Assembly (NCBI RefSeq): GCF_035989285.1
Contig: NZ_CP108513.1
Coordinates: 8,184,001-8,248,000, forward strand
Direction of reading: 5' to 3'
Length of the DNA: 64,000 nucleotides
From: Streptomyces sp. NBC_01235
GTDB taxonomy: Bacteria > Actinomycetota > Actinomycetes > Streptomycetales > Streptomycetaceae
In this document: positions 1-64,000 of the stretch, piece by piece
Position numbering within the stretch: the stretch's first letter is position 1
Layout: each line of letters begins with the position of its first letter
Translations under genes and position numbers: made by a program
The notes under the pieces: model-generated
The model's input: the letters and a program-made list of their open reading frames with translations, nothing else
Database searches by the model: none
Told to the model about the DNA's origin: nothing

Positions 1-270
1 TACGGCACCGACGTCGGCGAGCGGCTGCGGCAGGCCCTCGGCTTCCAGGCCAAGTACCAGCTCGGCGCGGCCGTCCCGGGGTGGCTGTGCGGCGGCTCGC
101 TGAACACGGGGCTCGGGCCGGTCACCGAGGTCGGCTACAACGCGCTGCACAACCGGCTGGGCATCGCCATGACCAACACGCAGACGCTGACCCTGCAGAA
201 CCGCCCGGCCGGCAGCAACAACCTCTTCGTCGCCTGGGAGACGCTGACCCACGGGGACAATCCCGCGTGA
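1..270 (+). CDS. C-terminal end of an alginate-lyase-like secreted polysaccharide lyase (5' part outside window)
   Basis: Frame 1 is open from the first base and ends at a TGA at 268-270, giving the last 89 residues of a protein whose start is outside the window. The tail contains RLGIAMTNTQ, then NRPAGSNNLFVAWETLTH, which I recognise from memory as the C-terminal segment of actinobacterial alginate lyase family proteins. These are normally exported and cleave uronate polymers by beta-elimination. Catalytic residues are not in the visible part, so the family call rests on the tail alone. It could also be a related heparinase-like lyase. Confidence 0.55.
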   Translation, partial: YGTDVGERLRQALGFQAKYQLGAAVPGWLCGGSLNTGLGPVTEVGYNALHNRLGIAMTNTQTLTLQNRPAGSNNLFVAWETLTHGDNPA

Positions 271-271
271 T

Positions 272-308
272 CCGATGCGGGTGAACCGATGCGCGTGAAC
301 CGATTCGG
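272..308. repeat. Short tandem direct repeat upstream of kdpD
   Basis: A 14-bp unit, CCGATGCGSGTGAA, occurs twice in a row and is followed by a partial third copy (CCGATTCGG), just after the stop of the lyase gene and about 165 bp before the kdpD start. It could be a regulator binding array for kdpDE or a chance duplication. Nothing else was recognised between 271 and 470. Confidence 0.5.
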
Positions 309-470
309 GGGGCTCGTCCGATGAAGGGTTGAGGGGCGCCGGTTGTTCGTCTCACCGCGTCAGGGTTGCGTCAAAGGCGTTCCTCGCACTTCAGATCGTC
401 CCTTTTGTCGGAACTGTTGGCCGTAAGGTCGACGCTGCGTACGCAGCAGTTACTGGAAGACAATGAGGCC

Positions 471-3013
471 ATGGCACGCGGCAAGCTTCGGATCTACCTC
501 GGTGCGGCACCGGGCGTGGGCAAGACGTACGCGATGCTGTCCGAGGCGCACCGGCGGGTGGAGCGCGGTACGGACTGCGTCGTGGCGTTCGTGGAGCACC
601 ACGGGCGGCAGCGCACCGAGGTGCTGTCGCACGGGCTGGAGCAGGTTACGCGTCGCGAGCTGGAGTACCGGGGCGGCGTCTTCCCCGAGATGGACGTGGA
701 CGCGGTCCTGGCCCGCGTCCCGCAGGTCGCCCTGGTGGACGAGCTCGCCCACACGAACGTCCCGGGCTCGCGCAACGCCAAGCGCTGGCAGGACGTGGAG
801 GAACTGCTCGCGGCCGGCGTCGACGTGGTCTCGACGGTGAACATCCAGCATCTGGAGTCCCTCGGCGACGTCGTGGAGTCGATCACGGGGGTGCGGCAGC
901 AGGAGACCGTGCCCGACGAGTTCGTCCGGCGCGCCGACCAGGTCGAGCTGGTGGACATGTCACCCGAGGCGCTGCGGCGGCGGATGGCACACGGCAACAT
1001 CTACAAGCCGGACAAGGTCGACGCAGCCCTGTCCAACTACTTCCGGCCCGGAAACCTCACCGCTCTGCGGGAGCTGGCCCTGCTGTGGGTGGCCGACCGG
1101 GTAGACGAGTACCTGAAGCAGTACCGCAGCGAGCACCGGGTGTCGGCGATCTGGGGTTCGCGCGAGCGGATCGTTGTCGGGCTGACCGGCGGCCCGGAGG
1201 GGCGCACCCTGATCCGGCGGGCGGCGCGGCTGGCGGAGAAGGGCGCGGGCGGCGAGGTGCTGGCCGTGTACATCGCGCGCAGTGACGGGCTGACCTCGGC
1301 CTCGCCCAAGGAGCTGGCGCTCCAGCGCACCCTCGTGGAGGACCTGGGCGGCACCTTCCATCACGTGGTCGGCGACGACATACCGGCCGCGCTGCTCGAC
1401 TTCGCCCGAGGGGTGAACGCCACGCAGATCGTGCTCGGTTCCTCGCGCCGCAAGGCGTGGCAGTACGTCTTCGGACCCGGAGTCGGTGCGACGGTCGCCC
1501 GCGAGTCGGGGTCCGACCTCGACGTGCACATCGTCACCCACGACGAGGTCGCCAAGGGGCGCGGGCTGCCGGTGGCCCGGGGCGCCCGGCTCGGGCGGGC
1601 CCGGATCATCTGGGGCTGGCTGGTCGGAGTGGCGGGCCCGGCACTGCTGGCGGTGCTGCTGAACTCCGTCCATCTCGGCCTCGCCAACGACATGCTGCTG
1701 TTCCTGGCGGTGACCGTGGCGGCGGCGCTGCTCGGCGGGCTGCTGCCCGCGCTGGCCTCGGCGGCCGTGGGCTCGCTCCTGCTGAACTACTTCTACACAC
1801 CGCCCCTGCACAGATGGACGATCGCCGACCCGAAGAACATCGTCGCCATCGTGATCTTCGTCGGGGTGGGGGTCTCGGTGGCGTCGGTGGTGGACCTGGC
1901 GGCCCGGCGTACGCATCAGGCGGCCCGGTTGCGGGCCGAGTCGGAGATCCTCTCCTACCTGGCGGGCAACGTGCTGCGGGGTGAGACCAGCCTGGAGGCG
2001 CTGCTGGAGCGGGTGCGGGAGACCTTCGGGATGGAGTCGGCGGCGCTGCTGGAGCGGGCGGACGACAGAGCGCCGTGGACCCGCGCGGGCCACGTCGGGC
2101 TCGGGCGCCCGGTCGAGCGGCCCGAGGACGCGGACGTGGACGTGCCGGTCGGGGACCATCTGGCGCTGGCGCTCACCGGGCGGGTGCTGCCCGCCGAGGA
2201 CCGGCGGGTGCTGGCCGCGTTCGCCGCGCAGGCGGTCGTCGTGCTGGACCGGCGGCGCCTGCAGGAGGAGGCCGACCAGGCCCGCGCGCTGGCCGAGGGC
2301 AACCGCATCCGCACGGCCCTGCTGGCCGCCGTCAGCCACGACCTGCGCACGCCGCTGGCCGGGATCAAGGCGGCGGTGTCGAGCCTCAGATCCGACGACG
2401 TGGCCTGGTCGGAGGAGGACCGGGCGGAGCTGCTGGAGGGCATCGAGGAGGGCGCGGACCGCCTGGACCACCTGGTGGGCAACCTGCTGGACATGTCCCG
2501 CCTCCAGACCGGTACGGTCACGCCGATCATCCGGGAGATCGACCTCGACGAGGTGGTGCCGATGGCGCTCGGCGGGGTCCCGGATCCGGAGGAGAGCGTG
2601 GAGCTGGACATCCCGGAGACGCTGCCCATGGTCGCCGTGGACGCCGGACTGCTGGAGCGGTCGGTCGCCAACCTCGTGGAGAACGCGGTCAAGTACAGCC
2701 CGGGCGGTGAGCCCGTGCTGGTCTCGGCGAGTGCGATGTCCGACCGTGTCGAGGTGCGGGTCGTGGACCGTGGGCCGGGTGTCCCCGACGAGGCCAAGGA
2801 GCGGATATTCGCGCCCTTCCAGCGGTACGGTGACGCCCCGCGCGGGGCCGGGGTGGGGCTCGGCCTGGCGGTCGCGCGTGGCTTCGCCGAGGCCATGGGC
2901 GGCACCCTCAACGCCGAGGACACCCCAGGTGGCGGCCTCACCATGGTCCTCACCGTCCGCGCGGCGGGACCGCGCCCCGAGCTGCAACCCGTACAACGCG
3001 AAAGGCAGGCCTC

Positions 3014-3020
<7 letters not shown>
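471..3020 (+). CDS. kdpD: Potassium-responsive sensor histidine kinase KdpD
   Basis: A membrane histidine kinase of 849 residues that, in the known family, controls K+ uptake through KdpE. The N-terminal KdpD domain has the P-loop-like GAAPGVGKTYAML (about residues 11-23) and the family strings VDELAHTNVPGS and STVNIQHLES. A universal-stress-like domain follows (about 240-370), then closely spaced hydrophobic helices (about 395-490), a GAF-like region, a HisKA box AAVSHDLRTPLAG with H623, and an HATPase with N-box NLVENAVKYSPGG. ATG 471 was chosen because conserved sequence starts at MARGKLRIYLG; an in-frame TTG at 366 would add 35 poorly conserved residues. It overlaps kdpE by 7 nt. No kdpFABC genes are beside it here. 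Confidence 0.95.
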
Positions 3021-3730
<710 letters not shown>

Positions 3731-3787
3731 TACGGCGGGCGGGACGGCCGGTACGGCGGCGGGTACGGCTCTGTCGGTGCACCCCGG

Positions 3788-3799
3788 TACGCTTCAGAT
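3788..3799 (+). promoter_or_regulatory. Candidate -10 element giving a leaderless transcript
   Basis: TACGCT at 3788-3793 is followed by only six bases before the ATG at 3800, and no Shine-Dalgarno sequence precedes that ATG. This is the usual layout of leaderless actinobacterial promoters. No convincing -35 was seen. Confidence 0.5.
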
Positions 3800-4198
3800 A
3801 TGAGTGCTGTTCCTCGTTCCGAAAAGCCGGTGGGCCGGTTCCGGCGCATGCTAGACCGGCTCTCCTCGTCGCAGGAGGACCTGGAGTCCGAGGAGCTGCG
3901 GGAGGACGCCGAGACGACCGGTTGTACGCGCATCGGAGACTGCCAGGACCGCCAGATAGTCACGGTTACTGGTACCTTGCGCACGGTCACCCTGCGGCCG
4001 CGTGCCGGAGTCCCGGCCCTGGAGGCCGAGCTGTTCGACGGCAGCGCCGCGTTGGACGTGGTGTGGCTGGGCAGGCGTTCCATCGTGGGCATAGAACCGG
4101 GGCGCAGGCTCATAGCATCGGGCCGGGTCTCCATGAGCCGGGGCCGCCGGGTGCTGTTCAACCCCAAGTACGAACTGAGACCCCTGGGTAGGGAGTAG
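3800..4198 (+). CDS. OB-fold nucleic-acid-binding domain protein
   Basis: A 132-residue soluble protein. After an acidic N-terminus (SSSQEDLESEELREDAE) comes a compact beta-rich domain, about residues 45-130, with VTVTGTLRTVTL, LEAELFDGSAALDVVWLG and the RRVLFNPKYEL ending typical of the actinobacterial OB-fold (tRNA-anti-like) proteins. The direct ligand is unknown; single-stranded nucleic acid is the usual assumption. The gene is the first of a pair: DUF3159 starts 3 nt after its stop. It probably starts without a leader, as ATG lies 6 nt from a -10 element. Confidence 0.8.
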   Translation: MSAVPRSEKPVGRFRRMLDRLSSSQEDLESEELREDAETTGCTRIGDCQDRQIVTVTGTLRTVTLRPRAGVPALEAELFDGSAALDVVWLGRRSIVGIEPGRRLIASGRVSMSRGRRVLFNPKYELRPLGRE

Positions 4199-4201
4199 CC
4201 G

Positions 4202-4966
4202 GTGACGTCGCTCGACAAGCCGACCGAAGACACGACTGCGGAGGACACGGCCGCGGCCGACGCCCGGGCGGTGACCGAGGCCGCGCTGTTCGAGGCGTTC
4301 GGCGGCGTGCGGGGCATGGTCGAGACGGTGGTGCCCGGCCTGCTCTTCGTCACGATCTTCACGATCAACAAGGACCTGCACATGTCCGCGATCGCCGCGC
4401 TCGCGGTGTCGCTGGTCCTGGTCGTGGTCCGGCTGGCGATGAAGGACACGGTCAAGCACGCGTTCAGTGGGGTCTTCGGTGTGGCCTTCGGCGTCGTCTT
4501 CGCGATGATGACCGGCAACGCCAAGGACTTCTATCTGCCGGGCATGCTCTACACGCTGGGGCTGGCGCTGGCGTACATCATCACGACGCTGTGCGGGGTG
4601 CCGCTGATCGGGCTCATCCTCGGGCCGGTCTTCAAGGAGAACCTCTCCTGGCGCACCCGCAACCCCGGCCGCAAGAAGGCGTACGCCAAGGCCAGTTGGG
4701 CGTGGGGGCTGATCCTCCTCGCCAAGTGCGCGATCCTCTTCCCGCTGTACTGGTGGGCGAACACCGCCCAGCTGGGCTGGGTGCTGGTGGCGCTGAAGAT
4801 TCCGCCGTTCCTGCTGGCCGTCTGGCTGACGTGGGTGTTCCTCGCGAAGGCGCCCGCGCCGATCGACGTGTTCTCGGAGATGGAGGCGGAGGAGAAGGCG
4901 GAGGCTGAGCGGGAGGCTGCCGCCGCGACCTCGGAGACCGGTGGGCGGCACCGCCGGGAAGGGTAG
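4202..4966 (+). CDS. DUF3159 family integral membrane protein
   Basis: A 254-residue protein with an acidic N-terminal tail and about five to six hydrophobic segments from residue 40 on (for example VPGLLFVTIFTI and LALAYIITTLCGVPLIGLIL). It ends in a charged Glu/Ala-rich cytoplasmic tail (MEAEEKAEAEREAA). The motifs HAFSGVFGVAFG and WRTRNPGRKKAYAKASW match DUF3159 as I remember it. GTG 4202 follows the OB-fold stop after 3 nt. The function is not known; its conserved place near potassium genes is suggestive only. Confidence 0.85.
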   Translation: MTSLDKPTEDTTAEDTAAADARAVTEAALFEAFGGVRGMVETVVPGLLFVTIFTINKDLHMSAIAALAVSLVLVVVRLAMKDTVKHAFSGVFGVAFGVVFAMMTGNAKDFYLPGMLYTLGLALAYIITTLCGVPLIGLILGPVFKENLSWRTRNPGRKKAYAKASWAWGLILLAKCAILFPLYWWANTAQLGWVLVALKIPPFLLAVWLTWVFLAKAPAPIDVFSEMEAEEKAEAEREAAAATSETGGRHRREG

Positions 4967-4989
4967 TTCCCGGCGTTGGTGTGACCGTC

Positions 4990-5065
4990 CCTGGGGGCTG
5001 CCGCCCCCCAGACCCCCGCTTCGACCCTCAAGGGGCCTCGTCCTCAGACGCCGGACGGGCTGGTA
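4990..5065. repeat. Streptomyces-type dispersed intergenic repeat
   Basis: The stretch combines GGGGGCTGCCGCCCCCCAG with a following CAGACGCCGGACGGGCTG. I recognise these from memory as pieces of a dispersed intergenic element found many times in Streptomyces chromosomes, typically near gene ends. Here it sits between convergent genes just before a strong hairpin. Confidence 0.6.
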
Positions 5066-5068
5066 GGG

Positions 5069-5100
5069 AAAGGGCGCCCTGAGATTTCAGGGCGCCCTTT
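5069..5100. terminator. Bidirectional intrinsic terminator between DUF3159 and trkA genes
   Basis: A perfect 14-bp stem (AAAGGGCGCCCTGA, 5069-5082) with a 4-nt loop GATT pairs with TCAGGGCGCCCTTT (5087-5100). It sits 102 nt past the DUF3159 stop and 20 nt past the trkA stop on the other strand. The A/T ends of the stem give a short T tract in both directions. Confidence 0.9.
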
Positions 5101-5120
5101 GCCGTCGTCTCCCTCGAAGG

Positions 5121-5798
5121 TCAGCTGCCGGTGTCCTCCTTGCGGACCGACAGCAGGTCCTCCAGCTGTTCCTCCCGGGCCTGGGCGGCGACGAAGAGGA
5201 GTTCGTCGCCGGCCTCCAGGGAGTCCTCGCGGGACGGGGTCAGCACCCGGGTGCCGCGGATGATGGTGACCAGGGAGGTGTCCTCCGGCCATTCCACGTC
5301 GCCGACCTGGGTGCCGGCCAGGGCCGACTCCTCGGGGAGGGTCAGTTCGACGAGGTTGGCGTCGCCGTGGCTGAAGCGGAGCAGGCGGACCAGGTCGCCG
5401 ACGCTCACCGCCTCCTCGACCAGGGCGGACATCAGACGCGGGGTGGACACGGCGACGTCCACGCCCCAGGACTCGTTGAACAGCCACTCGTTCTTGGGGT
5501 TGTTGACGCGGGCCACGACGCGCGGGACGCCGTACTCCGTCTTGGCCAGGAGCGAGACGACCAGGTTGACCTTGTCGTCGCCGGTCGCGGCGATGACGAC
5601 GTTGCAGCGCTGGAGCGCCGCCTCGTCCAACGACGTGATCTCGCAGGCGTCGGCCAGCAGCCACTCCGCCTGGGGGACGCGCTCGACCGAGATGGCGGTC
5701 GGCGCCTTGTCGACGAGCAGGACCTCGTGGCCGTTCTCCAGCAGCTCGCCCGCGATCGAGCGGCCGACGGCTCCGGCTCCGGCAATGGCGACCCTCAT
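5121..5798 (-). CDS. TrkA/RCK family potassium channel regulatory protein (second gene)
   Basis: A 225-residue soluble protein. The N-terminal Rossmann domain has GAGAVGRSIAGELLENGHEV and an acidic residue after the second strand for NAD binding. A linker follows, then an RCK_C (TrkA_C) domain from about residue 140 (LVELTLPEESALAGTQVGDV). By family knowledge it gates K+ transport in response to nucleotides; RCK_C domains of relatives can bind cyclic di-AMP. Its ATG overlaps the stop of the upstream trkA paralogue (TGATG), so the two are probably made together and may form a hetero-assembly. The downstream end is a strong terminator. Confidence 0.9.
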   Translation of the reverse strand: MRVAIAGAGAVGRSIAGELLENGHEVLLVDKAPTAISVERVPQAEWLLADACEITSLDEAALQRCNVVIAATGDDKVNLVVSLLAKTEYGVPRVVARVNNPKNEWLFNESWGVDVAVSTPRLMSALVEEAVSVGDLVRLLRFSHGDANLVELTLPEESALAGTQVGDVEWPEDTSLVTIIRGTRVLTPSREDSLEAGDELLFVAAQAREEQLEDLLSVRKEDTGS

Positions 5799-6466
5799 CA
5801 GTGACCGCCTTCCTTCGGGCCTTCGGCGAACGACGCCTCGACCTTTTCGACCTCGTCGGTGCGCAGCATCACATGCACCAGGTCACCCTCCTGCAACACC
5901 GTCTGCGAGGTGGGCAGGATCGCCTCGCCGAGACGGGTCAGGAACGCCACGCGGACGCCCGTCTCCTCCTGCAGCTTGCTGATCTTGTGGCCGACCCAGG
6001 ACGGGGCGGCGTGCACCTCGGCGAGCTGGACGCCCCCGGTGGGGTCGCGCCACAGCGGCTCGGCCCCCGAGGGGAGCAGCCGGCGCAGCATCTGGTCGGC
6101 AGTCCAGCGGACGGTGGCGACGGTGGGGATGCCCAGACGCTGGTAGACCTCGGCGCGCCGGGGGTCGTAGATGCGGGCCGCGACGTTCTCGATGCCGAAC
6201 ATCTCGCGGGCCACGCGGGCGGCGATGATGTTGGAGTTGTCGCCGCTGGAGACGGCGGCGAACGCGCCGGCCTCCTCGATGCCCGCCTCGCGCAGGGTGT
6301 CCTGGTCGAAGCCGACCCCGGTGACACGACGGCCGCCGAAACCGGAGCCCAGTCGTCGGAAGGCGGTGGGGTCCTGGTCGATCACGGCGACCGTGTGCCC
6401 CTGTTGCTCCAGGGTCTGGGCGAGAGCGGAACCCACTCTGCCGCAGCCCATGATGACGATGTGCAC
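5798..6466 (-). CDS. TrkA/RCK family potassium uptake protein (first gene)
   Basis: A 222-residue paralogue of the next gene. The Rossmann motif is GCGRVGSALAQTLEQQGHTV with VIDQDPTAF following, and the RCK_C region is near residues 140-215 (HKISKLQEETGVRVAFLTR and GDLVHVMLRTDEVEKV). It overlaps its partner by one base. The 31-residue membrane peptide gene lies 158 bp upstream on the same strand and the KimA-type transporter is divergent. I infer that the pair controls KimA, a Trk/Ktr channel elsewhere, or both. Confidence 0.9.
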   Translation of the reverse strand: MHIVIMGCGRVGSALAQTLEQQGHTVAVIDQDPTAFRRLGSGFGGRRVTGVGFDQDTLREAGIEEAGAFAAVSSGDNSNIIAARVAREMFGIENVAARIYDPRRAEVYQRLGIPTVATVRWTADQMLRRLLPSGAEPLWRDPTGGVQLAEVHAAPSWVGHKISKLQEETGVRVAFLTRLGEAILPTSQTVLQEGDLVHVMLRTDEVEKVEASFAEGPKEGGH

Positions 6467-6624
6467 GACCGTCCTTCCGAGGTCAAGAAAGTCAAGAAGT
6501 CGATGAGTTTTCTGGCCTGGTCATGGTGCTCGGCCTTGAACAGGGTCTCAGACCGTCGCCCAAGCTACACACGCGCGGTCCTCGCAGGGCACCCCCGTGC
6601 ACGGTCCGCGCACGGTTTGCGCGA

Positions 6625-6720
6625 TCAGCGACGGCTGATGCTCGAGAGACTGAGGAAGGTAAGGATTCCGAGGCCTACGAGGGTGCCGATGGCGCCGATG
6701 AGCTCCGCGGTCGTGTGCAT
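6625..6720 (-). CDS. 31-residue single-helix membrane peptide
   Basis: A very short gene on the minus strand. ATG at 6720 is preceded by a good ribosome site, GGAGGG, four bases upstream. The product begins MHTTAELIGAIG and ends FLSLSSISRR: one hydrophobic helix (about residues 7-25) with a basic end, which predicts a cytoplasmic C-terminus. It lies upstream of the two trkA genes and divergent from kimA. It is not KdpF by sequence. A role as a small subunit or regulator of a K+ transporter is inference from position. The upstream in-frame ATG would give 63 residues, but the added part is Pro/Arg-rich and lacks a ribosome site. Confidence 0.6.
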   Translation of the reverse strand: MHTTAELIGAIGTLVGLGILTFLSLSSISRR

Positions 6721-6889
6721 GGACCCTCCGAGGGGCGGCAGCGGGCGGGGATTGTCATATAGGCATGACGACCGGCGCGGCGGTGGAATCCGCAGCGCGG
6801 GCCGGGCCGATTTCACCCGGGAGGCAGACGCGGCAGCCCATCACCCGGTCGAGCCGGGGGGAGGGTGGGCGGTCCCGTGTTCGAAGGCT

Positions 6890-6903
6890 TACGCTTCTCT
6901 GTT
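6890..6903 (+). promoter_or_regulatory. Candidate -10 element for leaderless kimA transcript
   Basis: TACGCT at 6890-6895 lies eight bases before GTG 6904, with no ribosome site between. It supports 6904 as a leaderless start. GTG 6877, with GGGGGAGG about 10 nt upstream, is the alternative start. Confidence 0.4.
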
Positions 6904-8991
6904 GTGTCCAAACTGACCGACGTGCCCAAACGAATTCTGATCGGGCGCGCACTGCGCAGTGATCGGCTGGGGGAAACGCTCCTGCCGAAGCGCATCGCCC
7001 TACCCGTCTTCGCTTCCGACCCGCTGTCCTCCGTGGCCTACGCGCCCGGGGAGGTGCTGCTGGTCCTGTCCATCGCGGGCGTGTCGGCCTACCACTTCAG
7101 CCCGTGGATCGCCCTCGCGGTCGTCGTGCTGATGTTCACGGTGGTCGCCTCCTACCGGCAGAACGTCCACGCCTACCCCAGCGGTGGTGGCGACTACGAG
7201 GTGGCCACCACCAACCTCGGTCCCAAGGCCGGCCTGACGGTCGCGAGCGCGCTGCTCGTCGACTACGTCCTGACCGTCGCCGTCTCCATCGCCTCCGGCA
7301 TCGAGAACCTCGGCTCCGCGATCCCGTTCGTCGTCGAGCACAAGGTGGCCTGCGCGGTCGCCGTGATCGTGCTGCTGACACTGATGAACCTGCGCGGGGT
7401 CAAGGAGTCCGGCAAGCTCTTCGCGATCCCGACGTATGTGTTCGTCGCGGGCGTCTTCCTCATGATCGCGTGGGGCGCCTTCCGCGGGCTGGTCCTCGAC
7501 GACCAGATGCGGGCGCCGACGGCCGAGTACACGATCAAGGCCGAACACCAGGGCCTGGCGGGCTTCGCGCTCGTCTTCCTGATGCTGCGCGCCTTCTCCT
7601 CCGGCTGTGCCGCGCTCACCGGGGTCGAGGCGATCTCCAACGGCGTTCCGGCCTTCCGCAAGCCCAAGTCGAAGAACGCGGCGACCACGCTGGCGGCGAT
7701 GGGCCTGCTGGCCGTCACCATGTTCTGCGGGATCATCGTCCTGGCCCTGGTGACCAAGGTCCGGATGGCCGAGAACCCGGCCGTCGACCTGCTCAAGGAC
7801 GGTGTCGGGGTCGGCTCCGGATACGTCCAGAACCCGGTGATCACCCAGGTCGCCGAGGCCGTCTTCGGCAAGGGCAGCTTCTTCTTCATCGTGCTCGCCG
7901 CGGCCACCGCCCTGGTGCTGTTCCTGGCGGCGAACACCGCCTACAACGGCTTTCCGGTGCTCGGCTCGATCCTCGCCCAGGACCGCTACCTGCCCCGCCA
8001 GCTGCACACCCGCGGCGACCGCCTCGCCTTCTCCAACGGCATCGTGCTGCTCGCCGGCGCGGCCATGCTGCTGGTGGTCATCTACGGTGCCGACTCCACC
8101 CGGCTGATCCAGCTGTACATCGTCGGCGTGTTCGTGTCCTTCACGCTCAGCCAGACCGGCATGGTCCGGCACTGGAACCGGCACCTGGCGGCCGAGACCG
8201 ACCAGGCCAAGCGCCGCCACATGGTCCGCTCCCGCGCGATCAACACCTTCGGCGCCTTCTTCACCGGCCTGGTCCTGGTGGTCGTCCTGGTCACCAAGTT
8301 CACGCACGGCGCCTGGGTCGCCCTGCTCGGCATGGTGATCTTCTACGCGACGATGACCGCGATCCGCCGCCACTACGACGGCGTGGCCGCGGAACTCGTC
8401 GCCCCCGAGGGCCCCAGCGACGACAGCGTCCGGCCCTCGCGCGTCCACTCGGTGCTGCTGATCTCCAAGATCCACCGCCCGACCCTGCGCGCCCTCGCCT
8501 ACGCCAAGCTGATGCGCTCCGACACCCTGGAGGCGCTCACCGTCAACGTCGACCCGGCCGAGACGAAGGCGCTGCGCGAGGAGTGGGAACGGCGCGGGAT
8601 CGACGTACCGCTGAAGGTGCTGGACTCGCCCTACCGCGAGGTCACGCGGCCGGTCATCGAGTACGTCAAGAGCCTGCGCCGGGATTCGCCGCGCGACGCG
8701 GTGTCGGTGATCATCCCCGAGTACGTGGTCGGCCACTGGTACGAGCACCTGCTGCACAACCAGAGCGCGCTCCGGTTGAAGGGCCGGCTGCTGTTCACGC
8801 CGGGCGTCATGGTCACGTCCATTCCGTACCAGCTGCAGTCCTCCGAGGCGGCGAAGATCCGGGCCCGCAGGCGGCAGGAGTGGAACGCTCCGGGTTCGGT
8901 GCGGCGCGGTCCCCTGCAGGAGGGGCGGCCGAAGGAGCCGTCCGGTACCGGCGGCAAGACGGGCTCTTCGAAGCCGGACGCGAAGAGCTGA
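6904..8991 (+). CDS. kimA: KimA-type APC-superfamily potassium transporter
   Basis: A 695-residue membrane protein. About twelve helices fill residues 35-480, and a cytoplasmic universal-stress-like domain fills about 510-660. From memory it matches Bacillus KimA (YdaO) closely: ASDPLSSVAYAPGEVLLVL, SYRQNVHAYPSGGGDYEVA, DYVLTVAVSIASG, AFSSGCAALTGVEAISNGVP, and the tail EHLLHNQSALRLKGRLLF. KimA is a high-affinity H+/K+ symporter inhibited by cyclic di-AMP in Bacillus. Many annotations would call it an amino-acid permease. It is divergent from the trkA pair and downstream of kdpDE, which supports a K+ role. The C-terminal 45 residues are a disordered basic/Gly tail. Confidence 0.85.
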   Translation: MSKLTDVPKRILIGRALRSDRLGETLLPKRIALPVFASDPLSSVAYAPGEVLLVLSIAGVSAYHFSPWIALAVVVLMFTVVASYRQNVHAYPSGGGDYEVATTNLGPKAGLTVASALLVDYVLTVAVSIASGIENLGSAIPFVVEHKVACAVAVIVLLTLMNLRGVKESGKLFAIPTYVFVAGVFLMIAWGAFRGLVLDDQMRAPTAEYTIKAEHQGLAGFALVFLMLRAFSSGCAALTGVEAISNGVPAFRKPKSKNAATTLAAMGLLAVTMFCGIIVLALVTKVRMAENPAVDLLKDGVGVGSGYVQNPVITQVAEAVFGKGSFFFIVLAAATALVLFLAANTAYNGFPVLGSILAQDRYLPRQLHTRGDRLAFSNGIVLLAGAAMLLVVIYGADSTRLIQLYIVGVFVSFTLSQTGMVRHWNRHLAAETDQAKRRHMVRSRAINTFGAFFTGLVLVVVLVTKFTHGAWVALLGMVIFYATMTAIRRHYDGVAAELVAPEGPSDDSVRPSRVHSVLLISKIHRPTLRALAYAKLMRSDTLEALTVNVDPAETKALREEWERRGIDVPLKVLDSPYREVTRPVIEYVKSLRRDSPRDAVSVIIPEYVVGHWYEHLLHNQSALRLKGRLLFTPGVMVTSIPYQLQSSEAAKIRARRRQEWNAPGSVRRGPLQEGRPKEPSGTGGKTGSSKPDAKS

Positions 8992-9048
8992 CCCTCGCTC
9001 CGCGCACCGGGCACCCGGCTCGTGGTGAACGGCCGGACGACAGCCACG

Positions 9049-9054
9049 TAGACT
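9049..9054 (+). promoter_or_regulatory. Candidate -10 element of the TRAM methyltransferase gene
   Basis: TAGACT, 53 bases before the ATG at 9107, fits the housekeeping -10 consensus TANNNT and would give a leader of about 45 nt. The -35 is not clear. Confidence 0.4.
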
Positions 9055-9106
9055 GGTGGGCTGTTGTCCGGCCGTTCCTCGTTCGACGTTGTGGAGTCAC
9101 CCCGCC

Positions 9107-10447
9107 ATGCAGGCAGAACCGAAGAAGTCGCAGGCGGTATCCCTGGTGGGCGAGGAGTACGAGGTCGAGATCGGCCCCGTCGCCCACGGCGGCCACTGCA
9201 TCGCCCGTACCGAATCCGGCCAGGTGCTGTTCGTCCGGCACACGCTGCCCGGCGAGCGGGTCGTGGCCCGGGTGACCGACGGCGAGGAGGGCGCCCGGTA
9301 CCTGCGCGCGGACGCGGTGCGGGTGCTGGAGGCGTCCAAGGACCGGGTCGAGGCCCCCTGCCCGTACGCCGGCCCCGGCCGCTGCGGCGGCTGCGACTGG
9401 CAGCACGCCAAGCCGGGCGCCCAGCGCCGCCTCAAGGGCGAGGTGATCGCCGAGCAGCTGCTGCGGCTCGCGGGCCTCACCCCCGAGGAGGCCGGCTGGG
9501 ACGGCACCGTGATGCCGGCCGAGGGCGACAAGCTGCCGGCGGGCCAGGTGCCGCAGTGGCGCACGCGCGTGCAGTACGCGGTGGACGCCGACGGCAACGC
9601 CGGTCTGCGACGCCACCGCTCGCACGAGGTCGAGCCCGTCGAGCACTGCATGATCGCGGCGCCGGGCGTGAGCGAGCTGGGCATCGAGGAGCGCGACTGG
9701 TCCGGCATGGCCTCGGTCGAGGCGATCGCGGCTACGGGCTCCCAGGACCGCATGGTGATTCTGGAGCCCCAGCCGGGCGCCAGGCTCCCCCTGGTCGAGC
9801 TCGACAAGCCGGTCTCCGTGATGCGCGTCGAGGAGAAGGACGGCGGCATCCACCGCGTCCACGGCCGCGCCTTCGTACGCGAGCGGGCCGACGGCCGTAC
9901 GTACCGCGTGGGCAGCGGCGGCTTCTGGCAGGTCCACCCGCAGGCCGCCGACACCCTCGTCAAGGCCGTCATGCAGGGCCTGCTGCCGCGCAAGGGCGAC
10001 ATGGCGCTCGACCTGTACTGCGGCGTGGGCCTGTTCGCGGGCGCCCTCGCCGACCGCCTCGGGGAGAAGGGCGCGGTCCTCGGCATCGAGTCCGGCAAGC
10101 GCGCGGTCGAGGACGCCCGGCACAACCTGGCCGGCTTCGATCGGGTGCGCATCGAGCAGGGCAAGGTGGAGAGCGTCCTCCCGCGCACCGGGATCACCGA
10201 GGTCGACCTGATCGTCCTGGACCCGCCGCGGGCGGGGGCGGGGCGCAAGACGGTGGAGCACCTGACATCGCTGGGGGCGCGGAAGATCGCATACGTGGCG
10301 TGCGATCCGGCTGCGCTGGCGCGGGATCTGGCGTACTTCCGGGACGGCGGGTACCGGGTGCGGACGCTGCGGGCGTTCGATCTGTTTCCGATGACGCATC
10401 ATGTGGAGTGCGTCGCCATCCTTGAGCCCGCCGAAAAGGCTCACTGA
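9107..10447 (+). CDS. TRAM-domain class I RNA uracil-5 methyltransferase (TrmA/RlmD type)
   Basis: A 446-residue enzyme. It has an N-terminal TRAM RNA-binding domain (EEYEVEIGPVAHGGHCIAR to about residue 65), then the cysteine cluster CPYAGPGRCGGCDWQHA that holds a 4Fe-4S cluster in the RumA family. The methyltransferase fold has the SAM loop LDLYCGVGLFAGALA, VLDPPRAGAGRKTVEHL, and the catalytic-cysteine motif YVACDPAALARDLAYF near the C-terminus, ending in the family LFPMTHHVECVAIL. It makes 5-methyluridine in rRNA or tRNA; which one cannot be read from sequence. ATG 9107 was chosen over an upstream GTG because homology begins there and GGAG lies 10 nt before it. Confidence 0.9.
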   Translation: MQAEPKKSQAVSLVGEEYEVEIGPVAHGGHCIARTESGQVLFVRHTLPGERVVARVTDGEEGARYLRADAVRVLEASKDRVEAPCPYAGPGRCGGCDWQHAKPGAQRRLKGEVIAEQLLRLAGLTPEEAGWDGTVMPAEGDKLPAGQVPQWRTRVQYAVDADGNAGLRRHRSHEVEPVEHCMIAAPGVSELGIEERDWSGMASVEAIAATGSQDRMVILEPQPGARLPLVELDKPVSVMRVEEKDGGIHRVHGRAFVRERADGRTYRVGSGGFWQVHPQAADTLVKAVMQGLLPRKGDMALDLYCGVGLFAGALADRLGEKGAVLGIESGKRAVEDARHNLAGFDRVRIEQGKVESVLPRTGITEVDLIVLDPPRAGAGRKTVEHLTSLGARKIAYVACDPAALARDLAYFRDGGYRVRTLRAFDLFPMTHHVECVAILEPAEKAH

Positions 10448-10779
10448 CCTGCGGCTTTGTTCGGCGTGCGCTATGTGTGCCATGTGCGTTACGGGCAGGT
10501 TCTTGACGCTCAAATGACGCTCCGAGAGGCGCTTTGTCGCTCATTTGACGCACGTTCTGATGGGGTGTCACGCGGTTGTTCTCGCAGGTGACGGCGCGTT
10601 GGATGGGGTCTGTCGGGGCCCCTGCTTCGCCGTCTCTTGGTGAAAACCTGTCGATTATCGCCTGGTTGGGTCTCAGTAGGAGCGGGGTCCGTAAGGGCTC
10701 CAGTGGCCGAGGAAGGGCTTGAGGTCGCCGCCGTTGGGCCTCGGTGGGCCCGGCGGGCCAGGGACCGCTGAAGGCCAGG
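10448..10779. other. Gene-free stretch with inverted repeat
   Basis: No credible coding sequence. An inverted repeat TCAAATGA (10510-10517) / TCATTTGA (10541-10548) is set among three TGACGC copies, in lower-GC sequence than its surroundings. It could be an operator or a mobile-element scar next to the integrase remnant. Confidence 0.4.
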
Positions 10780-11355
10780 GAGTCCCCGGCCCGCTCGAAG
10801 ACGGCGATCTACCGGCCGATCGCTCGTTGCGGTCGCGCGGGCGGAGGAGAACCTCGGCGTCGACATCGAGGAGCTGGCCCTTGGCCGGCCGCCGGGCCCC
10901 GGTGAAGGCGAAGGGCGCCCGACCGCGTACGCGCCGCCGCGGTGCCCCGCGCGAGGAGTTCGCGATGGAGCCCGTGTATGGGGACGCCGGCATCACCGCC
11001 TGCTACCCCGGCTGATCAAGGGCCGCGCCCTGGGCCGGTGTTCGTTACCCACCGCTGCCCCGGCCCCGGAAAAGTCGTCAGCCCGGGCTGGCCCGGCTGT
11101 CGTACGGGCGGGCCCGCGCCCTCCTGGACGCGCACACGGCCGTCGGCGGGGTGCCGGGCACGGGCTGGGACCTGCACGAATGGAGGCACTCCAGCCTCAC
11201 CCACCTCGGCGAGGCCGGGGCCAGCCTGTCGATGCTCATGGCAAAGTCGCGGCACGCGATGCCGGAGAACGTCCGGCATCGCGTGCCGCACCCGTCGGCG
11301 GAGGCGATCGCCGAAGTCACCAGCCTGCTTGCGCCCGGTGACAGCAGGCGCCGAG
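10780..11355 (+). pseudogene. Degraded tyrosine recombinase (integrase) remnant
   Basis: Pieces of one tyrosine integrase appear in order but in different frames. There is an AARAEE-like helix near 10840, then LAGRRAPVKAKGA-type sequence in the EEFAMEPVYGDAG frame (to about 11000), [11 protein letters not shown] and [14 protein letters not shown] (11000-11075), and [20 protein letters not shown]. The last piece runs into [19 protein letters not shown], which holds the catalytic H-x-x-R box (HEWRH), and the MLMAKSRH helix. The catalytic tyrosine region after SRH (normally RRYF) reads RHRV, so it is destroyed. At least two or three frameshifts are needed to join the parts. No matching attachment site or tRNA was found. 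Confidence 0.8.
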
Positions 11356-11465
11356 TAGTTGACCGCGACCTGGAGGCGTGGCAGTGCGGGCTAGGGCGGT
11401 AAGAGCCTTCCTGCCGGTCGGCCTGGGCGGACAGCGTTGGGTGTGGGGTGCCAGAGGCTGTGGGT

Positions 11466-12740
11466 CTACCTTGTGCCCACTGTCCGCAGCGCGGCCAGGA
11501 CCAGCGTGCGGGTGACGGTGATGACCTCGGCGAGACGCACCTGTTCCTGCGGCCCGTGTGCCCACCGCACTTCGCCGGGCCCGTACTGGAGCGTGGGGAT
11601 GCCCTGCGCGCCGTACAGCCGCAGGTCGCTGCCGTACGGCGCGCCCTGCTCACGCGCCGGCCCGCTGCCTGTGACGTCGGCGTGGGCGTGACCGACCAGC
11701 GCCGCCAGAGGATGGCCGTCCGGCATCCGGCCACTGGCGAAATGACCGCCGGGCCAGGTCACCGTGGCCGGGTGGGCACGCAGCCAGGGATCGGCGGCGC
11801 AGGCTTGGGCGATGCAGTTCTCCAGTTCCGTGCGGGCGTCGGCCGGGTCCTCGTCCAGCCGGACGCCCAGTCGTCCCTCTGCCACGAGGAGGTCGGGGAC
11901 GCTGCTGGCCCAGTCACCGGCGTGGACCGTGCCGACTGACAGCGGGTAGGGGATGGGGTAGGCGGCCATCAGTGGATGGGGATCGCAATTGCGGGCGGCT
12001 TCCAGACGGGCCAGTGCGCGGTGGAGGGGGAGGTAGGCGTCGAGGGCGCTGACCCCTGCGTAGCGGGTGCTGCCGTGGGTCGCCTGGCCGGGGACCTCGA
12101 TGCGGAAGGTCAGGGCTCCTGCGTTCGCTGTCATCAGCGTGCCGCTGGTCGGTTCGGCGATGATGCAGGCGTCGGCGGTGTGGCCGCGTCGGAGCGTGCC
12201 GAACGCGCCGAGTCCGCCGTCCTCCTCGCTGACCACGAAGTGGGCCGCGAGACGGCCGCGCAGTCTCACCCCGGTGGTGCGGATGGCGGTCAGGGCCGCG
12301 AGCACGGCCGCCAGCCCGGCCTTCATGTCGCAGGCGCCGCGGCCGTGGACGAGGTCGCCCGTGACCCGGGGCACGAACGGGTCGCCCGCCCAGCGCGCCC
12401 GGTCGCCGGGAGGCACGACGTCGACGTGGCCCTGGAGGACGAGGGTCGGTCCGTCGCTGTCGTTGCGTGTGCTTCCCACCAGCCCCCACGCCTCGTCTCG
12501 CGGGGCCTCGGCGCCCGGGTAGGCGGGGTCCGCGCGCAGTTCGGGCAGGTTCATGGACCACAGGTCGACGTCGAGGTCCAGTCGCTGGAGGTGCCGGGCC
12601 AAGAGGTGCTGCAGCTCGGATTCGGCGGCGCTGCCCGTCACGCTCGGCACAGCGAGCAGTTCCAGCAGCGTCCGGGCGACGGCCGCTTCGTCCACCGCGG
12701 CCAGCGCGGCGGCTTCGGCGTCGCTCAGGGATGAGGTCAT
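11466..12740 (-). CDS. M20 family metallopeptidase / acetylornithine-deacetylase-like amidohydrolase
   Basis: A 424-residue soluble enzyme with the two-zinc M20 motif set: GHVDVVP (H105, D107), GRGACDMKAG (D138, bridging) and SEEDGG (catalytic E172, metal E173). The dimerisation lid lies in the middle (about 200-320), and the C-terminal zinc His is probably in RWAHGPQEQV. The family hydrolyses N-acyl amino acids or dipeptides; the substrate is unknown. It is divergent from an AsnC/Lrp regulator with 171 bp between the starts, which suggests amino-acid-dependent control. The isolated M20 gene is surrounded by mobile-element debris but is itself intact. Confidence 0.9.
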   Translation of the reverse strand: MTSSLSDAEAAALAAVDEAAVARTLLELLAVPSVTGSAAESELQHLLARHLQRLDLDVDLWSMNLPELRADPAYPGAEAPRDEAWGLVGSTRNDSDGPTLVLQGHVDVVPPGDRARWAGDPFVPRVTGDLVHGRGACDMKAGLAAVLAALTAIRTTGVRLRGRLAAHFVVSEEDGGLGAFGTLRRGHTADACIIAEPTSGTLMTANAGALTFRIEVPGQATHGSTRYAGVSALDAYLPLHRALARLEAARNCDPHPLMAAYPIPYPLSVGTVHAGDWASSVPDLLVAEGRLGVRLDEDPADARTELENCIAQACAADPWLRAHPATVTWPGGHFASGRMPDGHPLAALVGHAHADVTGSGPAREQGAPYGSDLRLYGAQGIPTLQYGPGEVRWAHGPQEQVRLAEVITVTRTLVLAALRTVGTR

Positions 12741-12911
12741 GGCAGCACTGCTCCTGGCAGATCGACGTCAGGTCGATCCGGACACTATGGCCGCCTTCCG
12801 GCGCAAACAATCTTCATTTCCTGCTACCCACCAGCGATTACTTGCAATATCTGGGGTGTTCTGGTGGATCATTGCGCACTCAGTCGGTTGCGAAATCCTC
12901 CGGAGGCGCCC
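12741..12911. promoter_or_regulatory. Divergent promoter region of the M20 peptidase and AsnC regulator genes
   Basis: This is markedly AT-richer than the flanks (for example CAAACAATCTTCATTTC and ATTACTTGCAATATC). It holds GCAAT at 12844-12848 and its complement ATTGC at 12871-12875, 27 bp apart. Lrp/AsnC proteins wrap such AT-rich DNA, so autoregulation together with the peptidase gene is likely. GGAGG at 12902-12906 is the ribosome site for the GTG at 12912. Confidence 0.5.
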
Positions 12912-13349
12912 GTGGACCCCATCGATGAGGCGATCGTCCGCTGCGTGCAGCAGAACGCGCGGGCCACATACGCCGAGATCGGCAAAGCCGCCAACCTGTC
13001 GGCGTCGACAGCCAAACGACGACTGGACCGGCTCGTCCTCACCGGCGCGATCCGCGGCTTCACGGCCGTTCTCGATCCGCAGGTGCTCGCATGGCGGACC
13101 GAAGCGTTCGTCGAGGTCTATTGCCGAGGCAACCCCACCCCCGCGGAGCTGCGCCGGGCCCTGGAGGACGTCCCGGAGGTCGTCGAGGCTTGTACCGTTT
13201 CCGGTGCCGCGGACGCTGTGATCCACCTTCTCGCCGAGAGCATCACGCATCTGGAACAGGCCATCCAGCGGGTCCGCGCGACCGAGCCCGTCGAGCGTAC
13301 GGAGAGCGCCATCGTCTTGTCCCGGCTGATCAAACGGCCGCATCTGTGA
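12912..13349 (+). CDS. AsnC/Lrp family transcriptional regulator
   Basis: A 145-residue protein. The N-terminal helix-turn-helix runs IDEAIVRCVQQNARATYAEIGKAANLSASTAKRRLDRL (about residues 3-42 in the unbroken text of the protein), followed by a RAM ligand-binding domain (CTVSGAADAVIHLLAE). GTG 12912 has GGAGG five bases upstream; an upstream GTG at 12864 lacks a ribosome site. It is divergent from the M20 peptidase, its most likely target, and by family knowledge its effector would be an amino acid. Confidence 0.85.
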   Translation: MDPIDEAIVRCVQQNARATYAEIGKAANLSASTAKRRLDRLVLTGAIRGFTAVLDPQVLAWRTEAFVEVYCRGNPTPAELRRALEDVPEVVEACTVSGAADAVIHLLAESITHLEQAIQRVRATEPVERTESAIVLSRLIKRPHL

Positions 13350-13394
13350 CAGCCGTCCCAGAACCACCGCCGGATTCTGGGCGGAGGCCGACGG

Positions 13395-13545
13395 ACCGCA
13401 GAGCATATTGATGTGGTGCCGCACGAACGGAGAGAGGCGGGCGACGTCCTCGTCGCGGACGTCGAACCCGTCCGACCGCAACTGGTTGACCGCGGGGTCC
13501 ACGTACCTCGTGCAGAAGAGGACGTGCTCGGGTTGCGCCGTTTGC
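13395..13545 (-). pseudogene. C-terminal remnant of a Tn3-family transposase
   Basis: Reading the minus strand gives EHVLFCTRYVDPAVNQLRSD followed by DEDVARLSPFVRHHINMLCG. This is the well-known Tn3 TnpA ending, where the usual text is NTRY..A...LR..G..V.DEDVARLSP...HIN..GRY. Only about 45 residues remain and no inverted terminal repeat was recognised. The rest of 13350-13711 holds no gene that I can support. Confidence 0.7.
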
Positions 13546-13711
13546 CGCGCGGGGCCGAGCCGGTCGCGTCGGAGCCGCGGCGGCCGCTCGGTGGCCCGAG
13601 CAGCCGGGAGAGAGGGCCAGGGGGTGGGGGAGTTTCCCTGCTCAAGCCTGCCGATGGGGCTGTGCGGTTCCTATGCTGCGCTTGTGTCCCGCTCCGCCAC
13701 CGTGTGAGCGT

Positions 13712-14437
13712 TCACTGGCCCACTCCGTCCCGTGTCCGCCGCTGGCCGTCGGGGGAGACGCAGGGCCGTTGCAGGCGCCAGACGTCGGCTGGAGGCAGGT
13801 TGGCCCACACGGTCCGGCGGCCGGTGGCGTAACTGCGCTGGTAGGCGGACATGATCTCGTTCACCGCGGCCCCTCGGCGCGCTTCCCTCCGTGATGCGGT
13901 CAGGGCACGGAGCCTGCATATGGCGACGTGGGTGAAGCAGGTCAGGGTGCCGCCCGGATGCAGCAGTTCCATGCAGCGGGCCAAGATGCGCTCGACCTCT
14001 ACCGGGGTGAACTTGCTCAGCGGCAGCCCGGAGACGATCACGTCGAAGCGGTCGTCGGTATCGAGGTCCTCGACGCACGTCTGGTGCACGGTCACCGGCC
14101 GGGGCCCGCCTGCCGGGGCGGGATGCGTGGCGGCGAGGTGGCGCAACTGCGTGGCGAACCGCGGATCGGCTTCGACGACGTCCAGGCGGCTGCCCCGGGG
14201 CAGTTGGGATATCAGGGAGCGAGTGACCCCTCCGGTGCCGGCGCCGGCTTCCAGCACTGCCAGCGGACGGGGCGCCTGGACCCGCACGGGTTCGGTCAGG
14301 GCCCGGGCCAGCGCGTTTCCGCTGGGGGCGGCAGCACCGGCAGGCCGCAGATCGCGGGCCGCTTCGATCAGGAACATCCAGCCTTCTGCGCGGCGCTGCG
14401 CCAGGACTCGGTCGTGGGAGGTGGTCCAGCCGTTCAT
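13712..14437 (-). CDS. Class I SAM-dependent methyltransferase, phospholipid N-methyltransferase-like
   Basis: A 241-residue protein. The SAM-binding motif I is VLEAGAGTGGVTRSLI, with the acidic residue at the end of strand 2 in LDVVEADPRF. The later motif VIVSGLPLSKFTPVEVERIL with LHPGGTLTCFTHVAI resembles bacterial phosphatidylethanolamine N-methyltransferases (PmtA) and rRNA-dimethylase-like enzymes. The family call is from memory; the substrate is uncertain. There is no obvious operon partner; a short palindrome lies 58 bp upstream. It is intact among broken genes. Confidence 0.75.
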   Translation of the reverse strand: MNGWTTSHDRVLAQRRAEGWMFLIEAARDLRPAGAAAPSGNALARALTEPVRVQAPRPLAVLEAGAGTGGVTRSLISQLPRGSRLDVVEADPRFATQLRHLAATHPAPAGGPRPVTVHQTCVEDLDTDDRFDVIVSGLPLSKFTPVEVERILARCMELLHPGGTLTCFTHVAICRLRALTASRREARRGAAVNEIMSAYQRSYATGRRTVWANLPPADVWRLQRPCVSPDGQRRTRDGVGQ

Positions 14438-14494
14438 GGGTTCGACGGTAGAAGCTGGTGTTTCGCATCGGATCCGTCGTTCTGCGAGGTTGAC

Positions 14495-14512
14495 CCCCTA
14501 CGAAAGTAGGGG
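14495..14512. promoter_or_regulatory. Perfect palindrome, candidate operator
   Basis: CCCCTAC-GAAA-GTAGGGG forms an 18-bp palindrome 58 bp upstream of the methyltransferase ATG. The CTAC-N4-GTAG core resembles sites bound by LuxR-type (NarL-family) response regulators, and truncated regulators of that family lie just beyond. A GNRA-loop hairpin in RNA is the alternative reading. Confidence 0.5.
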
Positions 14513-14665
14513 CCGCTGACGGGACAGACGTCGGGCAGAGCCGTCCGCCCGCCAAGGCTCCGCCCACGGAGCAGCAGGGCGGCGGGACGCGGCGGCGGAT
14601 GCCGACAGGGGCGACATCGCGTCGGGGTTGTCGGACTCCCCTTCCGGGTTCCCGGTGTCGCCCAG

Positions 14666-14853
14666 TCAGGCTGTGATGCCCGCGTCGCGGGCCAGGAGGG
14701 CGGCCTGGACGCGGTTGGTGACTTCCAGTGCGGTCAGGACACGGCTGACGTGGGCCTTGACGGTGCTCTCGCGCATGGCGAGGCGGGTGGCGATGTCGGC
14801 ATTGGTGTCGCCTTGGGCGAGCAGGGTGAGCACGTCGCGTTCGCGGGGGGTTG
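14666..14853 (-). pseudogene. Truncated LuxR/NarL response regulator: DNA-binding tail only
   Basis: The minus strand encodes PRERDVLTLLAQGDTNADIA, then MRESTVKAHVSRVLTALEV and NRVQAALLARDAGITA with a stop. This is the complete C-terminal LuxR helix-turn-helix of a NarL-family response regulator. The receiver domain is missing: at about 14853 the sequence changes abruptly to a DedA gene running the other way. The break looks like a recombination joint. Confidence 0.75.
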
Positions 14854-15397
14854 CGCACTGGCCCGCACCGGCCAGGTCGACCTTCTCCTCGTCATCGCAG
14901 CCGCAGCCGGTGCCGTGGTGGCGGGTGACTTCCTCGCCCACCGCACCGGCAGGTATCTCGGTGACCGGCTGCGCGCCGGCCGCATGGGCCGTCGCGTTCC
15001 GGATGCCGCGTGGGGCAGGGCCGAGACGCTGATGACGCGCCACGGCGGCCGAGCGGTCTTCGTGGCCCGCTTCCTGCCGGTGGTGCGCACCCTCGCCCCG
15101 CACTCCGCGGGCGCCACCCGCCTGCCCTACCGGCGCATCGCCCCGTACAGCGTCGTCGCCGCCTGCCTGTGGGCCGCAGTGGAAGCGGGTGTCGGATACG
15201 CCGCCGCGACCTCCCTCCAGCGCGTCCTCACGCTGGGCGGCCCCGCCTTTGCCGTCGTCGCTCTGACGGCGATCGGGGGCGCGCTGCTGTGGAGACGCAG
15301 GCGCCGCCACGTTCCTGAAGCACAGGGACCGGCGCCTGAGCCCGCTGCGGAGTCTTCCGGTCATGTTCAGGCAGGTCTGACGAGGCCGGTGTCGTAG
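14851..15397 (+). pseudogene. DedA-family membrane protein lacking its N-terminus
   Basis: From about 14851 the plus strand reads ALARTGQVDLLLVIAAAAGA, GDFLAHRTGRYLGDRL, MTRHGGRAVFVARFLPVVRT with the family R-x3-P, then AGATRLPYRRIAPYSVVAAC. It ends in a final helix and a basic tail. This is the DedA/VTT domain, whose members are implicated in lipid carrier flipping. The first 70-80 residues, including the first re-entrant segment, are missing, and no ribosome site precedes the fragment. An open frame continues upstream by chance over the opposite-strand LuxR tail. It is probably dead. Confidence 0.75.
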
Positions 15398-15492
15398 GCG
15401 AAGATCACGGCCTGGACCCGGTCCCGGACTCCGATCTTGGTGAGGATGCTGCTGACGTGGGACTTGACGGTGGACTCGGCGAGGGAAACGCT
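15367..15492 (-). pseudogene. Second truncated LuxR response regulator tail
   Basis: The minus strand gives [20 protein letters not shown] then [18 protein letters not shown] and a stop: the last two helices of a NarL-family regulator. The sequence upstream (15493-15560) is not recognisable. It overlaps the end of the DedA fragment by about 30 bp and has the same orientation as the other LuxR tail at 14666, so DedA is bracketed by two unrelated LuxR ends. Confidence 0.7.
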
Positions 15493-15511
15493 AGGAGCGA
15501 GGAAGGTGAGC

Positions 15512-15532
15512 GGACCCGACTCTTCCGGGTCC
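15512..15532. terminator. Hairpin downstream of the TrmH-like gene
   Basis: GGACCCG (15512-15518), a 7-nt loop, and CGGGTCC (15526-15532) form a perfect 7-bp stem 42 nt beyond the minus-strand methyltransferase stop. No T tract follows, so it is only a possible terminator. Confidence 0.4.
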
Positions 15533-15574
15533 GGTTCGGTCGGGCGTACGCCCCGGGTGTTGACCCAAGAGCCG

Positions 15575-16411
15575 TCAGGCCGAGTGCTTCCTCGCAGCGG
15601 TCCGCTGACGGGAAGCCTCGTACAGCACAGCGGTTGCGGCATTCGCGGCGTTCAGCGAACTCGCCGAGCCGGTCATCGGAACGCTGACCGTGTGGTCACA
15701 CAGGTCCCGCCAGGTGCTGCTCAGCCCGGACGTCTCGTTGCCGATCAGCAGCAGCACCGGCTGGGTGAAGTCGAAGTCGAAGACGTCGCAGTCCCCCTTC
15801 TCATCGGTGCCCACCAGGACGATCGGCTGCCCCATGGCCCGCCGCGCGTCGATCCAGGCCATCACGTCGCCGGGCGAGGGAACGCGTACGGCCGGTACGG
15901 CGAACAGGGAACCCGTGCTCGCCCGCACGGACTTGGGGTCGTACACGTCGGCGGCGTGTCCCGACACGATGAGCCCGTGCGCCCCGAAGGCGTCCGCAGA
16001 CCGGATGATGCTGCCGATGTTCCCAGGACTGGTCGGCCGGTCGAACAGGACGCCCAGGAAGTCGTCGCCGGGCGTTAACCGACCGAGGTCGTCGGCCGGC
16101 ATCTCAATGATGGCGACGAGTTCCGGTGCGCTCTCGCTCTTCTCCCCGAGGTCCGCCAGCATGTCCGGCGCCATGGCGACCCGCTCGGCGTCGACGGACC
16201 GTAACAGGTCCTCCGCCCACTGCGACAAGGTCCGCTTGCCGTCGTACAGCAGCGCCTTGACGGTCCAGCCGTACCGGACTGCCATCGATATCGGACGAAC
16301 ACCCTGCACCAGGAACTCGCGCGCTCGCGTTCGCTTGTTCCGGTTGGTCAGCAGCGACTCCCACTGCTGAAAGCGGGCGTTGCGTGAGGTGATTCGCTGG
16401 AGCGGTGGCAA
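15575..16411 (-). CDS. TrmH/SpoU family RNA 2'-O-ribose methyltransferase
   Basis: A 278-residue protein. An N-terminal substrate-binding region ([17 protein letters not shown]) leads to the SPOUT knot with its three family motifs: [35 protein letters not shown] and [24 protein letters not shown] (given here in pieces of the known order). SPOUT enzymes methylate ribose in tRNA or rRNA as dimers; the target nucleotide is unknown. The length is normal and the knot is complete, so it should be active. It is flanked by a LuxR remnant and an IS remnant, and its 5' region is directly joined to transposase debris. Confidence 0.9.
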
Positions 16412-16439
16412 GTGTTCTCCAAGGCAAGCCAGTACTGAT

Positions 16440-16660
16440 GATGTGATGCCAGCCTACTAACGGCTGACACAGTGAGCTGAGTTGTCGGTGGGCGATGAGA
16501 TAGGACGCCAGTTCGATGAACGCTTCGTGGACGTCGGATCGGCGTTCCCAGCGGATACGCAGGCGGCGCAAGCCGGGGAGCCAGGCGAAGGTCCGCTCAA
16601 CGACCCACCTGTAAGTGCCCAGCGGTGATGTTCTGTTTCTGGGACATGGCGAAGCCCTGC
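16440..16660 (-). pseudogene. IS5-type DDE transposase C-terminal remnant
   Basis: The minus strand reads YRWVVERTFAWLPGLRRLRI then WERRSDVHEAFIELASYLIA and HRQLSSLC. This is the common C-terminal end of Streptomyces IS5/IS1647-like transposases, in which the E of VVERTFAWL is the catalytic glutamate. The DD part is absent, and the following residues up to 16751 are not recognisable. No terminal inverted repeats were identified. Confidence 0.8.
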
Positions 16661-16779
16661 TCCATGAGAAGGGTGCCGCCATCGGGACGGCACAGGAGAG
16701 GCCCCGCGCTCGGGTGCCTTGGCCGCCCGGTTGCACGGAAGACCGAGGCACCCGCGACCGGTGCGGTGCCGCCTGCCGG

Positions 16780-17631
16780 TCAGTCGGTCAGGCGCCGCTT
16801 GCTGAGCCAGCTGACCATCTCCGGGTCCTGGTGGTCGAAGAACAGGGAGGCGCCGGTGTCCAGGGTGGCGATGGACGCCATCTGTTCGTCCGTCAGCTCG
16901 AAGTCGAAGACGTCGATGTTCTCCGCCATGCGCTCCGGACGGACCGACTTGGGAATGGTGATGACGCCGCGCTGGGTCAGCCAGCGCAGCACGACCTGCG
17001 CGACCGACTTGCCGTGCTCCTTGCCGATCCCGGCCAGTACGGGGTTCGTGAACAGGTCGTTCTTGCCTTCGGCGAAGCCGCCCCAGGACTGGATCTGCAC
17101 GCCGTGCCGGCGCATGAGGTCCTGGTAGTCGGCGCGCTGGAAGAACGGATGGGTCTCGATCTGGTTGACCGCGGGCACGATCTCGTTGTTGGCGATCAGA
17201 TCGATCAGCCGGTCGGGGTAGAAATTGGCGACACCGATCGCCTTGGCGAGGCCCTCGCGGTTGAGGGCTTCCATGGCGCGCCACTGGCCGTAGACGTCGC
17301 CGAAGGGCTGGTGCATCAGGTACAGGTCGAGGTGGTCCAGGCCCAACTTGTTCAGTGACGTCTCGAAGGCGCGCTTCGTGTTCTCCTCGGCCGGGGCGTC
17401 CTGCACCCACAACTTGGTGGTGACGAACAGGTCCTCGCGAGCGACGCCGCTGGACTTGATGGCGCCGCCGACGGCTTCCTCGTTGTTGTAGGCGGCGGCG
17501 GTGTCCAGCAGACGGTAGCCGGCGGCCAGCGCGTCGGAGACGGCGCGTTCGGTGTCCTCGGCGGGGATCTGGTAGACGCCGAAGCCGAGGATCAGCATCT
17601 CGACACCGTTGTTGAGGATGACGGTCTGCAT
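16780..17631 (-). CDS. Aldo/keto reductase
   Basis: A 283-residue TIM-barrel NADPH oxidoreductase with the whole catalytic tetrad: D43 ([11 protein letters not shown]), Y48, K73 (VTTKLW) and H107 (LYLMHQPFG). The NADP-binding end [19 protein letters not shown] is also present. ATG 17631 has AGGAGG seven bases upstream, a strong site. The divergent neighbour is an MmyB-type XRE regulator, so regulated detoxification of an aldehyde or ketone is likely; the substrate is unknown. A remnant of a second dehydrogenase precedes it on the same strand. Confidence 0.92.
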
Positions 17632-17661
17632 GGGGATTCCTCCTTGTCGTACTGGTGAGGG

Positions 17662-17760
17662 TCAGAGAGTGATGAGGGCCTTGAGGACGCGGCGGTCGGC
17701 CATGGCCCGGTAGGCGTCCGGGGTCTGGTCGGCGGTGCTCCTGCTTGACGGGGCGGAAGT
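17662..17760 (-). pseudogene. C-terminal scrap of a medium-chain dehydrogenase
   Basis: About 24 residues, ending TPDAYRAMADRRVLKALITL and a stop, match the usual end of zinc-type or quinone-oxidoreductase-like medium-chain dehydrogenases, where a helix AYRAM is followed by a short KALI strand. No upstream part remains. It lies 30 nt before the reductase gene, so an oxidoreductase operon may have been cut here. Confidence 0.5.
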
Positions 17761-17892
17761 GGTGACGTCATCCACCGTGCCGCCCCACGCACCACATAGG
17801 CAGGCCGGGTTCTGCCAGGGGGTGACCAGCGGGGGTATGACAGGGCCCCCACGCGGATACCGCCCTGGCGGCAGCGTTGCGACACTGGCTCC

Positions 17893-18795
17893 ATGGCACC
17901 CGAGCAGCACACCGGCGGCGACGAACTGGCGCGCTTCCTGCGCGCCCGCCGTACCCAGACCAGCCCCGAGAGCGCCGGCCTCACCCCCGGGCCGGGCGTA
18001 CGCCGCACTCCCGGCCTGCGCCGCGAGGAACTGGCCACGCTTGCCGGGGTCAGCATCGACTACTACACCCGCCTGGAGCGCGGCAAGGAAACCCGGCCCA
18101 GTCCCGGCGTCGTCGACGCCTTGGCCCGCGCCCTGAACCTCGACGACGACGAACACCACCACCTGCGCGAGCTGGCTGCCCGGGCCGCCCACTACGCTCC
18201 CGAACCGCCGCCGCCCAGCCGGACGGTCCGCCCGCACCTGAAGCTGCTGCTGGAGACGATGCGGCCGAACCCCGCCTACATCGTCAGCCGCAGCATGGAC
18301 CTGCTCGCCTGGAACCCCGGGGGCCTGGCCCTGTACGCCGGCATCGCCGACTGGCCCGTCAAGCAGCGCAACCTCGCCCGCTACCTCTTTCTCCACTGCA
18401 CTGCCCGCGAGTTGTTCCCCGACTGGGACACCCAGGTCCGCGGCTGCGTCGCCCGTCTGCGTGCCGAAGCCGGCACCAACCCGGACGCACCCGACCTCAC
18501 CAGCCTCGTGGGAGAGCTTCTGCTCAAGAGTCCCGACTTCGCCAAGCTGTGGGAGCGCTACGAGGTCATCGGACGCAAGAAGATCCAGAAGACCTTCCAC
18601 CACCCCCAGGTCGGCATCCTCACCCTGACCGGCCAGAGCATGCACCTCGAAGGCACCCCCGGCCAGCGTCTCGGCGTCTACAGTGCCGAACCCGGAAGCC
18701 CCGACCACGACGCCATGCTCCTGCTCGACATGACCGCGCCGGAGATCTCCGCGCACCAGGTCCAGGAGGGGTCAGACCGCCCGCTGGGTACGTAG
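17893..18795 (+). CDS. MmyB-type XRE family transcriptional regulator
   Basis: A 300-residue protein. The N-terminal XRE helix-turn-helix has RRTPGLRREELATLAGVSID then YYTRLERGKETRPSPGVVDA. A MmyB-like ligand-binding domain covers residues 100-285 (MRPNPAYIVSRSMDLLAWN and LARYLFLHCTARELFPDWD), in which relatives bind fatty-acid-like ligands. It is divergent from the aldo/keto reductase across 261 bp, the usual pairing in Streptomyces. The promoter region has two GGGGGT-TGAC-like repeats near 17818 and 17832 that may be its operator. The C-terminus runs to within about 30 bp of a GGGCCA array. Confidence 0.9.
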   Translation: MAPEQHTGGDELARFLRARRTQTSPESAGLTPGPGVRRTPGLRREELATLAGVSIDYYTRLERGKETRPSPGVVDALARALNLDDDEHHHLRELAARAAHYAPEPPPPSRTVRPHLKLLLETMRPNPAYIVSRSMDLLAWNPGGLALYAGIADWPVKQRNLARYLFLHCTARELFPDWDTQVRGCVARLRAEAGTNPDAPDLTSLVGELLLKSPDFAKLWERYEVIGRKKIQKTFHHPQVGILTLTGQSMHLEGTPGQRLGVYSAEPGSPDHDAMLLLDMTAPEISAHQVQEGSDRPLGT

Positions 18796-18825
18796 GGGGC
18801 TGCCGAGGGGGGCCGGCAGAATCTC

Positions 18826-18915
18826 CCAGGGCCAGGGCCAGGGCCAGGGCCAGGGCCAGGGCCAGGGCCAGGGCCAGGGCCAGGGCCAGGGCCAGGGTCG
18901 GGGTCGGGGTCGGGG
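18826..18915. repeat. GGGCCA hexanucleotide array
   Basis: About twelve perfect copies of GGGCCA (18826-18897) are followed by three GGGTCG copies. The six-base unit keeps reading frames open. It separates the XRE gene from an aldo/keto reductase fragment. Such an array is prone to slippage. Confidence 0.95.
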
Positions 18916-19095
18916 TTCGTGCGGTGGAACGGGCCGTTCACCAGCGAAGAACTCGTCGGCAAGGCCCTGGCACCGGTGGGCGAGGACGTCGTCATCGCCA
19001 CCAAGTTCGGCTTCTCCTTCGACGGCAGCAGCGCCACCGGCCTGGACAGCCGCCCCGAACACGTCCGCCTCACCGGAACCGGCCGCCCACGCTGA
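18916..19095 (+). pseudogene. Internal fragment of a second aldo/keto reductase
   Basis: After the hexamer array the plus strand reads WNGPFTSEELVGKALAPVGE then DVVIATKFGFSFDG and GLDSRPEHVR, and soon stops. This is the segment around the catalytic Lys (VIATKFGF) of the larger AKR family (Tas/YajO-like). Both the N-terminal barrel and everything after SRPEH are missing. It is different from the intact reductase at 16780. Confidence 0.7.
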
Positions 19096-19317
19096 GCCGA
19101 CCGCACCGGCGCCTGCTGCGGCTCACTTGTGCAGCTGGAAGACCCATTCACGGATGCCTTCCCGTGTCGAGGGCCTCGGGGTGACCGGTGCGGGGGAGGG
19201 GCTCGCGGATCCGTCATACGTGAGGCGTGTTTCGCCGGGCAGCGTGCGTGAGCCGTTCGGCGAGGCCTTCGACGAGGCTTTCGACGAGGCCGCGGAGCGT
19301 CATCCGGGCGTTCGACG

Positions 19318-19720
19318 ACGAAGGTCGCCCGCCTTGTCGACTGCCACGAGCGTGTCACCGGAGTACCTGCCGGCTGGTCCAACGAGGATTTCGCCGAGCT
19401 CAGGTCCACGTCGGCCACCCTCGCGATGGGCAGCACCGTACGGTCCCTCTGTTCGCGCCCGGTTTCGCACACCCGGCCGACAACCGCAGCGTCATCTTTG
19501 AATTCCTTGTCGACGACGTGGACAGCGCGCACAAGAACCTGACCGACTTCGTGGGGGATTTCGTCAACGAGCCCACCACGATGCCCTGGGGCAACCGCTC
19601 ACTCCTGTTCCGCGACCCCGACGGCGACCTCGTCAACTTCTTCACCCCCGTCACCCCGGCCGCCATCGAAAATTCGCTCGCGGAGGACGAAACGACCGTC
19701 CGCGGGAAGGGCGAGACGTT
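19318..19720 (+). pseudogene. Frameshifted VOC (glyoxalase/bleomycin-resistance fold) gene
   Basis: One frame gives KVARLVDCHERVTGVPAG then WSNEDFAELRSTSATLAMGS up to about 19435. The sequence then continues in another frame as TVPLFAPGFAHPADNRSVIF, EFLVDDVDSAH, TTMPWGNRSLLFRDPDGDLV and NFFTPVT. Together they make a complete VOC domain with the metal Glu region (VIFEFLVDDVD) and the RDPDG loop, broken by a frameshift near 19435. The start is also not clear. In 19721-19969 nothing credible was seen. Confidence 0.75.
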
Positions 19721-19969
19721 CGGCTCTGTCCCGTCATCGGTGCCGGCGCCGAGTGGTGATCGTTGGAGGAGGACGCGGTGGCGGAGCTGCTGCGGGGTGC
19801 CGCGGTTGCCACCCCGGGCCACGGTGGGGTGGCGTGGCTGGTGTGTATCGATGGGCCCTTTCACGCACGACGGACGGCACCTGTCCGCCGCACGGGGCCA
19901 GGGGCCCGGGTTGGGGCGGCCGGCAGGTCTGACGGGCTCCATGGAAAGCGCGTCGAACATTCTTCGGCA

Positions 19970-19983
19970 GGGCCGTTCGGCCC
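19970..19983. promoter_or_regulatory. DevR/OsdR-type box 1
   Basis: GGGCCGTTCGGCCC is a 14-bp near-perfect palindrome matching the DosR/DevR box core GGGNCNTTNGNCCC. It lies 170 bp upstream of the SLOG-like gene. The same motif recurs at 23452 and, with one change, at 27285. Confidence 0.7.
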
Positions 19984-20152
19984 TTGTTGCCGGTGGGACG
20001 TACTGACTTCACTGATCCCGCGGTCCCGCCCGTGCCGTGGCGCTTGGATCCCGCCTGTGGGCACGGTCTAGCGGTCCCGCTCATGGGCGAGACGGGCGGG
20101 GCCGTGCAGTGCGAGGACGAACGGCAGAGCGAGAGCACCGGAGGACGGGGAG

Positions 20153-20755
20153 GTGAGCGGAGAGATGATCGTGGCGGTCGGGCACACCGACCTCACTCCG
20201 CGGACGCTGAAGCTGGTGGAGGCCGAGCTGCGGGCGGTGCTTGAGCGCCTGGCCGAGCGGGCACCGGGGGTGGTGCGCGCGGGGGCCGGGGTGCCGGTGG
20301 CGTTCGGGCGGGCGGTGCGGGCGGCGGGGCGGGAACTCGTCGTGGTGATTCCCACGCAGGGGATGGTGCCCGCGTTGCTGCCGCAGCGTGACCGGGTGGC
20401 GACCGGTGAGCTGCTGGTTCTCGCCCGACAGGTGCGTCTGCTGGCGTACGACCCGGCGGACCGGGACGCGTGTGTCGGCGAGGACGAGCGGATGGTCGCG
20501 GGATGTCGGCAGGTGGTGGCCGTGTGGGACGGCTCGCCGTCCAACGGCCGTGACGTCACCGCGCATCTGGTGGCGTACGCCCGCGCCCACGGCGTTCCGG
20601 TCGAGGTCGTGTGGCCGGAGGGGGCCGCCCGCGAGGACCTGCCCGGCATACCGGAGCCGGTCAACGGCCGTGCTCCGCACGGCGGCGGCGACGTATCCAC
20701 GACGCCGGTCCCGCGGCCCACCCCGAACACGAGCAAGGCGGAACAACCCCGATGA
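20153..20755 (+). CDS. SLOG/Rossmann-like hypothetical protein, coupled to VKOR
   Basis: A 200-residue soluble protein that I do not recognise as a named family. It starts MIVAVGHTDLTPRTLKLVE, has a Gly/Ala-rich turn (VVRAGAGVPVAFGRAVRAAG) and an acidic patch, and ends its folded part with QVVAVWDGSPSNGRDVTAHL then VAYARAHGVPVEVVWPEGA. This order (G-H-T-D start, glycine turn, W-D-G-S-x-S-x-G strand-loop) is like SLOG nucleotide-sensing Rossmann domains. The last 40 residues are Pro/Gly-rich. GTG 20153 has GGAGG eight bases upstream; ATG 20165 is possible. It overlaps the VKOR start by 4 nt, and a DevR-type box lies upstream. Confidence 0.7.
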   Translation: MSGEMIVAVGHTDLTPRTLKLVEAELRAVLERLAERAPGVVRAGAGVPVAFGRAVRAAGRELVVVIPTQGMVPALLPQRDRVATGELLVLARQVRLLAYDPADRDACVGEDERMVAGCRQVVAVWDGSPSNGRDVTAHLVAYARAHGVPVEVVWPEGAAREDLPGIPEPVNGRAPHGGGDVSTTPVPRPTPNTSKAEQPR

Positions 20756-21417
20756 CCAGCACCACCACGAACGAAGCCCCACTCACCACCAAGACTCGGC
20801 AGGACGGAGTTGGGCGGGAGATCACGTCGGTGGGCGCGACCGGGGCCGGGCGCGCTTTCGCCTGGCTGCTGATCGTGTCCGGCGCTCTTGGCGTCCTCGC
20901 CTCCTTCGTCATCACCATCGACAAGTTCCGCCTCCTTGAGGACCCGGACTTCTCGCCCTCGTGCAACCTCAGCCCGATCCTGTCGTGTGCGAACGTCATG
21001 AAGAGCGACCAGGCGTCCGTGTTCGGCTTCCCCAACCCGCTGCTCGGTCTGCTCGCGTACCCGGTGGTCGTCGCGATCGGCATGGCTTTGCTGTCCGGGG
21101 CCCGCTTCCGCCGCTGGTTCTGGCTCGGGCTGAACGTCGGCACGCTGTTCGGCGCGGGCTTCTGCATGTGGCTGATGACGCAGGCGCTGTACGAGATCGG
21201 CGCGCTGTGCCTGTGGTGCTGCCTGGCATGGGCGGCCACCATCGCGATGTTCTGGTACGTCACCGTGCACAACCTGCGGCACGGGATCATCCGCGCGCCC
21301 CGCGCCCTGGTGGCCGGGGTGCTGGAGTTCCACTGGGCGGTGCCGGTCACCTGGTACTTGAGCATCGTGATGCTGATCGCCACCCGTTTCTGGGACTACT
21401 GGCAGACCTTGCTCTGA
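20752..21417 (+). CDS. Vitamin K epoxide reductase (VKOR) family protein
   Basis: A 221-residue membrane protein with about five helices. The loop cysteines C71 and C79 (SCNLSPILSC) and the active CxxC, C153-C156 in ALCLWCCLAW, are all present, with an extra C157. VKOR reduces quinones and, in bacteria, reoxidises a DsbA-like partner, so it supports disulfide formation in the envelope. The start ATG overlaps the stop of the SLOG-like gene. A long minisatellite begins about 180 bp past its stop. Placement in a DevR-box island suggests induction when oxygen is low. Confidence 0.92.
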   Translation: MTSTTTNEAPLTTKTRQDGVGREITSVGATGAGRAFAWLLIVSGALGVLASFVITIDKFRLLEDPDFSPSCNLSPILSCANVMKSDQASVFGFPNPLLGLLAYPVVVAIGMALLSGARFRRWFWLGLNVGTLFGAGFCMWLMTQALYEIGALCLWCCLAWAATIAMFWYVTVHNLRHGIIRAPRALVAGVLEFHWAVPVTWYLSIVMLIATRFWDYWQTLL

Positions 21418-21596
21418 GCCCGAGGTCGCCCGCACGGCCCGCGCTGGTCGGGCCGTGGGGGCGCGGAGGTTCGTGCGATCGCGGCGGGAGCACGCCACCC
21501 GGTCGTCACCCGTTCGCCGGCCGGGTGACGACGCTGACGCGGGAACGTGTGGGCGGCGGCATACATGCCGGGCCGGTTTGCCCGCCGACTTGCGGC

Positions 21597-22403
21597 CCGT
21601 GCGGCCGCACCGCCCGGGCTCGTGCGGCCGCACCGCCCGGTCCGTGCGGCCGCACCGCCCGGTCCGTGCAGCTGCGCCGCCTGGCCCGTGCAGCTGCGCC
21701 GCCTGGCCGGTGACGGATGCGCCGCCTGGCCGGTGTCGGATGCGCCGCCCGGTCCGTGCGGCTGCGCCGCCTGGCCCGTGCAGCTGCGCCGCCTGGCCGG
21801 TGACGGATGCGCCGCCTGGCCGGTGTCGGATGCGCCGCCCGGTCCGTGCGGCTGCGCCGCCTGGCCCGTGCAGCTGCGCCGCCTGGCCGGTGACGGATGC
21901 GCCGCCTGGCCGGTGTCGGATGCGCCGCCCGGTCCGTGCGGCTGCGCCGCCTGGCCCGTGCAGCTGCGCCGCCTGGCCGGTGACGGATGCGCCGCCTGGC
22001 CGGTGTCGGATGCGCCGCCCGGTCCGTGCGGCTGCGCCGCCTGGCCCGTGCAGCTGCGCCGCCTGGCCGGTGACGGATGCGCCGCCTGGCCGGTGTCGGA
22101 TGCGCCGCCCGGTCCGTGCGGCTGCGCCGCCTGGCCCGTGCAGCTGCGCCGCCTGGCCGGTGACGGATGCGCCGCCCGGTCCGTGCCGCCGCGCCGCCTG
22201 GCCCGTGCCGCCGCACCGCCCGGCCGGTGACGGACGCACCGCCCGGCCGGCGTCGGACGCACCGCCCGGCCGGCGTCGGACGCGCCGCCCGGCCGGCGTC
22301 GGACGCGCCGCCCGGCCGGCGTCGGACGCGCCGCCCGGCCGGCGTCGGACGCGCCGCCCGGCCGGCGTCGGACGCACCGCCCGGCCGGTGTCGGATGCGC
22401 CGC
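21597..22403. repeat. 22/23-bp minisatellite with a 90-bp higher-order repeat
   Basis: The whole stretch is tandem 22- or 23-bp units of the type GCGCCGCCYGGCCSGTG plus a variable hexamer (CAGCT, ACGGAT, TCGGAT or CGGCT). From 21661 to about 22195 four units (22+23+23+22) form a 90-bp block repeated nearly six times with almost no differences (block starts 21661, 21751, 21841, 21931, 22021, 22111). From about 22205 to 22400 come simple 23-mers ending GGCGTCGGACGC. It lies between the stops of two convergent genes. Long open frames across it on both strands are artefacts of the 90-bp period. Confidence 0.97.
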
Positions 22404-22405
22404 GC

Positions 22406-23377
22406 TCAGCGCTTCGCGGCCGCGCGCCGCGCCAGGACGGCGGTCCTGCGCTCGTCGAACCGGGTCGCCTGCGTGTCCAGTGAGCCGAGGAACTCGCCCA
22501 GCTCCTGCTGGGCCTTGAGCCCCTCGGGCCCGAGGCCGGTCAGGTGCAGGACCTTGAGGTGGCGCAGCACCGGCTGGAGGACGTCGTCGTGGTGGACGCG
22601 CAGGTTGTAGACGCCGCCGAGAGCGATCTCGACGGCGGCGCGCTCGAAGCCCGGCAGGCCGTGGCCGGGCATCCTGAAGCCGCTCACCACGTCGGCGACG
22701 GCGCGCAACGCCTGGTCGGGGGCGATCTCCAGGGCGGCCTTGAGCAGGTTGCGGTAGAAGACCATGTGAAGGTTCTCGTCGGTGGCGATGCGCGCCAGCA
22801 GGCGGTCGCAGACCGGATCGCCCGAGCTGCGCCCGGTGTTGCGGTGCGAGATGCGGGTGGCCAGTTCCTGGAAGGCGACGTACGCCACGGTGTGGAGCGG
22901 CGAGTGCCGGTTGTCGGAGACGAATCCGGCGGACATGTGGGTCATGCGGGCCCGCTCCAGTGCCGCGGGGTCCACCGCACGGGATGCCAGCAGGTAGTCC
23001 CGCATGACCATGGAGTGCCGGGCCTCCTCCGCGGTCCAGCGGTGCACCCAGGTGCCCCACGCGCCGTCGCGCCCGAACAGGGTGGCGATCTCGTGGTGGT
23101 AGCTCGGCAGGTTGTCCTCGGTGAGCAGGTTCACCACCATCGCGACCTTGCCCACCCCGGTCAGCGGAGACTGCTCCGGCGCCCAGGGCTCACCGCCCAG
23201 GACCCCGTCGAAGTCCCGTCCTCGGCTCCACGGGACGTACTCGTGGGGCATCCACTCCTTGAACACGCTCAGGTGGCGGTTGAGCTCGCGCTCGACCACC
23301 TCCTCCAGCGCGTGGAGGAGCTGGGTGTCCGTCCACGTGGTGCGTCGGGTGGAACGGGACGGGGGGATGGTGGCCAC
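22406..23377 (-). CDS. Acyl-ACP desaturase (diiron, DesA type)
   Basis: A 323-residue soluble diiron enzyme. The iron ligands are present as the two carboxylate-His motifs TAEEARH (about residue 124) and ATDENLH (about 210), with the earlier Glu in LTEDNLPSYHHE. The family uses O2 to put a double bond in acyl-ACP; mycobacterial DesA1/DesA2 are the nearest kin from memory. The minus strand start has a DevR-type box 75 bp upstream (23452). The stop directly abuts the minisatellite. A link between O2-dependent desaturation and a hypoxia regulon is plausible. Confidence 0.88.
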   Translation of the reverse strand: MATIPPSRSTRRTTWTDTQLLHALEEVVERELNRHLSVFKEWMPHEYVPWSRGRDFDGVLGGEPWAPEQSPLTGVGKVAMVVNLLTEDNLPSYHHEIATLFGRDGAWGTWVHRWTAEEARHSMVMRDYLLASRAVDPAALERARMTHMSAGFVSDNRHSPLHTVAYVAFQELATRISHRNTGRSSGDPVCDRLLARIATDENLHMVFYRNLLKAALEIAPDQALRAVADVVSGFRMPGHGLPGFERAAVEIALGGVYNLRVHHDDVLQPVLRHLKVLHLTGLGPEGLKAQQELGEFLGSLDTQATRFDERRTAVLARRAAAKR

Positions 23378-23451
23378 GGGAAACCGGCCCTTCGCTGCGG
23401 AGACTGAACCTACGGTTCCGTAAGTTATGAGGCCGCGCGATGGCTCCGCAG

Positions 23452-23465
23452 GGGCCGTTCGGCCC
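23452..23465. promoter_or_regulatory. DevR/OsdR-type box 2
   Basis: GGGCCGTTCGGCCC, identical over all 14 bases to the box at 19970, lies 75 bp upstream of the desaturase start on the minus strand and about 390 bp upstream of the small membrane protein on the plus strand. Confidence 0.7.
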
Positions 23466-23605
23466 TACTGGCGCGTAGGTGCGTGGGGAGGTCGGCGCGT
23501 GCCGGGTGCTCCGGCCCCACTCCCGTCCGGGGGATCAGGAGTCCGCAGAGGGGAGATGCACCCGGCCGCTGCGCCAGGAAACCACCAGGCAGGGCGGGCG
23601 CGACA

Positions 23606-23619
23606 GGGCCGAACGGCTC
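23606..23619. promoter_or_regulatory. DevR/OsdR-type box 3 (one mismatch)
   Basis: GGGCCGAACGGCTC matches the reverse-complement form of the box (AA in the centre) with one deviation in the last arm. It is 238 bp upstream of the small membrane protein start. Confidence 0.45.
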
Positions 23620-23797
23620 TGCCGGCCGGGGCCGGACGGCGGCGGGGCGGCGGTGCGAAACTGGCGCGCCTTCCGGTTGCGCCTTCGGCGCTGTCGCCGT
23701 CGCGGTGGTCGGTCGGCCCTGCCGTCCGCGTCCGCCGCGCGTCATCGTCCGGCCTGCGCGCGGGCGACGGGGAAGGCGCGTTCAGGTCCGGCCGCCA

Positions 23798-23843
23798 GGA
23801 GCCGCACCCATGCTTCGACAGGAGCCGCACCCATGCTTCGACA
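23798..23843. repeat. 23-bp tandem duplication in front of a small membrane protein gene
   Basis: The unit beginning GGAGCCGCACCCATGCTTCG occurs twice with a 23-bp period (at 23798 and 23821), each copy carrying its own ATG. It multiplies candidate start sites in front of the gene at 23857. Confidence 0.9.
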
Positions 23844-23856
23844 GGAGATGCCCGCC

Positions 23857-24174
23857 ATGCCTCGTCCGCCCTGTCCGCCTCGTCTTTCCGTGTACGCCGG
23901 CTGCGTCTGCGCCCTGGCCGCGGTCGCCGCGGTGGTGTCCTTCGTCCGGGGCGGATGGGTGGGGATCGTCTGGGTTCTGCTGGCCGGGCTCGCCTCCAAC
24001 ATGGCCTGGTACTACGCGCGCCGAGGCGGGGGCACGGCCGGGAACGGAACCGTTGCCCGGGCCGGGGCCGGCCTCCGCAAGGCCGGGGCGGGGCGCGGGG
24101 CCGCGTCCGTCGGCTGTGAGAGCGGCGGCGCGTGCGGCGTGTGCGTGAGGACGTCGCTGAAGGAGCCCCGATGA
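23857..24174 (+). CDS. Small two-helix membrane protein with a cysteine-containing tail
   Basis: About 105 residues from ATG 23857, which has AGGAG nine bases upstream; ATGs at 23833 and 23848 are in frame and possible. Two hydrophobic helices, LSVYAGCVCALAAVAAVVSF and VGIVWVLLAGLASNMAWYY, are followed by a Gly/Ala tail with SVGCESGGACGVCVRTS (three Cys) that may bind metal or form disulfides. Family unknown. It lies between the desaturase and devR, with two DevR-type boxes upstream. Its stop overlaps the ATG of the next small frame. Confidence 0.6.
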   Translation: MPRPPCPPRLSVYAGCVCALAAVAAVVSFVRGGWVGIVWVLLAGLASNMAWYYARRGGGTAGNGTVARAGAGLRKAGAGRGAASVGCESGGACGVCVRTSLKEPR

Positions 24175-24506
24175 CGACCGCCGGGGACGGGAAGGCGATG
24201 CGGGCGATGCGGGCGATGCGGGTGATGCGGGTGATGCGGGTGATGCGGGTGATGCTCCAGGGGGAGAACCGGTCTCGGACACCACCGGAATTGACGAGTA
24301 CGACGAGTACGACGAGTACGACGAGCGCCACGCGCCCCACGCGCGGCAGGACGCGATGCGGCTGCGTCCGCAGCGGCACTCCCCGGCGCCGCCGCCGTCC
24401 CCGACTGCCGTGCCTGCGCAGGCCGCCGGAGTGCCGGAGGCCGGGGGCTCCTGCCAGGGAGCGCGCCGCGCTCGCGCTGTCCGAGGCGGTCACCCGTCTG
24501 TCCTGA
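24171..24506 (+). CDS. Doubtful low-complexity reading frame
   Basis: ATG 24171 overlaps the previous stop (ATGA), which would favour translation, but the product is a run of MRA/MRV triplets, then STTSTTSTTS, then Arg/Pro-rich sequence. A different frame through the same DNA reads GDAGDAGDA and DEYDEYDEYDE with better codon usage but has no start codon. I cannot tell which, if either, is translated; a frameshifted gene is possible. Confidence 0.25.
   Translation: MTTAGDGKAMRAMRAMRVMRVMRVMRVMLQGENRSRTPPELTSTTSTTSTTSATRPTRGRTRCGCVRSGTPRRRRRPRLPCLRRPPECRRPGAPARERAALALSEAVTRLS
24198..24325. repeat. Nonamer arrays (ATGCGGGYG x6, then GACGAGTAC x3)
   Basis: Six copies of ATGCGGGCG/ATGCGGGTG run 24198-24251, and three copies of GACGAGTAC plus GACGAGCGC run from about 24292 to 24325. 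Both units are nine bases, so they preserve frame. Confidence 0.95.
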
Positions 24507-24655
24507 GGGGTTCCCGGCGCCGTGTACGACGAGGCGGCCGCCATTTCGTGGGGCGGGAGCCGGCGCAGCTCATCGCGCCGGTGTCCACGGTCGATGTCCG
24601 GAACCGGATGAACGTCACCACCCGCAGGACGCCCGGCACGGAGCAGGCGGCCAGG

Positions 24656-24693
24656 TCGACAGTCCGGGCCGCGCGGCTCGTAGGCTGGCTTCC
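24656..24693 (+). promoter_or_regulatory. Candidate promoter of the DevR-like gene, leaderless
   Basis: TCGACA (24656-24661) and TAGGCT (24681-24686) are separated by 19 bp, and the GTG start at 24694 follows the -10 element after seven bases. No ribosome site is present, so the transcript is probably leaderless. Confidence 0.5.
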
Positions 24694-25419
24694 GTGGAAG
24701 CACGCACGCGCACCGGCCCCGTCCCCTCGCCCGCCTCACCTCTGCGGGTGTTCATCCTGGACGACCACGAGGTGGTACGCCGAGGCGTGCGCGACCTGCT
24801 GGAAGCCGAGCCGGACATCGTGGTGGCCGGGGAGGCGGCGAGTGCCCGGGAGGCGCTCGCCCGGGTGCCCGCGGTCCGCCCGCATGTCGCGGTGCTGGAT
24901 GTGCGGCTCGGTGAGGGCGAGAGCGGGGACCACGCGGGGGTCGAGGTGTGCCGGGAACTGCGGGCCCGGATGCCCGAGCTGGCCTGTCTGATGCTGACGT
25001 CGTTCGACGATGACGAGGCGCTGTTCGACGCCATCATGGCGGGCGCCGCCGGCTATGTGCTCAAGCGGATCGACGGCTCCGACCTGGTGGCCGCCATCCG
25101 TACGGTGGCGGGTGGCGAGTCCATGCTGGATCCCCGGACGGCCGCGCGGGTGATGGCGCGGCTGCGCGACCCCCGGCCGGAGCCCGAAGCCCCGTCCGTC
25201 TCACCGGAGTTGGAGCGGCTGTCGCCGCGCGAGCAGGAGATCCTGGAGCTGATCGGAGAGGGCCTGACGAACCGCCAGATCGCCGAGCGGCTGTTCCTCG
25301 CGGAGAAGACGATCAAGAACCGGGTTTCGTCCATCCTGGCCAAGCTGGGGGTGGGCCGCCGCATCCAGGCGGCGATGCTCGCCGAGCGGCTGCGGGAGCA
25401 GCAGGGCTCCGGGCGGTAG
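24694..25419 (+). CDS. DevR/DosR-like (OsdR-type) NarL-family response regulator
   Basis: A 241-residue regulator. The receiver has DD at 23-24, phosphoacceptor D69 in AVLDVRLGEG, T in LMLTSFDDDEA and K in GYVLKRIDGSD. The C-terminal LuxR domain has LSPREQEILELIGEGLTNRQ then IAERLFLAEKTIKNRVSSIL and AKLGVGRRIQAAM. It matches mycobacterial DosR from memory (VVRRGVRDLLEAEPD, LTN.QIA.R.FLAEKT.KN.VS). By family it binds GGGNCNTTNGNCCC-type boxes and turns on dormancy genes under hypoxia or NO. It converges on its likely kinase gene, 11 nt away, rather than sharing an operon. Confidence 0.9.
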   Translation: MEARTRTGPVPSPASPLRVFILDDHEVVRRGVRDLLEAEPDIVVAGEAASAREALARVPAVRPHVAVLDVRLGEGESGDHAGVEVCRELRARMPELACLMLTSFDDDEALFDAIMAGAAGYVLKRIDGSDLVAAIRTVAGGESMLDPRTAARVMARLRDPRPEPEAPSVSPELERLSPREQEILELIGEGLTNRQIAERLFLAEKTIKNRVSSILAKLGVGRRIQAAMLAERLREQQGSGR

Positions 25420-25430
25420 ACCGACGCCGG

Positions 25431-27152
25431 TCAGTCGGCGGTCAGCGGCACCTGCCACACGAGCCGGGTGCCGCCCGCTGCCGGGGACTCGACGGTCAGC
25501 GTCCCGTCGTACTGCTCGGCGCGGGAGCGCAGGTTGGCGAGTCCGCCGGTGGGCCGGGCGTCGCCCGTGCCCACCCCGTCGTCCGTCACCGTGAGGGTGA
25601 GGACGTCCCCGGCCGGCGGCACGGTCAGGACGACGTCCGCCCGGCGGGCGCGGGCATGCCGGGCGGTATTGCTGAGGGCTTCGGCGGTCACCGCCAGAAC
25701 GTGTTCGGCCACGTCGGCGGGGACGGTGGAGTCCACCGGTCCGTCGATCCGAAGGACGGGGCTGAAGCCGAGCGACTGGGCGGCCAGCCGGGCGGTCTCG
25801 GCCAGGCGGCGGCGCAGTCCCGGCCCGCCGCGGTCGTCCCCGGCCGAGCGCAGCTCGAAGATGGTGGAGCGGATGATCTGGACGGTGGTGTCCAGGTCCT
25901 GCACCGCCCGGGAGACCCGTTCGGCCGCGTCGCGGCGCTCGATCATGCGGGTGGCGCTCTGCAGGGTCATGCCGGTGGCGAAGAGCCGCTGGATCGCCAG
26001 GTCGTGCAGGTCGCGGGCGATGCGGTCGCGTTCGTGCAGGACGGCCAGTTCCTCGGACTCGGCGCGGCGCCGGGCGAGTTCCAGGGCGATCGCGGCCTGG
26101 TCGGCGAACCGGGAGACCAGGGCCACCTCGGTGTCGTCGAAGGCGGGGCGGCCCGCGCGCCGGCTCAGGCGCAGGGCGCCGCAGGCCGAGGCGTCCAGGG
26201 GCAGCGGAACGGCCACGGTGGGACCGTACGCGTCCGCGCCGCCCGTGCCGCCGAGCGGATGTGCCCGGGGGTCGCCGTCGATGTCCGCGGTGGTCGCGGG
26301 TTCGGTGGTGCGGGCGGCAAGGCCGGCCAGTGACTCCTGCGTGGGGAGGACCGCTCCCTCGACGTTCCCCCACTCTCGGCTTCGCTCGAGCGGGGGCACC
26401 CCCATGGCGTCGTGGCCGTACGCCACCTCCACCGCGAGCCGGGCACCGTCGCTGCCGGCCGGGAGCAGTACGGCGGCCAGATCGGCGTCGGCCACCTCGC
26501 TCGCTCGCCGGGCGATCAGCCGCAGCACCTCGCGTGCCTCTGTTCCGGCGAGCAGGCTGCGGGTGATCTCGCTGAGCGCTTCGAGCCAGCGTTCCCGGCG
26601 GCGGCTGTCGTGGTACATGCGGGCGTGGTCGATGGCGACTCCGGCCGCGTTGGCCAGGGTGGACAGGACCGCCTCGTCGTCGGCGTCGAATCCCGCCCCT
26701 CCCCGCTTCTCGGTCAGGTACAGGTTGCCGAACACCTCGTCCCGTACGCGGACGGGCACCCCCAGGAACGTACGCATCGGCGGATGGTGCTCGGGAAAGC
26801 CGTAACTGTTCGGGTGCCGCGTCAGGTCCGTGAGGCGCAAGGGGACCGGGTTGTGGATCAGCTCGCCGAGGATGCCGCGCCCACAGGGGGCCTGGCCGAT
26901 CCGGGCCGCGAGCTCGTCGGCGATGCCCACCGGCAGGAACTGCGACAGCCGCTGACCGTCGCCGATCACGCCGAGAGCGCCGTATTCGGCGTCGGTGAGG
27001 GTGATCGCCGCCTCCACGATGCCGCGCAGCACCTGGGGGAGTTCGAGGCCCCGGCCCAGGTTCGTGACGGCGTCGAGGAGGCTGTGCATCCGGTCCGGCA
27101 CGTCGAGCCGAAGCGGTGACGACGCCGCGGTCGGGGGTGGTGATTCGGGCAT
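25431..27152 (-). CDS. DevS/DosT-like (OsdK-type) two-GAF sensor histidine kinase
   Basis: A 573-residue cytoplasmic kinase. GAF-A (about residues 25-180) carries HHPPMRTFLGVPVRVRDEVF with GNLYL. H123 and Y145 are 22 apart, the same spacing as the haem His149 and distal Tyr171 of DevS, so haem sensing of O2/NO/CO is likely. GAF-B covers about 190-360. The HisKA_3 box is RDRIARDLHDLAIQRLFATG with H383, and the HATPase has TAEALSNTARHA and DDGVGTGDARPTGGLANLR. A dispersed Streptomyces repeat adds PPLERSREWGN inside GAF-B. The gene is convergent with the DevR-like regulator. Confidence 0.9.
   Translation of the reverse strand: MPESPPPTAASSPLRLDVPDRMHSLLDAVTNLGRGLELPQVLRGIVEAAITLTDAEYGALGVIGDGQRLSQFLPVGIADELAARIGQAPCGRGILGELIHNPVPLRLTDLTRHPNSYGFPEHHPPMRTFLGVPVRVRDEVFGNLYLTEKRGGAGFDADDEAVLSTLANAAGVAIDHARMYHDSRRRERWLEALSEITRSLLAGTEAREVLRLIARRASEVADADLAAVLLPAGSDGARLAVEVAYGHDAMGVPPLERSREWGNVEGAVLPTQESLAGLAARTTEPATTADIDGDPRAHPLGGTGGADAYGPTVAVPLPLDASACGALRLSRRAGRPAFDDTEVALVSRFADQAAIALELARRRAESEELAVLHERDRIARDLHDLAIQRLFATGMTLQSATRMIERRDAAERVSRAVQDLDTTVQIIRSTIFELRSAGDDRGGPGLRRRLAETARLAAQSLGFSPVLRIDGPVDSTVPADVAEHVLAVTAEALSNTARHARARRADVVLTVPPAGDVLTLTVTDDGVGTGDARPTGGLANLRSRAEQYDGTLTVESPAAGGTRLVWQVPLTAD
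26365..26405. repeat. Dispersed Streptomyces palindromic element inside the kinase coding sequence
   Basis: The element CTCTCGGCTTCGCTCGAGCG, flanked by CCCCC and GGGGG, is one I know from memory as a very common Streptomyces intergenic repeat. Here it sits in frame within the kinase and encodes about 14 residues around PPLERSREWG (residues 253-262). Confidence 0.7.
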
Positions 27153-27251
27153 TGCTGGCGCTCCTGGACCGGTCGGTGCTCAGCAGCGTACGACCGCCGT
27201 ACGGGGGGATGCGCGCCCGGACGCTCAGCGGCGCGACGAGAGGACGAAGAG

Positions 27252-27265
27252 GGGACGTTGGACCC
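27252..27265. promoter_or_regulatory. DevR/OsdR-type box 4
   Basis: GGGACGTTGGACCC fits GGGNCNTTNGNCCC and, with A at position 4, is the closest of the set to the mycobacterial consensus GGGACTTNNGNCCC. It lies 100 bp before the kinase start (minus strand) and 170 bp before ctaD. Confidence 0.7.
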
Positions 27266-27284
27266 TGCAAACGGGTCTTCGGGA

Positions 27285-27298
27285 GGGCCCTTCGGCCC
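27285..27298. promoter_or_regulatory. DevR/OsdR-type box 5
   Basis: GGGCCCTTCGGCCC starts exactly 33 bp after the start of the previous box, about three helical turns, so two dimers could bind on the same face. It is 124 bp upstream of the ctaD start. Confidence 0.7.
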
Positions 27299-27421
27299 TA
27301 TCCGGACCCGGTACCCCACCGCCGATCATGAGGCGGCGACAGGGAAGAGCCAGGTCAACATGCGCACCACGGCACTTCCCGGCTCGTCGAGCACATGAGC
27401 TGATGGGGAGGAAGCCGTCCG

Positions 27422-29122
27422 GTGGACGAGGCACAGATACAGCAGATGGGGACCGAGCGGCCGCACGCCGCGGTCGCCGTGGCCGACCAGGCGTCCGGAC
27501 CGGCGGAGCACGCGGCGGGCGGATCGTCGTGGACGGACTGGCTGACGACCACCGACCACAAGAAGATCGGGACGATGTACCTGGTCACCGCGTTCGTGTT
27601 CTTCATGGTCGGCGGGGTGATGGCTCTGCTGATGCGCGCGGAGCTCGCCCGGCCCGGTCTGCAGATCATGTCGAACGAGCAGTTCAACCAGGCGTTCACG
27701 ATGCACGGCTCGATCATGCTGCTGATGTTCGCGATGCCGCTGTTCACCGGCTTCGCCAACTGGATCATGCCGCTGCAGATCGGCGCCCCGGACGTGGCCT
27801 TCCCGCGACTGAACATGCTCGCCTACTGGCTCTTCCTGTTCGGCTCGTCGATCGCCGCGTTCGGCTTCCTCACCCCGGGCGGCGCCGCCGACTTCGGCTG
27901 GTTCCTGTATGCCCCGCTGTCCGACGCCGTCCACTCGCCGGGCCTCGGCGCCGACCTGTGGATCATGGGCGTGGCCCTGTCGGGCTTCGGCTCGATCGCG
28001 GGTGCGGTCAACTTCATCACCACGATCGTCTGCATGCGCGCACCCGGCATGACCATGTTCCGGATGCCGATCTTCGTGTGGAACGTGCTGCTGACCGCGG
28101 TGCTGATCCTGATCGTGTTCCCGGTCCTCGCGGCGGCCCTGTTCGCCCTGGAGTGCGACCGCAAGTTCGGCAGCCATGTCTTCGACGCGGCCAACGGCGG
28201 CGCGTTGCTGTGGCAGCACCTGTTCTGGTTCTTCGGTCATCCGGAGGTGTACATCCTGGCGCTGCCGTTCTTCGGGATCGTCTCCGAGGTGATCCCTGTC
28301 TTCTCCCGGAAGCCGATGTTCGGCTACATGGGCCTGATAGGCGCGACGATCGCGATCGCGGGCCTGTCGGTGACCGTATGGGCGCACCACATGTACGTCA
28401 CCGGCGGTGTCCTCCTGCCGTTCTTCTCCTTCATGACGTTCCTGATCGCGGTGCCGACGGGCGTGAAGTTCTTCAACTGGATCGGCACCATGTGGAAGGG
28501 CTCGCTCAGCTTCGAGACGCCGATGCTGTGGACCACGGGCTTCCTGATCACCTTCGTCTTCGGTGGCCTCACGGGCGTGATCCTGGCCTCGCCGCCGATG
28601 GACTTCCACCTCTCCGACTCGTACTTCGTCGTCGCGCACTTCCACTACACGGTCTTCGGCACGGTCGTGTACGCGATGTTCGCCGGCTTCCACTTCTGGT
28701 GGCCCAAGTTCACCGGCAAGATGCTCGACGAGCGCCTCGGCAAGATCACGTTCTGGACGCTCACGGCGGGCTTCCACCTGACCTTCCTCGTCCAGCACTG
28801 GCTGGGTGCCGAGGGCATGCCCCGCCGGTACGCCGACTACCTGGCCGCCGACGGCTTCACCGCTCTCAACACCCTGTCCACGATCGGGTCGTTCCTGCTG
28901 GGCCTGTCGATCCTGCCGTTCTTCTACAACGTCTGGAAGACCGCCAAGTACGCCACGCCGGTCGAGGTCGACGACCCGTGGGGCTACGGCCGTTCGCTGG
29001 AGTGGGCGACCTCCTGCCCGCCCCCGAGGCACAACTTCACCAAGCTGCCGCGGATCCGGTCCGAGTCTCCGGCCTTCGACCTCCACCACCCCGAGATCGT
29101 CGCGGCCGAGGCGGTGAGCTGA
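27422..29122 (+). CDS. ctaD: Cytochrome c oxidase (aa3-type) subunit I, stand-alone copy
   Basis: A 566-residue integral membrane haem-copper oxidase subunit with twelve helices. The low-spin haem ligands are in [12 protein letters not shown] and [10 protein letters not shown], the high-spin/CuB set is in [13 protein letters not shown] (with the His-Tyr pair), and [10 protein letters not shown] is also intact. GTG 27422 has GGAGG about ten bases upstream; ATG 27449 is an alternative. No ctaC, ctaE or qcr genes are near, so this is probably a second subunit I that assembles with partners encoded elsewhere. Two DevR-type boxes lie upstream, pointing to low-oxygen induction. Confidence 0.95.
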
Positions 29123-29123
29123 G

Positions 29124-29663
29124 GTGTCCCACGCCGTCCTGGCACTGGGCGCGGCGCTGGTGACCGCCGCCGGCTGCGTCTGGTACGTCCCCGCCCTCGC
29201 CGACCTGCGCGCGGGGGCCGACCGGCCGGTCTCCCGCCGTACCGCGGCGGCGGCCTGCCTGACCGGCTGGAGCACGACCGCGGTCGTCGCCGTGGTGCTC
29301 TTCGCCGGCGTGGTGTGGCAGGCGGCCTGCGTCATGGCGGTGACGGGTGTGACCGCCGCGGCCGCGCTGCGGATCCGTGCCGCCGCGCAGCACCGCCAGG
29401 AGGTGCGGGAGATCGCCCGTCACTGGGCGGCGCTGGACCCCCGCACGCCCGAACACGGCCGCTCCCGGCACGCCTTCGCCGCCCTCCTCGCCTGCGGACT
29501 GGCCGCCGCCGTGACCGCGGCGGCCCTCCTGGTGACCGCCGGACCCGAAGACGGCGCGGACTGGCTCATGGCCGCCACCGCTCCCGCCGCGATCGTCGGC
29601 CTGACCCTCGCCATCGCGGTCACGCACACCCGCACGACCCGCCGCACCACTGCGGGCCGATAA
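29124..29663 (+). CDS. Hypothetical multi-helix membrane protein downstream of ctaD
   Basis: A 179-residue protein with about five hydrophobic helices (MSHAVLALGAALVTAAGCVW, TTAVVAVVLFAGVVWQAACV, then two pairs after a charged central loop RIRAAAQHRQEVREIARHW). I do not recognise the family. GTG 29124 follows the ctaD stop after one base, so it is co-transcribed and translationally coupled; it may be an accessory subunit of this oxidase. Its last 240 bases are overlapped on the other strand by an open frame of doubtful value. Confidence 0.75.
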   Translation: MSHAVLALGAALVTAAGCVWYVPALADLRAGADRPVSRRTAAAACLTGWSTTAVVAVVLFAGVVWQAACVMAVTGVTAAAALRIRAAAQHRQEVREIARHWAALDPRTPEHGRSRHAFAALLACGLAAAVTAAALLVTAGPEDGADWLMAATAPAAIVGLTLAIAVTHTRTTRRTTAGR

Positions 29664-30064
29664 CGGCCGAAGCGTGCGCGTGCTGCGTCGGTGCCCTCGC
29701 TGACGGCCCCGGCCATGAAAGCGGCGGTTCCCGCGATCAGTGCGTAGCCCTCTTCCGGAAAGAGGACTGCTCCTTGCGTGTCGGGTGTGCGCAGCAGGAA
29801 GGGCGGGCGGATGCCCGTGCAGTCCGCGTCGGCGGGAAGCCGGGATGTCGCACCGGGGGTGCCGGCGAGGCTCGTGGCGAGGATGTGCGAGGCTCCGACG
29901 GCACGGCAGCCGGCCGTGATCCAGCGGGCCAGCGCCGCGTCGATCTGCGCGCCCACGGGCACCGGGGCCACCGCTTTCTCCCGCAGCCAGGACGCGGTGA
30001 AGCTGCCGTCGGTATCGAGCACGTTCCTCGGGCCCGATGACTTTCCGTGTTCTGGTTCGGTCAC
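29420..30064 (-). CDS. Putative immunity protein for the colicin-D-like toxin, possibly missing its natural 3' end
   Basis: GTG 30064 overlaps the toxin stop by 4 nt (GTGA), the usual toxin-immunity coupling. The first 130 residues look like a real soluble protein (TEPEHGKSSGPRNVLDTDG; IDAALARWITAGCRAVGASH; GYALIAGTAAFMAGAVSEGT). After about 29664 the frame runs antisense through the membrane-protein gene and turns into low-quality Ala/Arg/Ser sequence. I infer that the natural end was lost at a joint near 29664-29690. I do not recognise the immunity family; the function is inferred from position. Confidence 0.45.
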   Translation of the reverse strand: MTEPEHGKSSGPRNVLDTDGSFTASWLREKAVAPVPVGAQIDAALARWITAGCRAVGASHILATSLAGTPGATSRLPADADCTGIRPPFLLRTPDTQGAVLFPEEGYALIAGTAAFMAGAVSEGTDAARARFGRYRPAVVRRVVRVCVTAMARVRPTIAAGAVAAMSQSAPSSGPAVTRRAAAVTAAASPQARRAAKACRERPCSGVRGSSAAQ

Positions 30065-30312
30065 CACAGAAACCCTTTGTCGATGATTCCCTGGAACTGT
30101 TTGTCACCCAGTTTCCAGGCCGACCAGAAGCTACCATCGGCGTGCAGCATGACCATTTTCTGTGATGTCGGATCGATGAACTCGACCGCCGGTCCCTGAC
30201 TTCTGTAGTCGAACCGGTAGATCTTCGTTCCGTCTGCTGTCATGTGCTCACGCATGGCCTCTTGGAACCGTTGCAGGTTGGCCTTGTTCAGATTGCCGGG
30301 ATTGTCTCCAAC
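30061..30312 (-). pseudogene. Colicin-D-like toxin domain, orphan C-terminal fragment
   Basis: The last 80 or so residues read DNPGNLNKANLQRFQEAMRE, HMTADGTKIYRFDYRSQGPA, VEFIDPTSQKMVMLHADGSF and WSAWKLGDKQFQGIIDKGFL. The N-L-N-x-x-N-L start, the D-x-x-T strand and the G-x-F-x-S-x-W-K-L ending are what I remember of colicin-D-like tRNase domains at the ends of Streptomyces polymorphic toxins. No delivery domains precede it: upstream of about 30312 the DNA belongs to a group II intron remnant on the other strand. The toxin is therefore an orphan tip. Confidence 0.65.
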
Positions 30313-30365
30313 GGCACGAGGCCGCGGTCCTGACCGACCGCGACCCTGCCCAACGCCGGCCTCGG

Positions 30366-30617
30366 CGAAGCGAGTTGACAAGGCGGCTGCTGGCAGGGCT
30401 CTGCGAACTGTGCGGACAGACCGCAAAGATCCAGGTCCACCAGATCCGCCGACTCGCCGACCTCGACCGGCTCGGACAGACGCAGCCCGACTGGGCCGTC
30501 CTCATGGCCAGGAAACGGCGCAAAACCCTCATGGTCTGCCCGCCCTGCCACGAAGGCATCCACGACGGCCGCAAAGCCGCAGTTCACGGCAGTCACTGGA
30601 GAGCCCGTTGCGGTTAA
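30366..30617 (+). pseudogene. C-terminal HNH end of a group II intron maturase
   Basis: The plus strand reads RRLLAGLCELCGQTAKIQVH, QIRRLADLDRLGQTQPDWAV, LMARKRRKTLMVCPPCHEGI and HDGRKAAVHGSHWR. This is the En (HNH) endonuclease end of actinobacterial group II intron reverse transcriptases, with the zinc pairs C-x2-C and C-x2-C-x3-H. The reverse transcriptase and maturase domains are gone. Its stop lies inside domain V of the intron RNA directly downstream. Confidence 0.85.
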
Positions 30618-30695
30618 CGCCGCACGACGGGTTCGGGAGGAGGCCGCTGGGAAAAGGAACAGCTTCGCTGTCACCTCGCCCGGCGGCCCACCTCA
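30601..30695 (+). ncRNA. Group II intron domains V and VI (3' end of a truncated intron)
   Basis: Bases 30601-30634 are exactly 34 nt and fold like domain V. GAGCCCGT (1-8) pairs with ACGGGTTC (27-34), CG is the 2-nt bulge (25-26), and TGCGGT (9-14) pairs with GCCGCA (19-24) around a 4-nt loop. The catalytic AGC triad is at positions 2-4. Domain VI follows: GGCCGCTGGG (30642-30651) pairs with CCCGGCGGCC (30679-30688), with CAGC-TTC-GCTG inside. The intron 3' end is probably near 30695. Domains I-IV and most of the maturase are lost, so it cannot splice by itself. From 30696 to 31034 no gene was supported. Confidence 0.8.
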
Positions 30696-31034
30696 CGCGC
30701 GCTCACGCTTCCCACGTGATCTTGGGGCTACGGTGCTGAACAGCCGCCCTTGCTCAAGAGCGTTGGTCAGTCTGCGTAGACGGAAATCGGGACCGTCTCG
30801 GGGTCGCAGAACTGACCGGGAAGCGGAGCGCGGAGCGGGGTGCATGCGCTGCGGCCTCGGGCTCAGGACGTAGTGCCCGATGGGGGGTCCGTGAGCGCCA
30901 CGCGATGTCGACGTCTGGCAGCGGCGTCGGCCGCCCGGAACTCGGCACCTGGCGGCGGTGTGTCTGGTGGACACCAGTGTCACCGGATGCGCCTCCGACA
31001 GCCGTCCGGCAAGGCGTTCCACGGAAACCAGGCC

Positions 31035-31364
31035 CTACCCCAGCTCCGCCGCACGCCTCTTGAGGTCCTCGGCGAACGTGTCCCAGTCGGGGCCGAAGCA
31101 CAGCAGGTCTGCGGCTGCTTCGCGGAGCAGTTGCGGGTCGTCGGGGCGTTGCAGGCAGGCCAGACGGTAGGCCAGGTTCCGGGCCCAGGGCGGCAGGGCC
31201 ATCCAGTCCTCGGCGAGGACGTCCCGGAGCATGGCGAGGATCTCGTCGGCCGTTGCGAAGGTGAGCTTCTCGACGAACTCACGGGCCGCTTCGTTGACCT
31301 GACGGCTGTCCGCGCCGTCGATCGCCTGGCTGAGGCTCCTGGCCGCGGGGGTCGGATCGGGCAT
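31035..31364 (-). CDS. Candidate immunity protein for the RHS toxin
   Basis: A 109-residue acidic all-helical-looking protein (MPDPTPAARSLSQAIDGADS; VEKLTFATADEILAMLRDVL; WMALPPWARNLAYRLACLQR; LLCFGPDWDTFAEDLKRRAA). ATG 31364 has AGGAG upstream. It is the first gene after the RHS toxin on the same strand, 143 bp past its stop, the standard place for a cognate immunity gene. I do not recognise the family; the role is inference. Longer upstream frames run antisense-like through the toxin tail and are rejected. Confidence 0.6.
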   Translation of the reverse strand: MPDPTPAARSLSQAIDGADSRQVNEAAREFVEKLTFATADEILAMLRDVLAEDWMALPPWARNLAYRLACLQRPDDPQLLREAAADLLCFGPDWDTFAEDLKRRAAELG

Positions 31365-31507
31365 CTCTCGCTTCTCCTGGAGGATTTCTCGCCGGGGCTG
31401 GACACGGGGTACGGGCGCCCAGACCCTAACAGTCGACAGCAGTCGGTCCCGTGCCCTCCGGGAAGCCGGTGTGGTGCCGGGCTCGGGGAGGGCTCGGCGA
31501 CCGGTCG

Positions 31508-34500
31508 CTATGGGTTGAGCCAGTACGTGGACAGTTGGTAGGCGCCGTCGGGTCGTTGGATGACCCGGTAGCCGACGTCGTGCCCGTCTATCGTCACCGA
31601 CCCGTCGAGCGGGCCGGAGAAGCCGGGGGTTCCGGGGCGGGGAACGGCCCCGCCGTCCCTCATGTATCCGTACACGTCGGAGACGATCGCCTGTTCGATC
31701 TGGTCGGGCTTCAGGTTGGTGGTGCGTAGATCGTTCGTGGTTCCGCCCGGTCCGGTGTGGGCTCGGTCGTAGCCGTGGCCGGTGTTGAAGTGCCACTGGT
31801 CGTCCCCCACCATGGCGGAGCGTTTGAGATCCTGCCCCTCGCCCTTGGAGGTGTACTCGCCGATCGTCGGGTCGTCACCGTTCTTGTACGGCGACAGGCC
31901 GAAGGGGTCGCAGAGGGCGTGCGGGTTGGTCACGTAGGCGACCGGGTTCGGCGCCGGGGAGAGTCCCAGCGGGTCCGGGGAGGTGTACCGGCCGGTCTCC
32001 GGGTCGTAGTGACGGAAGAGGTTGTAGTGGAGGCCGGTCTCCGGGTCGTAGTACTGGCCGGGGAAGCGAAGCGGGGTGTAGGCCGTGCTGGAGCGGGACC
32101 AGGCGGTGGTTCCCCAGAGCGTGGTGCGGGTGCGCCAGGCGATGTCGCCGGACTCGTCGATCAGTTCGGTGGGGGTGCCGATCAGGTCGGTGGCCACGGC
32201 GAAGAAGCGCCGGTCGATCTCCTCCTGACGGGCGTCCGGGGTGAGGATGCGTTCGGTCTGCGCGAGGGGCACGAGACCGCGGTGCTCCCAGGTGAGCGCC
32301 ACCGGACGGGGCAGATCGCTGGAGACGGTGGTCTGTTCGCAGAGGGTCAGGCCGTCCCAGGTGAAACGGATCTCCTCTGTCACGGTCTCGCCGTCCGCCG
32401 CCAGGCGCTGCTTGGCGGTGCGCCGGCCCAGGGGGTCGTAGCGGTAGCGCCAGCGGGTGCCGTCGGGAGTGACGACGGAAGTGAGGCGGTCCTCGGCGTC
32501 CCATGTGTAGCGCCAGGTGTCCGGTTTGCGGGAGAGCCGGGTCTTCTGGCGCAGGGTGACGCGGCCGAGGGCGTCGTGCTCGAAGCGGATGCCACCCGCA
32601 CGCGTGACGGTGGTACCGGTGTAGGCGCGGGGGCCGGTGGCCTCGTGGCCGGGGTGTGAGTCGGGCCAGGCGGCCGAGGTCTGGTTGCCGCTCGCGTCGT
32701 AGGCGTACCGCTCGCTCCAGCCGTGCGCGTGGACGGCGGTGACCCGGCCGACCGGGTCGAGGTCGAAGGTGCGCGCACCCGACACCCGGTCGGACGTCGC
32801 GGTGAGACGGCCGTCGGCGCGGTAGGCGTACGTGCGCTCGTTGAGGGTGCGGGAACCGGCGGCGAGGTGCTGGGCGGACAGCCGGCCGGCCTCGTCCCAG
32901 GCGGAGGTCTGGGTGACGATGTCGGCGAAGACGCGAACCACTTCGCGTCCGGCCGCGTCGTGCGCGAAGGTGATGGCGTGGCCTCCGGACGTCACCCGGG
33001 TGGGGCGGCCCGCGGCGTCGTAGGCGTAGCTCGTGACCAGTCCGGTGGGGGTGGTGCGACGGATCCGGCGGCCGACGGCGTCGTAGGCGTGGTCGAGGGC
33101 GCGGCCGTCGACGAGTTCGGTCTTGAGCCGGCCGCACCGGTCGTAGCGGCGCACCAGTTCGCTGTCCGGACCCGACGCCTGGACCAGGCGTCCGGCGCGG
33201 TCGTAGGCGTGGACGGTGACCCGGCCCGCGACCTCCTTGCGCAGCACCCGGCCGAGCTCGTCGTACGCGTACGCGGCCACGCCGCCGAGGTGATCGGTCC
33301 GGGTGATGAGCTGACCGGCGGCGTCGAGGCCGTAGGTGACGGTGCGGCCGTCGAAGTCGGTCTCGGAGACGAGCCGGCCGGCCCGGTCGTACCCGTACGT
33401 CCAGACAAGCCCCTGAGGGTCGGTGACCCGGTTGAGCCGCAGGCCGGCGTCGTGCTCGAACTCGTACCGTGCGCCGTCGGGCAGGGTGCGGGCGGCGAGG
33501 AGGTCGAAGTGGGTGTACTCGAAGCGGGACACCCCGCCCGCCGCGTCGGTGTGGGTGAGGCAGTTGCCCTCGCCGTCGTAGGTCCATGACTCGGTGGCGC
33601 CGTCGGGGCCCGTGCGCCGGGCGAGCTGCCCGTCGGCGTGCCACTGAAGGCGGGTGACGGCGCCCACCGCGTCGGTGATGCGGACCGCACGGCCGAGGGC
33701 GTCGCGTTTCAGGCGGGTGGTGCCGCCGGCCGGGTCGGTCACCTCCACCGGGCGGCCGGCCTCGTCGCAGCGCACGACGGTGGCGGCCCCCAGAGCATCG
33801 GCGACGGACGTCAGGAGACCGGACCCGTCGTAGGTGTAGCGGGTGGTGCGGCCGGCCGGATCGGTGACCGCCGTGCGGTTTCCCCGCTCGTCGAACTCCT
33901 GGAGCCACCGGGCGCCGTCCGGGTCGTGACGTTCCGTGGACAGGCCGAACGGGCCGCGTACGACACGGAGTTCGGTGCCGTCGGGACGGGTGACCGTGAC
34001 AAGCCGGCCCTCCTCGTCGTAGGAGAACGCGGTGGTGCGGCCCAGCGGGTCCGTGCGGGTCAGGAGGTTGCCGCCCGGGTCGTAGGCGAACCTGGTGGTG
34101 TGGCCGAGGGGGTCGGTGGTGGCCAGGACGTGGCAGCCGGGGCCGATCAGGTGCCGGGTGGCCCCGCCGTCCGGGGTGGTCAGGACCGTCGTCCGGTGGC
34201 CGGTCTCGGCGTCGGGTTCGGTGTAGGCCAGGGTGATCTGGACGTGGCCGGCCTCGCCGCCCTCCGCGACGACGCGGTCGCGGTCGTCGTAGACGTAGTC
34301 GTAGCGGCTTCCGTTGGAGTCGATCCAGGCGATGACGCGGCGGCGGTCGTCGTAGACGAACGTGGTGGTGGCGCCTGACGGCTTGGTGACCTCGGTGAGG
34401 TCGCCGTCCTGATAGCCGTAGCTGATCAGGGGCAGGTCCGCGCCGTGCTCGCCCGCGCCGGCCAGGAACAGGCCGGTGACCAGGCCGTCGGCGACGGACA

Positions 34501-36229
34501 GCCGCGCCCGGTGGCCCGCCGAGTGGGCGAGGGCCAGCGGCAGGCCGTCCTCGGCGCGGTCGACGGTGATGGTGTGGCCGTTGCGTTCGGCGATCGCGGA
34601 CAGCCAGGCCGTGCCGTCGCCGCCCGGCTCGGTGCCTGGCGGGGCGGTGAAGTGGCGGGTCAGACCGGTGTCGGGGTCGGTGACCGTGAAGTCGCCGTCG
34701 GTGTCCCGGGCGAGGAGCGTGCGGGAGCGGCCCGAACGCGGCCGGGTGGGCAGGCCGGGGACCGGATGTGGATACGGGATCAGGAGCCCGTCGGCGGTGA
34801 CGTGGACGACGCCGATGGCGTCGATCTGCAGGCGCTCGTCGACGGTGGACGTCCAGGCGGGCCCGAGGAAGCGGCCGGTCGCCGTTCCGGACTCGGTGCG
34901 GCGGGCGAAGACCAGCGGCAGGATGCCGGGGAGTTCGAGGTCGGTCTGGGGCAGGAACATCCGGCCCGAGGCGAGGTCGACCGGGTCGGTGCCGTCGGTG
35001 ACGCGCTCGCCGTCCGGACGGCGGTGGGTCCCCTCCGGGGCGTCGTCGAGCAGCCGGCGCAGCCGCGCGGCGTCGGCGGCGTCCTCGGCGATGCGCACGC
35101 CCTTCACCGCCGCGCCGCCGCCACCGGTGGCGACGGTCAGCGCGACGTCGGGAAGCAGCCGGCCGAAGCCCTCGGCCGGGTCCTTCATGAAGTCGCCGAT
35201 CATCTGCTTGCCGGTGCCGACCGGGTCGTTGGCGGCGACCACCAGACCGGCGGCCAGGCTGTTGAGGGACGTGGCGTACTCGGCCGGGTGCGTGATGTTG
35301 TACGGGTCCATGGGGTTGACGCTGCGGACGAAGTTGAGAATCCCCGCGGTGCCCTTGATGAGGCCGCCGCCTACGTGGTCGCCCATGAGCTGCAGCTCCT
35401 GCATCCCGTCGCCCAACTGCTCGGCGTAGGACGGCTTCTGCGGAGCCAGGTCGCGGGCGGCGCGGACCGCGGAGCGCGCGGTCTCCGCCGCCGAGTTGCG
35501 CTGCTTGCGGGCCTCGGCCAGCAGGTCCTGCGCATCCTGCATCAGCTTCTTGCCGGGGTCGTCGAACGTCGCCGCGGGCCTGGGCGGGAGCGAGGCCGGG
35601 TCGCGCTTGTCGGCGGGCTGGGCGTTGTAGCGGTCGACGGCGCCGTTGTAGTCGTCGACCTTCTTGCGGTGGGCGTCGGCGGCGTCCTCGGAGGCCTTGA
35701 CGCCCTCCTTCCACTTGTCGATCGCCGTCTGCGCCTGTCCCTGCGCCCAGGTGACCGTGCCGGCGAACGCCTCCAGCGCGGCGGCCGCCTTCTCGCAGGC
35801 ATCGGCACCGGTGAACCACTTGGGCGGCTGGGTGCCCACCGCGGTGCGCAGCGCCTCGGCCGTCTCGCCCTTGAGGCGGGAGGAGTCGAGGCCCTTGAGA
35901 CCGTCGCCGGCGCTGTCGAAGGCAGACTGGAAGGCGCGGAGCTTCGTGGCGGTGGAGGTGATCTCGCTCGGGCTGCCGTAGATCAGCTTGGTCTTGTCCT
36001 CGGTCTGTCCGAGGTCCATCTCGTCGACCTCGGCGCCCAGCCGGTTGGCGACCGAACGGGACTGCTCGCGCACCCAGTCCGCACCGGACTCCCAGCCGAC
36101 GTCCTCCAGCCGGTCTGCGGTCCAGTTCCCGGCGTCCTCGACCCGGTTGCCCACCCATTCGACGCCGCCCTCGACCGCGTCCTCGACCGAGTCGGGCGTG
36201 ATGTCACTGATGAAGTCGCCGATGCCCAC
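31508..36229 (-). CDS. WXG-like/RHS polymorphic toxin with variable C-terminal tip
   Basis: A 1573-residue secreted-type toxin. Residues 1-300 are helical and WXG/ESX-like (IGDFISDITPDSVEDAVEGG; GVEWVGNRVEDAGNWTADRL; WKEGVKASEDAADAHRKKVD), as in putative type VII-secreted proteins, followed by glycine-rich hydrophobic segments (about 280-380). A DUF6531-type start of the RHS shell comes next (DPVDLASGRMFLPQTDLELP), then dozens of YD repeats (about 600-1300). The RHS core end is LRFPGQYYDPETGLHYNLFR, HYDPETGRYTSPDPLG and CDPFGLSP. The last ~125 residues (GYDRAHTGPGGTTNDLRTTN; GYRVIQRPDGAYQLSTYW) form a toxin tip I cannot assign; it has His/Thr/Arg candidates of an RNase-like kind. Confidence 0.88.
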   Translation of the reverse strand: MGIGDFISDITPDSVEDAVEGGVEWVGNRVEDAGNWTADRLEDVGWESGADWVREQSRSVANRLGAEVDEMDLGQTEDKTKLIYGSPSEITSTATKLRAFQSAFDSAGDGLKGLDSSRLKGETAEALRTAVGTQPPKWFTGADACEKAAAALEAFAGTVTWAQGQAQTAIDKWKEGVKASEDAADAHRKKVDDYNGAVDRYNAQPADKRDPASLPPRPAATFDDPGKKLMQDAQDLLAEARKQRNSAAETARSAVRAARDLAPQKPSYAEQLGDGMQELQLMGDHVGGGLIKGTAGILNFVRSVNPMDPYNITHPAEYATSLNSLAAGLVVAANDPVGTGKQMIGDFMKDPAEGFGRLLPDVALTVATGGGGAAVKGVRIAEDAADAARLRRLLDDAPEGTHRRPDGERVTDGTDPVDLASGRMFLPQTDLELPGILPLVFARRTESGTATGRFLGPAWTSTVDERLQIDAIGVVHVTADGLLIPYPHPVPGLPTRPRSGRSRTLLARDTDGDFTVTDPDTGLTRHFTAPPGTEPGGDGTAWLSAIAERNGHTITVDRAEDGLPLALAHSAGHRARLSVADGLVTGLFLAGAGEHGADLPLISYGYQDGDLTEVTKPSGATTTFVYDDRRRVIAWIDSNGSRYDYVYDDRDRVVAEGGEAGHVQITLAYTEPDAETGHRTTVLTTPDGGATRHLIGPGCHVLATTDPLGHTTRFAYDPGGNLLTRTDPLGRTTAFSYDEEGRLVTVTRPDGTELRVVRGPFGLSTERHDPDGARWLQEFDERGNRTAVTDPAGRTTRYTYDGSGLLTSVADALGAATVVRCDEAGRPVEVTDPAGGTTRLKRDALGRAVRITDAVGAVTRLQWHADGQLARRTGPDGATESWTYDGEGNCLTHTDAAGGVSRFEYTHFDLLAARTLPDGARYEFEHDAGLRLNRVTDPQGLVWTYGYDRAGRLVSETDFDGRTVTYGLDAAGQLITRTDHLGGVAAYAYDELGRVLRKEVAGRVTVHAYDRAGRLVQASGPDSELVRRYDRCGRLKTELVDGRALDHAYDAVGRRIRRTTPTGLVTSYAYDAAGRPTRVTSGGHAITFAHDAAGREVVRVFADIVTQTSAWDEAGRLSAQHLAAGSRTLNERTYAYRADGRLTATSDRVSGARTFDLDPVGRVTAVHAHGWSERYAYDASGNQTSAAWPDSHPGHEATGPRAYTGTTVTRAGGIRFEHDALGRVTLRQKTRLSRKPDTWRYTWDAEDRLTSVVTPDGTRWRYRYDPLGRRTAKQRLAADGETVTEEIRFTWDGLTLCEQTTVSSDLPRPVALTWEHRGLVPLAQTERILTPDARQEEIDRRFFAVATDLIGTPTELIDESGDIAWRTRTTLWGTTAWSRSSTAYTPLRFPGQYYDPETGLHYNLFRHYDPETGRYTSPDPLGLSPAPNPVAYVTNPHALCDPFGLSPYKNGDDPTIGEYTSKGEGQDLKRSAMVGDDQWHFNTGHGYDRAHTGPGGTTNDLRTTNLKPDQIEQAIVSDVYGYMRDGGAVPRPGTPGFSGPLDGSVTIDGHDVGYRVIQRPDGAYQLSTYWLNP

Positions 36230-36231
36230 TG

Positions 36232-36885
36232 TCAGTTCCCCCCGGAATCACCCTGCTGTTCCTGCCGGGCGCGTTCCTCCGGCGACGGGCCGAAGGTGTC
36301 GTCCAGCGCCTGGTTCCACTGGTCGTCGGAGATGCCGAGAGCGTCGTTGAGCAGCTCCGACCGCCGACCGCCGTCACCCTCGGTGAGAACGGTGCGACCG
36401 GTGTCCTTCCAGGTCTGCTCCATGTCCTGACCGGCCTTGTCCCACGACTCGGCACTCCAGTCCGGGTCCAGGGCGTCCGGCGTGAAGACGTCGCCCCAGT
36501 CCTGCTTGGCGATCTCCTCCTCGCTCGCGTGCGGGTTCCCGCCCATCACGGAGTTGACGCCCACCTTCAGCGCGCCCGCGATGTACTGGTCGTGCTCCCA
36601 CTGCGTACCCGCCGCCAGGCCGAGCCGGTTCGCGAGCGCGCTGGCGTCGCTCACCAGGGCGCGTACGCCCCATTCCCAGCGCTCGCAGAAGTCCTCGAAG
36701 TCGACCGAGAGGCCGTGGTGCCCGGCCTCCATCCCGGTCATCGCCAGCCCCGAGAAGCCCTTTCCCATCACCGAACCGGTGGCGCCGCCGAGTTCGCCGA
36801 GCTGGTCGATGGTCGCACCCACACCCTGGGTGAACTTGGCTACGGATGCCTTGTCGAGCCGCAGGTCCGGTCCGTCTCCGCTCAT
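36232..36885 (-). CDS. WXG/ESX-like partner protein upstream of the RHS toxin
   Basis: A 217-residue soluble protein, largely helical (LRLDKASVAKFTQGVGATID; CERWEWGVRALVSDASALAN), with a W-x-W in place of W-x-G. It has an acidic C-terminal half with several Trp (QDWGDVF, LDPDWSAESWDKA) and a polar tail. The stop is 3 nt before the RHS toxin start, and its own start overlaps the SseB-like gene (ATGA). It probably chaperones or co-exports the toxin. Family not named with confidence. Confidence 0.7.
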   Translation of the reverse strand: MSGDGPDLRLDKASVAKFTQGVGATIDQLGELGGATGSVMGKGFSGLAMTGMEAGHHGLSVDFEDFCERWEWGVRALVSDASALANRLGLAAGTQWEHDQYIAGALKVGVNSVMGGNPHASEEEIAKQDWGDVFTPDALDPDWSAESWDKAGQDMEQTWKDTGRTVLTEGDGGRRSELLNDALGISDDQWNQALDDTFGPSPEERARQEQQGDSGGN

Positions 36886-37331
36886 GACCGCTTCCCCTCT
36901 CCCGCCGCACCGGCGTCGACGGCGACAGCCTCCGGCACGATGCCCGCGACCGGCGGGAAGAACATCGACCCGTCCTCGGTGGCGATGTCGACGGCGAGAC
37001 CGGCGGGCTCGCCCAGGGTGGGGACGATCTCGTCGACGATGCGCGCGCCCAGCAGCGCCGCGTAGTCCATGGGCCGATCACCGGGCCCGTGGCGCAGCGC
37101 GAACCGGGCCAGCGCGGCCTCGTCGGTGAACCCGCAGATCCACCGCACCCCGCCCGAACGCACCGACCACAGACCCCCACGGGCCGTCGGCACCAGCAGG
37201 ATTGAGCGCCGCATCTCGCCGACCAGAGCACGAGGGTCACCAACACCCGCTCTCTGCTCGGTGATCCGCTCGGCCAGCGCTGTCCTCGCCTGCTCCACGG
37301 CCCCTCCCTCGTCCTCGGTGACGGGTCGCAC
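36882..37331 (-). CDS. SseB-like hypothetical protein, first gene of the toxin operon
   Basis: A 149-residue protein with the SseB-type pattern: PTARGGLWSVRSGGVRWICG, FTDEAALARFALRHG, then VDEIVPTLGEPAGLAVDIAT and a MFFPPVAGIVPEA ending. SseB-N domains are common beside secreted toxins in actinobacteria, with a proposed chaperone-like role that is not proven. It overlaps the next gene by 4 nt, so this, the WXG-like gene and the RHS toxin are one operon read leftward. Confidence 0.65.
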   Translation of the reverse strand: MRPVTEDEGGAVEQARTALAERITEQRAGVGDPRALVGEMRRSILLVPTARGGLWSVRSGGVRWICGFTDEAALARFALRHGPGDRPMDYAALLGARIVDEIVPTLGEPAGLAVDIATEDGSMFFPPVAGIVPEAVAVDAGAAGEGKRS

Positions 37332-37487
37332 TGTAGATCAGGACGTGCGCGGAGGTGCCGGTGGTTCTCCTGGAGGCTCATCCAAGCCCTGCATGTCGCC
37401 CACGGACGAGACCGACGTGGGCGGCGCCCGTCCTCGCGGTGCAGGTTCGAGCTGTCCGATGCCACCGAGGGGCAGACGCTGAAGCTG

Positions 37488-37945
37488 GTGGAGGCCGAGC
37501 AATGGCGATTCGCCGAAAGCCTGAAGTCCGTCAGCGAGGACACCGCCCAGGAGTACGAGGGCCGCACGATCCTCGAGCTCGTCCAGAACGGCCACGACGC
37601 ACTCGGAGACGCCGGCCCGGGAAGGATCGCCGTCCTGGCGGTCTCCCAGGAGAGCGGCGGCGTCCTCTACGTCGCCAACGAGGGGACGGCGTTCGCCGAA
37701 GAGAACTTCCGCGCCATCACCGAGCTGGCCCTGTCGAGCAAGGCGGCGGGCGAGGGGATCGGTAACAAGGGCCTCGGTTTCCGCAGCGTGCTGCAACTGA
37801 CGGACTGGCCGGAGATCCACTCGAAGTCCTCACCCGCCTCCCTGGTCTTCGACGGCTACTGCTTCGGCTTCGCCAGGCCTGAGGACGTGCGCACCCTGGT
37901 GGACGACCCGGCACTCGCGACCCGGGTCGGTACGGACTCGGCCAC
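37488..37945 (+). pseudogene. N-terminal fragment of a sacsin/HSP90-like ATP-binding protein
   Basis: The plus strand gives WRFAESLKSVSEDTAQEYEG, RTILELVQNGHDALGDAGPG, GVLYVANEGTAFAEENFRAI and SKAAGEGIGNKGLGFRSVLQ. This is a GHKL ATP-binding fold with the N-box Glu/Asn (ELVQNGHDA) and the lid GIGNKGLGFRSV, as in sacsin-like proteins of defence and stress loci, which are normally over 1000 residues. The text becomes nonsense near 37945, where a different gene starts on the other strand. The true start may be upstream of the GTG at 37488, as the frame is open back past 37440. Confidence 0.75.
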
Positions 37946-38008
37946 GACGGGGCGGGTGGGGGGCGGGTACGGCTTCGGGCGGCGAGTGATGCCGGCTGAG
38001 CGGTGCTG

Positions 38009-38239
38009 TCATCTGGGTTGCCTGCTGCGGGCGTTGGCTTCGGCGACGAGGGCGCTCAGCAGCTCGGCCGGCGCGAGGGTGCGGAGGTGGTCGGGGTCGG
38101 CGTCCCATTCGCGTCCACCGGCGAGCGGGCGGAGCTGGATGTACGGGCCCACGTGGCCCATGACGCGTCCGACGCGGTCGCGGACGCTGTCGTGGACGGC
38201 CGCGCCGACGGTGGGGATCCCGTCGGCGTCCTCCGTCAC
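38009..38239 (-). CDS. Small hypothetical protein, second of a pair
   Basis: 76 residues from GTG 38239, which overlaps the stop of the previous gene (GTGA). The sequence VTEDADGIPTVGAAVHDSVR, DRVGRVMGHVGPYIQLRPLA, GGREWDADPDHLRTLAPAEL is clean and codon-biased like a real gene. The beta-strand pattern (VGAAVHDSVRDRVGRVM) suggests a small barrel. Family unknown to me. Confidence 0.65.
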   Translation of the reverse strand: MTEDADGIPTVGAAVHDSVRDRVGRVMGHVGPYIQLRPLAGGREWDADPDHLRTLAPAELLSALVAEANARSRQPR

Positions 38240-38475
38240 CCGGCGATCCCCTTCGTGATCACGTCCGCGAGCATGAGGGCGACCGGGGCCGAGCACACGC
38301 CGAGGTGGACGAGCGCGTACTGGGCTTCGGCCTTGCGGTCGTCGGCCCAAGGGGTGCGGATGTCCATCGCGGGGAGCTGGACGCCGGCCCGGGTGAGGGC
38401 GGTGGCGAGGGCGTCGCGGGCTTCGAGGGCTTCCCGGATCTTGGGGGAGTGGGGAGCGTGAGGCATGGGCGTCAT
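38236..38475 (-). CDS. Small conserved hypothetical protein (Scr1/XRE-associated type)
   Basis: 79 residues: SPKIREALEARDALATALTR, AGVQLPAMDIRTPWADDRKA, EAQYALVHLGVCSAPVALML. A degraded relative (LEARDALAAALPQAGIQLPA) lies at 46141-46300 on the same strand, next to an Scr1-type XRE gene. Both copies share a similar upstream promoter module. In this copy the divergent XRE gene is absent and urease genes follow instead. Function unknown. Confidence 0.65.
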   Translation of the reverse strand: MTPMPHAPHSPKIREALEARDALATALTRAGVQLPAMDIRTPWADDRKAEAQYALVHLGVCSAPVALMLADVITKGIAG

Positions 38476-38484
38476 GTGCGTCCT

Positions 38485-38665
38485 CGTCTGTGCGGTGGGC
38501 GGTGTGGCTCCGCTGGTTCCATGACCCGACCGAGCAGCGCCAATTGCGCTGTGTAGTCGAGTCGTTACGAGGATGCGGCCGCATGTGGACCATCGGGGTG
38601 TGGACGGGGCGGTGCTTCCCCGTCGCGCGAGGTGGTTCCACATGTTCCACGCCGCTCACGTGAAC
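38485..38665. promoter_or_regulatory. Promoter module A, paralogous to 46318-46505
   Basis: About 180 bp are clearly related to 46318-46505: both have CGCTGTGTAGTC, CGTTACGA-GATGCG, GGGGTGTGGACGGGGCG and a doubled GTTCCAC (GGTTCCACATGTTCCAC here). The doubled 7-mer, nine bases apart, is a candidate operator. From 38666 to 38949 no gene was supported. Confidence 0.75.
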
Positions 38666-38949
38666 GTCCGGAAGGCTGAGTTGTCGGCGGGGAAGGACGT
38701 GCCGCGGACCGGACGATCCTCTCCGGGGCTGGATTCGTCCACGGTTTCGGAACCGGGCCTCTTGTCCGCCGGGGCGAAAACGGCATAGTCGGTGAATTCA
38801 TCACATGGTGTCGATCCCCCGCCGTTCGGCCGTCTCGCCGTCCTGGCCCGCTGATGATCGAGGAGCGTCCGCTGCCGTCCGGGGAGCGTTGCCCGTGACC
38901 TCGGCCTGCCCGGCCGCACGCACCATCCGACCAACAGAATTGGTTCACC

Positions 38950-39726
38950 GTGCACTTGACTCCGCATGAGCAGGAGCGCTTGCTGATCCACGTCGCGGCC
39001 GACGTAGCGGGGAAGCGCCGCGACCGGGGGCTGCTTCTCAACTACCCCGAGACCATGGCCCTGCTGACCGTTCACGTCTTCGAGGCGGCGCGCGACGGCA
39101 GGACCGTCAGCGACATCATGGACTCGGGCCGACGGGTGCTCACCCGTGACGACGTGATGGACGGCGTCCCGGAGATGATCAAGAACGTCCAGGTGGAGGC
39201 GACCTTCCCGGACGGCACCAAGCTGGTCACGATCCACGACCCCCTCCCGGAAGCCACGCAGGAGCCCGAGGTCCACCCGGGCAAGGTGGAGCACCCCCGG
39301 CCGGCGCGCAGGCCAAAGTGCCCGGTCGACTGCGACGACACCGACTCGTCCGCATGCTGCGACGAGTGCGCGGACGCCACGTCCTGGCATGAGGCGATCG
39401 CGTTCAACGAGCACTTGCAGGGCGACAGGAAGACGATCAAGGTCAGGAACACGTCCGACCGTCCCGTCCAGGTCGGCTCCCACTACCACTTCGCCGAGGT
39501 CAACCCCGGCCTCAAGGTGGTCGAGAACCCCGTCGGCACGTCCGTGAGCGACGAACCACTCAAGGACTGCGCCGAGGCGAAGGGGCGACGGCTCAACATC
39601 GCCGCGGGCACGTCCGTGAGGTTCGAGCCAGGAGACGTGTGCTGCGTCGAGCTGGTGAAGATCGAGGGCGATGCCAGGAACGACACCCGCAAGATCCAGG
39701 GACTGCGCAAGGGGATCGTCCGATGA
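38950..39726 (+). CDS. ureAB: Urease gamma-beta fusion subunit with a cysteine-rich linker
   Basis: A 258-residue fusion of UreA (residues 1-100: [59 protein letters not shown]) and UreB (about 150-258: [20 protein letters not shown]). The linker holds [17 protein letters not shown], five Cys in 17 residues, and UreB has a further CC pair ([13 protein letters not shown]). Ordinary UreA/UreB lack these. GTG 38950 has no strong ribosome site. It overlaps ureC by 4 nt (ATGA). It forms the structural urease with UreC; the Cys-rich linker may bind nickel or another metal, which is inference. Confidence 0.92.
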
Positions 39727-41729
39727 ACAGCCAGCAGGGGCAGACAGGCCGGCAGAGGCAGAGCAACGTGCTGAAGCGGGCGGACTACGCCGCTCTGTAC
39801 GGGCCCACCACCAAGGACCGTGTCCGCCTCGCCGACACCGATCTCACCGTCGAGATCGAAGCCGACTGGAGCGGCGGACCCCGGTACAGCGGCAACGAGA
39901 TGATCTTCGGTGGCGGGAAGGTGATCCGGGAGTCGATGGGCATGTCCCACATCCCCAGGGACGGGGGCGGCACAAAGGATCGCATTCCCGTTGACACGGT
40001 CATCACGGGGGCGCTGATCCTCGACTGGTGGGGTGTGCTCAAGGCCGACGTCGGCATCAGAGACGGCAGGATTCACGCCATCGGCAAGGCGTACAACCCC
40101 GAGACGATGGACCCGATCCCGGCGTTCGAGAAAACCGCTCGTGAACAGGCGGGCGAGCGGCTGCCGGTGAAGGCGACGAACTTCGTGGTCGGCCCGAGCA
40201 CCGAGGTCATCTCCGGCAACGGCCGGATCCTCACCGCGGGGGGCGTGGACACCCACGTCCACTTCATCTGCCCCGGGGAGATCCACGAGGCCCTGGCCTC
40301 GGGCGTGACCACTCTCATCGGCGGCGGCACCGGCCCCGCCGAGGGCAGCACGGCCACCACCGTGACCCCGGGCGCGTGGCACATCACCCGACTCTTCGAG
40401 GCCCTGGACGAGTACCCGGTCAACATCGGGCTGCTCGGCAAGGGCAGCACGATGAACGTCCAGGCTCTGAACGAGCAGGTGGACGCCGGCGTCATCGGCC
40501 TCAAGATTCACGAGGACTGGGGTGCCACGCCCGCGGTGATCGACAGGGCGCTGGCGGTCTGTGACGAGCGCAGGATCCAGGTCGCCCTGCACGCCGACTC
40601 GCTCAACGAGTCCGGCTTCCTGGAGAGCACCAAGGCTGCTTTCAGGAAGCGTTCTGTCCATGTCTTCCATGTCGAGGGCGCCGGAGGGGGCCACGCCCCG
40701 GACATGATCGAGCTGGTCAAGGAGAAGAACGTTCTGCCCGCCTCGACCAACCCCACCCGGCCCTTCACGGTGAACACCGTCAAGGAGCACGTCGACATGA
40801 TGGTCGTGTGTCACCACCTCAACCCGGACATCCCGGCGGACATGGCCTTCGCGGATTCCCGCATCCGGCCGTCCACCATGGCGGCGGAGGACCTCCTCCA
40901 CGACATGGGCGCCATCTCGATGATGTCCTCGGATGCCCAGGCGATGGGGCGCATCGGCGAGATGATCATGCGCACCTGGCAGACCGCCCACGTCATGAAG
41001 TGCCGCTACGGTGCGCTGCCCGAAGACCTGCAGAGCGCGAAAGTCCGAACGATCCGCGAGGACAACAAGAACAACAAGAACAACAAGCACGCCTTCAACG
41101 AGGACAGGCTGAAGCCGAACGACAACTACCGGGCGCGCCGGTACGTCGCCAAATACACGGTCAACCCGTCGATCACCCACGGCATCGCAGGTCACGTCGG
41201 TTCGGTGGAGCCGGGGAGACTGGCCGACCTGGTGCTGTGGGAGCCGAAGTTCTTCGGCGTCAGGACGCACATGGTCCTCAAGGGCGGCCAGCTCGCCTAC
41301 GCGCAGGTCGGCGACGCCAACGCCTCGATCACGACGCCACAGCCCTACCTGCCGCGGCCGGTCTGGGGTTCCACCGGGCGTGCCCCGGGGAGCAACTCGG
41401 TGAACTTCGCCGCGCCGGGCGTGGCCGACCGGCTGAACACCCGGTTCGTCCTCACCGAGGACAGCGGCAAGAAGGTCACGGGGGTGAAGACGGAAGGGCT
41501 CGGACTCAGCAAGAAGTTCGTCGAGATCTCGGACACCCGGAACGTCGAGAAGAAAGACATGAAGCTGAACGACACGGTGCCGGACAGCCTCGAAGTCGAC
41601 CACAACAGCTTCGAGGTCACCATCGGCGGTGCGACGACCAGCGACGCCCGCACCGAACTCAACGGTGCGACCGTACCGCGCTCCTACGTCACCGAAGTCC
41701 CCCTGGCACAGCGGTACTTCCTCTTCTGA
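39723..41729 (+). CDS. ureC: Urease alpha (catalytic) subunit, long form
   Basis: The nickel enzyme that hydrolyses urea to ammonia and carbamate. Active-site residues are complete: H178 and H180 (GGVDTHVHF), carbamylated K261 ([12 protein letters not shown]), H290 ([11 protein letters not shown]), H324 (GGGHAPD), flap C363-H364 (VVCHHLNPD) and D404 ([10 protein letters not shown]). At 668 residues it is about 100 longer than usual. Extra sequence lies near 128-150, at 440-463 ([20 protein letters not shown]) and in the last 100 residues. ATG overlaps ureAB. A catalytic function is expected despite the insertions. Confidence 0.95.
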
Positions 41730-41832
41730 TCCGGAATCTGCCCGGCCGTCGGCGCCGCCGCGACGGCCGGCCCCGGTTGCCCGTCCGGGCCACCGCGTCA
41801 CCCTCCACCCCGCGAAAGGCAGCCGCTCGCCC

Positions 41833-42507
41833 ATGAGCCGCGCAGCCCTGCTCCTCCTGGCCGACGGCCGCTTCCCCGCCGGTGGGCACGCCCACTCCGG
41901 CGGCGTCGAGGCCGCGGTCGCCCACGGAGCCGTACACGACGCCGACAGCCTGGAGGCGTTCTGCCGCGGGCGTCTGCACACGACCGGTCTGACGACGGCC
42001 GGGCTGGCCGCCGCAGCCGCCGCCGGACACGACCCGCTGCTGCTGGACGACGCCGCCGACGCGCGCACCCCCGCCCCCGCCCTACGGGCCGTCGCCCGAA
42101 GGCTCGGCCGCCAGATGCTGCGCGCGGCTCGCGCCACCTTCCCGTCGGCCGAACTCGAGCAACTGGCCACCGCGCGTCCCCAGGGCGCCCACCAGCCCAT
42201 CGTCCTGGGACTCGCCGCCCGCGCCGCCGGGCTTGCCCCGGTGGACGCCGCTCATGCCGCCGCGTACGAGAGCATCGGTGGCCCGGCCACCGCGGCGGTG
42301 CGCCTGCTGAGCCTCGACCCCCTCGACGCCTCGGGGCTGCTGGCCCGTCTCGGCCCCGAGACCGACGACGTCGCAGCAGCCGCGGCCGACGCCGCGACCC
42401 GCGCCATGACCGAGGGCATCGACGCCCTGCCGTCGGCCTCCTCACCCCTGCTGGACATCACCGCCGAGCAGCACGCCGCCTGGACCGTCCGGTTCTTCGC
42501 CTCCTGA
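41833..42507 (+). CDS. ureF: Urease accessory protein UreF
   Basis: 224 residues, all-helical, with the UreF pattern [20 protein letters not shown] at the start and the family segment [20 protein letters not shown]. It acts with UreG and UreD to load nickel into UreC. ATG 41833 lies 103 bp after ureC in the same direction. The N-terminal hydrophobic stretch is part of the fold, not a signal peptide. Confidence 0.9.
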
Positions 42508-42545
42508 CCACCACCCGAACACCCGAATGTCCCAACGGAGTCGCC

Positions 42546-43231
<686 letters not shown>

Positions 43232-43235
<4 letters not shown>

Positions 43236-44086
43236 GCCCTTCCTCCGCACTCCCCTCCCCCCGAGCCACGCCCGGCCTCGACGTACCCCCAGCCGGCGCC
43301 CAGGAGCCCGCCGGCCACCCCGACGGCGTGCGTGCCACGGCCCGGATCCGCGCCGCGCACAACGGACGCGTCACCACCCTCCCGCAGTTGCGCAGCGACG
43401 GACCCTTCCACCTGCGGCGCCTGCGCACCGGCGGGAGCGCCGCCACGGTGGGGATCATCGGCGCGATGAGCGCCCCCCTCGGCGGCGACCGGCTCACCCT
43501 CGACATCACCGCCGAGGACCGGGCCGAGCTGGAGGTCACCACGGCCGCCGCCACGCTCGCCCTGCGCGGCCCCACCACCGAAGCGGCCACCTACGACGTG
43601 CGGCTCACCGCCGGAGAACACGCCCGTCTGCGCTGGCTGCCGCAGCCCCTGATCAGCGCCGCCGGCAGCAATCTGAGGCAGACGTACACCGTCGAACTCG
43701 CCGCCACCGCACGGTTCGTGCTGCGAGAAGAGCAACTCCTGGGCCGGGCAGGCGAGGAACCAGGACGCCTCGTCAGCCGGATCCTGGTCCACCGCGCCGG
43801 GCGCCCACTCCTCGACCAGCACACGGTGTACGGGGTGCCCGGGTCCGGCTGGGACGGCCCGGCCGTCCTGAACACGCACCGCGCCGTCGGCCAGATCCTG
43901 GTCGTGGATCCGCGCCTCGACGTCCGACGAGACCCCGTGCTCCTCGGCGAAGGCATCGAGGACGGTTGTGCCGTCCTCGCCCCGCTGGCCGGCGGCCCGG
44001 CACTGCTCGCCACCGCCGTCGCACCCACCACCTCGACGCTGCGGGAACTGCTCGACGAGGCGTACGCACACGCCCTCGCCCGCTAG
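43232..44086 (+). CDS. ureD: Urease accessory protein UreD (UreH)
   Basis: 284 residues. After a Pro/Ala-rich N-terminus, the UreD fold shows [38 protein letters not shown] and the family [18 protein letters not shown] 43232 overlaps the ureG stop (4 nt). The stop codon TAG shares CTAG with the stop of the convergent phzF-like gene, so the two genes overlap tail to tail by 4 bp. Confidence 0.9.
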
Positions 44087-45018
44087 CGAGGACGGTCGAG
44101 TACTTGCCCGGTCCTCGCGGTGCCGGTGACGTCAACCACAACCCCCGACGAAGTGTGGCGTGCGCCGGCGGTGATGGTGGACGGACAGCCCAAGGCCTCG
44201 CCCATGTCGACGGCGATCTCGGTGGTGCCCTGACGGGCGAGCAGGTGGGCGGCCAGGCAGGCGGAGCTGTTCGCGTTGGCGATGTCCTCCGGTACGCCGA
44301 TCGACGGGGCGAACATGCGGGCCGCGGCCCGGCCCGAGGCCGACATCGGAGAGTGGACGAAGCAGCCCAGCAGGCCCAGGCGGTCACAAGCGGCGGCGAG
44401 CCGGTCGGGGGCCGGGGCCAGTGCGGAGAGAGCGGACCGGGTAGTGACGGGGACGAGCAGCCGTGGACGTCCTAGCGTGGCGATGCAGGCTCCGGATGCG
44501 GCCTCCGCGGGGAGCCCCAAAGCGGGGAGGAGCACCGCGAGTTCGCCGGCCGAGGTCTCACGCAGGCCTACCGGCCCCGCCTCGAAGACGACCTCGACGG
44601 ACGACGACGCCTCGCGGACTGTGCGCCCCTCGATGACTCGCCCCGACACACGCAGGTCGACCCGGTACTCCTCGCCGCCCGCGTGCTCGGCGAGGAAGGC
44701 CAGGGCGGCCACGGTGCCGTGGCCGCACGCGGGCAGTTCCCCTTCCGCGGTGAAGAAGCGCGCCAAGACCACGGGCCGGTCGTTCCCGCTCCTGTCCACC
44801 CGATCATGATCAGCCGAGAGAAAGACCGCGTGGGACGTGCCGGCCAGGGCCGGCACGCCGCGGCGCTCGTCGTCGGCCAACAGGTTGTCGGCCAAGGGCG
44901 ACGAGGCCTCGTCCACCACTGCGGTTGGGCTGCCACCACCGCCTTCGCGCAGGCACGCGTGCACGATCGTGATGGGCAGGTCGCGGCGGCCCGCCGACGG
45001 ACGGGAAGGGCGACTCAC
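44083..45018 (-). CDS. PhzF-family protein (isomerase/epimerase fold)
   Basis: 311 residues. The paired PhzF/DAP-epimerase barrels are seen in VLARFFTAEGELPACGHGTV (with the catalytic-region E-x-P-x-CGHGT) and, in the second half, SIGVPEDIANANSSACLAAH. Members isomerise small metabolites; the substrate here is unknown and it need not relate to phenazines. GTG 45018 overlaps the stop of the upstream AhpD-like gene (GTGA), so both are one transcript, probably under the divergent HxlR regulator. Confidence 0.88.
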   Translation of the reverse strand: MSRPSRPSAGRRDLPITIVHACLREGGGGSPTAVVDEASSPLADNLLADDERRGVPALAGTSHAVFLSADHDRVDRSGNDRPVVLARFFTAEGELPACGHGTVAALAFLAEHAGGEEYRVDLRVSGRVIEGRTVREASSSVEVVFEAGPVGLRETSAGELAVLLPALGLPAEAASGACIATLGRPRLLVPVTTRSALSALAPAPDRLAAACDRLGLLGCFVHSPMSASGRAAARMFAPSIGVPEDIANANSSACLAAHLLARQGTTEIAVDMGEALGCPSTITAGARHTSSGVVVDVTGTARTGQVLDRPR

Positions 45019-45587
45019 CGGACGCGGGGGAGGACGTCGGCGAAGCGAGGCGCGCCGGGCTCGTGCGGCACCCGCGCGGCTCGCGCGGCGAAGCTGATGG
45101 CGTGGTACCAGCCGCACAGCAGGAGCAGGTCGAGCAACTGGAGGTCGCTGAAGACCGATGCGAGCCGTGCCCACAGTGCGTCGTCGATGTCGGAATACTC
45201 GTGCAGCGCATCGACAGCGAGGATGAGCAGCCGTTCCCGCTCGGACGTCCAGCACTCGTCGGCGGGGCCGCCGTGGACCAGCGACGCCGTCTGTTCGCGT
45301 GTGAGGCCGACCCGCTCGGCGTAGGTCATCACGTGCACGCCCCACTCGTATTCGCAGCCGCACAGCGCGCACGTCCGGTCTATGACGATCTCACGTGCCC
45401 GCATGGTCAGGGTCAGCTGCCTCCCCAGCTCGTAGCGCCCCCACCCGTGCATGGCGCTGGTCATCGGCAGGTTTCTGGCGAACATCCGGAACAGCCCGAT
45501 CGGCGGAGCTCCCCCAGGCATCATGCTCGCGAGCTGTGCGCCGACCTCGTCGGTGTACGGCGGCTCCAGCGGGACTATCCGCGGCAT
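45015..45587 (-). CDS. Carboxymuconolactone decarboxylase / AhpD-like protein
   Basis: 190 residues. The CMD fold with its redox cysteines is seen in LTLTMRAREIVIDRTCALCG followed by CEYEWGVHVMTYAERVGLTR: the C-x2-C and the following E-x3-H proton relay are kept. ATG 45587 has GGGAGGG four bases upstream. The family includes peroxidase partners and decarboxylases. It heads an operon with the PhzF-like gene, and two operator-like palindromes separate it from the HxlR gene. Confidence 0.88.
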   Translation of the reverse strand: MPRIVPLEPPYTDEVGAQLASMMPGGAPPIGLFRMFARNLPMTSAMHGWGRYELGRQLTLTMRAREIVIDRTCALCGCEYEWGVHVMTYAERVGLTREQTASLVHGGPADECWTSERERLLILAVDALHEYSDIDDALWARLASVFSDLQLLDLLLLCGWYHAISFAARAARVPHEPGAPRFADVLPRVR

Positions 45588-45606
45588 CGGCCCTCCCGTT
45601 GCGCTT

Positions 45607-45656
45607 GTTTCGAAATCAGAAACGCGAATGGATGCTAGTGTTTCTAATAACGAAAC
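45607..45656. promoter_or_regulatory. Paired palindromic operators of the HxlR regulator
   Basis: Two 17-bp sites, GTTTC-N7-GAAAC, at 45607-45623 and 45640-45656 start exactly 33 bp apart in an AT-rich gap between the AhpD-like gene and the hxlR-type gene. Both continue with CGC. They fit binding by a winged-helix dimer on one face of the helix. Confidence 0.8.
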
Positions 45657-45668
45657 GCAAGGAGGGGC

Positions 45669-46070
45669 ATGCCGACACCGCGCCCGGGAACGCCGGTTCG
45701 TGGCTCCACGACCGGTCGTCCGATCATGGCCGCGATGGACCTGTTCGGTCGCCGCTGGGCGCTGCGAATCCTCTGGGAGTTGCGTGCCGGCCCGCTCGGT
45801 GCCCGCGCACTGCTCGCGCGGTGCGAAGGCCTGTCGTCCAGCGTGCTCTACCAGCGGCTCCGCGAACTCACGTCGAGAGGGATCATCGCTCCCTCGGCCG
45901 ATGGTTACGAGCTCACCCAGCTGGGCGTAGCCCTTGGCCACGCCCTCCGTCCGCTCGACGAGTGGGCGACCATCTGGGCGGAGGCGGAGGCGGAGGCGGA
46001 GGCGGAGGCGGAGGCGGAGGCGGAGGCGCAGGCCCAGGCGCAGGACGGCCAGGCCGAGCAGGCGGATTGA
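45669..46070 (+). CDS. HxlR-family transcriptional regulator with an Ala-Glu repeat tail
   Basis: 133 residues. The winged helix is MDLFGRRWALRILWELRAGP then LSSSVLYQRLRELTSRGIIA and GYELTQLGVALGHALRPLDE, the classic HxlR pattern. The normal C-terminus is followed by a run of EAEAEAEA and AQAQAQ produced by a GGAGGC hexamer array, which adds about 25 residues. The divergent AhpD-phzF operon and the two palindromes between mark its probable targets. Confidence 0.9.
   Translation: MPTPRPGTPVRGSTTGRPIMAAMDLFGRRWALRILWELRAGPLGARALLARCEGLSSSVLYQRLRELTSRGIIAPSADGYELTQLGVALGHALRPLDEWATIWAEAEAEAEAEAEAEAEAQAQAQDGQAEQAD
45978..46029. repeat. GGAGGC hexanucleotide array within the hxlR-type gene
   Basis: Eight to nine copies of GCGGAG in frame encode the alternating Ala-Glu tail of the regulator. 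Slippage by one unit would change only the number of Ala-Glu pairs. Confidence 0.95.
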
Positions 46071-46140
46071 CCCGCCAAGGTCCTGTGGTCGGACGCATGG
46101 GCGATGGCGCGAAGGTCTCGCACGCCCGGGCGTTGCGCCG

Positions 46141-46300
46141 CTACGCGTCGGGGGCTTCTCGGGCATGCCGCACGCAGCGCTCCTCCTTCGAGCCCATCGC
46201 GGGGAGCTGGATGCCGGCCTGGGGTAGGGCGGCGGCGAGGGCGTCGCGGGCTTCGAGGTCTTCCTGGGTCTTTGGGGGTGCCGGGGGTTCGGGGAGCGTG
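46141..46300 (-). pseudogene. Degraded copy of the small XRE-associated gene
   Basis: The minus strand reads PPAPPKTQEDLEARDALAAA then LPQAGIQLPAMGSKEERCVR. The part up to QLPAMG matches the intact 79-residue protein at 38236 (LEARDALATALTRAGVQLPA); afterwards it diverges and breaks. The promoter module upstream is also shared. Confidence 0.65.
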
Positions 46301-46317
46301 CGGTGTGGGGGTCGTGT

Positions 46318-46505
46318 GGGTCCTCGTCGGTGTGGTTGGCGGTGTGGTTCCGCTGTTTCCATGACCGGCCTGTGCTGGCTGAATTACGCTGTGTAGTCCG
46401 GTCGTTACGAAGATGCGTCCGGATGCGGGCGACCGGGGTGTGGACGGGGCGATGCCTCCCCGCCGCGCGCAGGTGGTTCCACACGTTCCACATCGTTCAC
46501 GCGCA
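46318..46505. promoter_or_regulatory. Promoter module B of the Scr1-type XRE gene
   Basis: Related along its length to 38485-38665, with CGCTGTGTAGTC, GGTCGTTACGAAGATGCG, GGGGTGTGGACGGGGCGATG and GGTTCCACACGTTCCAC. In reverse complement both modules contain GTGGAACRTGTGGAACC, two half-sites nine bases apart, likely bound by the XRE regulator that follows. Confidence 0.75.
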
Positions 46506-46526
46506 CGTCCCGGAGGGAGCAGCGGT

Positions 46527-47369
46527 ATGCCGCAGCGACGCGTCATCACCGGCCGCAGCCAGGAACCCCGTCAGCGGTTCGCCGAGGAGTTGCGGACCCT
46601 ACGGGCGGGGAGCGGAACAAGCCTGCGGGCCCTCGGCGAACGGCTGGGCTGGGACTGGTCGTTGTTCGGAAAGATGGAGAAGGGCGAGACGCTCGGCAGC
46701 CCGGAGGTCGTCCAGGCGCTGGACCAGCACTACGGGACGCCGGGGCTGCTGCTGGCGCTGTGGGAGCTGGCCGCCGGGGACCATACGCAGTTCCGGGAGC
46801 GGTACCGGCGGTACATGGCGCTGGAGGCGGAGGCGGTGAGCTTGTGGCACTTCGCGGTGAGTGTGCTGCCTGGGTTGTTGCAGACGCCGGGGTATGCGCG
46901 GGAGGTTCTGGCGGTCGGCGGCCTGAAGGGGAAGGAACTGGAGCAGCAGACCGAGGCGCGAATGGGACGGCGGGAGTTGCTGGAGGGCCAGGATGCACCG
47001 CCGTTCCGGACGATCCTGTCGGAGGCGGTGTTGCGGACGCCATTGCGGGACGTGGCTGAGTGGCGCGCGCAGCTGGAGTACCTGGCAGAGATGGCGGAGA
47101 GGGAGTCCGTCACCGTCCAGGTGCTGCTGCAGAGCGCAGGAGTGCACGGCTTGGTCGGCACCGACGTGTGGTTCCTACGCCTTGCGGATGGGCGGCCTGT
47201 TGCTTACACCGAGAATGCTCACTGGGGTGAGCTGGTCGAAGAAAGTGCGAGGGTCGAGCGCTTGCAGCGTGCCTACGATGTGGTGCGCGACATGGCCCTG
47301 CCCCCTGGCGAGTCGCGAAAGTTCATCCTGCGCATGTTGGAGGAAGTGCCGTGCGACCTTTCGACTTGA
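46527..47369 (+). CDS. Scr1-type XRE family regulator (DUF5753 domain)
   Basis: 280 residues. Helix-turn-helix ELRTLRAGSGTSLRALGERL then GWDWSLFGKMEKGETLGSPE; DUF5753 effector domain with LWHFAVSVLPGLLQTPGYAR, RRELLEGQDAPPFRTILSEA and VTVQVLLQSAGVHGLVG. ATG 46527 has GGAGGG about ten bases upstream. It overlaps the DUF397 gene by 19 bp. XRE-DUF397 pairs are common in Streptomyces and some behave like toxin-antitoxin pairs or development switches. Confidence 0.92.
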   Translation: MPQRRVITGRSQEPRQRFAEELRTLRAGSGTSLRALGERLGWDWSLFGKMEKGETLGSPEVVQALDQHYGTPGLLLALWELAAGDHTQFRERYRRYMALEAEAVSLWHFAVSVLPGLLQTPGYAREVLAVGGLKGKELEQQTEARMGRRELLEGQDAPPFRTILSEAVLRTPLRDVAEWRAQLEYLAEMAERESVTVQVLLQSAGVHGLVGTDVWFLRLADGRPVAYTENAHWGELVEESARVERLQRAYDVVRDMALPPGESRKFILRMLEEVPCDLST

Positions 47370-47560
47370 CCGTCGCGACCTGGCGAAAGAGCAGCTATAG
47401 CAACCCGGACGGTGGCGCGTGCGTCGAGGTCTCTGACGACTTCGCCGCTGCCGTCCCGGTACGGGACAGCAAGGTTCCCCACGGCCCGGTGCTTGTGTTC
47501 CCTGCTGGCGGGTGGACCTCCTTCGTTTCGGCAATCAGGAACCGGCAGTTGAGCGACTGA
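47351..47560 (+). CDS. DUF397 domain protein
   Basis: 69 residues with the DUF397 signature TWRKSSYSNPDGGACVEVSD, then VRDSKVPHGPVLVFPAGGWT and the end SFVSAIRNRQLSD. The GTG start lies inside the XRE gene (19-bp overlap). In known pairs the DUF397 protein is antagonised by, or works with, its Scr1-type regulator. A hairpin terminator follows 11 nt past the stop. Confidence 0.93.
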   Translation: MRPFDLTVATWRKSSYSNPDGGACVEVSDDFAAAVPVRDSKVPHGPVLVFPAGGWTSFVSAIRNRQLSD

Positions 47561-47571
47561 TCAGACAAGGC

Positions 47572-47605
47572 AACGGTCCCGCGGGCGTCGGTTCGCGGGA
47601 CCGTT
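47572..47605 (+). terminator. Terminator of the XRE-DUF397 operon
   Basis: AACGGTCCCGCG (47572-47583), a 10-nt loop, and CGCGGGACCGTT (47594-47605) form a perfect 12-bp stem just after the DUF397 stop. The T tract is short. Confidence 0.8.
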
Positions 47606-47689
47606 CCATGGACGAGCACTGAGCGTGATCATCCGTCAAGGCCGGATCCCGGCGGAGCAAACACTCGATCAGGTGTTCTCCGTATCCCA

Positions 47690-47855
47690 GGTTGCGGGGC
47701 CGCGGGAGATCGGTCCGGTCTCGTACGCGAAGACGACCGCATGGCCCGGCTGTTCAGCGTGAGCTTGCTCATGCAGCGGTGGACCTGTGTCTTGATGGTC
47801 GCTGTGCTGAGTACGAGTCGCCGGGCGATGGCGGAGTTGGCCATGCCCGCTCCAA
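47690..47855 (-). pseudogene. Third LuxR response-regulator tail, frameshifted
   Basis: The minus strand reads MANSAIARRLVLSTATIKTQ then VHRCMSKLTLNSRA. After a frame change it continues HAVVFAYETGPI. This is again the C-terminal helix-turn-helix of a NarL-family regulator, broken by a frameshift near 47740. Bases 47861-48166 contain no gene I can support. Confidence 0.7.
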
Positions 47856-48166
47856 CCGTAGGCCCGGAGCGATCGCTCCACCCGGTCTTCAACCACAGCT
47901 ACACCCCTGGTGGTACATGGGCAACCACCCTGGTTGCAGGCGCAGTTCAACCGATGGTTGGGCGAGAGGGGAACGACCCTTGCTCTAGCTTTCTAAGCAC
48001 CGAGGGAACATCGCCTCGGGCGGGCTCCAACCCTGTGGGGGGTGGGACGGGCTCATCGGGCGGGGGACATTGCCTTGAGCTCCTGTCGTGTCGTCCACCC
48101 AGCTGGGTCTGCCCGGTAGGCGGGGCGCCGTTCCCAGCCACACCATCAACATCCAGGAGGACTGTC

Positions 48167-48622
48167 ATGGTCAAGGGCATCACGCTCAGAGGTGTTCGGA
48201 GCAAGCTGGTGATCGCAGCCGCGGCCGCCGGACTCATCATCTCCTTCTCCGGCTCGGCCCACGCGGCCACCGGGTACGACCTGACGCCGACCACGGGGGA
48301 CATCGGAGGGGCCTGGGCGCACGGCAGCTTCTGGAAGGGCTCGGACGGTCGTTGGAATCTCGATGGCCAGCTGAAGGACACCGCCAGTGACGGCAAGGGT
48401 GCCGCATTCAAGATCAAGGCAGTGTATGCCGATGGGGGAGTGCGTTACGAAGAGGTGTGGAACACCTTGGGCGCCGGCCAGAGCGTGCCGATAGGCGCTT
48501 ACAACTTCGCCTCCAGCCTGCGTTATTGGGAACTCCAGGAATGCATACTGGTCCGGGCCAGCGACGGCAGCATCCACGTCGGATACTGCGCGCCTGGCGT
48601 TTTTACCCAGTATGTCGGGTAG
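48167..48622 (+). CDS. Small secreted hypothetical protein
   Basis: 151 residues. A signal peptide (basic VRSKLV, hydrophobic IAAAAAGLIISFSG, cleavage after SAHA) is followed by a compact domain of about 110 residues: TGDIGGAWAHGSFWKGSDGR, DGQLKDTASDGKGAAFKIKA, VYADGGVRYEEVW and a two-Cys end (QECILVRAS, HVGYCAPGVF). The cysteines probably pair. ATG 48167 has AGGAGG seven bases upstream. I do not recognise a named family; the beta-sandwich-like pattern resembles small exported Streptomyces proteins of unknown role. Confidence 0.8.
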   Translation: MVKGITLRGVRSKLVIAAAAAGLIISFSGSAHAATGYDLTPTTGDIGGAWAHGSFWKGSDGRWNLDGQLKDTASDGKGAAFKIKAVYADGGVRYEEVWNTLGAGQSVPIGAYNFASSLRYWELQECILVRASDGSIHVGYCAPGVFTQYVG

Positions 48623-49217
48623 TTCTGTCGCTACATCACCGCCCAGTACTGCGACACCGGGTAGTGCGCCGTCAGGCTGCTGAGGAATCGGCGAGTGCCG
48701 TCGGCGAGGCTCGCGAAATCCGTTGGTCCGAACCCTCGTGGCGGTCCGCCGGTTTCGCCGGCGGCCCGTCTCGGGTTGGATCAAGGTGGGGGGCGAGTGA
48801 CGTCGCGCCGAGGCCCGGACCAGGCGGTCCGGGCTTCCGCATGGGCTCGCCGGGTTCCTACTTGCCTGTCCGGCGACCTCGAACCGCGGCGGCCGGGCGC
48901 CAGGCGCGCAGGTCGTCGTCCGTGAGGCCGTGCTTGCCCTGCTCCATCTGCCGGTCGCCCTCGAAGAACTTGGCGGGGGTCGGGACATACGACGGGACCG
49001 GGACCAGGCTGAAACGGGCGGGTGCTGCGCGCGGGCCTCTTCGGCGAGCCCGGGAACGTCGAGCCGTCCGGTGGCGGCTGCCGCGCCGCGCCCACCGCGG
49101 ACGGGCTCGGTGCGCAGAGGTGATCGTCGACCCCCGGGCGCCCCCGGGTCGCCTCCGCGGCGGTGATCCGCCAGAATGGGCGCCTCTTCGTTTCGTACCG
49201 AACCACCGAGGTTTCCC
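48623..49217. other. Gene-poor stretch with gene scraps
   Basis: No complete gene. On the minus strand, two codon-biased scraps end with stops: one ending LTAHYPVSQYWAVM at about 48636, and one ending QGKHGLTDDDLRAWRPAA with an Arg-rich tail at 48858. Neither has a start or a family that I recognise. Confidence 0.35.
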
Positions 49218-49892
49218 GTGACCCACTCCGTGGCCCGCGAGCCGCAGCGGCGCAATTCGCGGTCCAACCGGGCGCGCATCCTGGCCACGGCCCGTCAGGA
49301 GCTCGGCCGGAATCCGGACGTCACCCTGGAGGAGATCGCGCGGGCCTCCGGTGTCGTACGGCGTACGCTCTTCGGCCACTTTCCCGGGCGGGCCGCACTG
49401 TTGGAGGCGCTCGCGGAGGAGGCGTCCGAAGCGCTGCACGGTGTGCTGGCGGACGCGGCCAGGCCTCAGGAGCCGGCCGAGCGGGCGCTCGCGCACTTCG
49501 TGTACGCGCTCTGGCCGGTCGGCGACCGCTACCGGCTGCTCCTCGCGCTGGCCCAGCGTGACCTGGGCCTGGAGCGGGTGGCCGAGATCCTCGCCCCCGC
49601 CCGCGACGAGGTCACGGCCATCCTGGCGCGGGGGCAGCGCGACGGTGTGTTCCACACGCAGCTGCCGCCCGCCGTGCTGAGCGCCGGGCTGGAGGGGATG
49701 CACATCGCGCTGCTGGAGCAGGTCAACACCGGGGCGCTGGAGGACGACGGGACGCGGACGGCCGTCGCCACGCTCGTCGCGGCGGGCGTGCCGGAGGGGC
49801 GGGCTCGGGCCGTGGCCGCCGACGTCCGGCGGGCGGAGGCCGCGGACGACGCGCCGACGACGACCGGCGGGGAGCCGGTGGGCGGCGTCTGA
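49218..49892 (+). CDS. TetR-family transcriptional regulator
   Basis: 224 residues. Helix-turn-helix NRARILATARQELGRNPDVT then LEEIARASGVVRRTLFGHFP GRAALLEAL (written here in its two parts), with a C-terminal ligand domain (HFVYALWPVGDRYRLLLALA; VLSAGLEGMHIALLEQVNTG). GTG 49218 has GAGG upstream. No divergent efflux or enzyme gene is next to it, so its target is not evident. From 49893 to 50251 only a doubtful minus-strand frame ending at 50002 is seen. Confidence 0.88.
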   Translation: MTHSVAREPQRRNSRSNRARILATARQELGRNPDVTLEEIARASGVVRRTLFGHFPGRAALLEALAEEASEALHGVLADAARPQEPAERALAHFVYALWPVGDRYRLLLALAQRDLGLERVAEILAPARDEVTAILARGQRDGVFHTQLPPAVLSAGLEGMHIALLEQVNTGALEDDGTRTAVATLVAAGVPEGRARAVAADVRRAEAADDAPTTTGGEPVGGV

Positions 49893-50251
49893 GCCACGTC
49901 GAGACGCGCCGGTGACCGGGGGACGGCTGCCGAGCCGGGCGTCGGCTTGATCGTCCTCGCGGTCCTGCCCGGCACTTCCGGGCGCGGTGTCCACGACGCC
50001 GTCAGCCGCGTTGCCCCGCCCCGTCGACGATCCCGGTGGAGACACGGGTCGCCGTGGCGATCACCGTGCCCTTCGCGACGAAGGGTCCCCCGGAGGCCTT
50101 GCCGCCCACGTAGTAGTCCAGGCCGGCCACCCACCGGACGCCCCGGTAGGCGTCACGGTTCACGCCACGTCCGGGGACGCAGCCGCTTTCGATCGCGCAG
50201 GCGCGGCCGGCGGCCAAGGGGCCTTGTTCGGGACGGAGCTGCCGGCCGGGC

Positions 50252-50812
50252 TCAGTCGGAGGCTGCGGCGGGCTCCGGCTCCGCCGACTCCTGTGCCGAC
50301 TCCTGCGCCTGCGCCTCCTCCGTGGCCGCGTCCGGCAGCAGCCCGCTCAGCGCGGCGCACTGCTCGGGACCCATGACGTGGGCCAGCGCCTCGGTGACCG
50401 TCTCGGCGAGCACGGCCGACGCCTCCCGCAACAGCCGGCGCGCCTTGTCGGTGAGGGCCACCCCGACACCGCGCTTGTCGCCGCAGACCGACTGGCGGGT
50501 GACGAGGCCGGCGTGCTGGAGGCAGGCGATCTGATACGTCAGCCGGGTCTTGGGGCGCCCCAGCAGCTCCGCGATCCGGGTCATGCGGAGGCCTTCCCGG
50601 GGCTGCTCCGCCAACAGGCACAGGACCAGGAACTCGTCGTGCGAGACGTCGAGCCGCTCCTTGACCACTGACCGCAGCCGCTGCTCCACCGCCCCCGTCG
50701 CGGCCAGCAGCAGCATCCAGCCGCGCAGCTCGGGCGGCAGCAGACCGCTTCCGGCGCCCTGCGCGGACGGGCATGCGGGCAGGTCGGCGGGGTGGTCAGC
50801 GGGGTCTGCCAT
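50252..50812 (-). CDS. MarR-family transcriptional regulator
   Basis: 186 residues from ATG 50812 (an in-frame ATG at 50845 is possible). Winged helix: LDVSHDEFLVLCLLAEQPRE, GLRMTRIAELLGRPKTRLTY, QIACLQHAGLVTRQSVCGDK then RGVGVALTDKARRLLREA. C-terminal tail is QESAQESAEPE. It is divergent from a YceI-family gene; TCCAAATTTGGA-type sites lie between them and overlap its own promoter, so autorepression and control of yceI are likely. Confidence 0.9.
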   Translation of the reverse strand: MADPADHPADLPACPSAQGAGSGLLPPELRGWMLLLAATGAVEQRLRSVVKERLDVSHDEFLVLCLLAEQPREGLRMTRIAELLGRPKTRLTYQIACLQHAGLVTRQSVCGDKRGVGVALTDKARRLLREASAVLAETVTEALAHVMGPEQCAALSGLLPDAATEEAQAQESAQESAEPEPAAASD

Positions 50813-50832
50813 AGCTTCGAGTGTATCCGTAG

Positions 50833-50907
50833 TCCAAATTTGCATGACCTGTTGTTCAGTTTTGGATTACCCGATAGCGTGGCCCCGCATCCTCATCCAA
50901 ATTTGGA
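50833..50907. promoter_or_regulatory. MarR operator sites in the marR-yceI divergent promoter
   Basis: TCCAAATTTGGA at 50896-50907 is a perfect 12-bp palindrome just upstream of the yceI ribosome site. TCCAAATTTGCA at 50833-50844 matches at 11 of 12 and lies over the marR start. A weaker copy (TTTTGGAT, from about 50860) sits between them. Confidence 0.8.
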
Positions 50908-50924
50908 CCACCAAGGAGAACGCC

Positions 50925-51440
50925 ATGACCGTCGCCGTGGAAACCGGACTGTGGCAGCTCGACGCGGGCGCCTCCACCGTCGCCCTGAAGCACAAGACGA
51001 TGTGGGGCCTGGTCACCGTCAAGGGCGTCTTCACCGCCGTCAGCGGCGGGGGCGAGGTGGGCGCCGACGGTGCCGCCACCGGCACCCTGACCCTGGACGC
51101 GGCCTCCCTCGACACGAAGAACGCCAAGCGGGACACGCACCTGCGCGGCGCGGACTTCTTCGACGCCGACAACCACCCCGAGATCACCTTCGCGGTGCGC
51201 TCCGCCGCGCTCGGCGCCGACGGGGCCGTGAAGGTGTCCGGTCAGCTGACCGTGCGCGGCATCAGCCGGCCCCAGTCCTTCACCGCGCGACTGAGCCAGG
51301 CGGACGCCGACGCCGTCACGCTGGACGCCGAATTCACCGTGGACCGCAGCGAGTTCGGGCTGGGCTGGAACCAAATGGGCATGATCCGCGGCCTGACCAC
51401 CGTCACCACCACGCTCCGCTTCACGCGCACAGTGGCGTGA
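50925..51440 (+). CDS. YceI-family lipid-binding-like protein
   Basis: 171 residues without a signal peptide. YceI lipocalin-like fold: GLWQLDAGASTVALKHKTMW at the start, DTKNAKRDTHLRGADFFDAD, HPEITFAVRS in the middle and VDRSEFGLGWNQMGMIRGLT at the end. Members bind isoprenoid-like lipids. ATG 50925 follows AAGGAG. Control by the divergent MarR regulator is supported by the palindromes between them; in other Streptomyces such pairs respond to oxidative or organic stress. Confidence 0.92.
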   Translation: MTVAVETGLWQLDAGASTVALKHKTMWGLVTVKGVFTAVSGGGEVGADGAATGTLTLDAASLDTKNAKRDTHLRGADFFDADNHPEITFAVRSAALGADGAVKVSGQLTVRGISRPQSFTARLSQADADAVTLDAEFTVDRSEFGLGWNQMGMIRGLTTVTTTLRFTRTVA

Positions 51441-51465
51441 TGAACCGACCTGAACCGACGTGCCG

Positions 51466-53202
51466 TCAGCGCGATGGCAGGCGGAGGGTTTTGCCCACGT
51501 CCGTGCTCGACAGGGTCTGCGGCGCCCCCGTGAAGGCCCGCAGCCGGATCCGTACGCCGGGGCGCGGGAAGCGGAACTTCCCTGAGGGCGGCCGGAGTTC
51601 GTAGACGGCCGTGGTGTGCGCGGGGAGCGTGCGGGAGCCCTTCGTGATCGTCCAGTACGGGGCGAAGCCCTGGCCGGTGGTGAGCGTGAAGTGGGGCGTG
51701 AGGGCGTCGTCGCCGGTGTTCTCGACCCGAACTGTCAACAGTGACACGCCAGTTGGTGAGGTACGCCGGACCGACGTGACCCGCATGTTCAGCGGTGGTG
51801 TACCCGTCACTCCGGCCGTCGCACTCGCCAGGGCCGGGACGACGACCAACACGGCCGCGGCGATCCGGACCGGCCGCCGGTGCGCTCCCGCCAGCGGGCG
51901 CGGGCGCGGCTGCCACGCCCCGGCGAACTCCGACAGGGGCGCGGTGACAGCGGCCGCCAGCCACAGCGGCGTCATCAGCAGGTAGTAGCCGTCCTGGGAG
52001 CGCGTCGCCAGGAAGAAGGCACACCAGGGCAGCACGGTCGCCGCCGGACCGAGCCGCCGCACGAACAGCACGAACAGCACCAGCAGCCCCGCCACGAGCA
52101 GCTTGCTCGCACGGCTGTACCAGTCGAGCCGATCGCTGCCGTCCGTGAAGTACAGCGAGACGCCCACCAGGCCCTGACCGTGGATCACCGCGTCCTGGGT
52201 GAGCGGCAGCACGATCCCGCCGAGCCAGTTCCGGGGTTCGCGCACGATGAAGTACGTGTTGATCAGCAGCCATACGGTGACGGCGACCCCGGCGACCCGC
52301 AGCAGCACGCCCGCCGCCGCCCGCGGGCCCAGCTCGCCGCGGCGCAGCGCGTAGAGGCCGGCCAGCAGGAACGGCGTGACGAACCAAGGCAGTTGCTGCG
52401 CGGCGCACGCCGCACCCAGACACGCCGCCCGAGCGATCCCGGCGCCGCCGAGCCGCCCGCCCCGCCCGATCCGCGGCCAGCGCACCACCACCGGGATCAG
52501 CAGCGCCAGCGCCACGATCGCCGGATAGCCCTGCCGCGCGTACATCGGCAGGAAGGAGAACCCGAGGCACACCATGGTCGCCGCCGGCCGCCACGGCGTC
52601 GGCAGCATCCGCCACAGCACCGCCGCGCCGATCAGGAGCGCGCCGGTGTCCAAGGCGGTCGCCGGGGCGCCGTCGTGCCCGATCCACAGCAGCGGCGCGG
52701 TCAGCAGCGGGGCGAGCGGGGGATAGCCGTACGTGTAGTCGTAGCCGCCGTGCATCGTGGGGGTGAGCGCGATGCCGTGGCCGAAGAGCCAGGGCCAGGG
52801 CTGTCCGTAGACGGGGTCGCCGTCGACGATCCCCCGGGCCGCCTGGGTGGTGAGAACCGCCTCGTCGTTGCCGTGCGGGTTCATCACCCACGCGCACAGC
52901 ACGAGCGTCACGGCGGTCAGCAGCACGCACAGGTCGACGCGGGCCGGCGAACGGCCGCGCCGGGCCGTCAGGGCGAGCACCCCGCAGACCAGGATCGACG
53001 CGTAGCACAGCGAGATGGCCGCGGCCACGGCCGGCCGGTGACCGGCCGCCTGCGTCCAGACCGTCCGGGTGCCGATGAAGAGGCTGACAGCGGAGAGCAG
53101 AGTCAGGACGCGATGCCACTGCTCGGCCGGCACCTGAGGGGCGGACACCGCCGGGTCTGGGTTTCGGCCGGGTGCCACCAGCGGGGATTCTGCCAAGTAC
53201 AC
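51466..53202 (-). CDS. GT-C-like polytopic membrane protein (putative mannosyltransferase-type)
   Basis: 578 residues with about eleven helices. The first external loop has NPHGNDEAVLTTQAARGIVD with GDPVYGQPWPWLFGHG; an acidic motif in that loop is the catalytic feature of GT-C polyprenol-dependent glycosyltransferases. A further loop is PRNWLGGIVLPLTQDAVIHG. After the last helix comes an extracellular beta-rich domain of about 120 residues (RVENTGDDALTPHFTLTTGQ). The likely substrate is a lipid-linked sugar; this is inference. It is convergent with yceI and lies alone. Confidence 0.7.
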   Translation of the reverse strand: MYLAESPLVAPGRNPDPAVSAPQVPAEQWHRVLTLLSAVSLFIGTRTVWTQAAGHRPAVAAAISLCYASILVCGVLALTARRGRSPARVDLCVLLTAVTLVLCAWVMNPHGNDEAVLTTQAARGIVDGDPVYGQPWPWLFGHGIALTPTMHGGYDYTYGYPPLAPLLTAPLLWIGHDGAPATALDTGALLIGAAVLWRMLPTPWRPAATMVCLGFSFLPMYARQGYPAIVALALLIPVVVRWPRIGRGGRLGGAGIARAACLGAACAAQQLPWFVTPFLLAGLYALRRGELGPRAAAGVLLRVAGVAVTVWLLINTYFIVREPRNWLGGIVLPLTQDAVIHGQGLVGVSLYFTDGSDRLDWYSRASKLLVAGLLVLFVLFVRRLGPAATVLPWCAFFLATRSQDGYYLLMTPLWLAAAVTAPLSEFAGAWQPRPRPLAGAHRRPVRIAAAVLVVVPALASATAGVTGTPPLNMRVTSVRRTSPTGVSLLTVRVENTGDDALTPHFTLTTGQGFAPYWTITKGSRTLPAHTTAVYELRPPSGKFRFPRPGVRIRLRAFTGAPQTLSSTDVGKTLRLPSR

Positions 53203-53388
53203 GGTTCCGCAACGTAATCAGGGCTGATGAACGCGGTGCACCTGGAGGTGAAGATTCCGGTGTGGCGGGGGAAAGAGGCAGTTGTACGCCACCTCGGGCG
53301 GTGGCGGTCCGTGTCGCTGTTGGGCCGAACGGGTGACTTGGCGTAAGAATTGGCTGGTGCACGCATTGAAGGCGAGTCAGTTCGGGGG

Positions 53389-53784
53389 GTGCCGGTGAAC
53401 CGTTACGACGTCACCGATGAACAGTGGGAAGGGCTCGCTCAGGTCGTTCCGTTGCGAGGCCGCGACGCGTGGCCCTCGGCGGTGGACCATCGCTCGCTCC
53501 CCGACGCGGAGACGGAGACCCGGCGCCGCTTCGTCGTGCTGCGGGTCAATGTCTTCGCGGACGCCCGCGAGGTCGCCGAGACGCTGATGGCGGGCATCCC
53601 GGTGCTGCTCGACCTGACGGGCGCGGAGACCGACACCGCCAAGCGGGTCCTGGACTTCTCCACCGGGGTCGTCTTCGGCCTGGCCAGCGGGATGCACCGG
53701 GTCGACCGCAACGTCTTCCTCCTGACCCCGCCGGGCACCGAGGTCAGCGGAATCATGGAGGGGGCGGGGATTCCCGGGGCCTGA
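53389..53784 (+). CDS. SepF-like cell division protein (paralogue)
   Basis: 131 residues. The SepF core is RRFVVLRVNVFADAREVAET, LMAGIPVLLDLTGAETDTAK, RVLDFSTGVVFGLASGMHRV and DRNVFLLTPPGTEVSG, which forms the FtsZ-binding dimer fold. There is a short N-terminus instead of the usual amphipathic membrane helix and long linker, as in the Streptomyces SepF-like (Sfl) proteins that influence division. GTG 53389 or GTG 53395 are both possible. No other division genes are nearby, so it is not the main sepF. Confidence 0.85.
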   Translation: MPVNRYDVTDEQWEGLAQVVPLRGRDAWPSAVDHRSLPDAETETRRRFVVLRVNVFADAREVAETLMAGIPVLLDLTGAETDTAKRVLDFSTGVVFGLASGMHRVDRNVFLLTPPGTEVSGIMEGAGIPGA

Positions 53785-53925
53785 CGCGCGGACGACCGAG
53801 CGGCAACACCGACCGGTAACACGACCGGTGACACCGACCGGTGACACCGAGCGACGACGCCCGGACGCGCCCGGCGTGCTGCGCAACCGGGCGCGTCCCC
53901 GCAGGTCTGCGCCCGGCGTGCCCCG

Positions 53926-54125
53926 CATGGCTTGTGCGTGCCTCAGCGCACTTGTGCGACGGGGGCGCGTTTCGTACGTCGCGCGCGGCCGGGCGCGCCC
54001 TGCATGGCTTGTGTGTGCCTCAGCGCACTTGTGCGACGGGGGCGCGTTTCGTCGCGCGCGGCCGGGCGCGCCCTGCATGGCTTGTGTGTGCCTCAGCGCA
54101 CTTGTGCGACGGGGGCGCGTTCCGT
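53926..54125. repeat. Triplicated 73/77-bp unit
   Basis: Three copies start with CATGGCTTGTG at 53926, 54003 and 54076 (periods 77 and 73 bp; the second copy lacks TACG). Each contains GTGCCTCAGCGCACTTGTGC and GACGGGGGCGCGTT and could form a GTGCG/CGCAC hairpin. The array ends just before more loosely repeated CGTCGCGTCGC sequence. No gene was supported in 53785-54379. Confidence 0.93.
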
Positions 54126-54379
54126 ACGCCGGGCGCACGGCCGTCGCGTCCCGCATGCCCTGTCCGCCCGTCGCGTCGCGCTCGCCCGTCGCGTCGCGAG
54201 TGCCGGCGCGTCGCCCACGCCCGCCGCGTCGCCCACGCCCGGCGCGTCCCACGCGTCCGACTCGCTCACTGTGCGCGCCCTGCCCGGCGAGGGCGTTCTC
54301 GGCCGTCGTGGTCGCTCGATCGTAGGAAGCTTGTCGGGGCGGAACGGTTCGCCTGGCGGCGGAGTCCTACCGTCCGGAT

Positions 54380-55690
54380 ATGCCCTCGACGTTTGCCTCC
54401 TCCGCACCGTTACCTCACGCCGCGTCCGACGGGGCGCCCACCGGGGATGCCTCTCGTACCGTGCCCGCGCAGGGGCCGCCCGTCGAGCGGCCGCCCGCGG
54501 AGGGGTCGTCCCCGGAGGGGCCACGTGTTTCGTCCGGGACGGCCGGGCTTCGCGCGGCGTCCGCCCCGGTGCGATACGTCCGGCCGTGCGTCACCGAGTT
54601 GCGGCTCGCCGCCTTCGCGGGGCATCGGCGGGCCCGGTTTCCGCTGGGGGCCGTCACGCTGTTCGTCGGTGCCAGCGGGAGCGGCAAGAGCAGTGCGCTG
54701 CGGGCGTACGAGGCGTTGGCGCGGCTCGGGGGCGGGGCCCGGCTGGGTGAGGTGTTCGCCGATCCGGTCGCCTGCGTGCCGCAGGGGGCGCGGCCCGACG
54801 CCCAGCGCCGCCGGGGGTTCCGCATCGGGTGCACGGCCGACGGACCCGGCGGTCCGGTCCTGCTCGACGTCGCCGTGCAGGCCGAACCCGAGCTGCGCAT
54901 CGTGGGGGAGCGGCTGAGCGCGGGGGGCGTCGTCCTGCTGGAGACGGCCCTGCGCGATCCCGGGCGCCGCACGGTGCAGGCCGCCTGGCACACCGGCGGC
55001 TCCGCGCCGGTGACGCGCGCCCCGCTGCCCGACGACCGGCTCGGCACCGCGCTGCTGCCGCTGCGGGTGGCCGGAAAGACCGACGGACAGCGGCAGGTGC
55101 TCGCCGCCGCCGAACAGATGGTGGTCGCCCTGCGGTCCGTCTTCGCCTGCGATCCGCAGCCCGACTGGATGGGCTCCCCGGTCCCCACCGGCTCCGGGCG
55201 GCTCCTCTCCGGCTGCGACAACCTCGCCGACGTGCTCTGGCGCACCCGCGAGGAGTGTGCCCGGCGGCACGCGCAACTGGTGGCCGCGCTGTCCGCCGGT
55301 TCCGCCGGACGGCCGGTCGTGGACCTGCGCGCCGAACCGCTGGCCGACGGCACGGTCCGCGCGCTGCTCGACCGCGCCGACGGCACCCGCACGGAACTCG
55401 CCCGACTGGGATACGGCGAGCTGCGCTACGTCGCCCTCGCACTGGTGCTGCTCACCGGGCCGGGCGTCCTCGACGTGGATCCGGCCGGCGAGGTGCCCGC
55501 CGCGATGCAGACCCTCACCCTCCTCGCGGACGGCCTCGACCGGGGTCTCGACGTGCGCCAGCGCGCCGAACTGCTGCGGTTGGCGGTCCGCATGGCCGAG
55601 CGCGGGCACATCCGCTGCGTCGGCGCGGTCGGCGACGGGTCCTGGGCCGCCCGGACGGACGGAGTGACGGTGGTACACCTGGGTCCGTGA
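54380..55690 (+). CDS. SMC/RecF-like AAA family ATPase
   Basis: 436 residues. A disordered Pro/Ser N-terminus (about 70 residues) precedes TELRLAAFAGHRRARFPLGA, VTLFVGASGSGKSSALRAYE with a Walker A P-loop, and a C-terminal half with RLGYGELRYVALALVLLTGP (an ABC-signature-like segment) and GVLDVDPAGEV in the Walker B position, where the usual acidic dyad is DV-DP. It overlaps the MazG-like gene by 4 nt. The gap from 53785 to the start is repeat-rich. Probable role: DNA or nucleotide transactions; not proven. Confidence 0.8.
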   Translation: MPSTFASSAPLPHAASDGAPTGDASRTVPAQGPPVERPPAEGSSPEGPRVSSGTAGLRAASAPVRYVRPCVTELRLAAFAGHRRARFPLGAVTLFVGASGSGKSSALRAYEALARLGGGARLGEVFADPVACVPQGARPDAQRRRGFRIGCTADGPGGPVLLDVAVQAEPELRIVGERLSAGGVVLLETALRDPGRRTVQAAWHTGGSAPVTRAPLPDDRLGTALLPLRVAGKTDGQRQVLAAAEQMVVALRSVFACDPQPDWMGSPVPTGSGRLLSGCDNLADVLWRTREECARRHAQLVAALSAGSAGRPVVDLRAEPLADGTVRALLDRADGTRTELARLGYGELRYVALALVLLTGPGVLDVDPAGEVPAAMQTLTLLADGLDRGLDVRQRAELLRLAVRMAERGHIRCVGAVGDGSWAARTDGVTVVHLGP

Positions 55691-56016
55691 CAGAACAACA
55701 CCTCGACGTGGCGAAGCTGCAGCGCAGACTGGCCGAGTTCGCGGCCGCGCGGAACTGGCAGCCCTTCCACACCCCCAAGAACCTCGTCGCCGCGCTCAGC
55801 GTGGAGGCGTCCGAACTGGTCGAGATCTTCCAGTGGTTGACGCCGGAGGAGTCGGCGCGCGTGATGGACGACCCCGACACCGCGCACCGGGTGACGGACG
55901 AGGTCGCCGACGTGCTCGCGTACCTGCTCCAACTGTGCGAAGTGCTCGGGATCGATCCGCTGGCCGCCCTGGACGCGAAGATCGACCGCAACGAGCGCAG
56001 GTTCCCGGCGCCGTAA
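55687..56016 (+). CDS. MazG-like nucleotide pyrophosphohydrolase
   Basis: 109 residues, the compact RS21-C6/dCTPase type: AALSVEASELVEIFQWLTPE with the E-x3-E pair and VTDEVADVLAYLLQLCEVLG with the E-x3-D pair that bind Mg2+, plus WQPFHTPKNL at the substrate pocket. It removes pyrophosphate from non-canonical or damaged dNTPs. GTG 55687 overlaps the ATPase stop (GTGA), so both are co-translated. Confidence 0.92.
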   Translation: MTEQHLDVAKLQRRLAEFAAARNWQPFHTPKNLVAALSVEASELVEIFQWLTPEESARVMDDPDTAHRVTDEVADVLAYLLQLCEVLGIDPLAALDAKIDRNERRFPAP

Positions 56017-56248
56017 CGGCCCGGCGCCCCCCATCGGACGGGAACCATCCATCGGTTCGGCGGCGCGGACGGGAGCCGTTCGATCCGTTTTCACTCTCCG
56101 CAGTCACCATGCGAACCGAAATCGATTTGTTGTCCACAGATTTCCGTCTTCCTCTGGCTTTTTGCCCCACAGGCCCTCACTCTGGGTAGTGGACAAGGGT
56201 GTTCGGGCGGACGTGCGTGCAGCACGTCGGGACAGACGGGGGCAGCGC

Positions 56249-56728
56249 ATGGACGCGGTGCGGCTCATCCTGACGAGCAGGCGCGTGCTCGCGGGAAGCG
56301 GCGGGGGAGCGGAGATCCTGAGGGAGGTGTGGCAGGCGCAGGCCCTTGCGCAGGCGATCGGCAGTCGCCTCGCCGTCTCGGGCCCGCCCGAACTGCGCGG
56401 CGAGGCACTGGGACTGACCGAACTGGCGGGCAGAGGCTGCGGTGTGCTGGGCGCGCCGGACCTCGACCCCGGGGACCTGCTGGCCGCCCGCCTCACCGAA
56501 CTGGACGACGCCCGCCGGACCCTGCTCGACCTGGGCGGCCTGCTCGGCGAGGTCGGCATCGCCCTGGTCGGCCTGGCGAGCTCGGCGGACGACCAGGGCA
56601 CGTACTGGCAGTGCATGGAGGCCATCGACGCGGCGGACGAGTCCAGGGACCGGGTCCTGGAGATGCTGCGCAAGCTCGCGGCGAGAGAAGAACGGGAGGA
56701 GAGAGAGGGCGCCCTGCCGGAGCGGTGA
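56249..56728 (+). CDS. DUF6099 family protein
   Basis: 159 residues, all-helical, beginning MDAVRLILTSRRVLAGSGGG and with AEILREVWQAQALAQAIGSR, LGLTELAGRGCGVLGAPDLD and YWQCMEAIDAADESRDRVLE. I recall this as a Streptomycetaceae-specific family of unknown function. ATG 56249 has GGGGG seven to eleven bases upstream. The acidic tail EEREEREGALPER is typical. Nothing is seen in 56017-56248 or in 56729-56961 beyond promoter sequence. Confidence 0.75.
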   Translation: MDAVRLILTSRRVLAGSGGGAEILREVWQAQALAQAIGSRLAVSGPPELRGEALGLTELAGRGCGVLGAPDLDPGDLLAARLTELDDARRTLLDLGGLLGEVGIALVGLASSADDQGTYWQCMEAIDAADESRDRVLEMLRKLAAREEREEREGALPER

Positions 56729-56961
56729 GCCGGGGCAGGTGAGTCGGGACGTGACTGGCGGCGGTGTGCAGCGGGGGTGGGCGGCATAGGGGGCGGCAGA
56801 GGGCAGAGGTGGGCCGGGATGCTGGCGGGCTGGGACCAGGCTGTGCTGTGACCGGCGGCGGGCCCGGCCGTAATTCGCTTGCCCTGGCCACGGGCCAACG
56901 CTGCACTGTTGCCGGACACCACGAGTCGTGGTGCCGGGTTTTCGAGGGGGCAGCGGCAGCA

Positions 56962-58194
56962 ATGGAGATTCGTTCCACGGCCGATGAGGACCTTGACGTC
57001 TTCGTCGACATCGTCCATGCCGCGTTCGGGCGCTTCCCGGAAACCCCGATCGAGGGCGGCGGGCTCTGGTGGTCGGCGCTCGAAATGGACCGCTGCCTGC
57101 TCGCCCTGACGGCGGACGGGCGGCCCGTCGGCACCGCCGCCGCGCACTCCTTCGAGCTCACCCTGCCCGGTGAGACGCTCGTCCCGGCCGCCGGGGTGAC
57201 CGCCGTCGGCGTTCTGCCCTCGCACCGGCGCCAGGGCGTGCTCAGCGCGATGATGCGGCATCAGCTCGCCGAGTTGCGGACACGCGGGGAGTTCCTCTCC
57301 GTGCTGCTGGCCTCTGAGGCCCAGATCTACGGCAGGTTCGGCTACGGACCGGCGACCTACACGGCGCGGCTGACGGTGCCGCGCCACCAGGCCGCCCTCG
57401 CCGTTCCCCGGGCGCGCGGAGTGGCCGACGCACCAGCGACCGGCTCGGACAACGGCTCGGTCGAGGTGCTGCGGCGTGCCGAGTGCGGCGAGATCCTGGA
57501 AGAGGTCTACGACCGGTATCGCCGCGCCCAGCCCGGCGCGCTGTCCCGGCCGCACCGCTGGTGGGCCTTGCGCGCGGGGCAGCCCCCGATCTCGCCGGCG
57601 CCGCGCTACGTGGCCGTCCACCGTGACGCCGACGGCGTCCCGGACGGGTACGCCAGCTACTCGATCGACGAGCCCAACACCTTGACGGTCGACGAGACCA
57701 TCGCCACCGACGACGCCGTCTTCACGGCCCTGGCCCGGTTCGTACTCGGACACGACCTGGTCGCCAAGGTCGTGTTCAAGAATGTCCCGCCCGAGCACCC
57801 GCTGCGCTGGCAGCTTGCGGACCGCCGCGCCGGCGAGGTGAGCGGCGACATGGACTGGCTCTGGGTGCGGCTGCTGGACGTCCCGCGTGCGCTGACCGCG
57901 CGCGGCTGGTTCATGGACGGCGAGCTCGTCCTCGACGTCGAGGACCCGTTCCTCGGCGAGCACGGCCGCTACCTGTTGACCGTCCGGGACAGCAAGGCCG
58001 ACTGCGTCCCGACGAACCGGGAGCCCGACCTGTCCCTGGACGTGAGCGACCTGGGCTCGGTCTACCTCGGCGGCACCGCCCCCAGCACGCTCGTGCGTGC
58101 CGGACACATCCGGGCCCACCGCCCAGGCGCGGCCACCCTCGCTGACGCCCTCTTCCGCGCCGAGCGCTCCCCGCACTGCCTGCACTGGTTCTGA
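56962..58194 (+). CDS. Eis-family N-acetyltransferase
   Basis: 410 residues with two GNAT lobes and a sterol-carrier-like C-terminal domain: first GNAT VGVLPSHRRQGVLSAMMRHQ (acetyl-CoA loop R/Q-x2-G-x-L), then YGRFGYGPATY, a second GNAT (residues 175-285), and a C-terminal ending with HCLHWF whose terminal carboxylate is catalytic in mycobacterial Eis. Eis enzymes acetylate amines such as aminoglycosides. ATG 56962 is preceded by a long leader without a clear ribosome site. Confidence 0.9.
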   Translation: MEIRSTADEDLDVFVDIVHAAFGRFPETPIEGGGLWWSALEMDRCLLALTADGRPVGTAAAHSFELTLPGETLVPAAGVTAVGVLPSHRRQGVLSAMMRHQLAELRTRGEFLSVLLASEAQIYGRFGYGPATYTARLTVPRHQAALAVPRARGVADAPATGSDNGSVEVLRRAECGEILEEVYDRYRRAQPGALSRPHRWWALRAGQPPISPAPRYVAVHRDADGVPDGYASYSIDEPNTLTVDETIATDDAVFTALARFVLGHDLVAKVVFKNVPPEHPLRWQLADRRAGEVSGDMDWLWVRLLDVPRALTARGWFMDGELVLDVEDPFLGEHGRYLLTVRDSKADCVPTNREPDLSLDVSDLGSVYLGGTAPSTLVRAGHIRAHRPGAATLADALFRAERSPHCLHWF

Positions 58195-58546
58195 CCGCGC
58201 GTTCGCCGGCCCAGGTCCTCCATCTGCTGCGACAACCCCTTCGGCTGGGCCGCGGCGGCGCCCCCGCCCTGCTGCGGCACGGTCTCTTCGGACATGACGG
58301 CCTGCTCGGCCCGGCCCGGCCCGCCCTGAGGAGGGCCTGTGCGGGTGACGTCCCGGCGCCGACCAGCCGGGCGCGGGCGCCGGGCGGTCCGGCCCCGTCC
58401 GCCCACGCCGATGATCACCGCGGAGGCGGGTCACTGGCCGGGGCAACCCCCCACGCACGGCACGGGCGTCATTCACCCGACCGGGGAGGGGCGAGGCTCG
58501 GGGGACCGGTGGGATTGACGGGATTGCCGGCGTGCAGGATTGAGGC
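58195..58546. other. Intergenic stretch, no gene supported
   Basis: On the minus strand a frame from 58297 begins MSEETVPQQGGGAAAAQPKG then LSQQMEDLGRRTR and then runs antisense into the Eis gene. It could be the start of a truncated gene; there is no other support. The rest is GC-rich without recognisable signals. Confidence 0.3.
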
Positions 58547-59470
58547 ATGGATCTTCGTATCTTCACCGAGCCCCAGCAGGGCGCGACCTACGACACCCTC
58601 CTCACCGTGGCGAAGGCCACCGAGGACCTCGGATTCGATGCCTTCTTCCGGTCGGACCACTATCTGAAGATGGGTGAGGTGAGCGGCCTCCCGGGCCCCA
58701 CGGACGCCTGGATCACCCTCGCCGGCCTCGCCCGCGAGACCAAGCGCATACGCCTCGGCACGCTGATGACCGCCGGCACCTTCCGGCTGCCCGGCGTCCT
58801 CGCCATCCAGGTCGCGCAGGTGGACCAGATGTCCGGCGGTCGCGTCGAACTGGGCTTGGGCGCGGGCTGGTTCGAGGAGGAGCACACGGCGTACGGCATC
58901 CCCTTCCCGAAGGAGAAGATCGACCGCCTGGAGGAGCAGCTGGAGATCGTCACGGGTCTGTGGGCCACGGAGCTCGGCAAGACCTTCGACTTCCACGGCA
59001 CGTACTACGACCTCACCGACTCGCCTGCGCTGCCCAAGCCCGCGCAGGCGAAGATCCCGGTGCTGATCGGCGGCACGGGCGCGACGCGCACCCCGCGCCT
59101 GGCCGCCCGGTTCGCCGACGAGTTCAACATGCCGTTCGGCACGATCGAGGACGCCGAGCGGCAGTTCGGCCGGGTGCGGGCCGCCGCGGAGGAGATCGGC
59201 CGCGACGCCGACGCGATCACGCTCTCCAACGCCCTCGTCGTCTGCGTCGGCAAGGACGACCAGGAGCTCGCCCGGCGCGCCGCGGCGATCGGCCGTGAGG
59301 TCGACGAGCTCAAGACCAACGGGCTGGCCGGTTCCCCGGCCGAGGTCGTCGACAAGATCGGCCGCTACATCGAGGCCGGTTCCCGGAGGATCTACCTCCA
59401 GGTCCTCGACCTGCACGACCTGGACCACCTGGAGCTGATCTCCACCCAGGTGCAGGCGCAGCTGTCGTAG
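58547..59470 (+). CDS. LLM-class F420-dependent oxidoreductase
   Basis: 307 residues, luciferase-like TIM barrel: DLRIFTEPQQGATYDTLLTV, DLGFDAFFRSDHYLKMGEVS, TSRIRLGTLM-like strand (KRIRLGTLMTAGTFRLPGVL), GRVELGLGAGWFEEEHTAYG and a PVLIGGTGATRTPRLAARFA segment that binds the F420 phosphates. Several dozen such enzymes with unknown substrates are normal in a Streptomyces genome. ATG 58547 with the gene alone in its transcript. Confidence 0.92.
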   Translation: MDLRIFTEPQQGATYDTLLTVAKATEDLGFDAFFRSDHYLKMGEVSGLPGPTDAWITLAGLARETKRIRLGTLMTAGTFRLPGVLAIQVAQVDQMSGGRVELGLGAGWFEEEHTAYGIPFPKEKIDRLEEQLEIVTGLWATELGKTFDFHGTYYDLTDSPALPKPAQAKIPVLIGGTGATRTPRLAARFADEFNMPFGTIEDAERQFGRVRAAAEEIGRDADAITLSNALVVCVGKDDQELARRAAAIGREVDELKTNGLAGSPAEVVDKIGRYIEAGSRRIYLQVLDLHDLDHLELISTQVQAQLS

Positions 59471-59562
59471 GCGAAGGCGGCGGTGTCATCTGTGACACGG
59501 CTGTGACCGGAGGTGTGGCTTCCGTCACAGTCGGCCGGGCGTGGCACTGATGAGGTGGCCGG

Positions 59563-60549
59563 ATGCGCAGACCAACCCCCCTTCTCCCGGCCGCCGTCGC
59601 CGCCGCACTGCTTCTCACGGCGTGCGGATCGGAACGCGCCGGGACGCGGGACGGCGGTGTCGGCGCGGGCGGTTCGACGCCGCGGACCCAGGTCACCCAG
59701 CCCGCGGTGGACGGGGTCCGGATCACCTCGGTGACCATTCCGTCCGCCTCGGCCGCTGCCTCCGGTCCCTCCACCCCGTCCGACGGCATCGTCAGGGCCG
59801 ACCCTCTCCCCACCGGCTCCACCGGCTCCACCGGCTCCACCGGCTCCACCGGCTCCACCGACTCCGGCATCTCGGCCGCCTACGAGGTCACCAACTCCGG
59901 TACCCAGGCGCTGACATACACCGTCCTCTTCGACTTCACGACGAGCGCGGGCGAGGTCATGAGCAACCAGCACGTCACCGTGCGCTCGGTGGGGGCGGGC
60001 CGGACGGTGCGGGGGACCGTCCGACTGGGGGTGCTCGCGCCAGGAGCGTCCCGGGTGACGACGGTCGAGGTCGGCGAGGTGACCAAGGTCCCCGCGGCCG
60101 AGGCACCGGCCGCGGCGGGCGTCTGCCCGCCCTCGGGGATCCGGCTCACGTCCGACGAGGGCGACTCCGCCATGGGGCTGCGGGTCGTCGGACTCCACCT
60201 GGAGAACTGCGGACAGAAGGACTACACCCTCAACGGCTATCCGGAACTGACCCTCCTGGACGAGGGCCACGAGCCGGTCGACGGAATCAAGATCCTCCAC
60301 GGCGGCGACAGCATCTCCACCGGAACCGGTTACGACGACCCGCCCGGCCCCCTCACCCTGAAACCCGGTGAAACCGCTGTCTCCGGCCTGATCTGGCGCA
60401 ACACCACCGGCGCCGGGACCGCCGTGAACGTCCCCTACGTCCGCGTCCGCGCGAAGTCCGGCGCCGCCCCCGTGACGGTGACCCCGCACCTCGACCTCGG
60501 GACCACCGGAGAACTGGGTGTCGGTGCGTGGAAACGGGCCGAACAGTAG
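59563..60549 (+). CDS. DUF4232 lipoprotein with a Thr-Gly-Ser repeat
   Basis: 328 residues. Lipoprotein signal with the lipobox LLLTAC (Cys at about 22). A linker contains TGSTGSTGSTGSTGS encoded by a nonamer array. The first folded part (about 100-180) is CARDB-like (AAYEVTNSGTQALTYTVLFD). The DUF4232 domain starts at VCPPSGIRLTSDEGDSAMGL and carries LHLENCGQKDYTLNGYPELT. Probably an extracytoplasmic carbohydrate- or surface-binding protein; ligand unknown. Confidence 0.88.
   Translation: MRRPTPLLPAAVAAALLLTACGSERAGTRDGGVGAGGSTPRTQVTQPAVDGVRITSVTIPSASAAASGPSTPSDGIVRADPLPTGSTGSTGSTGSTGSTDSGISAAYEVTNSGTQALTYTVLFDFTTSAGEVMSNQHVTVRSVGAGRTVRGTVRLGVLAPGASRVTTVEVGEVTKVPAAEAPAAAGVCPPSGIRLTSDEGDSAMGLRVVGLHLENCGQKDYTLNGYPELTLLDEGHEPVDGIKILHGGDSISTGTGYDDPPGPLTLKPGETAVSGLIWRNTTGAGTAVNVPYVRVRAKSGAAPVTVTPHLDLGTTGELGVGAWKRAEQ
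59812..59865 (+). repeat. Nonamer array in the lipoprotein gene
   Basis: Five perfect copies of ACCGGCTCC (59812-59856) followed by ACCGACTCC encode the Thr-Gly-Ser linker. Unit length of nine keeps the frame when the copy number changes. Confidence 0.95.
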
Positions 60550-60657
60550 CGCGGGAAAATGCCGCGTGCTCCTCACCCGTTCTCTGTACGTTGGAGAGGC
60601 GCGCGAGCGCACGACCAGCGCTTTCGCTCCTTCCGAACCCTTTCGAGGCAACCCACC

Positions 60658-62142
60658 GTGTTCCTGACGATCAGCACCACCGGCACCCCCGAGCGCCCCG
60701 CCACCGACCTGGGCTTCCTGCTGCACAAGCATCCGGACAAATCGCAGGCGTTCTCCACCTCCTACGGCAAGGCCCACGTCCTCTATCCCGAGGCCGAGGC
60801 CGAGCGCTGCACGGCGGCGCTGCTGCTGGAGGTGGACGCCGTGGCGCTCGTGAGGCGCGGCAAGGGCAAGGGCCGCGGCGGCGCTCCCGACGCGGCCCTC
60901 GCCCAGTACGTCAACGACCGCCCGTACGCGGCCTCCTCGCTGCTCGCGGTCGCGCTGAGCGGCGTGTTCTCCAGCGCCATGCGCGGTGTGTGCGCGGCAC
61001 GGCCCGAACTCCCCGCACAGCCACGGCCGTTGCGCGTCGAGGTGCCCGCGCTGCCGGCCCGCGGCGGACCCGACCTCGTCCGCGGTCTCTTCGAGCCGCT
61101 CGGCTGGACGGTCGGCGCCGAACCGGTGGCCCTCGACCCGCAGTTCCCGGACTGGGGCGACTCCCGGTACGTGAGCCTCGTCCTGGAATCGGAGACGCTC
61201 ACCCTCGCCGAGGCCCTGCGCCACCTGTACGTCCTGCTGCCCGTCCTCGACGACGCCAAGCACTACTGGGTCTCCCCCGACGAGGTCGACAAGCTGCTGC
61301 GCGCCGGTGAGGGCTGGCTGCCCGGCCACCCCCAGCAGAAACTGATCACAAGCCGTTACCTGTCCCGTCGCTGGTCACTGACCCGGCAGGCGATGGAACG
61401 GCTGGAGCTGGTCCGGCTCGCCGAGGCCGACGACAGCGGGGTCGAGGAGATCGACAACGCCGTCGAGGCGGAGGCCGAGGCGGAGGAGCGCCCGACCCCG
61501 CTGGCCGTGCTGCGCCGTGAGCGAATCGTCACGGCGCTGACGGCGTCCGGGGCCGCCCGGGTCCTCGACCTCGGCTGCGGCCAGGGCCAGTTGGTGCAGG
61601 CGCTGCTGAAGGACCCGCGTTTCACCGAGATCGTCGGCGTCGACGTGTCGATGCGGGCGCTCACCATCGCCTCCCGCCGTCTGAAGCTGGACCGCATGGG
61701 GGAGCGGCAGGCCTCGCGCGTCCGGCTCTTCCAGGGCTCGCTCGCCTACACCGACACCCGCCTCAAGGGCTACGACGCCGCCGTGCTCAGCGAGGTGATC
61801 GAACACCTCGACCTGCCGAGGCTGCCCGCCCTGGAGTACGCGGTGTTCGGCTCGGCCCGCCCGCGGACCGTCCTCGTGACGACCCCGAACGTCGAGTACA
61901 ACGTCCGCTGGGAGACCCTCCCGGCCGGCCATGTCCGACACGGCGACCACCGCTTCGAGTGGACCCGCGAGGAGTTCCGCACCTGGGCGGCCACGGTCGC
62001 CGAACGGCACGGCTACGACGTCGGGTTCGTGCCCGTGGGCACGGACGACCCGGAGGTCGGCCCGCCCACCCAGATGGCCGTTTTCGAACTGAGCACGGCC
62101 GGCACCGAGAACGTGAACGAGAAGGAGGCGAAGGCAGCATGA
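60658..62142 (+). CDS. hen1: 3'-terminal RNA ribose 2'-O-methyltransferase Hen1
   Basis: 494 residues. N-terminal Hen1-specific region (VFLTISTTGTPERPATDLGF; YGKAHVLYPEAEAERCTAAL) with ligase-activating function in known systems. C-terminal methyltransferase with VLDLGCGQGQLVQALLKDPR and the Mn-binding cluster LSEVIEHLDLPRLPALEYAV plus the His in HVRHGDHRFEWTREEF. It marks RNA 3' ends before Pnkp seals the break. GTG 60658 was chosen as the first conserved residue follows it. The stop overlaps pnkp by 4 nt. Confidence 0.95.
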   Translation: MFLTISTTGTPERPATDLGFLLHKHPDKSQAFSTSYGKAHVLYPEAEAERCTAALLLEVDAVALVRRGKGKGRGGAPDAALAQYVNDRPYAASSLLAVALSGVFSSAMRGVCAARPELPAQPRPLRVEVPALPARGGPDLVRGLFEPLGWTVGAEPVALDPQFPDWGDSRYVSLVLESETLTLAEALRHLYVLLPVLDDAKHYWVSPDEVDKLLRAGEGWLPGHPQQKLITSRYLSRRWSLTRQAMERLELVRLAEADDSGVEEIDNAVEAEAEAEERPTPLAVLRRERIVTALTASGAARVLDLGCGQGQLVQALLKDPRFTEIVGVDVSMRALTIASRRLKLDRMGERQASRVRLFQGSLAYTDTRLKGYDAAVLSEVIEHLDLPRLPALEYAVFGSARPRTVLVTTPNVEYNVRWETLPAGHVRHGDHRFEWTREEFRTWAATVAERHGYDVGFVPVGTDDPEVGPPTQMAVFELSTAGTENVNEKEAKAA

Positions 62143-64000
62143 CCGAGACGCAGGTTTCCACGAAACAGGGCCGTGTGCTGCCCGTCACCGACCTTTCCCT
62201 CGTCGTGCTGATCGGCGCGTCCGGGTCCGGCAAGTCCACCTTCGCCCGCCGCAACTTCAAGCCCACCGAGGTCATCTCCTCCGACTTCTGCCGTGGCCTG
62301 GTCTGTGACGACGAGAACGACCAGAGCGCGACACGCGACGCCTTCGACGTCCTGCACTACATCGCGGGCAAGCGGCTCGCGGCCGGCCGCCGCACGGTGG
62401 TCGACGCGACCAGCGTGCAGCAGGACGCCCGCCGTCAGCTGATCGACCTGGCCAAGCAGTACGACGTGCTGCCCATCGCCATCGTGCTGGACGTCCCGGA
62501 AGAGGTGTGCGCCGAACGCAACGCGGCCCGCGTCGACCGCGCCGACATGCCCCGCCGGGTCATCCAGCGCCACACCCGCGAACTCCGCCGCTCCCTGCGC
62601 CACTTGGAGCGGGAGGGCTTCCGCAAGGTGCACGTCCTGCGGGGCGTCGAGGAGGTCGAGAACGCCTCGATCGTCACCGAGAAGCGCTTCAACGACCTGA
62701 CCCACCTCACCGGCCCGTTCGACATCATCGGCGACATTCACGGCTGCGCAGCAGAACTGGAGTCGCTGCTGGGCAAGTTGGGCTACACCGGCGGCGTCCA
62801 CCCGGACGGACGTCAGGCCGTCTTCGTCGGCGACCTGGTCGACCGGGGCCCGGACAGCCCGGGCGTCCTGCGCCGCGTCATGTCGATGGTCAAGTCGGGC
62901 AACGCCCTGTGCGTCCCCGGCAACCACGAGAACAAGTACGGCCGTTACCTGAAGGGCCGCAAGGTCCAGCACACCCACGGCCTCGCCGAGACCATCGAGC
63001 AGATGGAGCCGGAGAGCGACGAATTCCGCGCCGAGGTACGGGAGTTCATCGACGGACTGGTCAGCCACTACGTCCTCGACGGCGGCAGGCTCGTGGTCTG
63101 CCACGCGGGTCTGCCGGAGAAGTACCACGGCCGCAACTCCGGACGGGTCCGCTCGCACGCCCTGTACGGCGACACCACCGGCGAGACCGACGAGTTCGGC
63201 CTGCCGGTGCGCTACCCGTGGGCGGAGGACTACCGGGGCCGGGCGGCCGTCGTCTACGGCCACACGCCCGTCCCGGAGGCCACCTGGCTGAACAACACCA
63301 TCTGCCTGGACACCGGCGCCGTCTTCGGCGGCAAGCTGACCGCCCTGCGCTGGCCGGAGCGCGAGCTGGTCGACGTACCGGCGCAGCAGGTCTGGTACGA
63401 GCCGGCGAAGCCGCTGAGGTCAAATGCGCCGGGCGGACACGACGGCCGCCCGCTGGACCTGGCGGACGTCAACGGCCGACGCATCGTCGAAACCCGTTAC
63501 GACGGCCACAGCCGTGTCTCGATCCGTGAGGAGAACGCGGCCGCCGCCCTGGAGGTGATGAGCCGCTTCGCCGTCGACCCGCGCCTGCTGCCCTACCTCC
63601 CGCCGACGATGGCCCCGACGGCCACGTCGCACATCGAGGGCTACCTGGAGCACCCGGCGGAGGCGTTCGCGCAGTACGCGCGGGACGGCGTCGCCCGGGT
63701 CGTGTGCGAGGAGAAGCACATGGGCTCCAGGGCGGTGGCCCTGGTGTGCCGCGACGCGGAAACAGCACGTAAGCGTTTCGGAGTGGACGGCCCCACCGGG
63801 TCCCTCTACACCCGCACGGGCCGCCCGTTCTTCGACGACGGCACGGTGACGGAGGAGATCCTCGGCCGCGTGCGCACAGCGGTGGACGAGGCGGGCCTCT
63901 GGTCGGAGCTGGACACCGACTGGCTCCTGCTGGACGCCGAACTGATGCCGTGGTCGCTGAAGGCCACCGGCCTCCTCCGCTCGCAGTACGCGGCCGTGGG
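62139..64000 (+). CDS. pnkp: Polynucleotide kinase-phosphatase-ligase Pnkp (3' end outside window)
   Basis: At least 620 residues, still open at base 64000; the family is about 850. N-terminal 5'-OH kinase has the P-loop LIGASGSGKSTFARRNF and VDATSVQQDARRQL. The middle 2',3'-phosphatase is a metallophosphoesterase with GDIHGCAAEL, GDLVDRGPDSP, GNHENKYGRYLKG and YGHTPVPEA. The ligase/adenylyltransferase domain begins before VCEEKHMGSRA (motif I Lys). ATG 62139 overlaps the hen1 stop. Together they repair RNAs cut by ribotoxins. Confidence 0.95.
   Translation, partial: MTETQVSTKQGRVLPVTDLSLVVLIGASGSGKSTFARRNFKPTEVISSDFCRGLVCDDENDQSATRDAFDVLHYIAGKRLAAGRRTVVDATSVQQDARRQLIDLAKQYDVLPIAIVLDVPEEVCAERNAARVDRADMPRRVIQRHTRELRRSLRHLEREGFRKVHVLRGVEEVENASIVTEKRFNDLTHLTGPFDIIGDIHGCAAELESLLGKLGYTGGVHPDGRQAVFVGDLVDRGPDSPGVLRRVMSMVKSGNALCVPGNHENKYGRYLKGRKVQHTHGLAETIEQMEPESDEFRAEVREFIDGLVSHYVLDGGRLVVCHAGLPEKYHGRNSGRVRSHALYGDTTGETDEFGLPVRYPWAEDYRGRAAVVYGHTPVPEATWLNNTICLDTGAVFGGKLTALRWPERELVDVPAQQVWYEPAKPLRSNAPGGHDGRPLDLADVNGRRIVETRYDGHSRVSIREENAAAALEVMSRFAVDPRLLPYLPPTMAPTATSHIEGYLEHPAEAFAQYARDGVARVVCEEKHMGSRAVALVCRDAETARKRFGVDGPTGSLYTRTGRPFFDDGTVTEEILGRVRTAVDEAGLWSELDTDWLLLDAELMPWSLKATGLLRSQYAAV

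Follow-up and report, generated by a model that had tools for sequence, protein, structure and literature searches.

A Probable Second DevRS-Type Two-Component Regulon with ctaD2 as a Candidate Output in Streptomyces

Introduction

Does a Streptomyces genome that already carries OsdR-type regulators hold a further oxygen- or NO-responsive two-component system with targets of its own? The question is raised by an island in a 64-kb stretch of DNA (hereafter the window), in which an initial annotation recognised five DevR/OsdR-type boxes around a DevR-like regulator and a DevS-like kinase, and which it took for a self-contained hypoxia or dormancy regulon. Among the entries listed by searches of open-licence literature, we found no description of such a system or of the oxidase gene ctaD2 within it.

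Results

DevR/OsdR-Type Boxes in the Island

All five sites lie where they had been reported, four as exact matches to the annotated pattern and that at 23606 with one mismatch. The pattern itself is loose. With one mismatch allowed it occurs 8 times in the 64-kb window (11.8 expected), and exact matches in the 11.09-Mb genome number 36 versus 41 for a reversed control, so that the genome-wide count against chance fails as it had been proposed. For a tight 16-mer there is a modest excess at up to three mismatches (448 versus 322 for the reversed control), and at up to one mismatch three of its eight places fall inside the island.

As an independent measure we used a 16-bp matrix derived solely from the published S. 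coelicolor OsdR sites (PMC5069765, Table 1), built from 21 of the 26 printed sites and then from all 26; both versions gave the same four strong matches, and the 21-site version underlies the box counts for related loci, gene families, box centres and ctaD2 leaders given below. The 26-site matrix finds four matches of at least 15 bits in the window, where 0.2 are expected per 64 kb: 19969 (21.8 bits), 23451 (20.0), 27284 (18.5) and 23605 (15.6). The fifth-ranking match scores 11.3 bits. All four belong to the five annotated sites and lie inside the island, and OsdR of S. coelicolor, with the binding consensus AGGGCCGATCGGCCCT, binds the same element (PMC5069765). Judged by sequence, the boxes of the island are real, and their proposed placement upstream of the SLOG-VKOR pair, the desaturase and the kinase/ctaD genes was upheld by the matrix.

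The top match in the window, AGGGCCGTTCGGCCCT (19969..19984, plus strand, 21.3-21.8 bits with the two matrices), stands about 190 bp 5' of the SLOG-VKOR operon and is retained 5' of SLOG or VKOR in loci L083, L085 and L116. The box GGGGCCGTTCGGCCCT (23451..23466, plus strand, 19.7-20.0 bits), about 80 bp 5' of the desaturase gene, is identical in L083 and L084, as are most of its flanks. The intergenic region between the kinase gene and ctaD2 holds a proximal box, AGGGCCCTTCGGCCCT (27284..27299, plus strand, 18.3-18.5 bits), and a distal, weak one, GGGGACGTTGGACCCT (27251..27266, plus strand, 9.6-10.1 bits). Taken by itself the distal box scores within background; its 33-bp spacing to 27284 is retained in near relatives, in which boxes 19969, 23451 and 27284 are likewise conserved. 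The site at 23605..23620 (minus strand, 15.4-15.6 bits; AGGGCCGAACGGCTCT in the plus-strand reading) is degenerate in L083 and missing from L084; we rejected it as a conserved part, and its function is doubtful. The regulator gene has no upstream box in the window.

The Regulator and the Kinase

The regulator (24694..25419, plus strand, 241 aa) combines a receiver domain (PF00072) with a LuxR-type HTH (PF00196), and 119 of 210 aligned residues (57%) are identical to those of M. tuberculosis DevR. The equivalents of DevR D54, K104, K179, K182 and N183 are all retained. Asp69 corresponds to the phospho-accepting D54, and K205, K208 and N209 correspond to K179, K182 and N183, which we take to be the DNA-contact residues. 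With its receiver, LuxR/GerE HTH, phospho-Asp and contact residues the protein is of the DevR/DosR type, and it is predicted to bind the DevR/OsdR palindrome.

Convergent with the regulator gene lies that of a DosT/DevS-like kinase (25431..27152, minus strand) with the architecture GAF-GAF-HisKA_3-HATPase. Its GAF-A domain shares 87 of 147 residues (59%) with DosT; His123 and Tyr145 align with His147 and Tyr169 of DosT (DosT numbers assigned by chain offset), presumably the haem-ligand histidine and the distal tyrosine, and the G85 equivalent is also retained. Among window-type kinases the haem histidine is present in 39 of 41 aligned rows and the distal tyrosine in 40 of 41, the remainder being gaps. 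The annotated pair of a DevR-like regulator and a DevS-like kinase in the middle of the island was thus borne out, the kinase being DevS/DosT-like.

Other OsdR-Type Pairs in the Same Genome

The genome encodes two other OsdR-type regulator-kinase pairs, with regulators at 8.74 Mb and 9.66 Mb; one of the two is 69% identical to the window regulator and the other 67%. Their regions are rich in boxes, with 8 matches of at least 14 bits in 100 kb and 16 in 80 kb, versus one in 140 kb of control stretches. In trees built without the S. coelicolor sequences, the window regulator and the window kinase fall into clades apart from the copy in the universal-stress-protein (Usp) region, with SH-aLRT support of 100 each; the kinase at 8.78 Mb has a long branch. 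Both types are present in the window's genome and in S. bambusae. Of the 35 Usp matches in the genome, 16 lie at 9.67-9.72 Mb, two groups of 6 are found near 1.01 Mb and near 5.06 Mb, and the rest are scattered; one weak match is found in the window (1164-1508), some 18 kb from the island. The osdR-osdK operon within a Usp island is therefore not what we see here, since the window genes are convergent and the Usp cluster is elsewhere. On sequence grounds the window pair is probably a paralogous clade and not OsdRK.

The two types also differ in their boxes and next to the DNA-contact residues. The box centre is TT/AA in 52 of 73 boxes at window-type loci versus 38 of 100 at OsdK-type loci, and within this genome all four window boxes have it, compared with 4 of the 18 boxes of the other two islands (Fisher's test, 0.0096). 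Six boxes near 1.0 Mb have a TT/AA centre in three cases, so this centre also occurs outside the window type. K179, K182 and N183 are the same in both regulator groups, single exceptions aside. At the position following N183 all 38 regulators of the window clade have Arg, and 24 of 25 OsdR-type regulators have His or Asn.

Conservation of Boxes in Related Loci

We assembled 41 related loci (L083-L123, 824 kb), with the window counted in the tallies. They contain 71 boxes of at least 15 bits, 62 of which lie near eight recurrent gene families, as delimited by a simple codon-score gene finder. An upstream box was found for SLOG genes in 11 of 13 cases, pyridoxamine-oxidase-like genes in 9 of 11, flavohaemoglobin genes in 12 of 18, ctaD in 8 of 17 (one of these, the 172-aa gene in L096, is probably an artefact), the regulator in 20 of 38 and the kinase in 18 of 41, compared with 18 of 544 for all other genes; the loci come from kindred species, so these counts are not independent. 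The flavohaemoglobin, whose domains were found, and the pyridoxamine-oxidase-like gene are thus brought in by the relatives. A linked ctaD occurs in 15 of the 41 loci within the stretches covered, some of whose contigs end early, and a subclade of the L105-L121 type has a different gene order without linked ctaD. The kinase of L103 is split over two frames and is missing from the kinase tree. By score (at least 600 bits, the next being 573, and not by tree), 24 of 295 sampled genomes have a window-type kinase.

The SLOG-VKOR Operon and the Desaturase

The first gene of the operon (20165..20755, plus strand) encodes a 196-aa protein of an unnamed family. Searches of Pfam, NCBIfam and the PDB gave no match to its sequence; one AlphaFold model confirms the Rossmann-like SLOG fold, in agreement with the annotation of a SLOG-like protein. 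The second (20752..21417, plus strand) starts in an ATGA overlap with the end of the first and encodes a 221-aa VKOR-family disulphide-bond membrane protein (PF07884, E = 3.6e-43, scanned on the longer frame 20611-21417), which has the cysteines of that family, a Cys71/Cys79 loop pair and a CLWC motif at 153-156 (Cys153, Cys156).

The gene at 22406..23377 (minus strand) encodes a DesA2-like member of the acyl-ACP desaturase family (PF03405, E = 5.1e-69; E = 9.9e-41 against the M. tuberculosis DesA2 structure 1za0), and among loci L083-L162 it is present only in L083, L084 and L085. The identities given to the SLOG-VKOR pair, desaturase, regulator, kinase and ctaD thus held; the small membrane protein that had been placed beside the desaturase (ORF 23857-24174) is weakly supported, and we rejected it as a conserved part, as the sequence around it has no aligned counterpart in L083.

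ctaD2, Its Promoter and a Downstream Gene

The gene ctaD2 (27422..29122, plus strand) encodes subunit I of an aa3-type cytochrome oxidase (NF050116, 1005.7 bits) and is one of three ctaD copies in the genome; the copy at 3.44 Mb is 86% identical to it, that at 0.41 Mb 71%. The fixed two-box geometry of its promoter was not found before the 86%-identical copy. Neither a sigma-70-type promoter nor a terminator was found within 27100-27450. Directly 3' of ctaD2 a gene without a Pfam or NCBIfam match (29124..29663, plus strand) encodes a probable membrane protein of 179 aa. The clade set has it at 13 loci, and of the 32 loci from ctaD searches 18 carry it. An upstream box of at least 12 bits occurs in 10 of 17 readable ctaD loci with this neighbour (window included) and in 1 of 13 without it, a post hoc split from which the unreadable L185 and L190 were left out; the single exception, L212, is flanked by VKOR and kinase-like genes. 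Of ten boxed ctaD2 loci examined, eight come from genomes in which no window-type kinase was recognised by score, so that ctaD2 may be a member of DevR-type regulons generally. From sequence, the most telling candidate target of the regulon is ctaD2 with its two phased boxes, together with SLOG-VKOR.

An Inverted Repeat in the ctaD2 Leader

Box 27284 starts 54 nt before a conserved inverted repeat in the ctaD2 5' leader (27338..27385, plus strand). For its analysis we aligned 26 loci with the stem, taken from 17 ctaD loci and the 32 loci of the ctaD searches; as the rows were selected for the stem, 26 is a chosen set and not a rate. Left out were L103 and L203 (stem with a very long loop), L183 (the window once more), L194 and L201 (near-copies of L193 and L200), L186, L189, L190, L192, L199 and L202 (stem not found by the script, or unread) and ctaD loci lacking such a stem. 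The alignment has 20 double-change cells versus 7.6 in shuffles. A palindromic operator would also appear as an inverted repeat; we favour this reading less, as the 14-bp arms, the loop of about 20 nt and the compensatory changes speak for RNA, and the repeat is probably a hairpin in the mRNA leader of ctaD2. A box of at least 8 bits lies 50-54 nt before the hairpin in 18 of the 26 chosen loci, and two such boxes in the fixed geometry in 15 of 26; a strong box is lacking at some of the loci with a hairpin (L193, L200). The hairpin matched no Rfam family at gathering score (best E = 2.3). Its model gave a single match in its own genome, where 150 of 24,692 first-look candidates were scored, and over 459 kb of sequence the next match had an E of 0.2. 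It is possibly a new regulatory RNA.

Discussion

The boxes and their conservation, the synteny, the separate clade, the haem and DNA-contact residues, the SLOG fold and the leader inverted repeat lead us to regard the island as probably a second DevRS/DosRT-type O2/NO two-component regulon with ctaD2 as an output. The separate sensor-regulator pair, with its boxes ahead of a spare oxidase gene and redox genes, suggests a limited group of genes that serve respiration at low oxygen. The kinase would sense O2 or NO, the signals we infer for it, via a haem that its first GAF domain would bind, and phosphorylate the convergently encoded regulator; a dimer of the latter, presumably the protein that occupies the GGGCCGTTCGGCCC boxes, would activate rather than repress ctaD2 and, divergently, the kinase gene itself from two boxes separated by some three turns of the helix; it would also activate SLOG-VKOR and, within this lineage, the acyl desaturase. 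When O2 falls or NO rises, the cell would gain a replacement aa3 oxidase subunit I, CtaD2 in place of CtaD, together with disulphide/quinone redox functions.

The proposal that the island is self-contained is not supported, with two close DevR-type regulators elsewhere whose regions hold the same kind of box, and with boxed ctaD2 genes in genomes lacking a window-type kinase by score. These same facts, and the contact residues and occasional TT/AA centres (three of six near 1.0 Mb) common to both types, would fit real boxes worked mainly by the regulators at 8.74 or 9.66 Mb, the island being an outpost of a single OsdR regulon and the local pair an accessory input or engaged in another job. 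We think this unlikely, though worth keeping in view, as the boxes track the window regulator-kinase clade in synteny, the TT/AA bias separates the types both across loci and within this genome, and the residue after N183 does so almost without exception.

Identity of the island with osdRK, as a relocated SCO0203/SCO0204 orthologue, would agree with the likeness of protein families and box, and the trees lack S. coelicolor's own sequences; but the clades are separate with full support, the copy from the Usp-rich region lies outside, two genomes (S. bambusae, L104, and the present one) carry both types, and the genes here are convergent, not operonic, without a Usp cluster, so that we hold it to be very improbable. 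The annotated term dormancy is not supported either, the Usp cluster typical of published OsdR/DevR islands being elsewhere (16 of 35 matches at 9.67-9.72 Mb). Chance palindromes in a genome of 71% G+C, or the palindrome of an unrelated regulator, could be read into the failure of the loose pattern to exceed its reversed control and into the poor conservation of site 23605. An independent matrix with 0.2 matches expected per 64 kb, and the conservation of position, spacing and orthologous promoters, leave that account scarcely credible; for boxes 19969, 23451 and 27284, given their conservation, a chance origin is unlikely, though it may apply to 23605.

If the island is indeed a second regulon, one may speculate further, and tentatively, that two or more DevRS systems work side by side in some Streptomyces and have diverged in the sites they recognise: an OsdR branch would serve stress proteins and nitrate, and a respiratory branch, whose regulator has Arg after Asn183, would prefer TT-centred boxes and switch in CtaD2 as an alternative aa3 oxidase subunit. 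The structured 5' leader of ctaD2 would be a new cis-regulatory RNA, encountered at no other gene so far. A DevR-type promoter and a structured leader would then place a terminal oxidase under control at both the transcriptional and the mRNA level. The fixed two-box promoter makes the reason for several ctaD copies in Streptomyces directly testable, CtaD2 being expected to be a low-O2 or NO-tolerant form. Duplicated DevRS systems in one cell would offer a natural case for the separation of paralogous gas-sensing pathways, and the uncharacterised SLOG, VKOR and ctaD2-downstream membrane proteins would become tied to oxygen control.

Among known systems, DevR/DosR and DosT of M. tuberculosis share with the window pair the DNA-contact residues, the haem histidine and the distal tyrosine. 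Where M. tuberculosis DevS has Glu87 the window kinase has Gly, as does DosT, and Tyr184 of DevR/DosR is replaced by Arg; the gene content of the island differs from that of the DevR/DosR-DevS-DosT system. The SLOG superfamily (YpsA, DprA, LOG, Moco carrier protein) has the fold modelled for the window protein, at about 10-20% identity in structural alignments. The CutR-controlled SCO1507 of S. coelicolor is likewise a VKOR and is predicted to recycle DsbA (PMC10433416); its regulator differs, and the window VKOR, unlike SCO1507, is coupled to a SLOG protein and a DevR-type box. OsdR-OsdK of S. coelicolor (SCO0204-SCO0203; DevR-DevS), whose kinase shows lowered autophosphorylation with an NO donor (PMC4766573), also joins a DevR-like regulator to a DosT/DevS-like kinase. 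None of ctaD2, SLOG-VKOR and the desaturase is among the OsdR targets in Table 1 of PMC5069765, and the words cytochrome, ctaD and desaturase are absent from its main text. The window system is set apart from OsdR-OsdK by its convergent genes, by the absence of a Usp cluster and by its putative targets ctaD2, SLOG-VKOR and the desaturase.

Box Sites in the Island and in the Genome

The five DevR/OsdR-type sites reported in the initial annotation are all present, within 16-bp sites starting at 19969, 23451, 23605, 27251, and 27284. The loose pattern proposed there, GGGNCNTTNGNCCC, was not enriched over chance, as it occurs 36 times exactly in the genome, compared with 41 times for the reversed pattern. 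Because it is so common, we used an independent site description, a symmetric 16-bp matrix made from the complete list of 26 OsdR sites in Table 1 of PMC5069765. With this matrix, four window matches score at least 15 bits (19969, 23451, 27284, and 23605), where third-order Markov sequence (6.4 Mb) predicts 0.2 per 64 kb; the fifth-ranked match has 11.3 bits. The window lies within a single 11.09-Mb contig, with a G+C content of 71%. Elsewhere in this genome, matches of at least 14 bits number 8 in 100 kb at 8.70–8.80 Mb, 16 in 80 kb at 9.655–9.735 Mb, and 8 in 60 kb near 1.0 Mb, as compared to 1 in 140 kb of control stretches.

Several other features were observed in the window. A tandem array (21655–22403; 90-bp unit, 8.3 copies, 93% match) separates the VKOR gene from the desaturase gene. 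The gene at 31508–36229 (−) encodes a large protein with RHS repeats and a putative type VII secretion signal domain (T7SS_signal, DUF6531); two small ORFs without a Pfam match are beside it. The Rfam family 5_ureB_sRNA matches 39926–40288 (−) with 58.4 bits.

Gene Content of Related Loci

The 80 related kinase loci are all from Streptomyces, except for 5 from Kitasatospora and 1 from a record titled Streptosporangium nondiastaticum; they come from related species, and locus counts are not independent. We clustered the genes, called in the relatives by a simple script, of 41 related loci (L083–L123) and the window, a set that includes an OsdRK-type pair contributed by L104. Eight families recur: kinase, regulator, flavohaemoglobin-like (globin, FAD, and NAD domains in L087), ctaD, a 179-aa protein, SLOG, pyridoxamine-oxidase-like (PF12900 in L085), and VKOR. 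At the 15-bit threshold the 41 loci hold 71 boxes, where the Markov rate of the window predicts about 2.4 in 824 kb, and 62 of the 71 are near these families. An upstream box of at least 15 bits precedes 11 of 13 SLOG genes, 9 of 11 pyridoxamine-oxidase-like, 12 of 18 flavohaemoglobin, 20 of 38 regulator, 8 of 17 ctaD, and 18 of 41 kinase genes, and 18 of the 544 genes outside the eight families. The tally is 1/10 for VKOR and 0/13 for the 179-aa protein, which in the window lie downstream of SLOG and ctaD, respectively. Linkage to ctaD was found in 15 of the 41 loci. In L105, L106, L108, L112, and L121, window-type kinases are near a phosphatase-type regulator and a shared gene set that we take, by eye, to resemble gas-vesicle genes (GvpF/L-, GvpJ-like).

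Individual boxes are conserved to different degrees. Box 23451 is identical in L083 and L084, where 23605 is degenerate or absent, and the SLOG-side box (19969) is retained in L083, L085, and L116. Both boxes between the kinase gene and ctaD2 (27422–29122) are retained 33 bp apart in L083, L084, L085, and L116. At this spacing, about three helical turns, two regulator dimers would occupy one face of the DNA.

The ctaD2 Leader

The ctaD2 leader contains an inverted repeat (27338–27385) with GGCCGGGAAG-type arms and a loop that in many relatives is rich in C. When 26 chosen loci were aligned, 89.9% of cells were paired, falling to 34–58% upon sliding the partners, and 20 cells were changed on both sides as compared to 7.6 in shuffles. 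A covariance model, which includes the window sequence as one row, gave the window hairpin as its single match in the genome (E 0.0012) among the 150 of 24,692 first-look candidates that were scored. The hairpin matched no Rfam family and has no terminator-like tail. This covarying repeat is possibly a new cis-regulatory RNA. A box of at least 8 bits starts 50–54 nt before the hairpin in 18 of the 26 chosen ctaD leaders, and a second one 84–88 nt before it, also in 18; both occur together in 15. Given a putative transcription start just before the hairpin, the proximal box would overlap the −35 region.

To the 3′ side, ctaD2 is directly followed by the gene of the 179-aa probable membrane protein (29124–29663, +). 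Among 32 ctaD loci, a box of at least 12 bits precedes ctaD in 10 of the 17 readable loci where the 179-aa gene follows (window included) and in 1 of the 13 where it does not. In the genomes of 8 of these 10 boxed ctaD2 loci no kinase scored as window-type, so a different regulator, presumably of the OsdR type, must act on their boxes. In S. poonensis (L159) an OsdK-type kinase is near a ctaD2 of the boxed kind. Occurring both without the window-type kinase and near an OsdK-type one, boxed ctaD2 seems to be a recurring member of Streptomyces DevR-type regulons. It was not seen in the OsdR targets of PMC5069765 Table 1, and a term search of the main text of that paper gave no occurrence of ctaD, cytochrome, or SCO7234.

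Relation to OsdRK

The genome encodes two further close regulators, at 8.74 Mb (69%) and 9.66 Mb (67%), and two further close kinases, at 9.70 Mb (57%) and 8.78 Mb (54%). Of its 35 universal stress protein (Usp) matches, 16 fall in the 9.67–9.72-Mb region and none between 8.70 and 8.80 Mb. Another box-rich region (L163, L165, L166; 8.71–8.78 Mb) has its own OsdR-type regulator, kinase, and VKOR gene (47% identical). A fourth DevR-like regulator, split over frames (L175 6804–7456; C1:10766804-10767456, 10.77 Mb) with box-like sites nearby, is probably a broken copy.

Quick maximum-likelihood trees without bootstrap (65 and 83 rows) place the window regulator inside a 38-row clade and the window kinase inside a 41-row clade, each with SH-aLRT 100, and leave the other regulators and kinases of the genome outside; the 8.78-Mb kinase has a long branch. 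Both system types are adjacent in S. bambusae (L104), and by score window-type kinases were found in 24 of the 295 genomes sampled from the genus, including this one. Judged from sequence, the window pair is probably a sister system and not OsdRK (OsdR-OsdK, SCO0204-SCO0203) of S. coelicolor. That the island is the osdRK locus itself seems very improbable, even with the slight extra weight we gave this reading because S. coelicolor's own proteins are absent from the trees.

TT/AA centers are found in 52 of 73 boxes at window-type loci versus 38 of 100 at OsdK-type loci and, within this genome, in 4/4 window boxes versus 4/18 in the two other islands (Fisher 0.0096); near 1.0 Mb they are 3/6. 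Directly after the DNA-contacting Asn, all 38 clade regulators have Arg; among the 25 OsdR-type regulators with a residue there, 19 have His, 5 have Asn, and 1 has Arg. Together, the center bias and this residue suggest that window-type regulators may have diverged in DNA recognition.

Proposed Mechanism and Known Systems

We consider it likely that the island is a second DevRS-type O2/NO regulon with ctaD2 as an output. Low O2 or NO would alter the haem state of GAF-A in the kinase (25431–27152), which would phosphorylate the regulator (24694–25419). Regulator dimers on the boxes would then bring RNA polymerase to the divergent ctaD2 and kinase genes, and likewise to the SLOG-VKOR pair (20165–21417) and the desaturase gene (22406–23377). 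SLOG folds typically bind nucleotide-derived ligands.

The window system may activate, rather than repress, its targets. S. coelicolor OsdR is described as an activator of the uspA, osdR, and SCO0207 promoters (PMC5069765). Autophosphorylation of its partner kinase is reported to be lowered in vitro by an NO donor (PMC4766573). For S. coelicolor, it has been proposed that an alternative respiratory subunit, QcrB3 (SCO7236), is made specifically in spores (PMC7931247), which makes conditional use of CtaD2 plausible.
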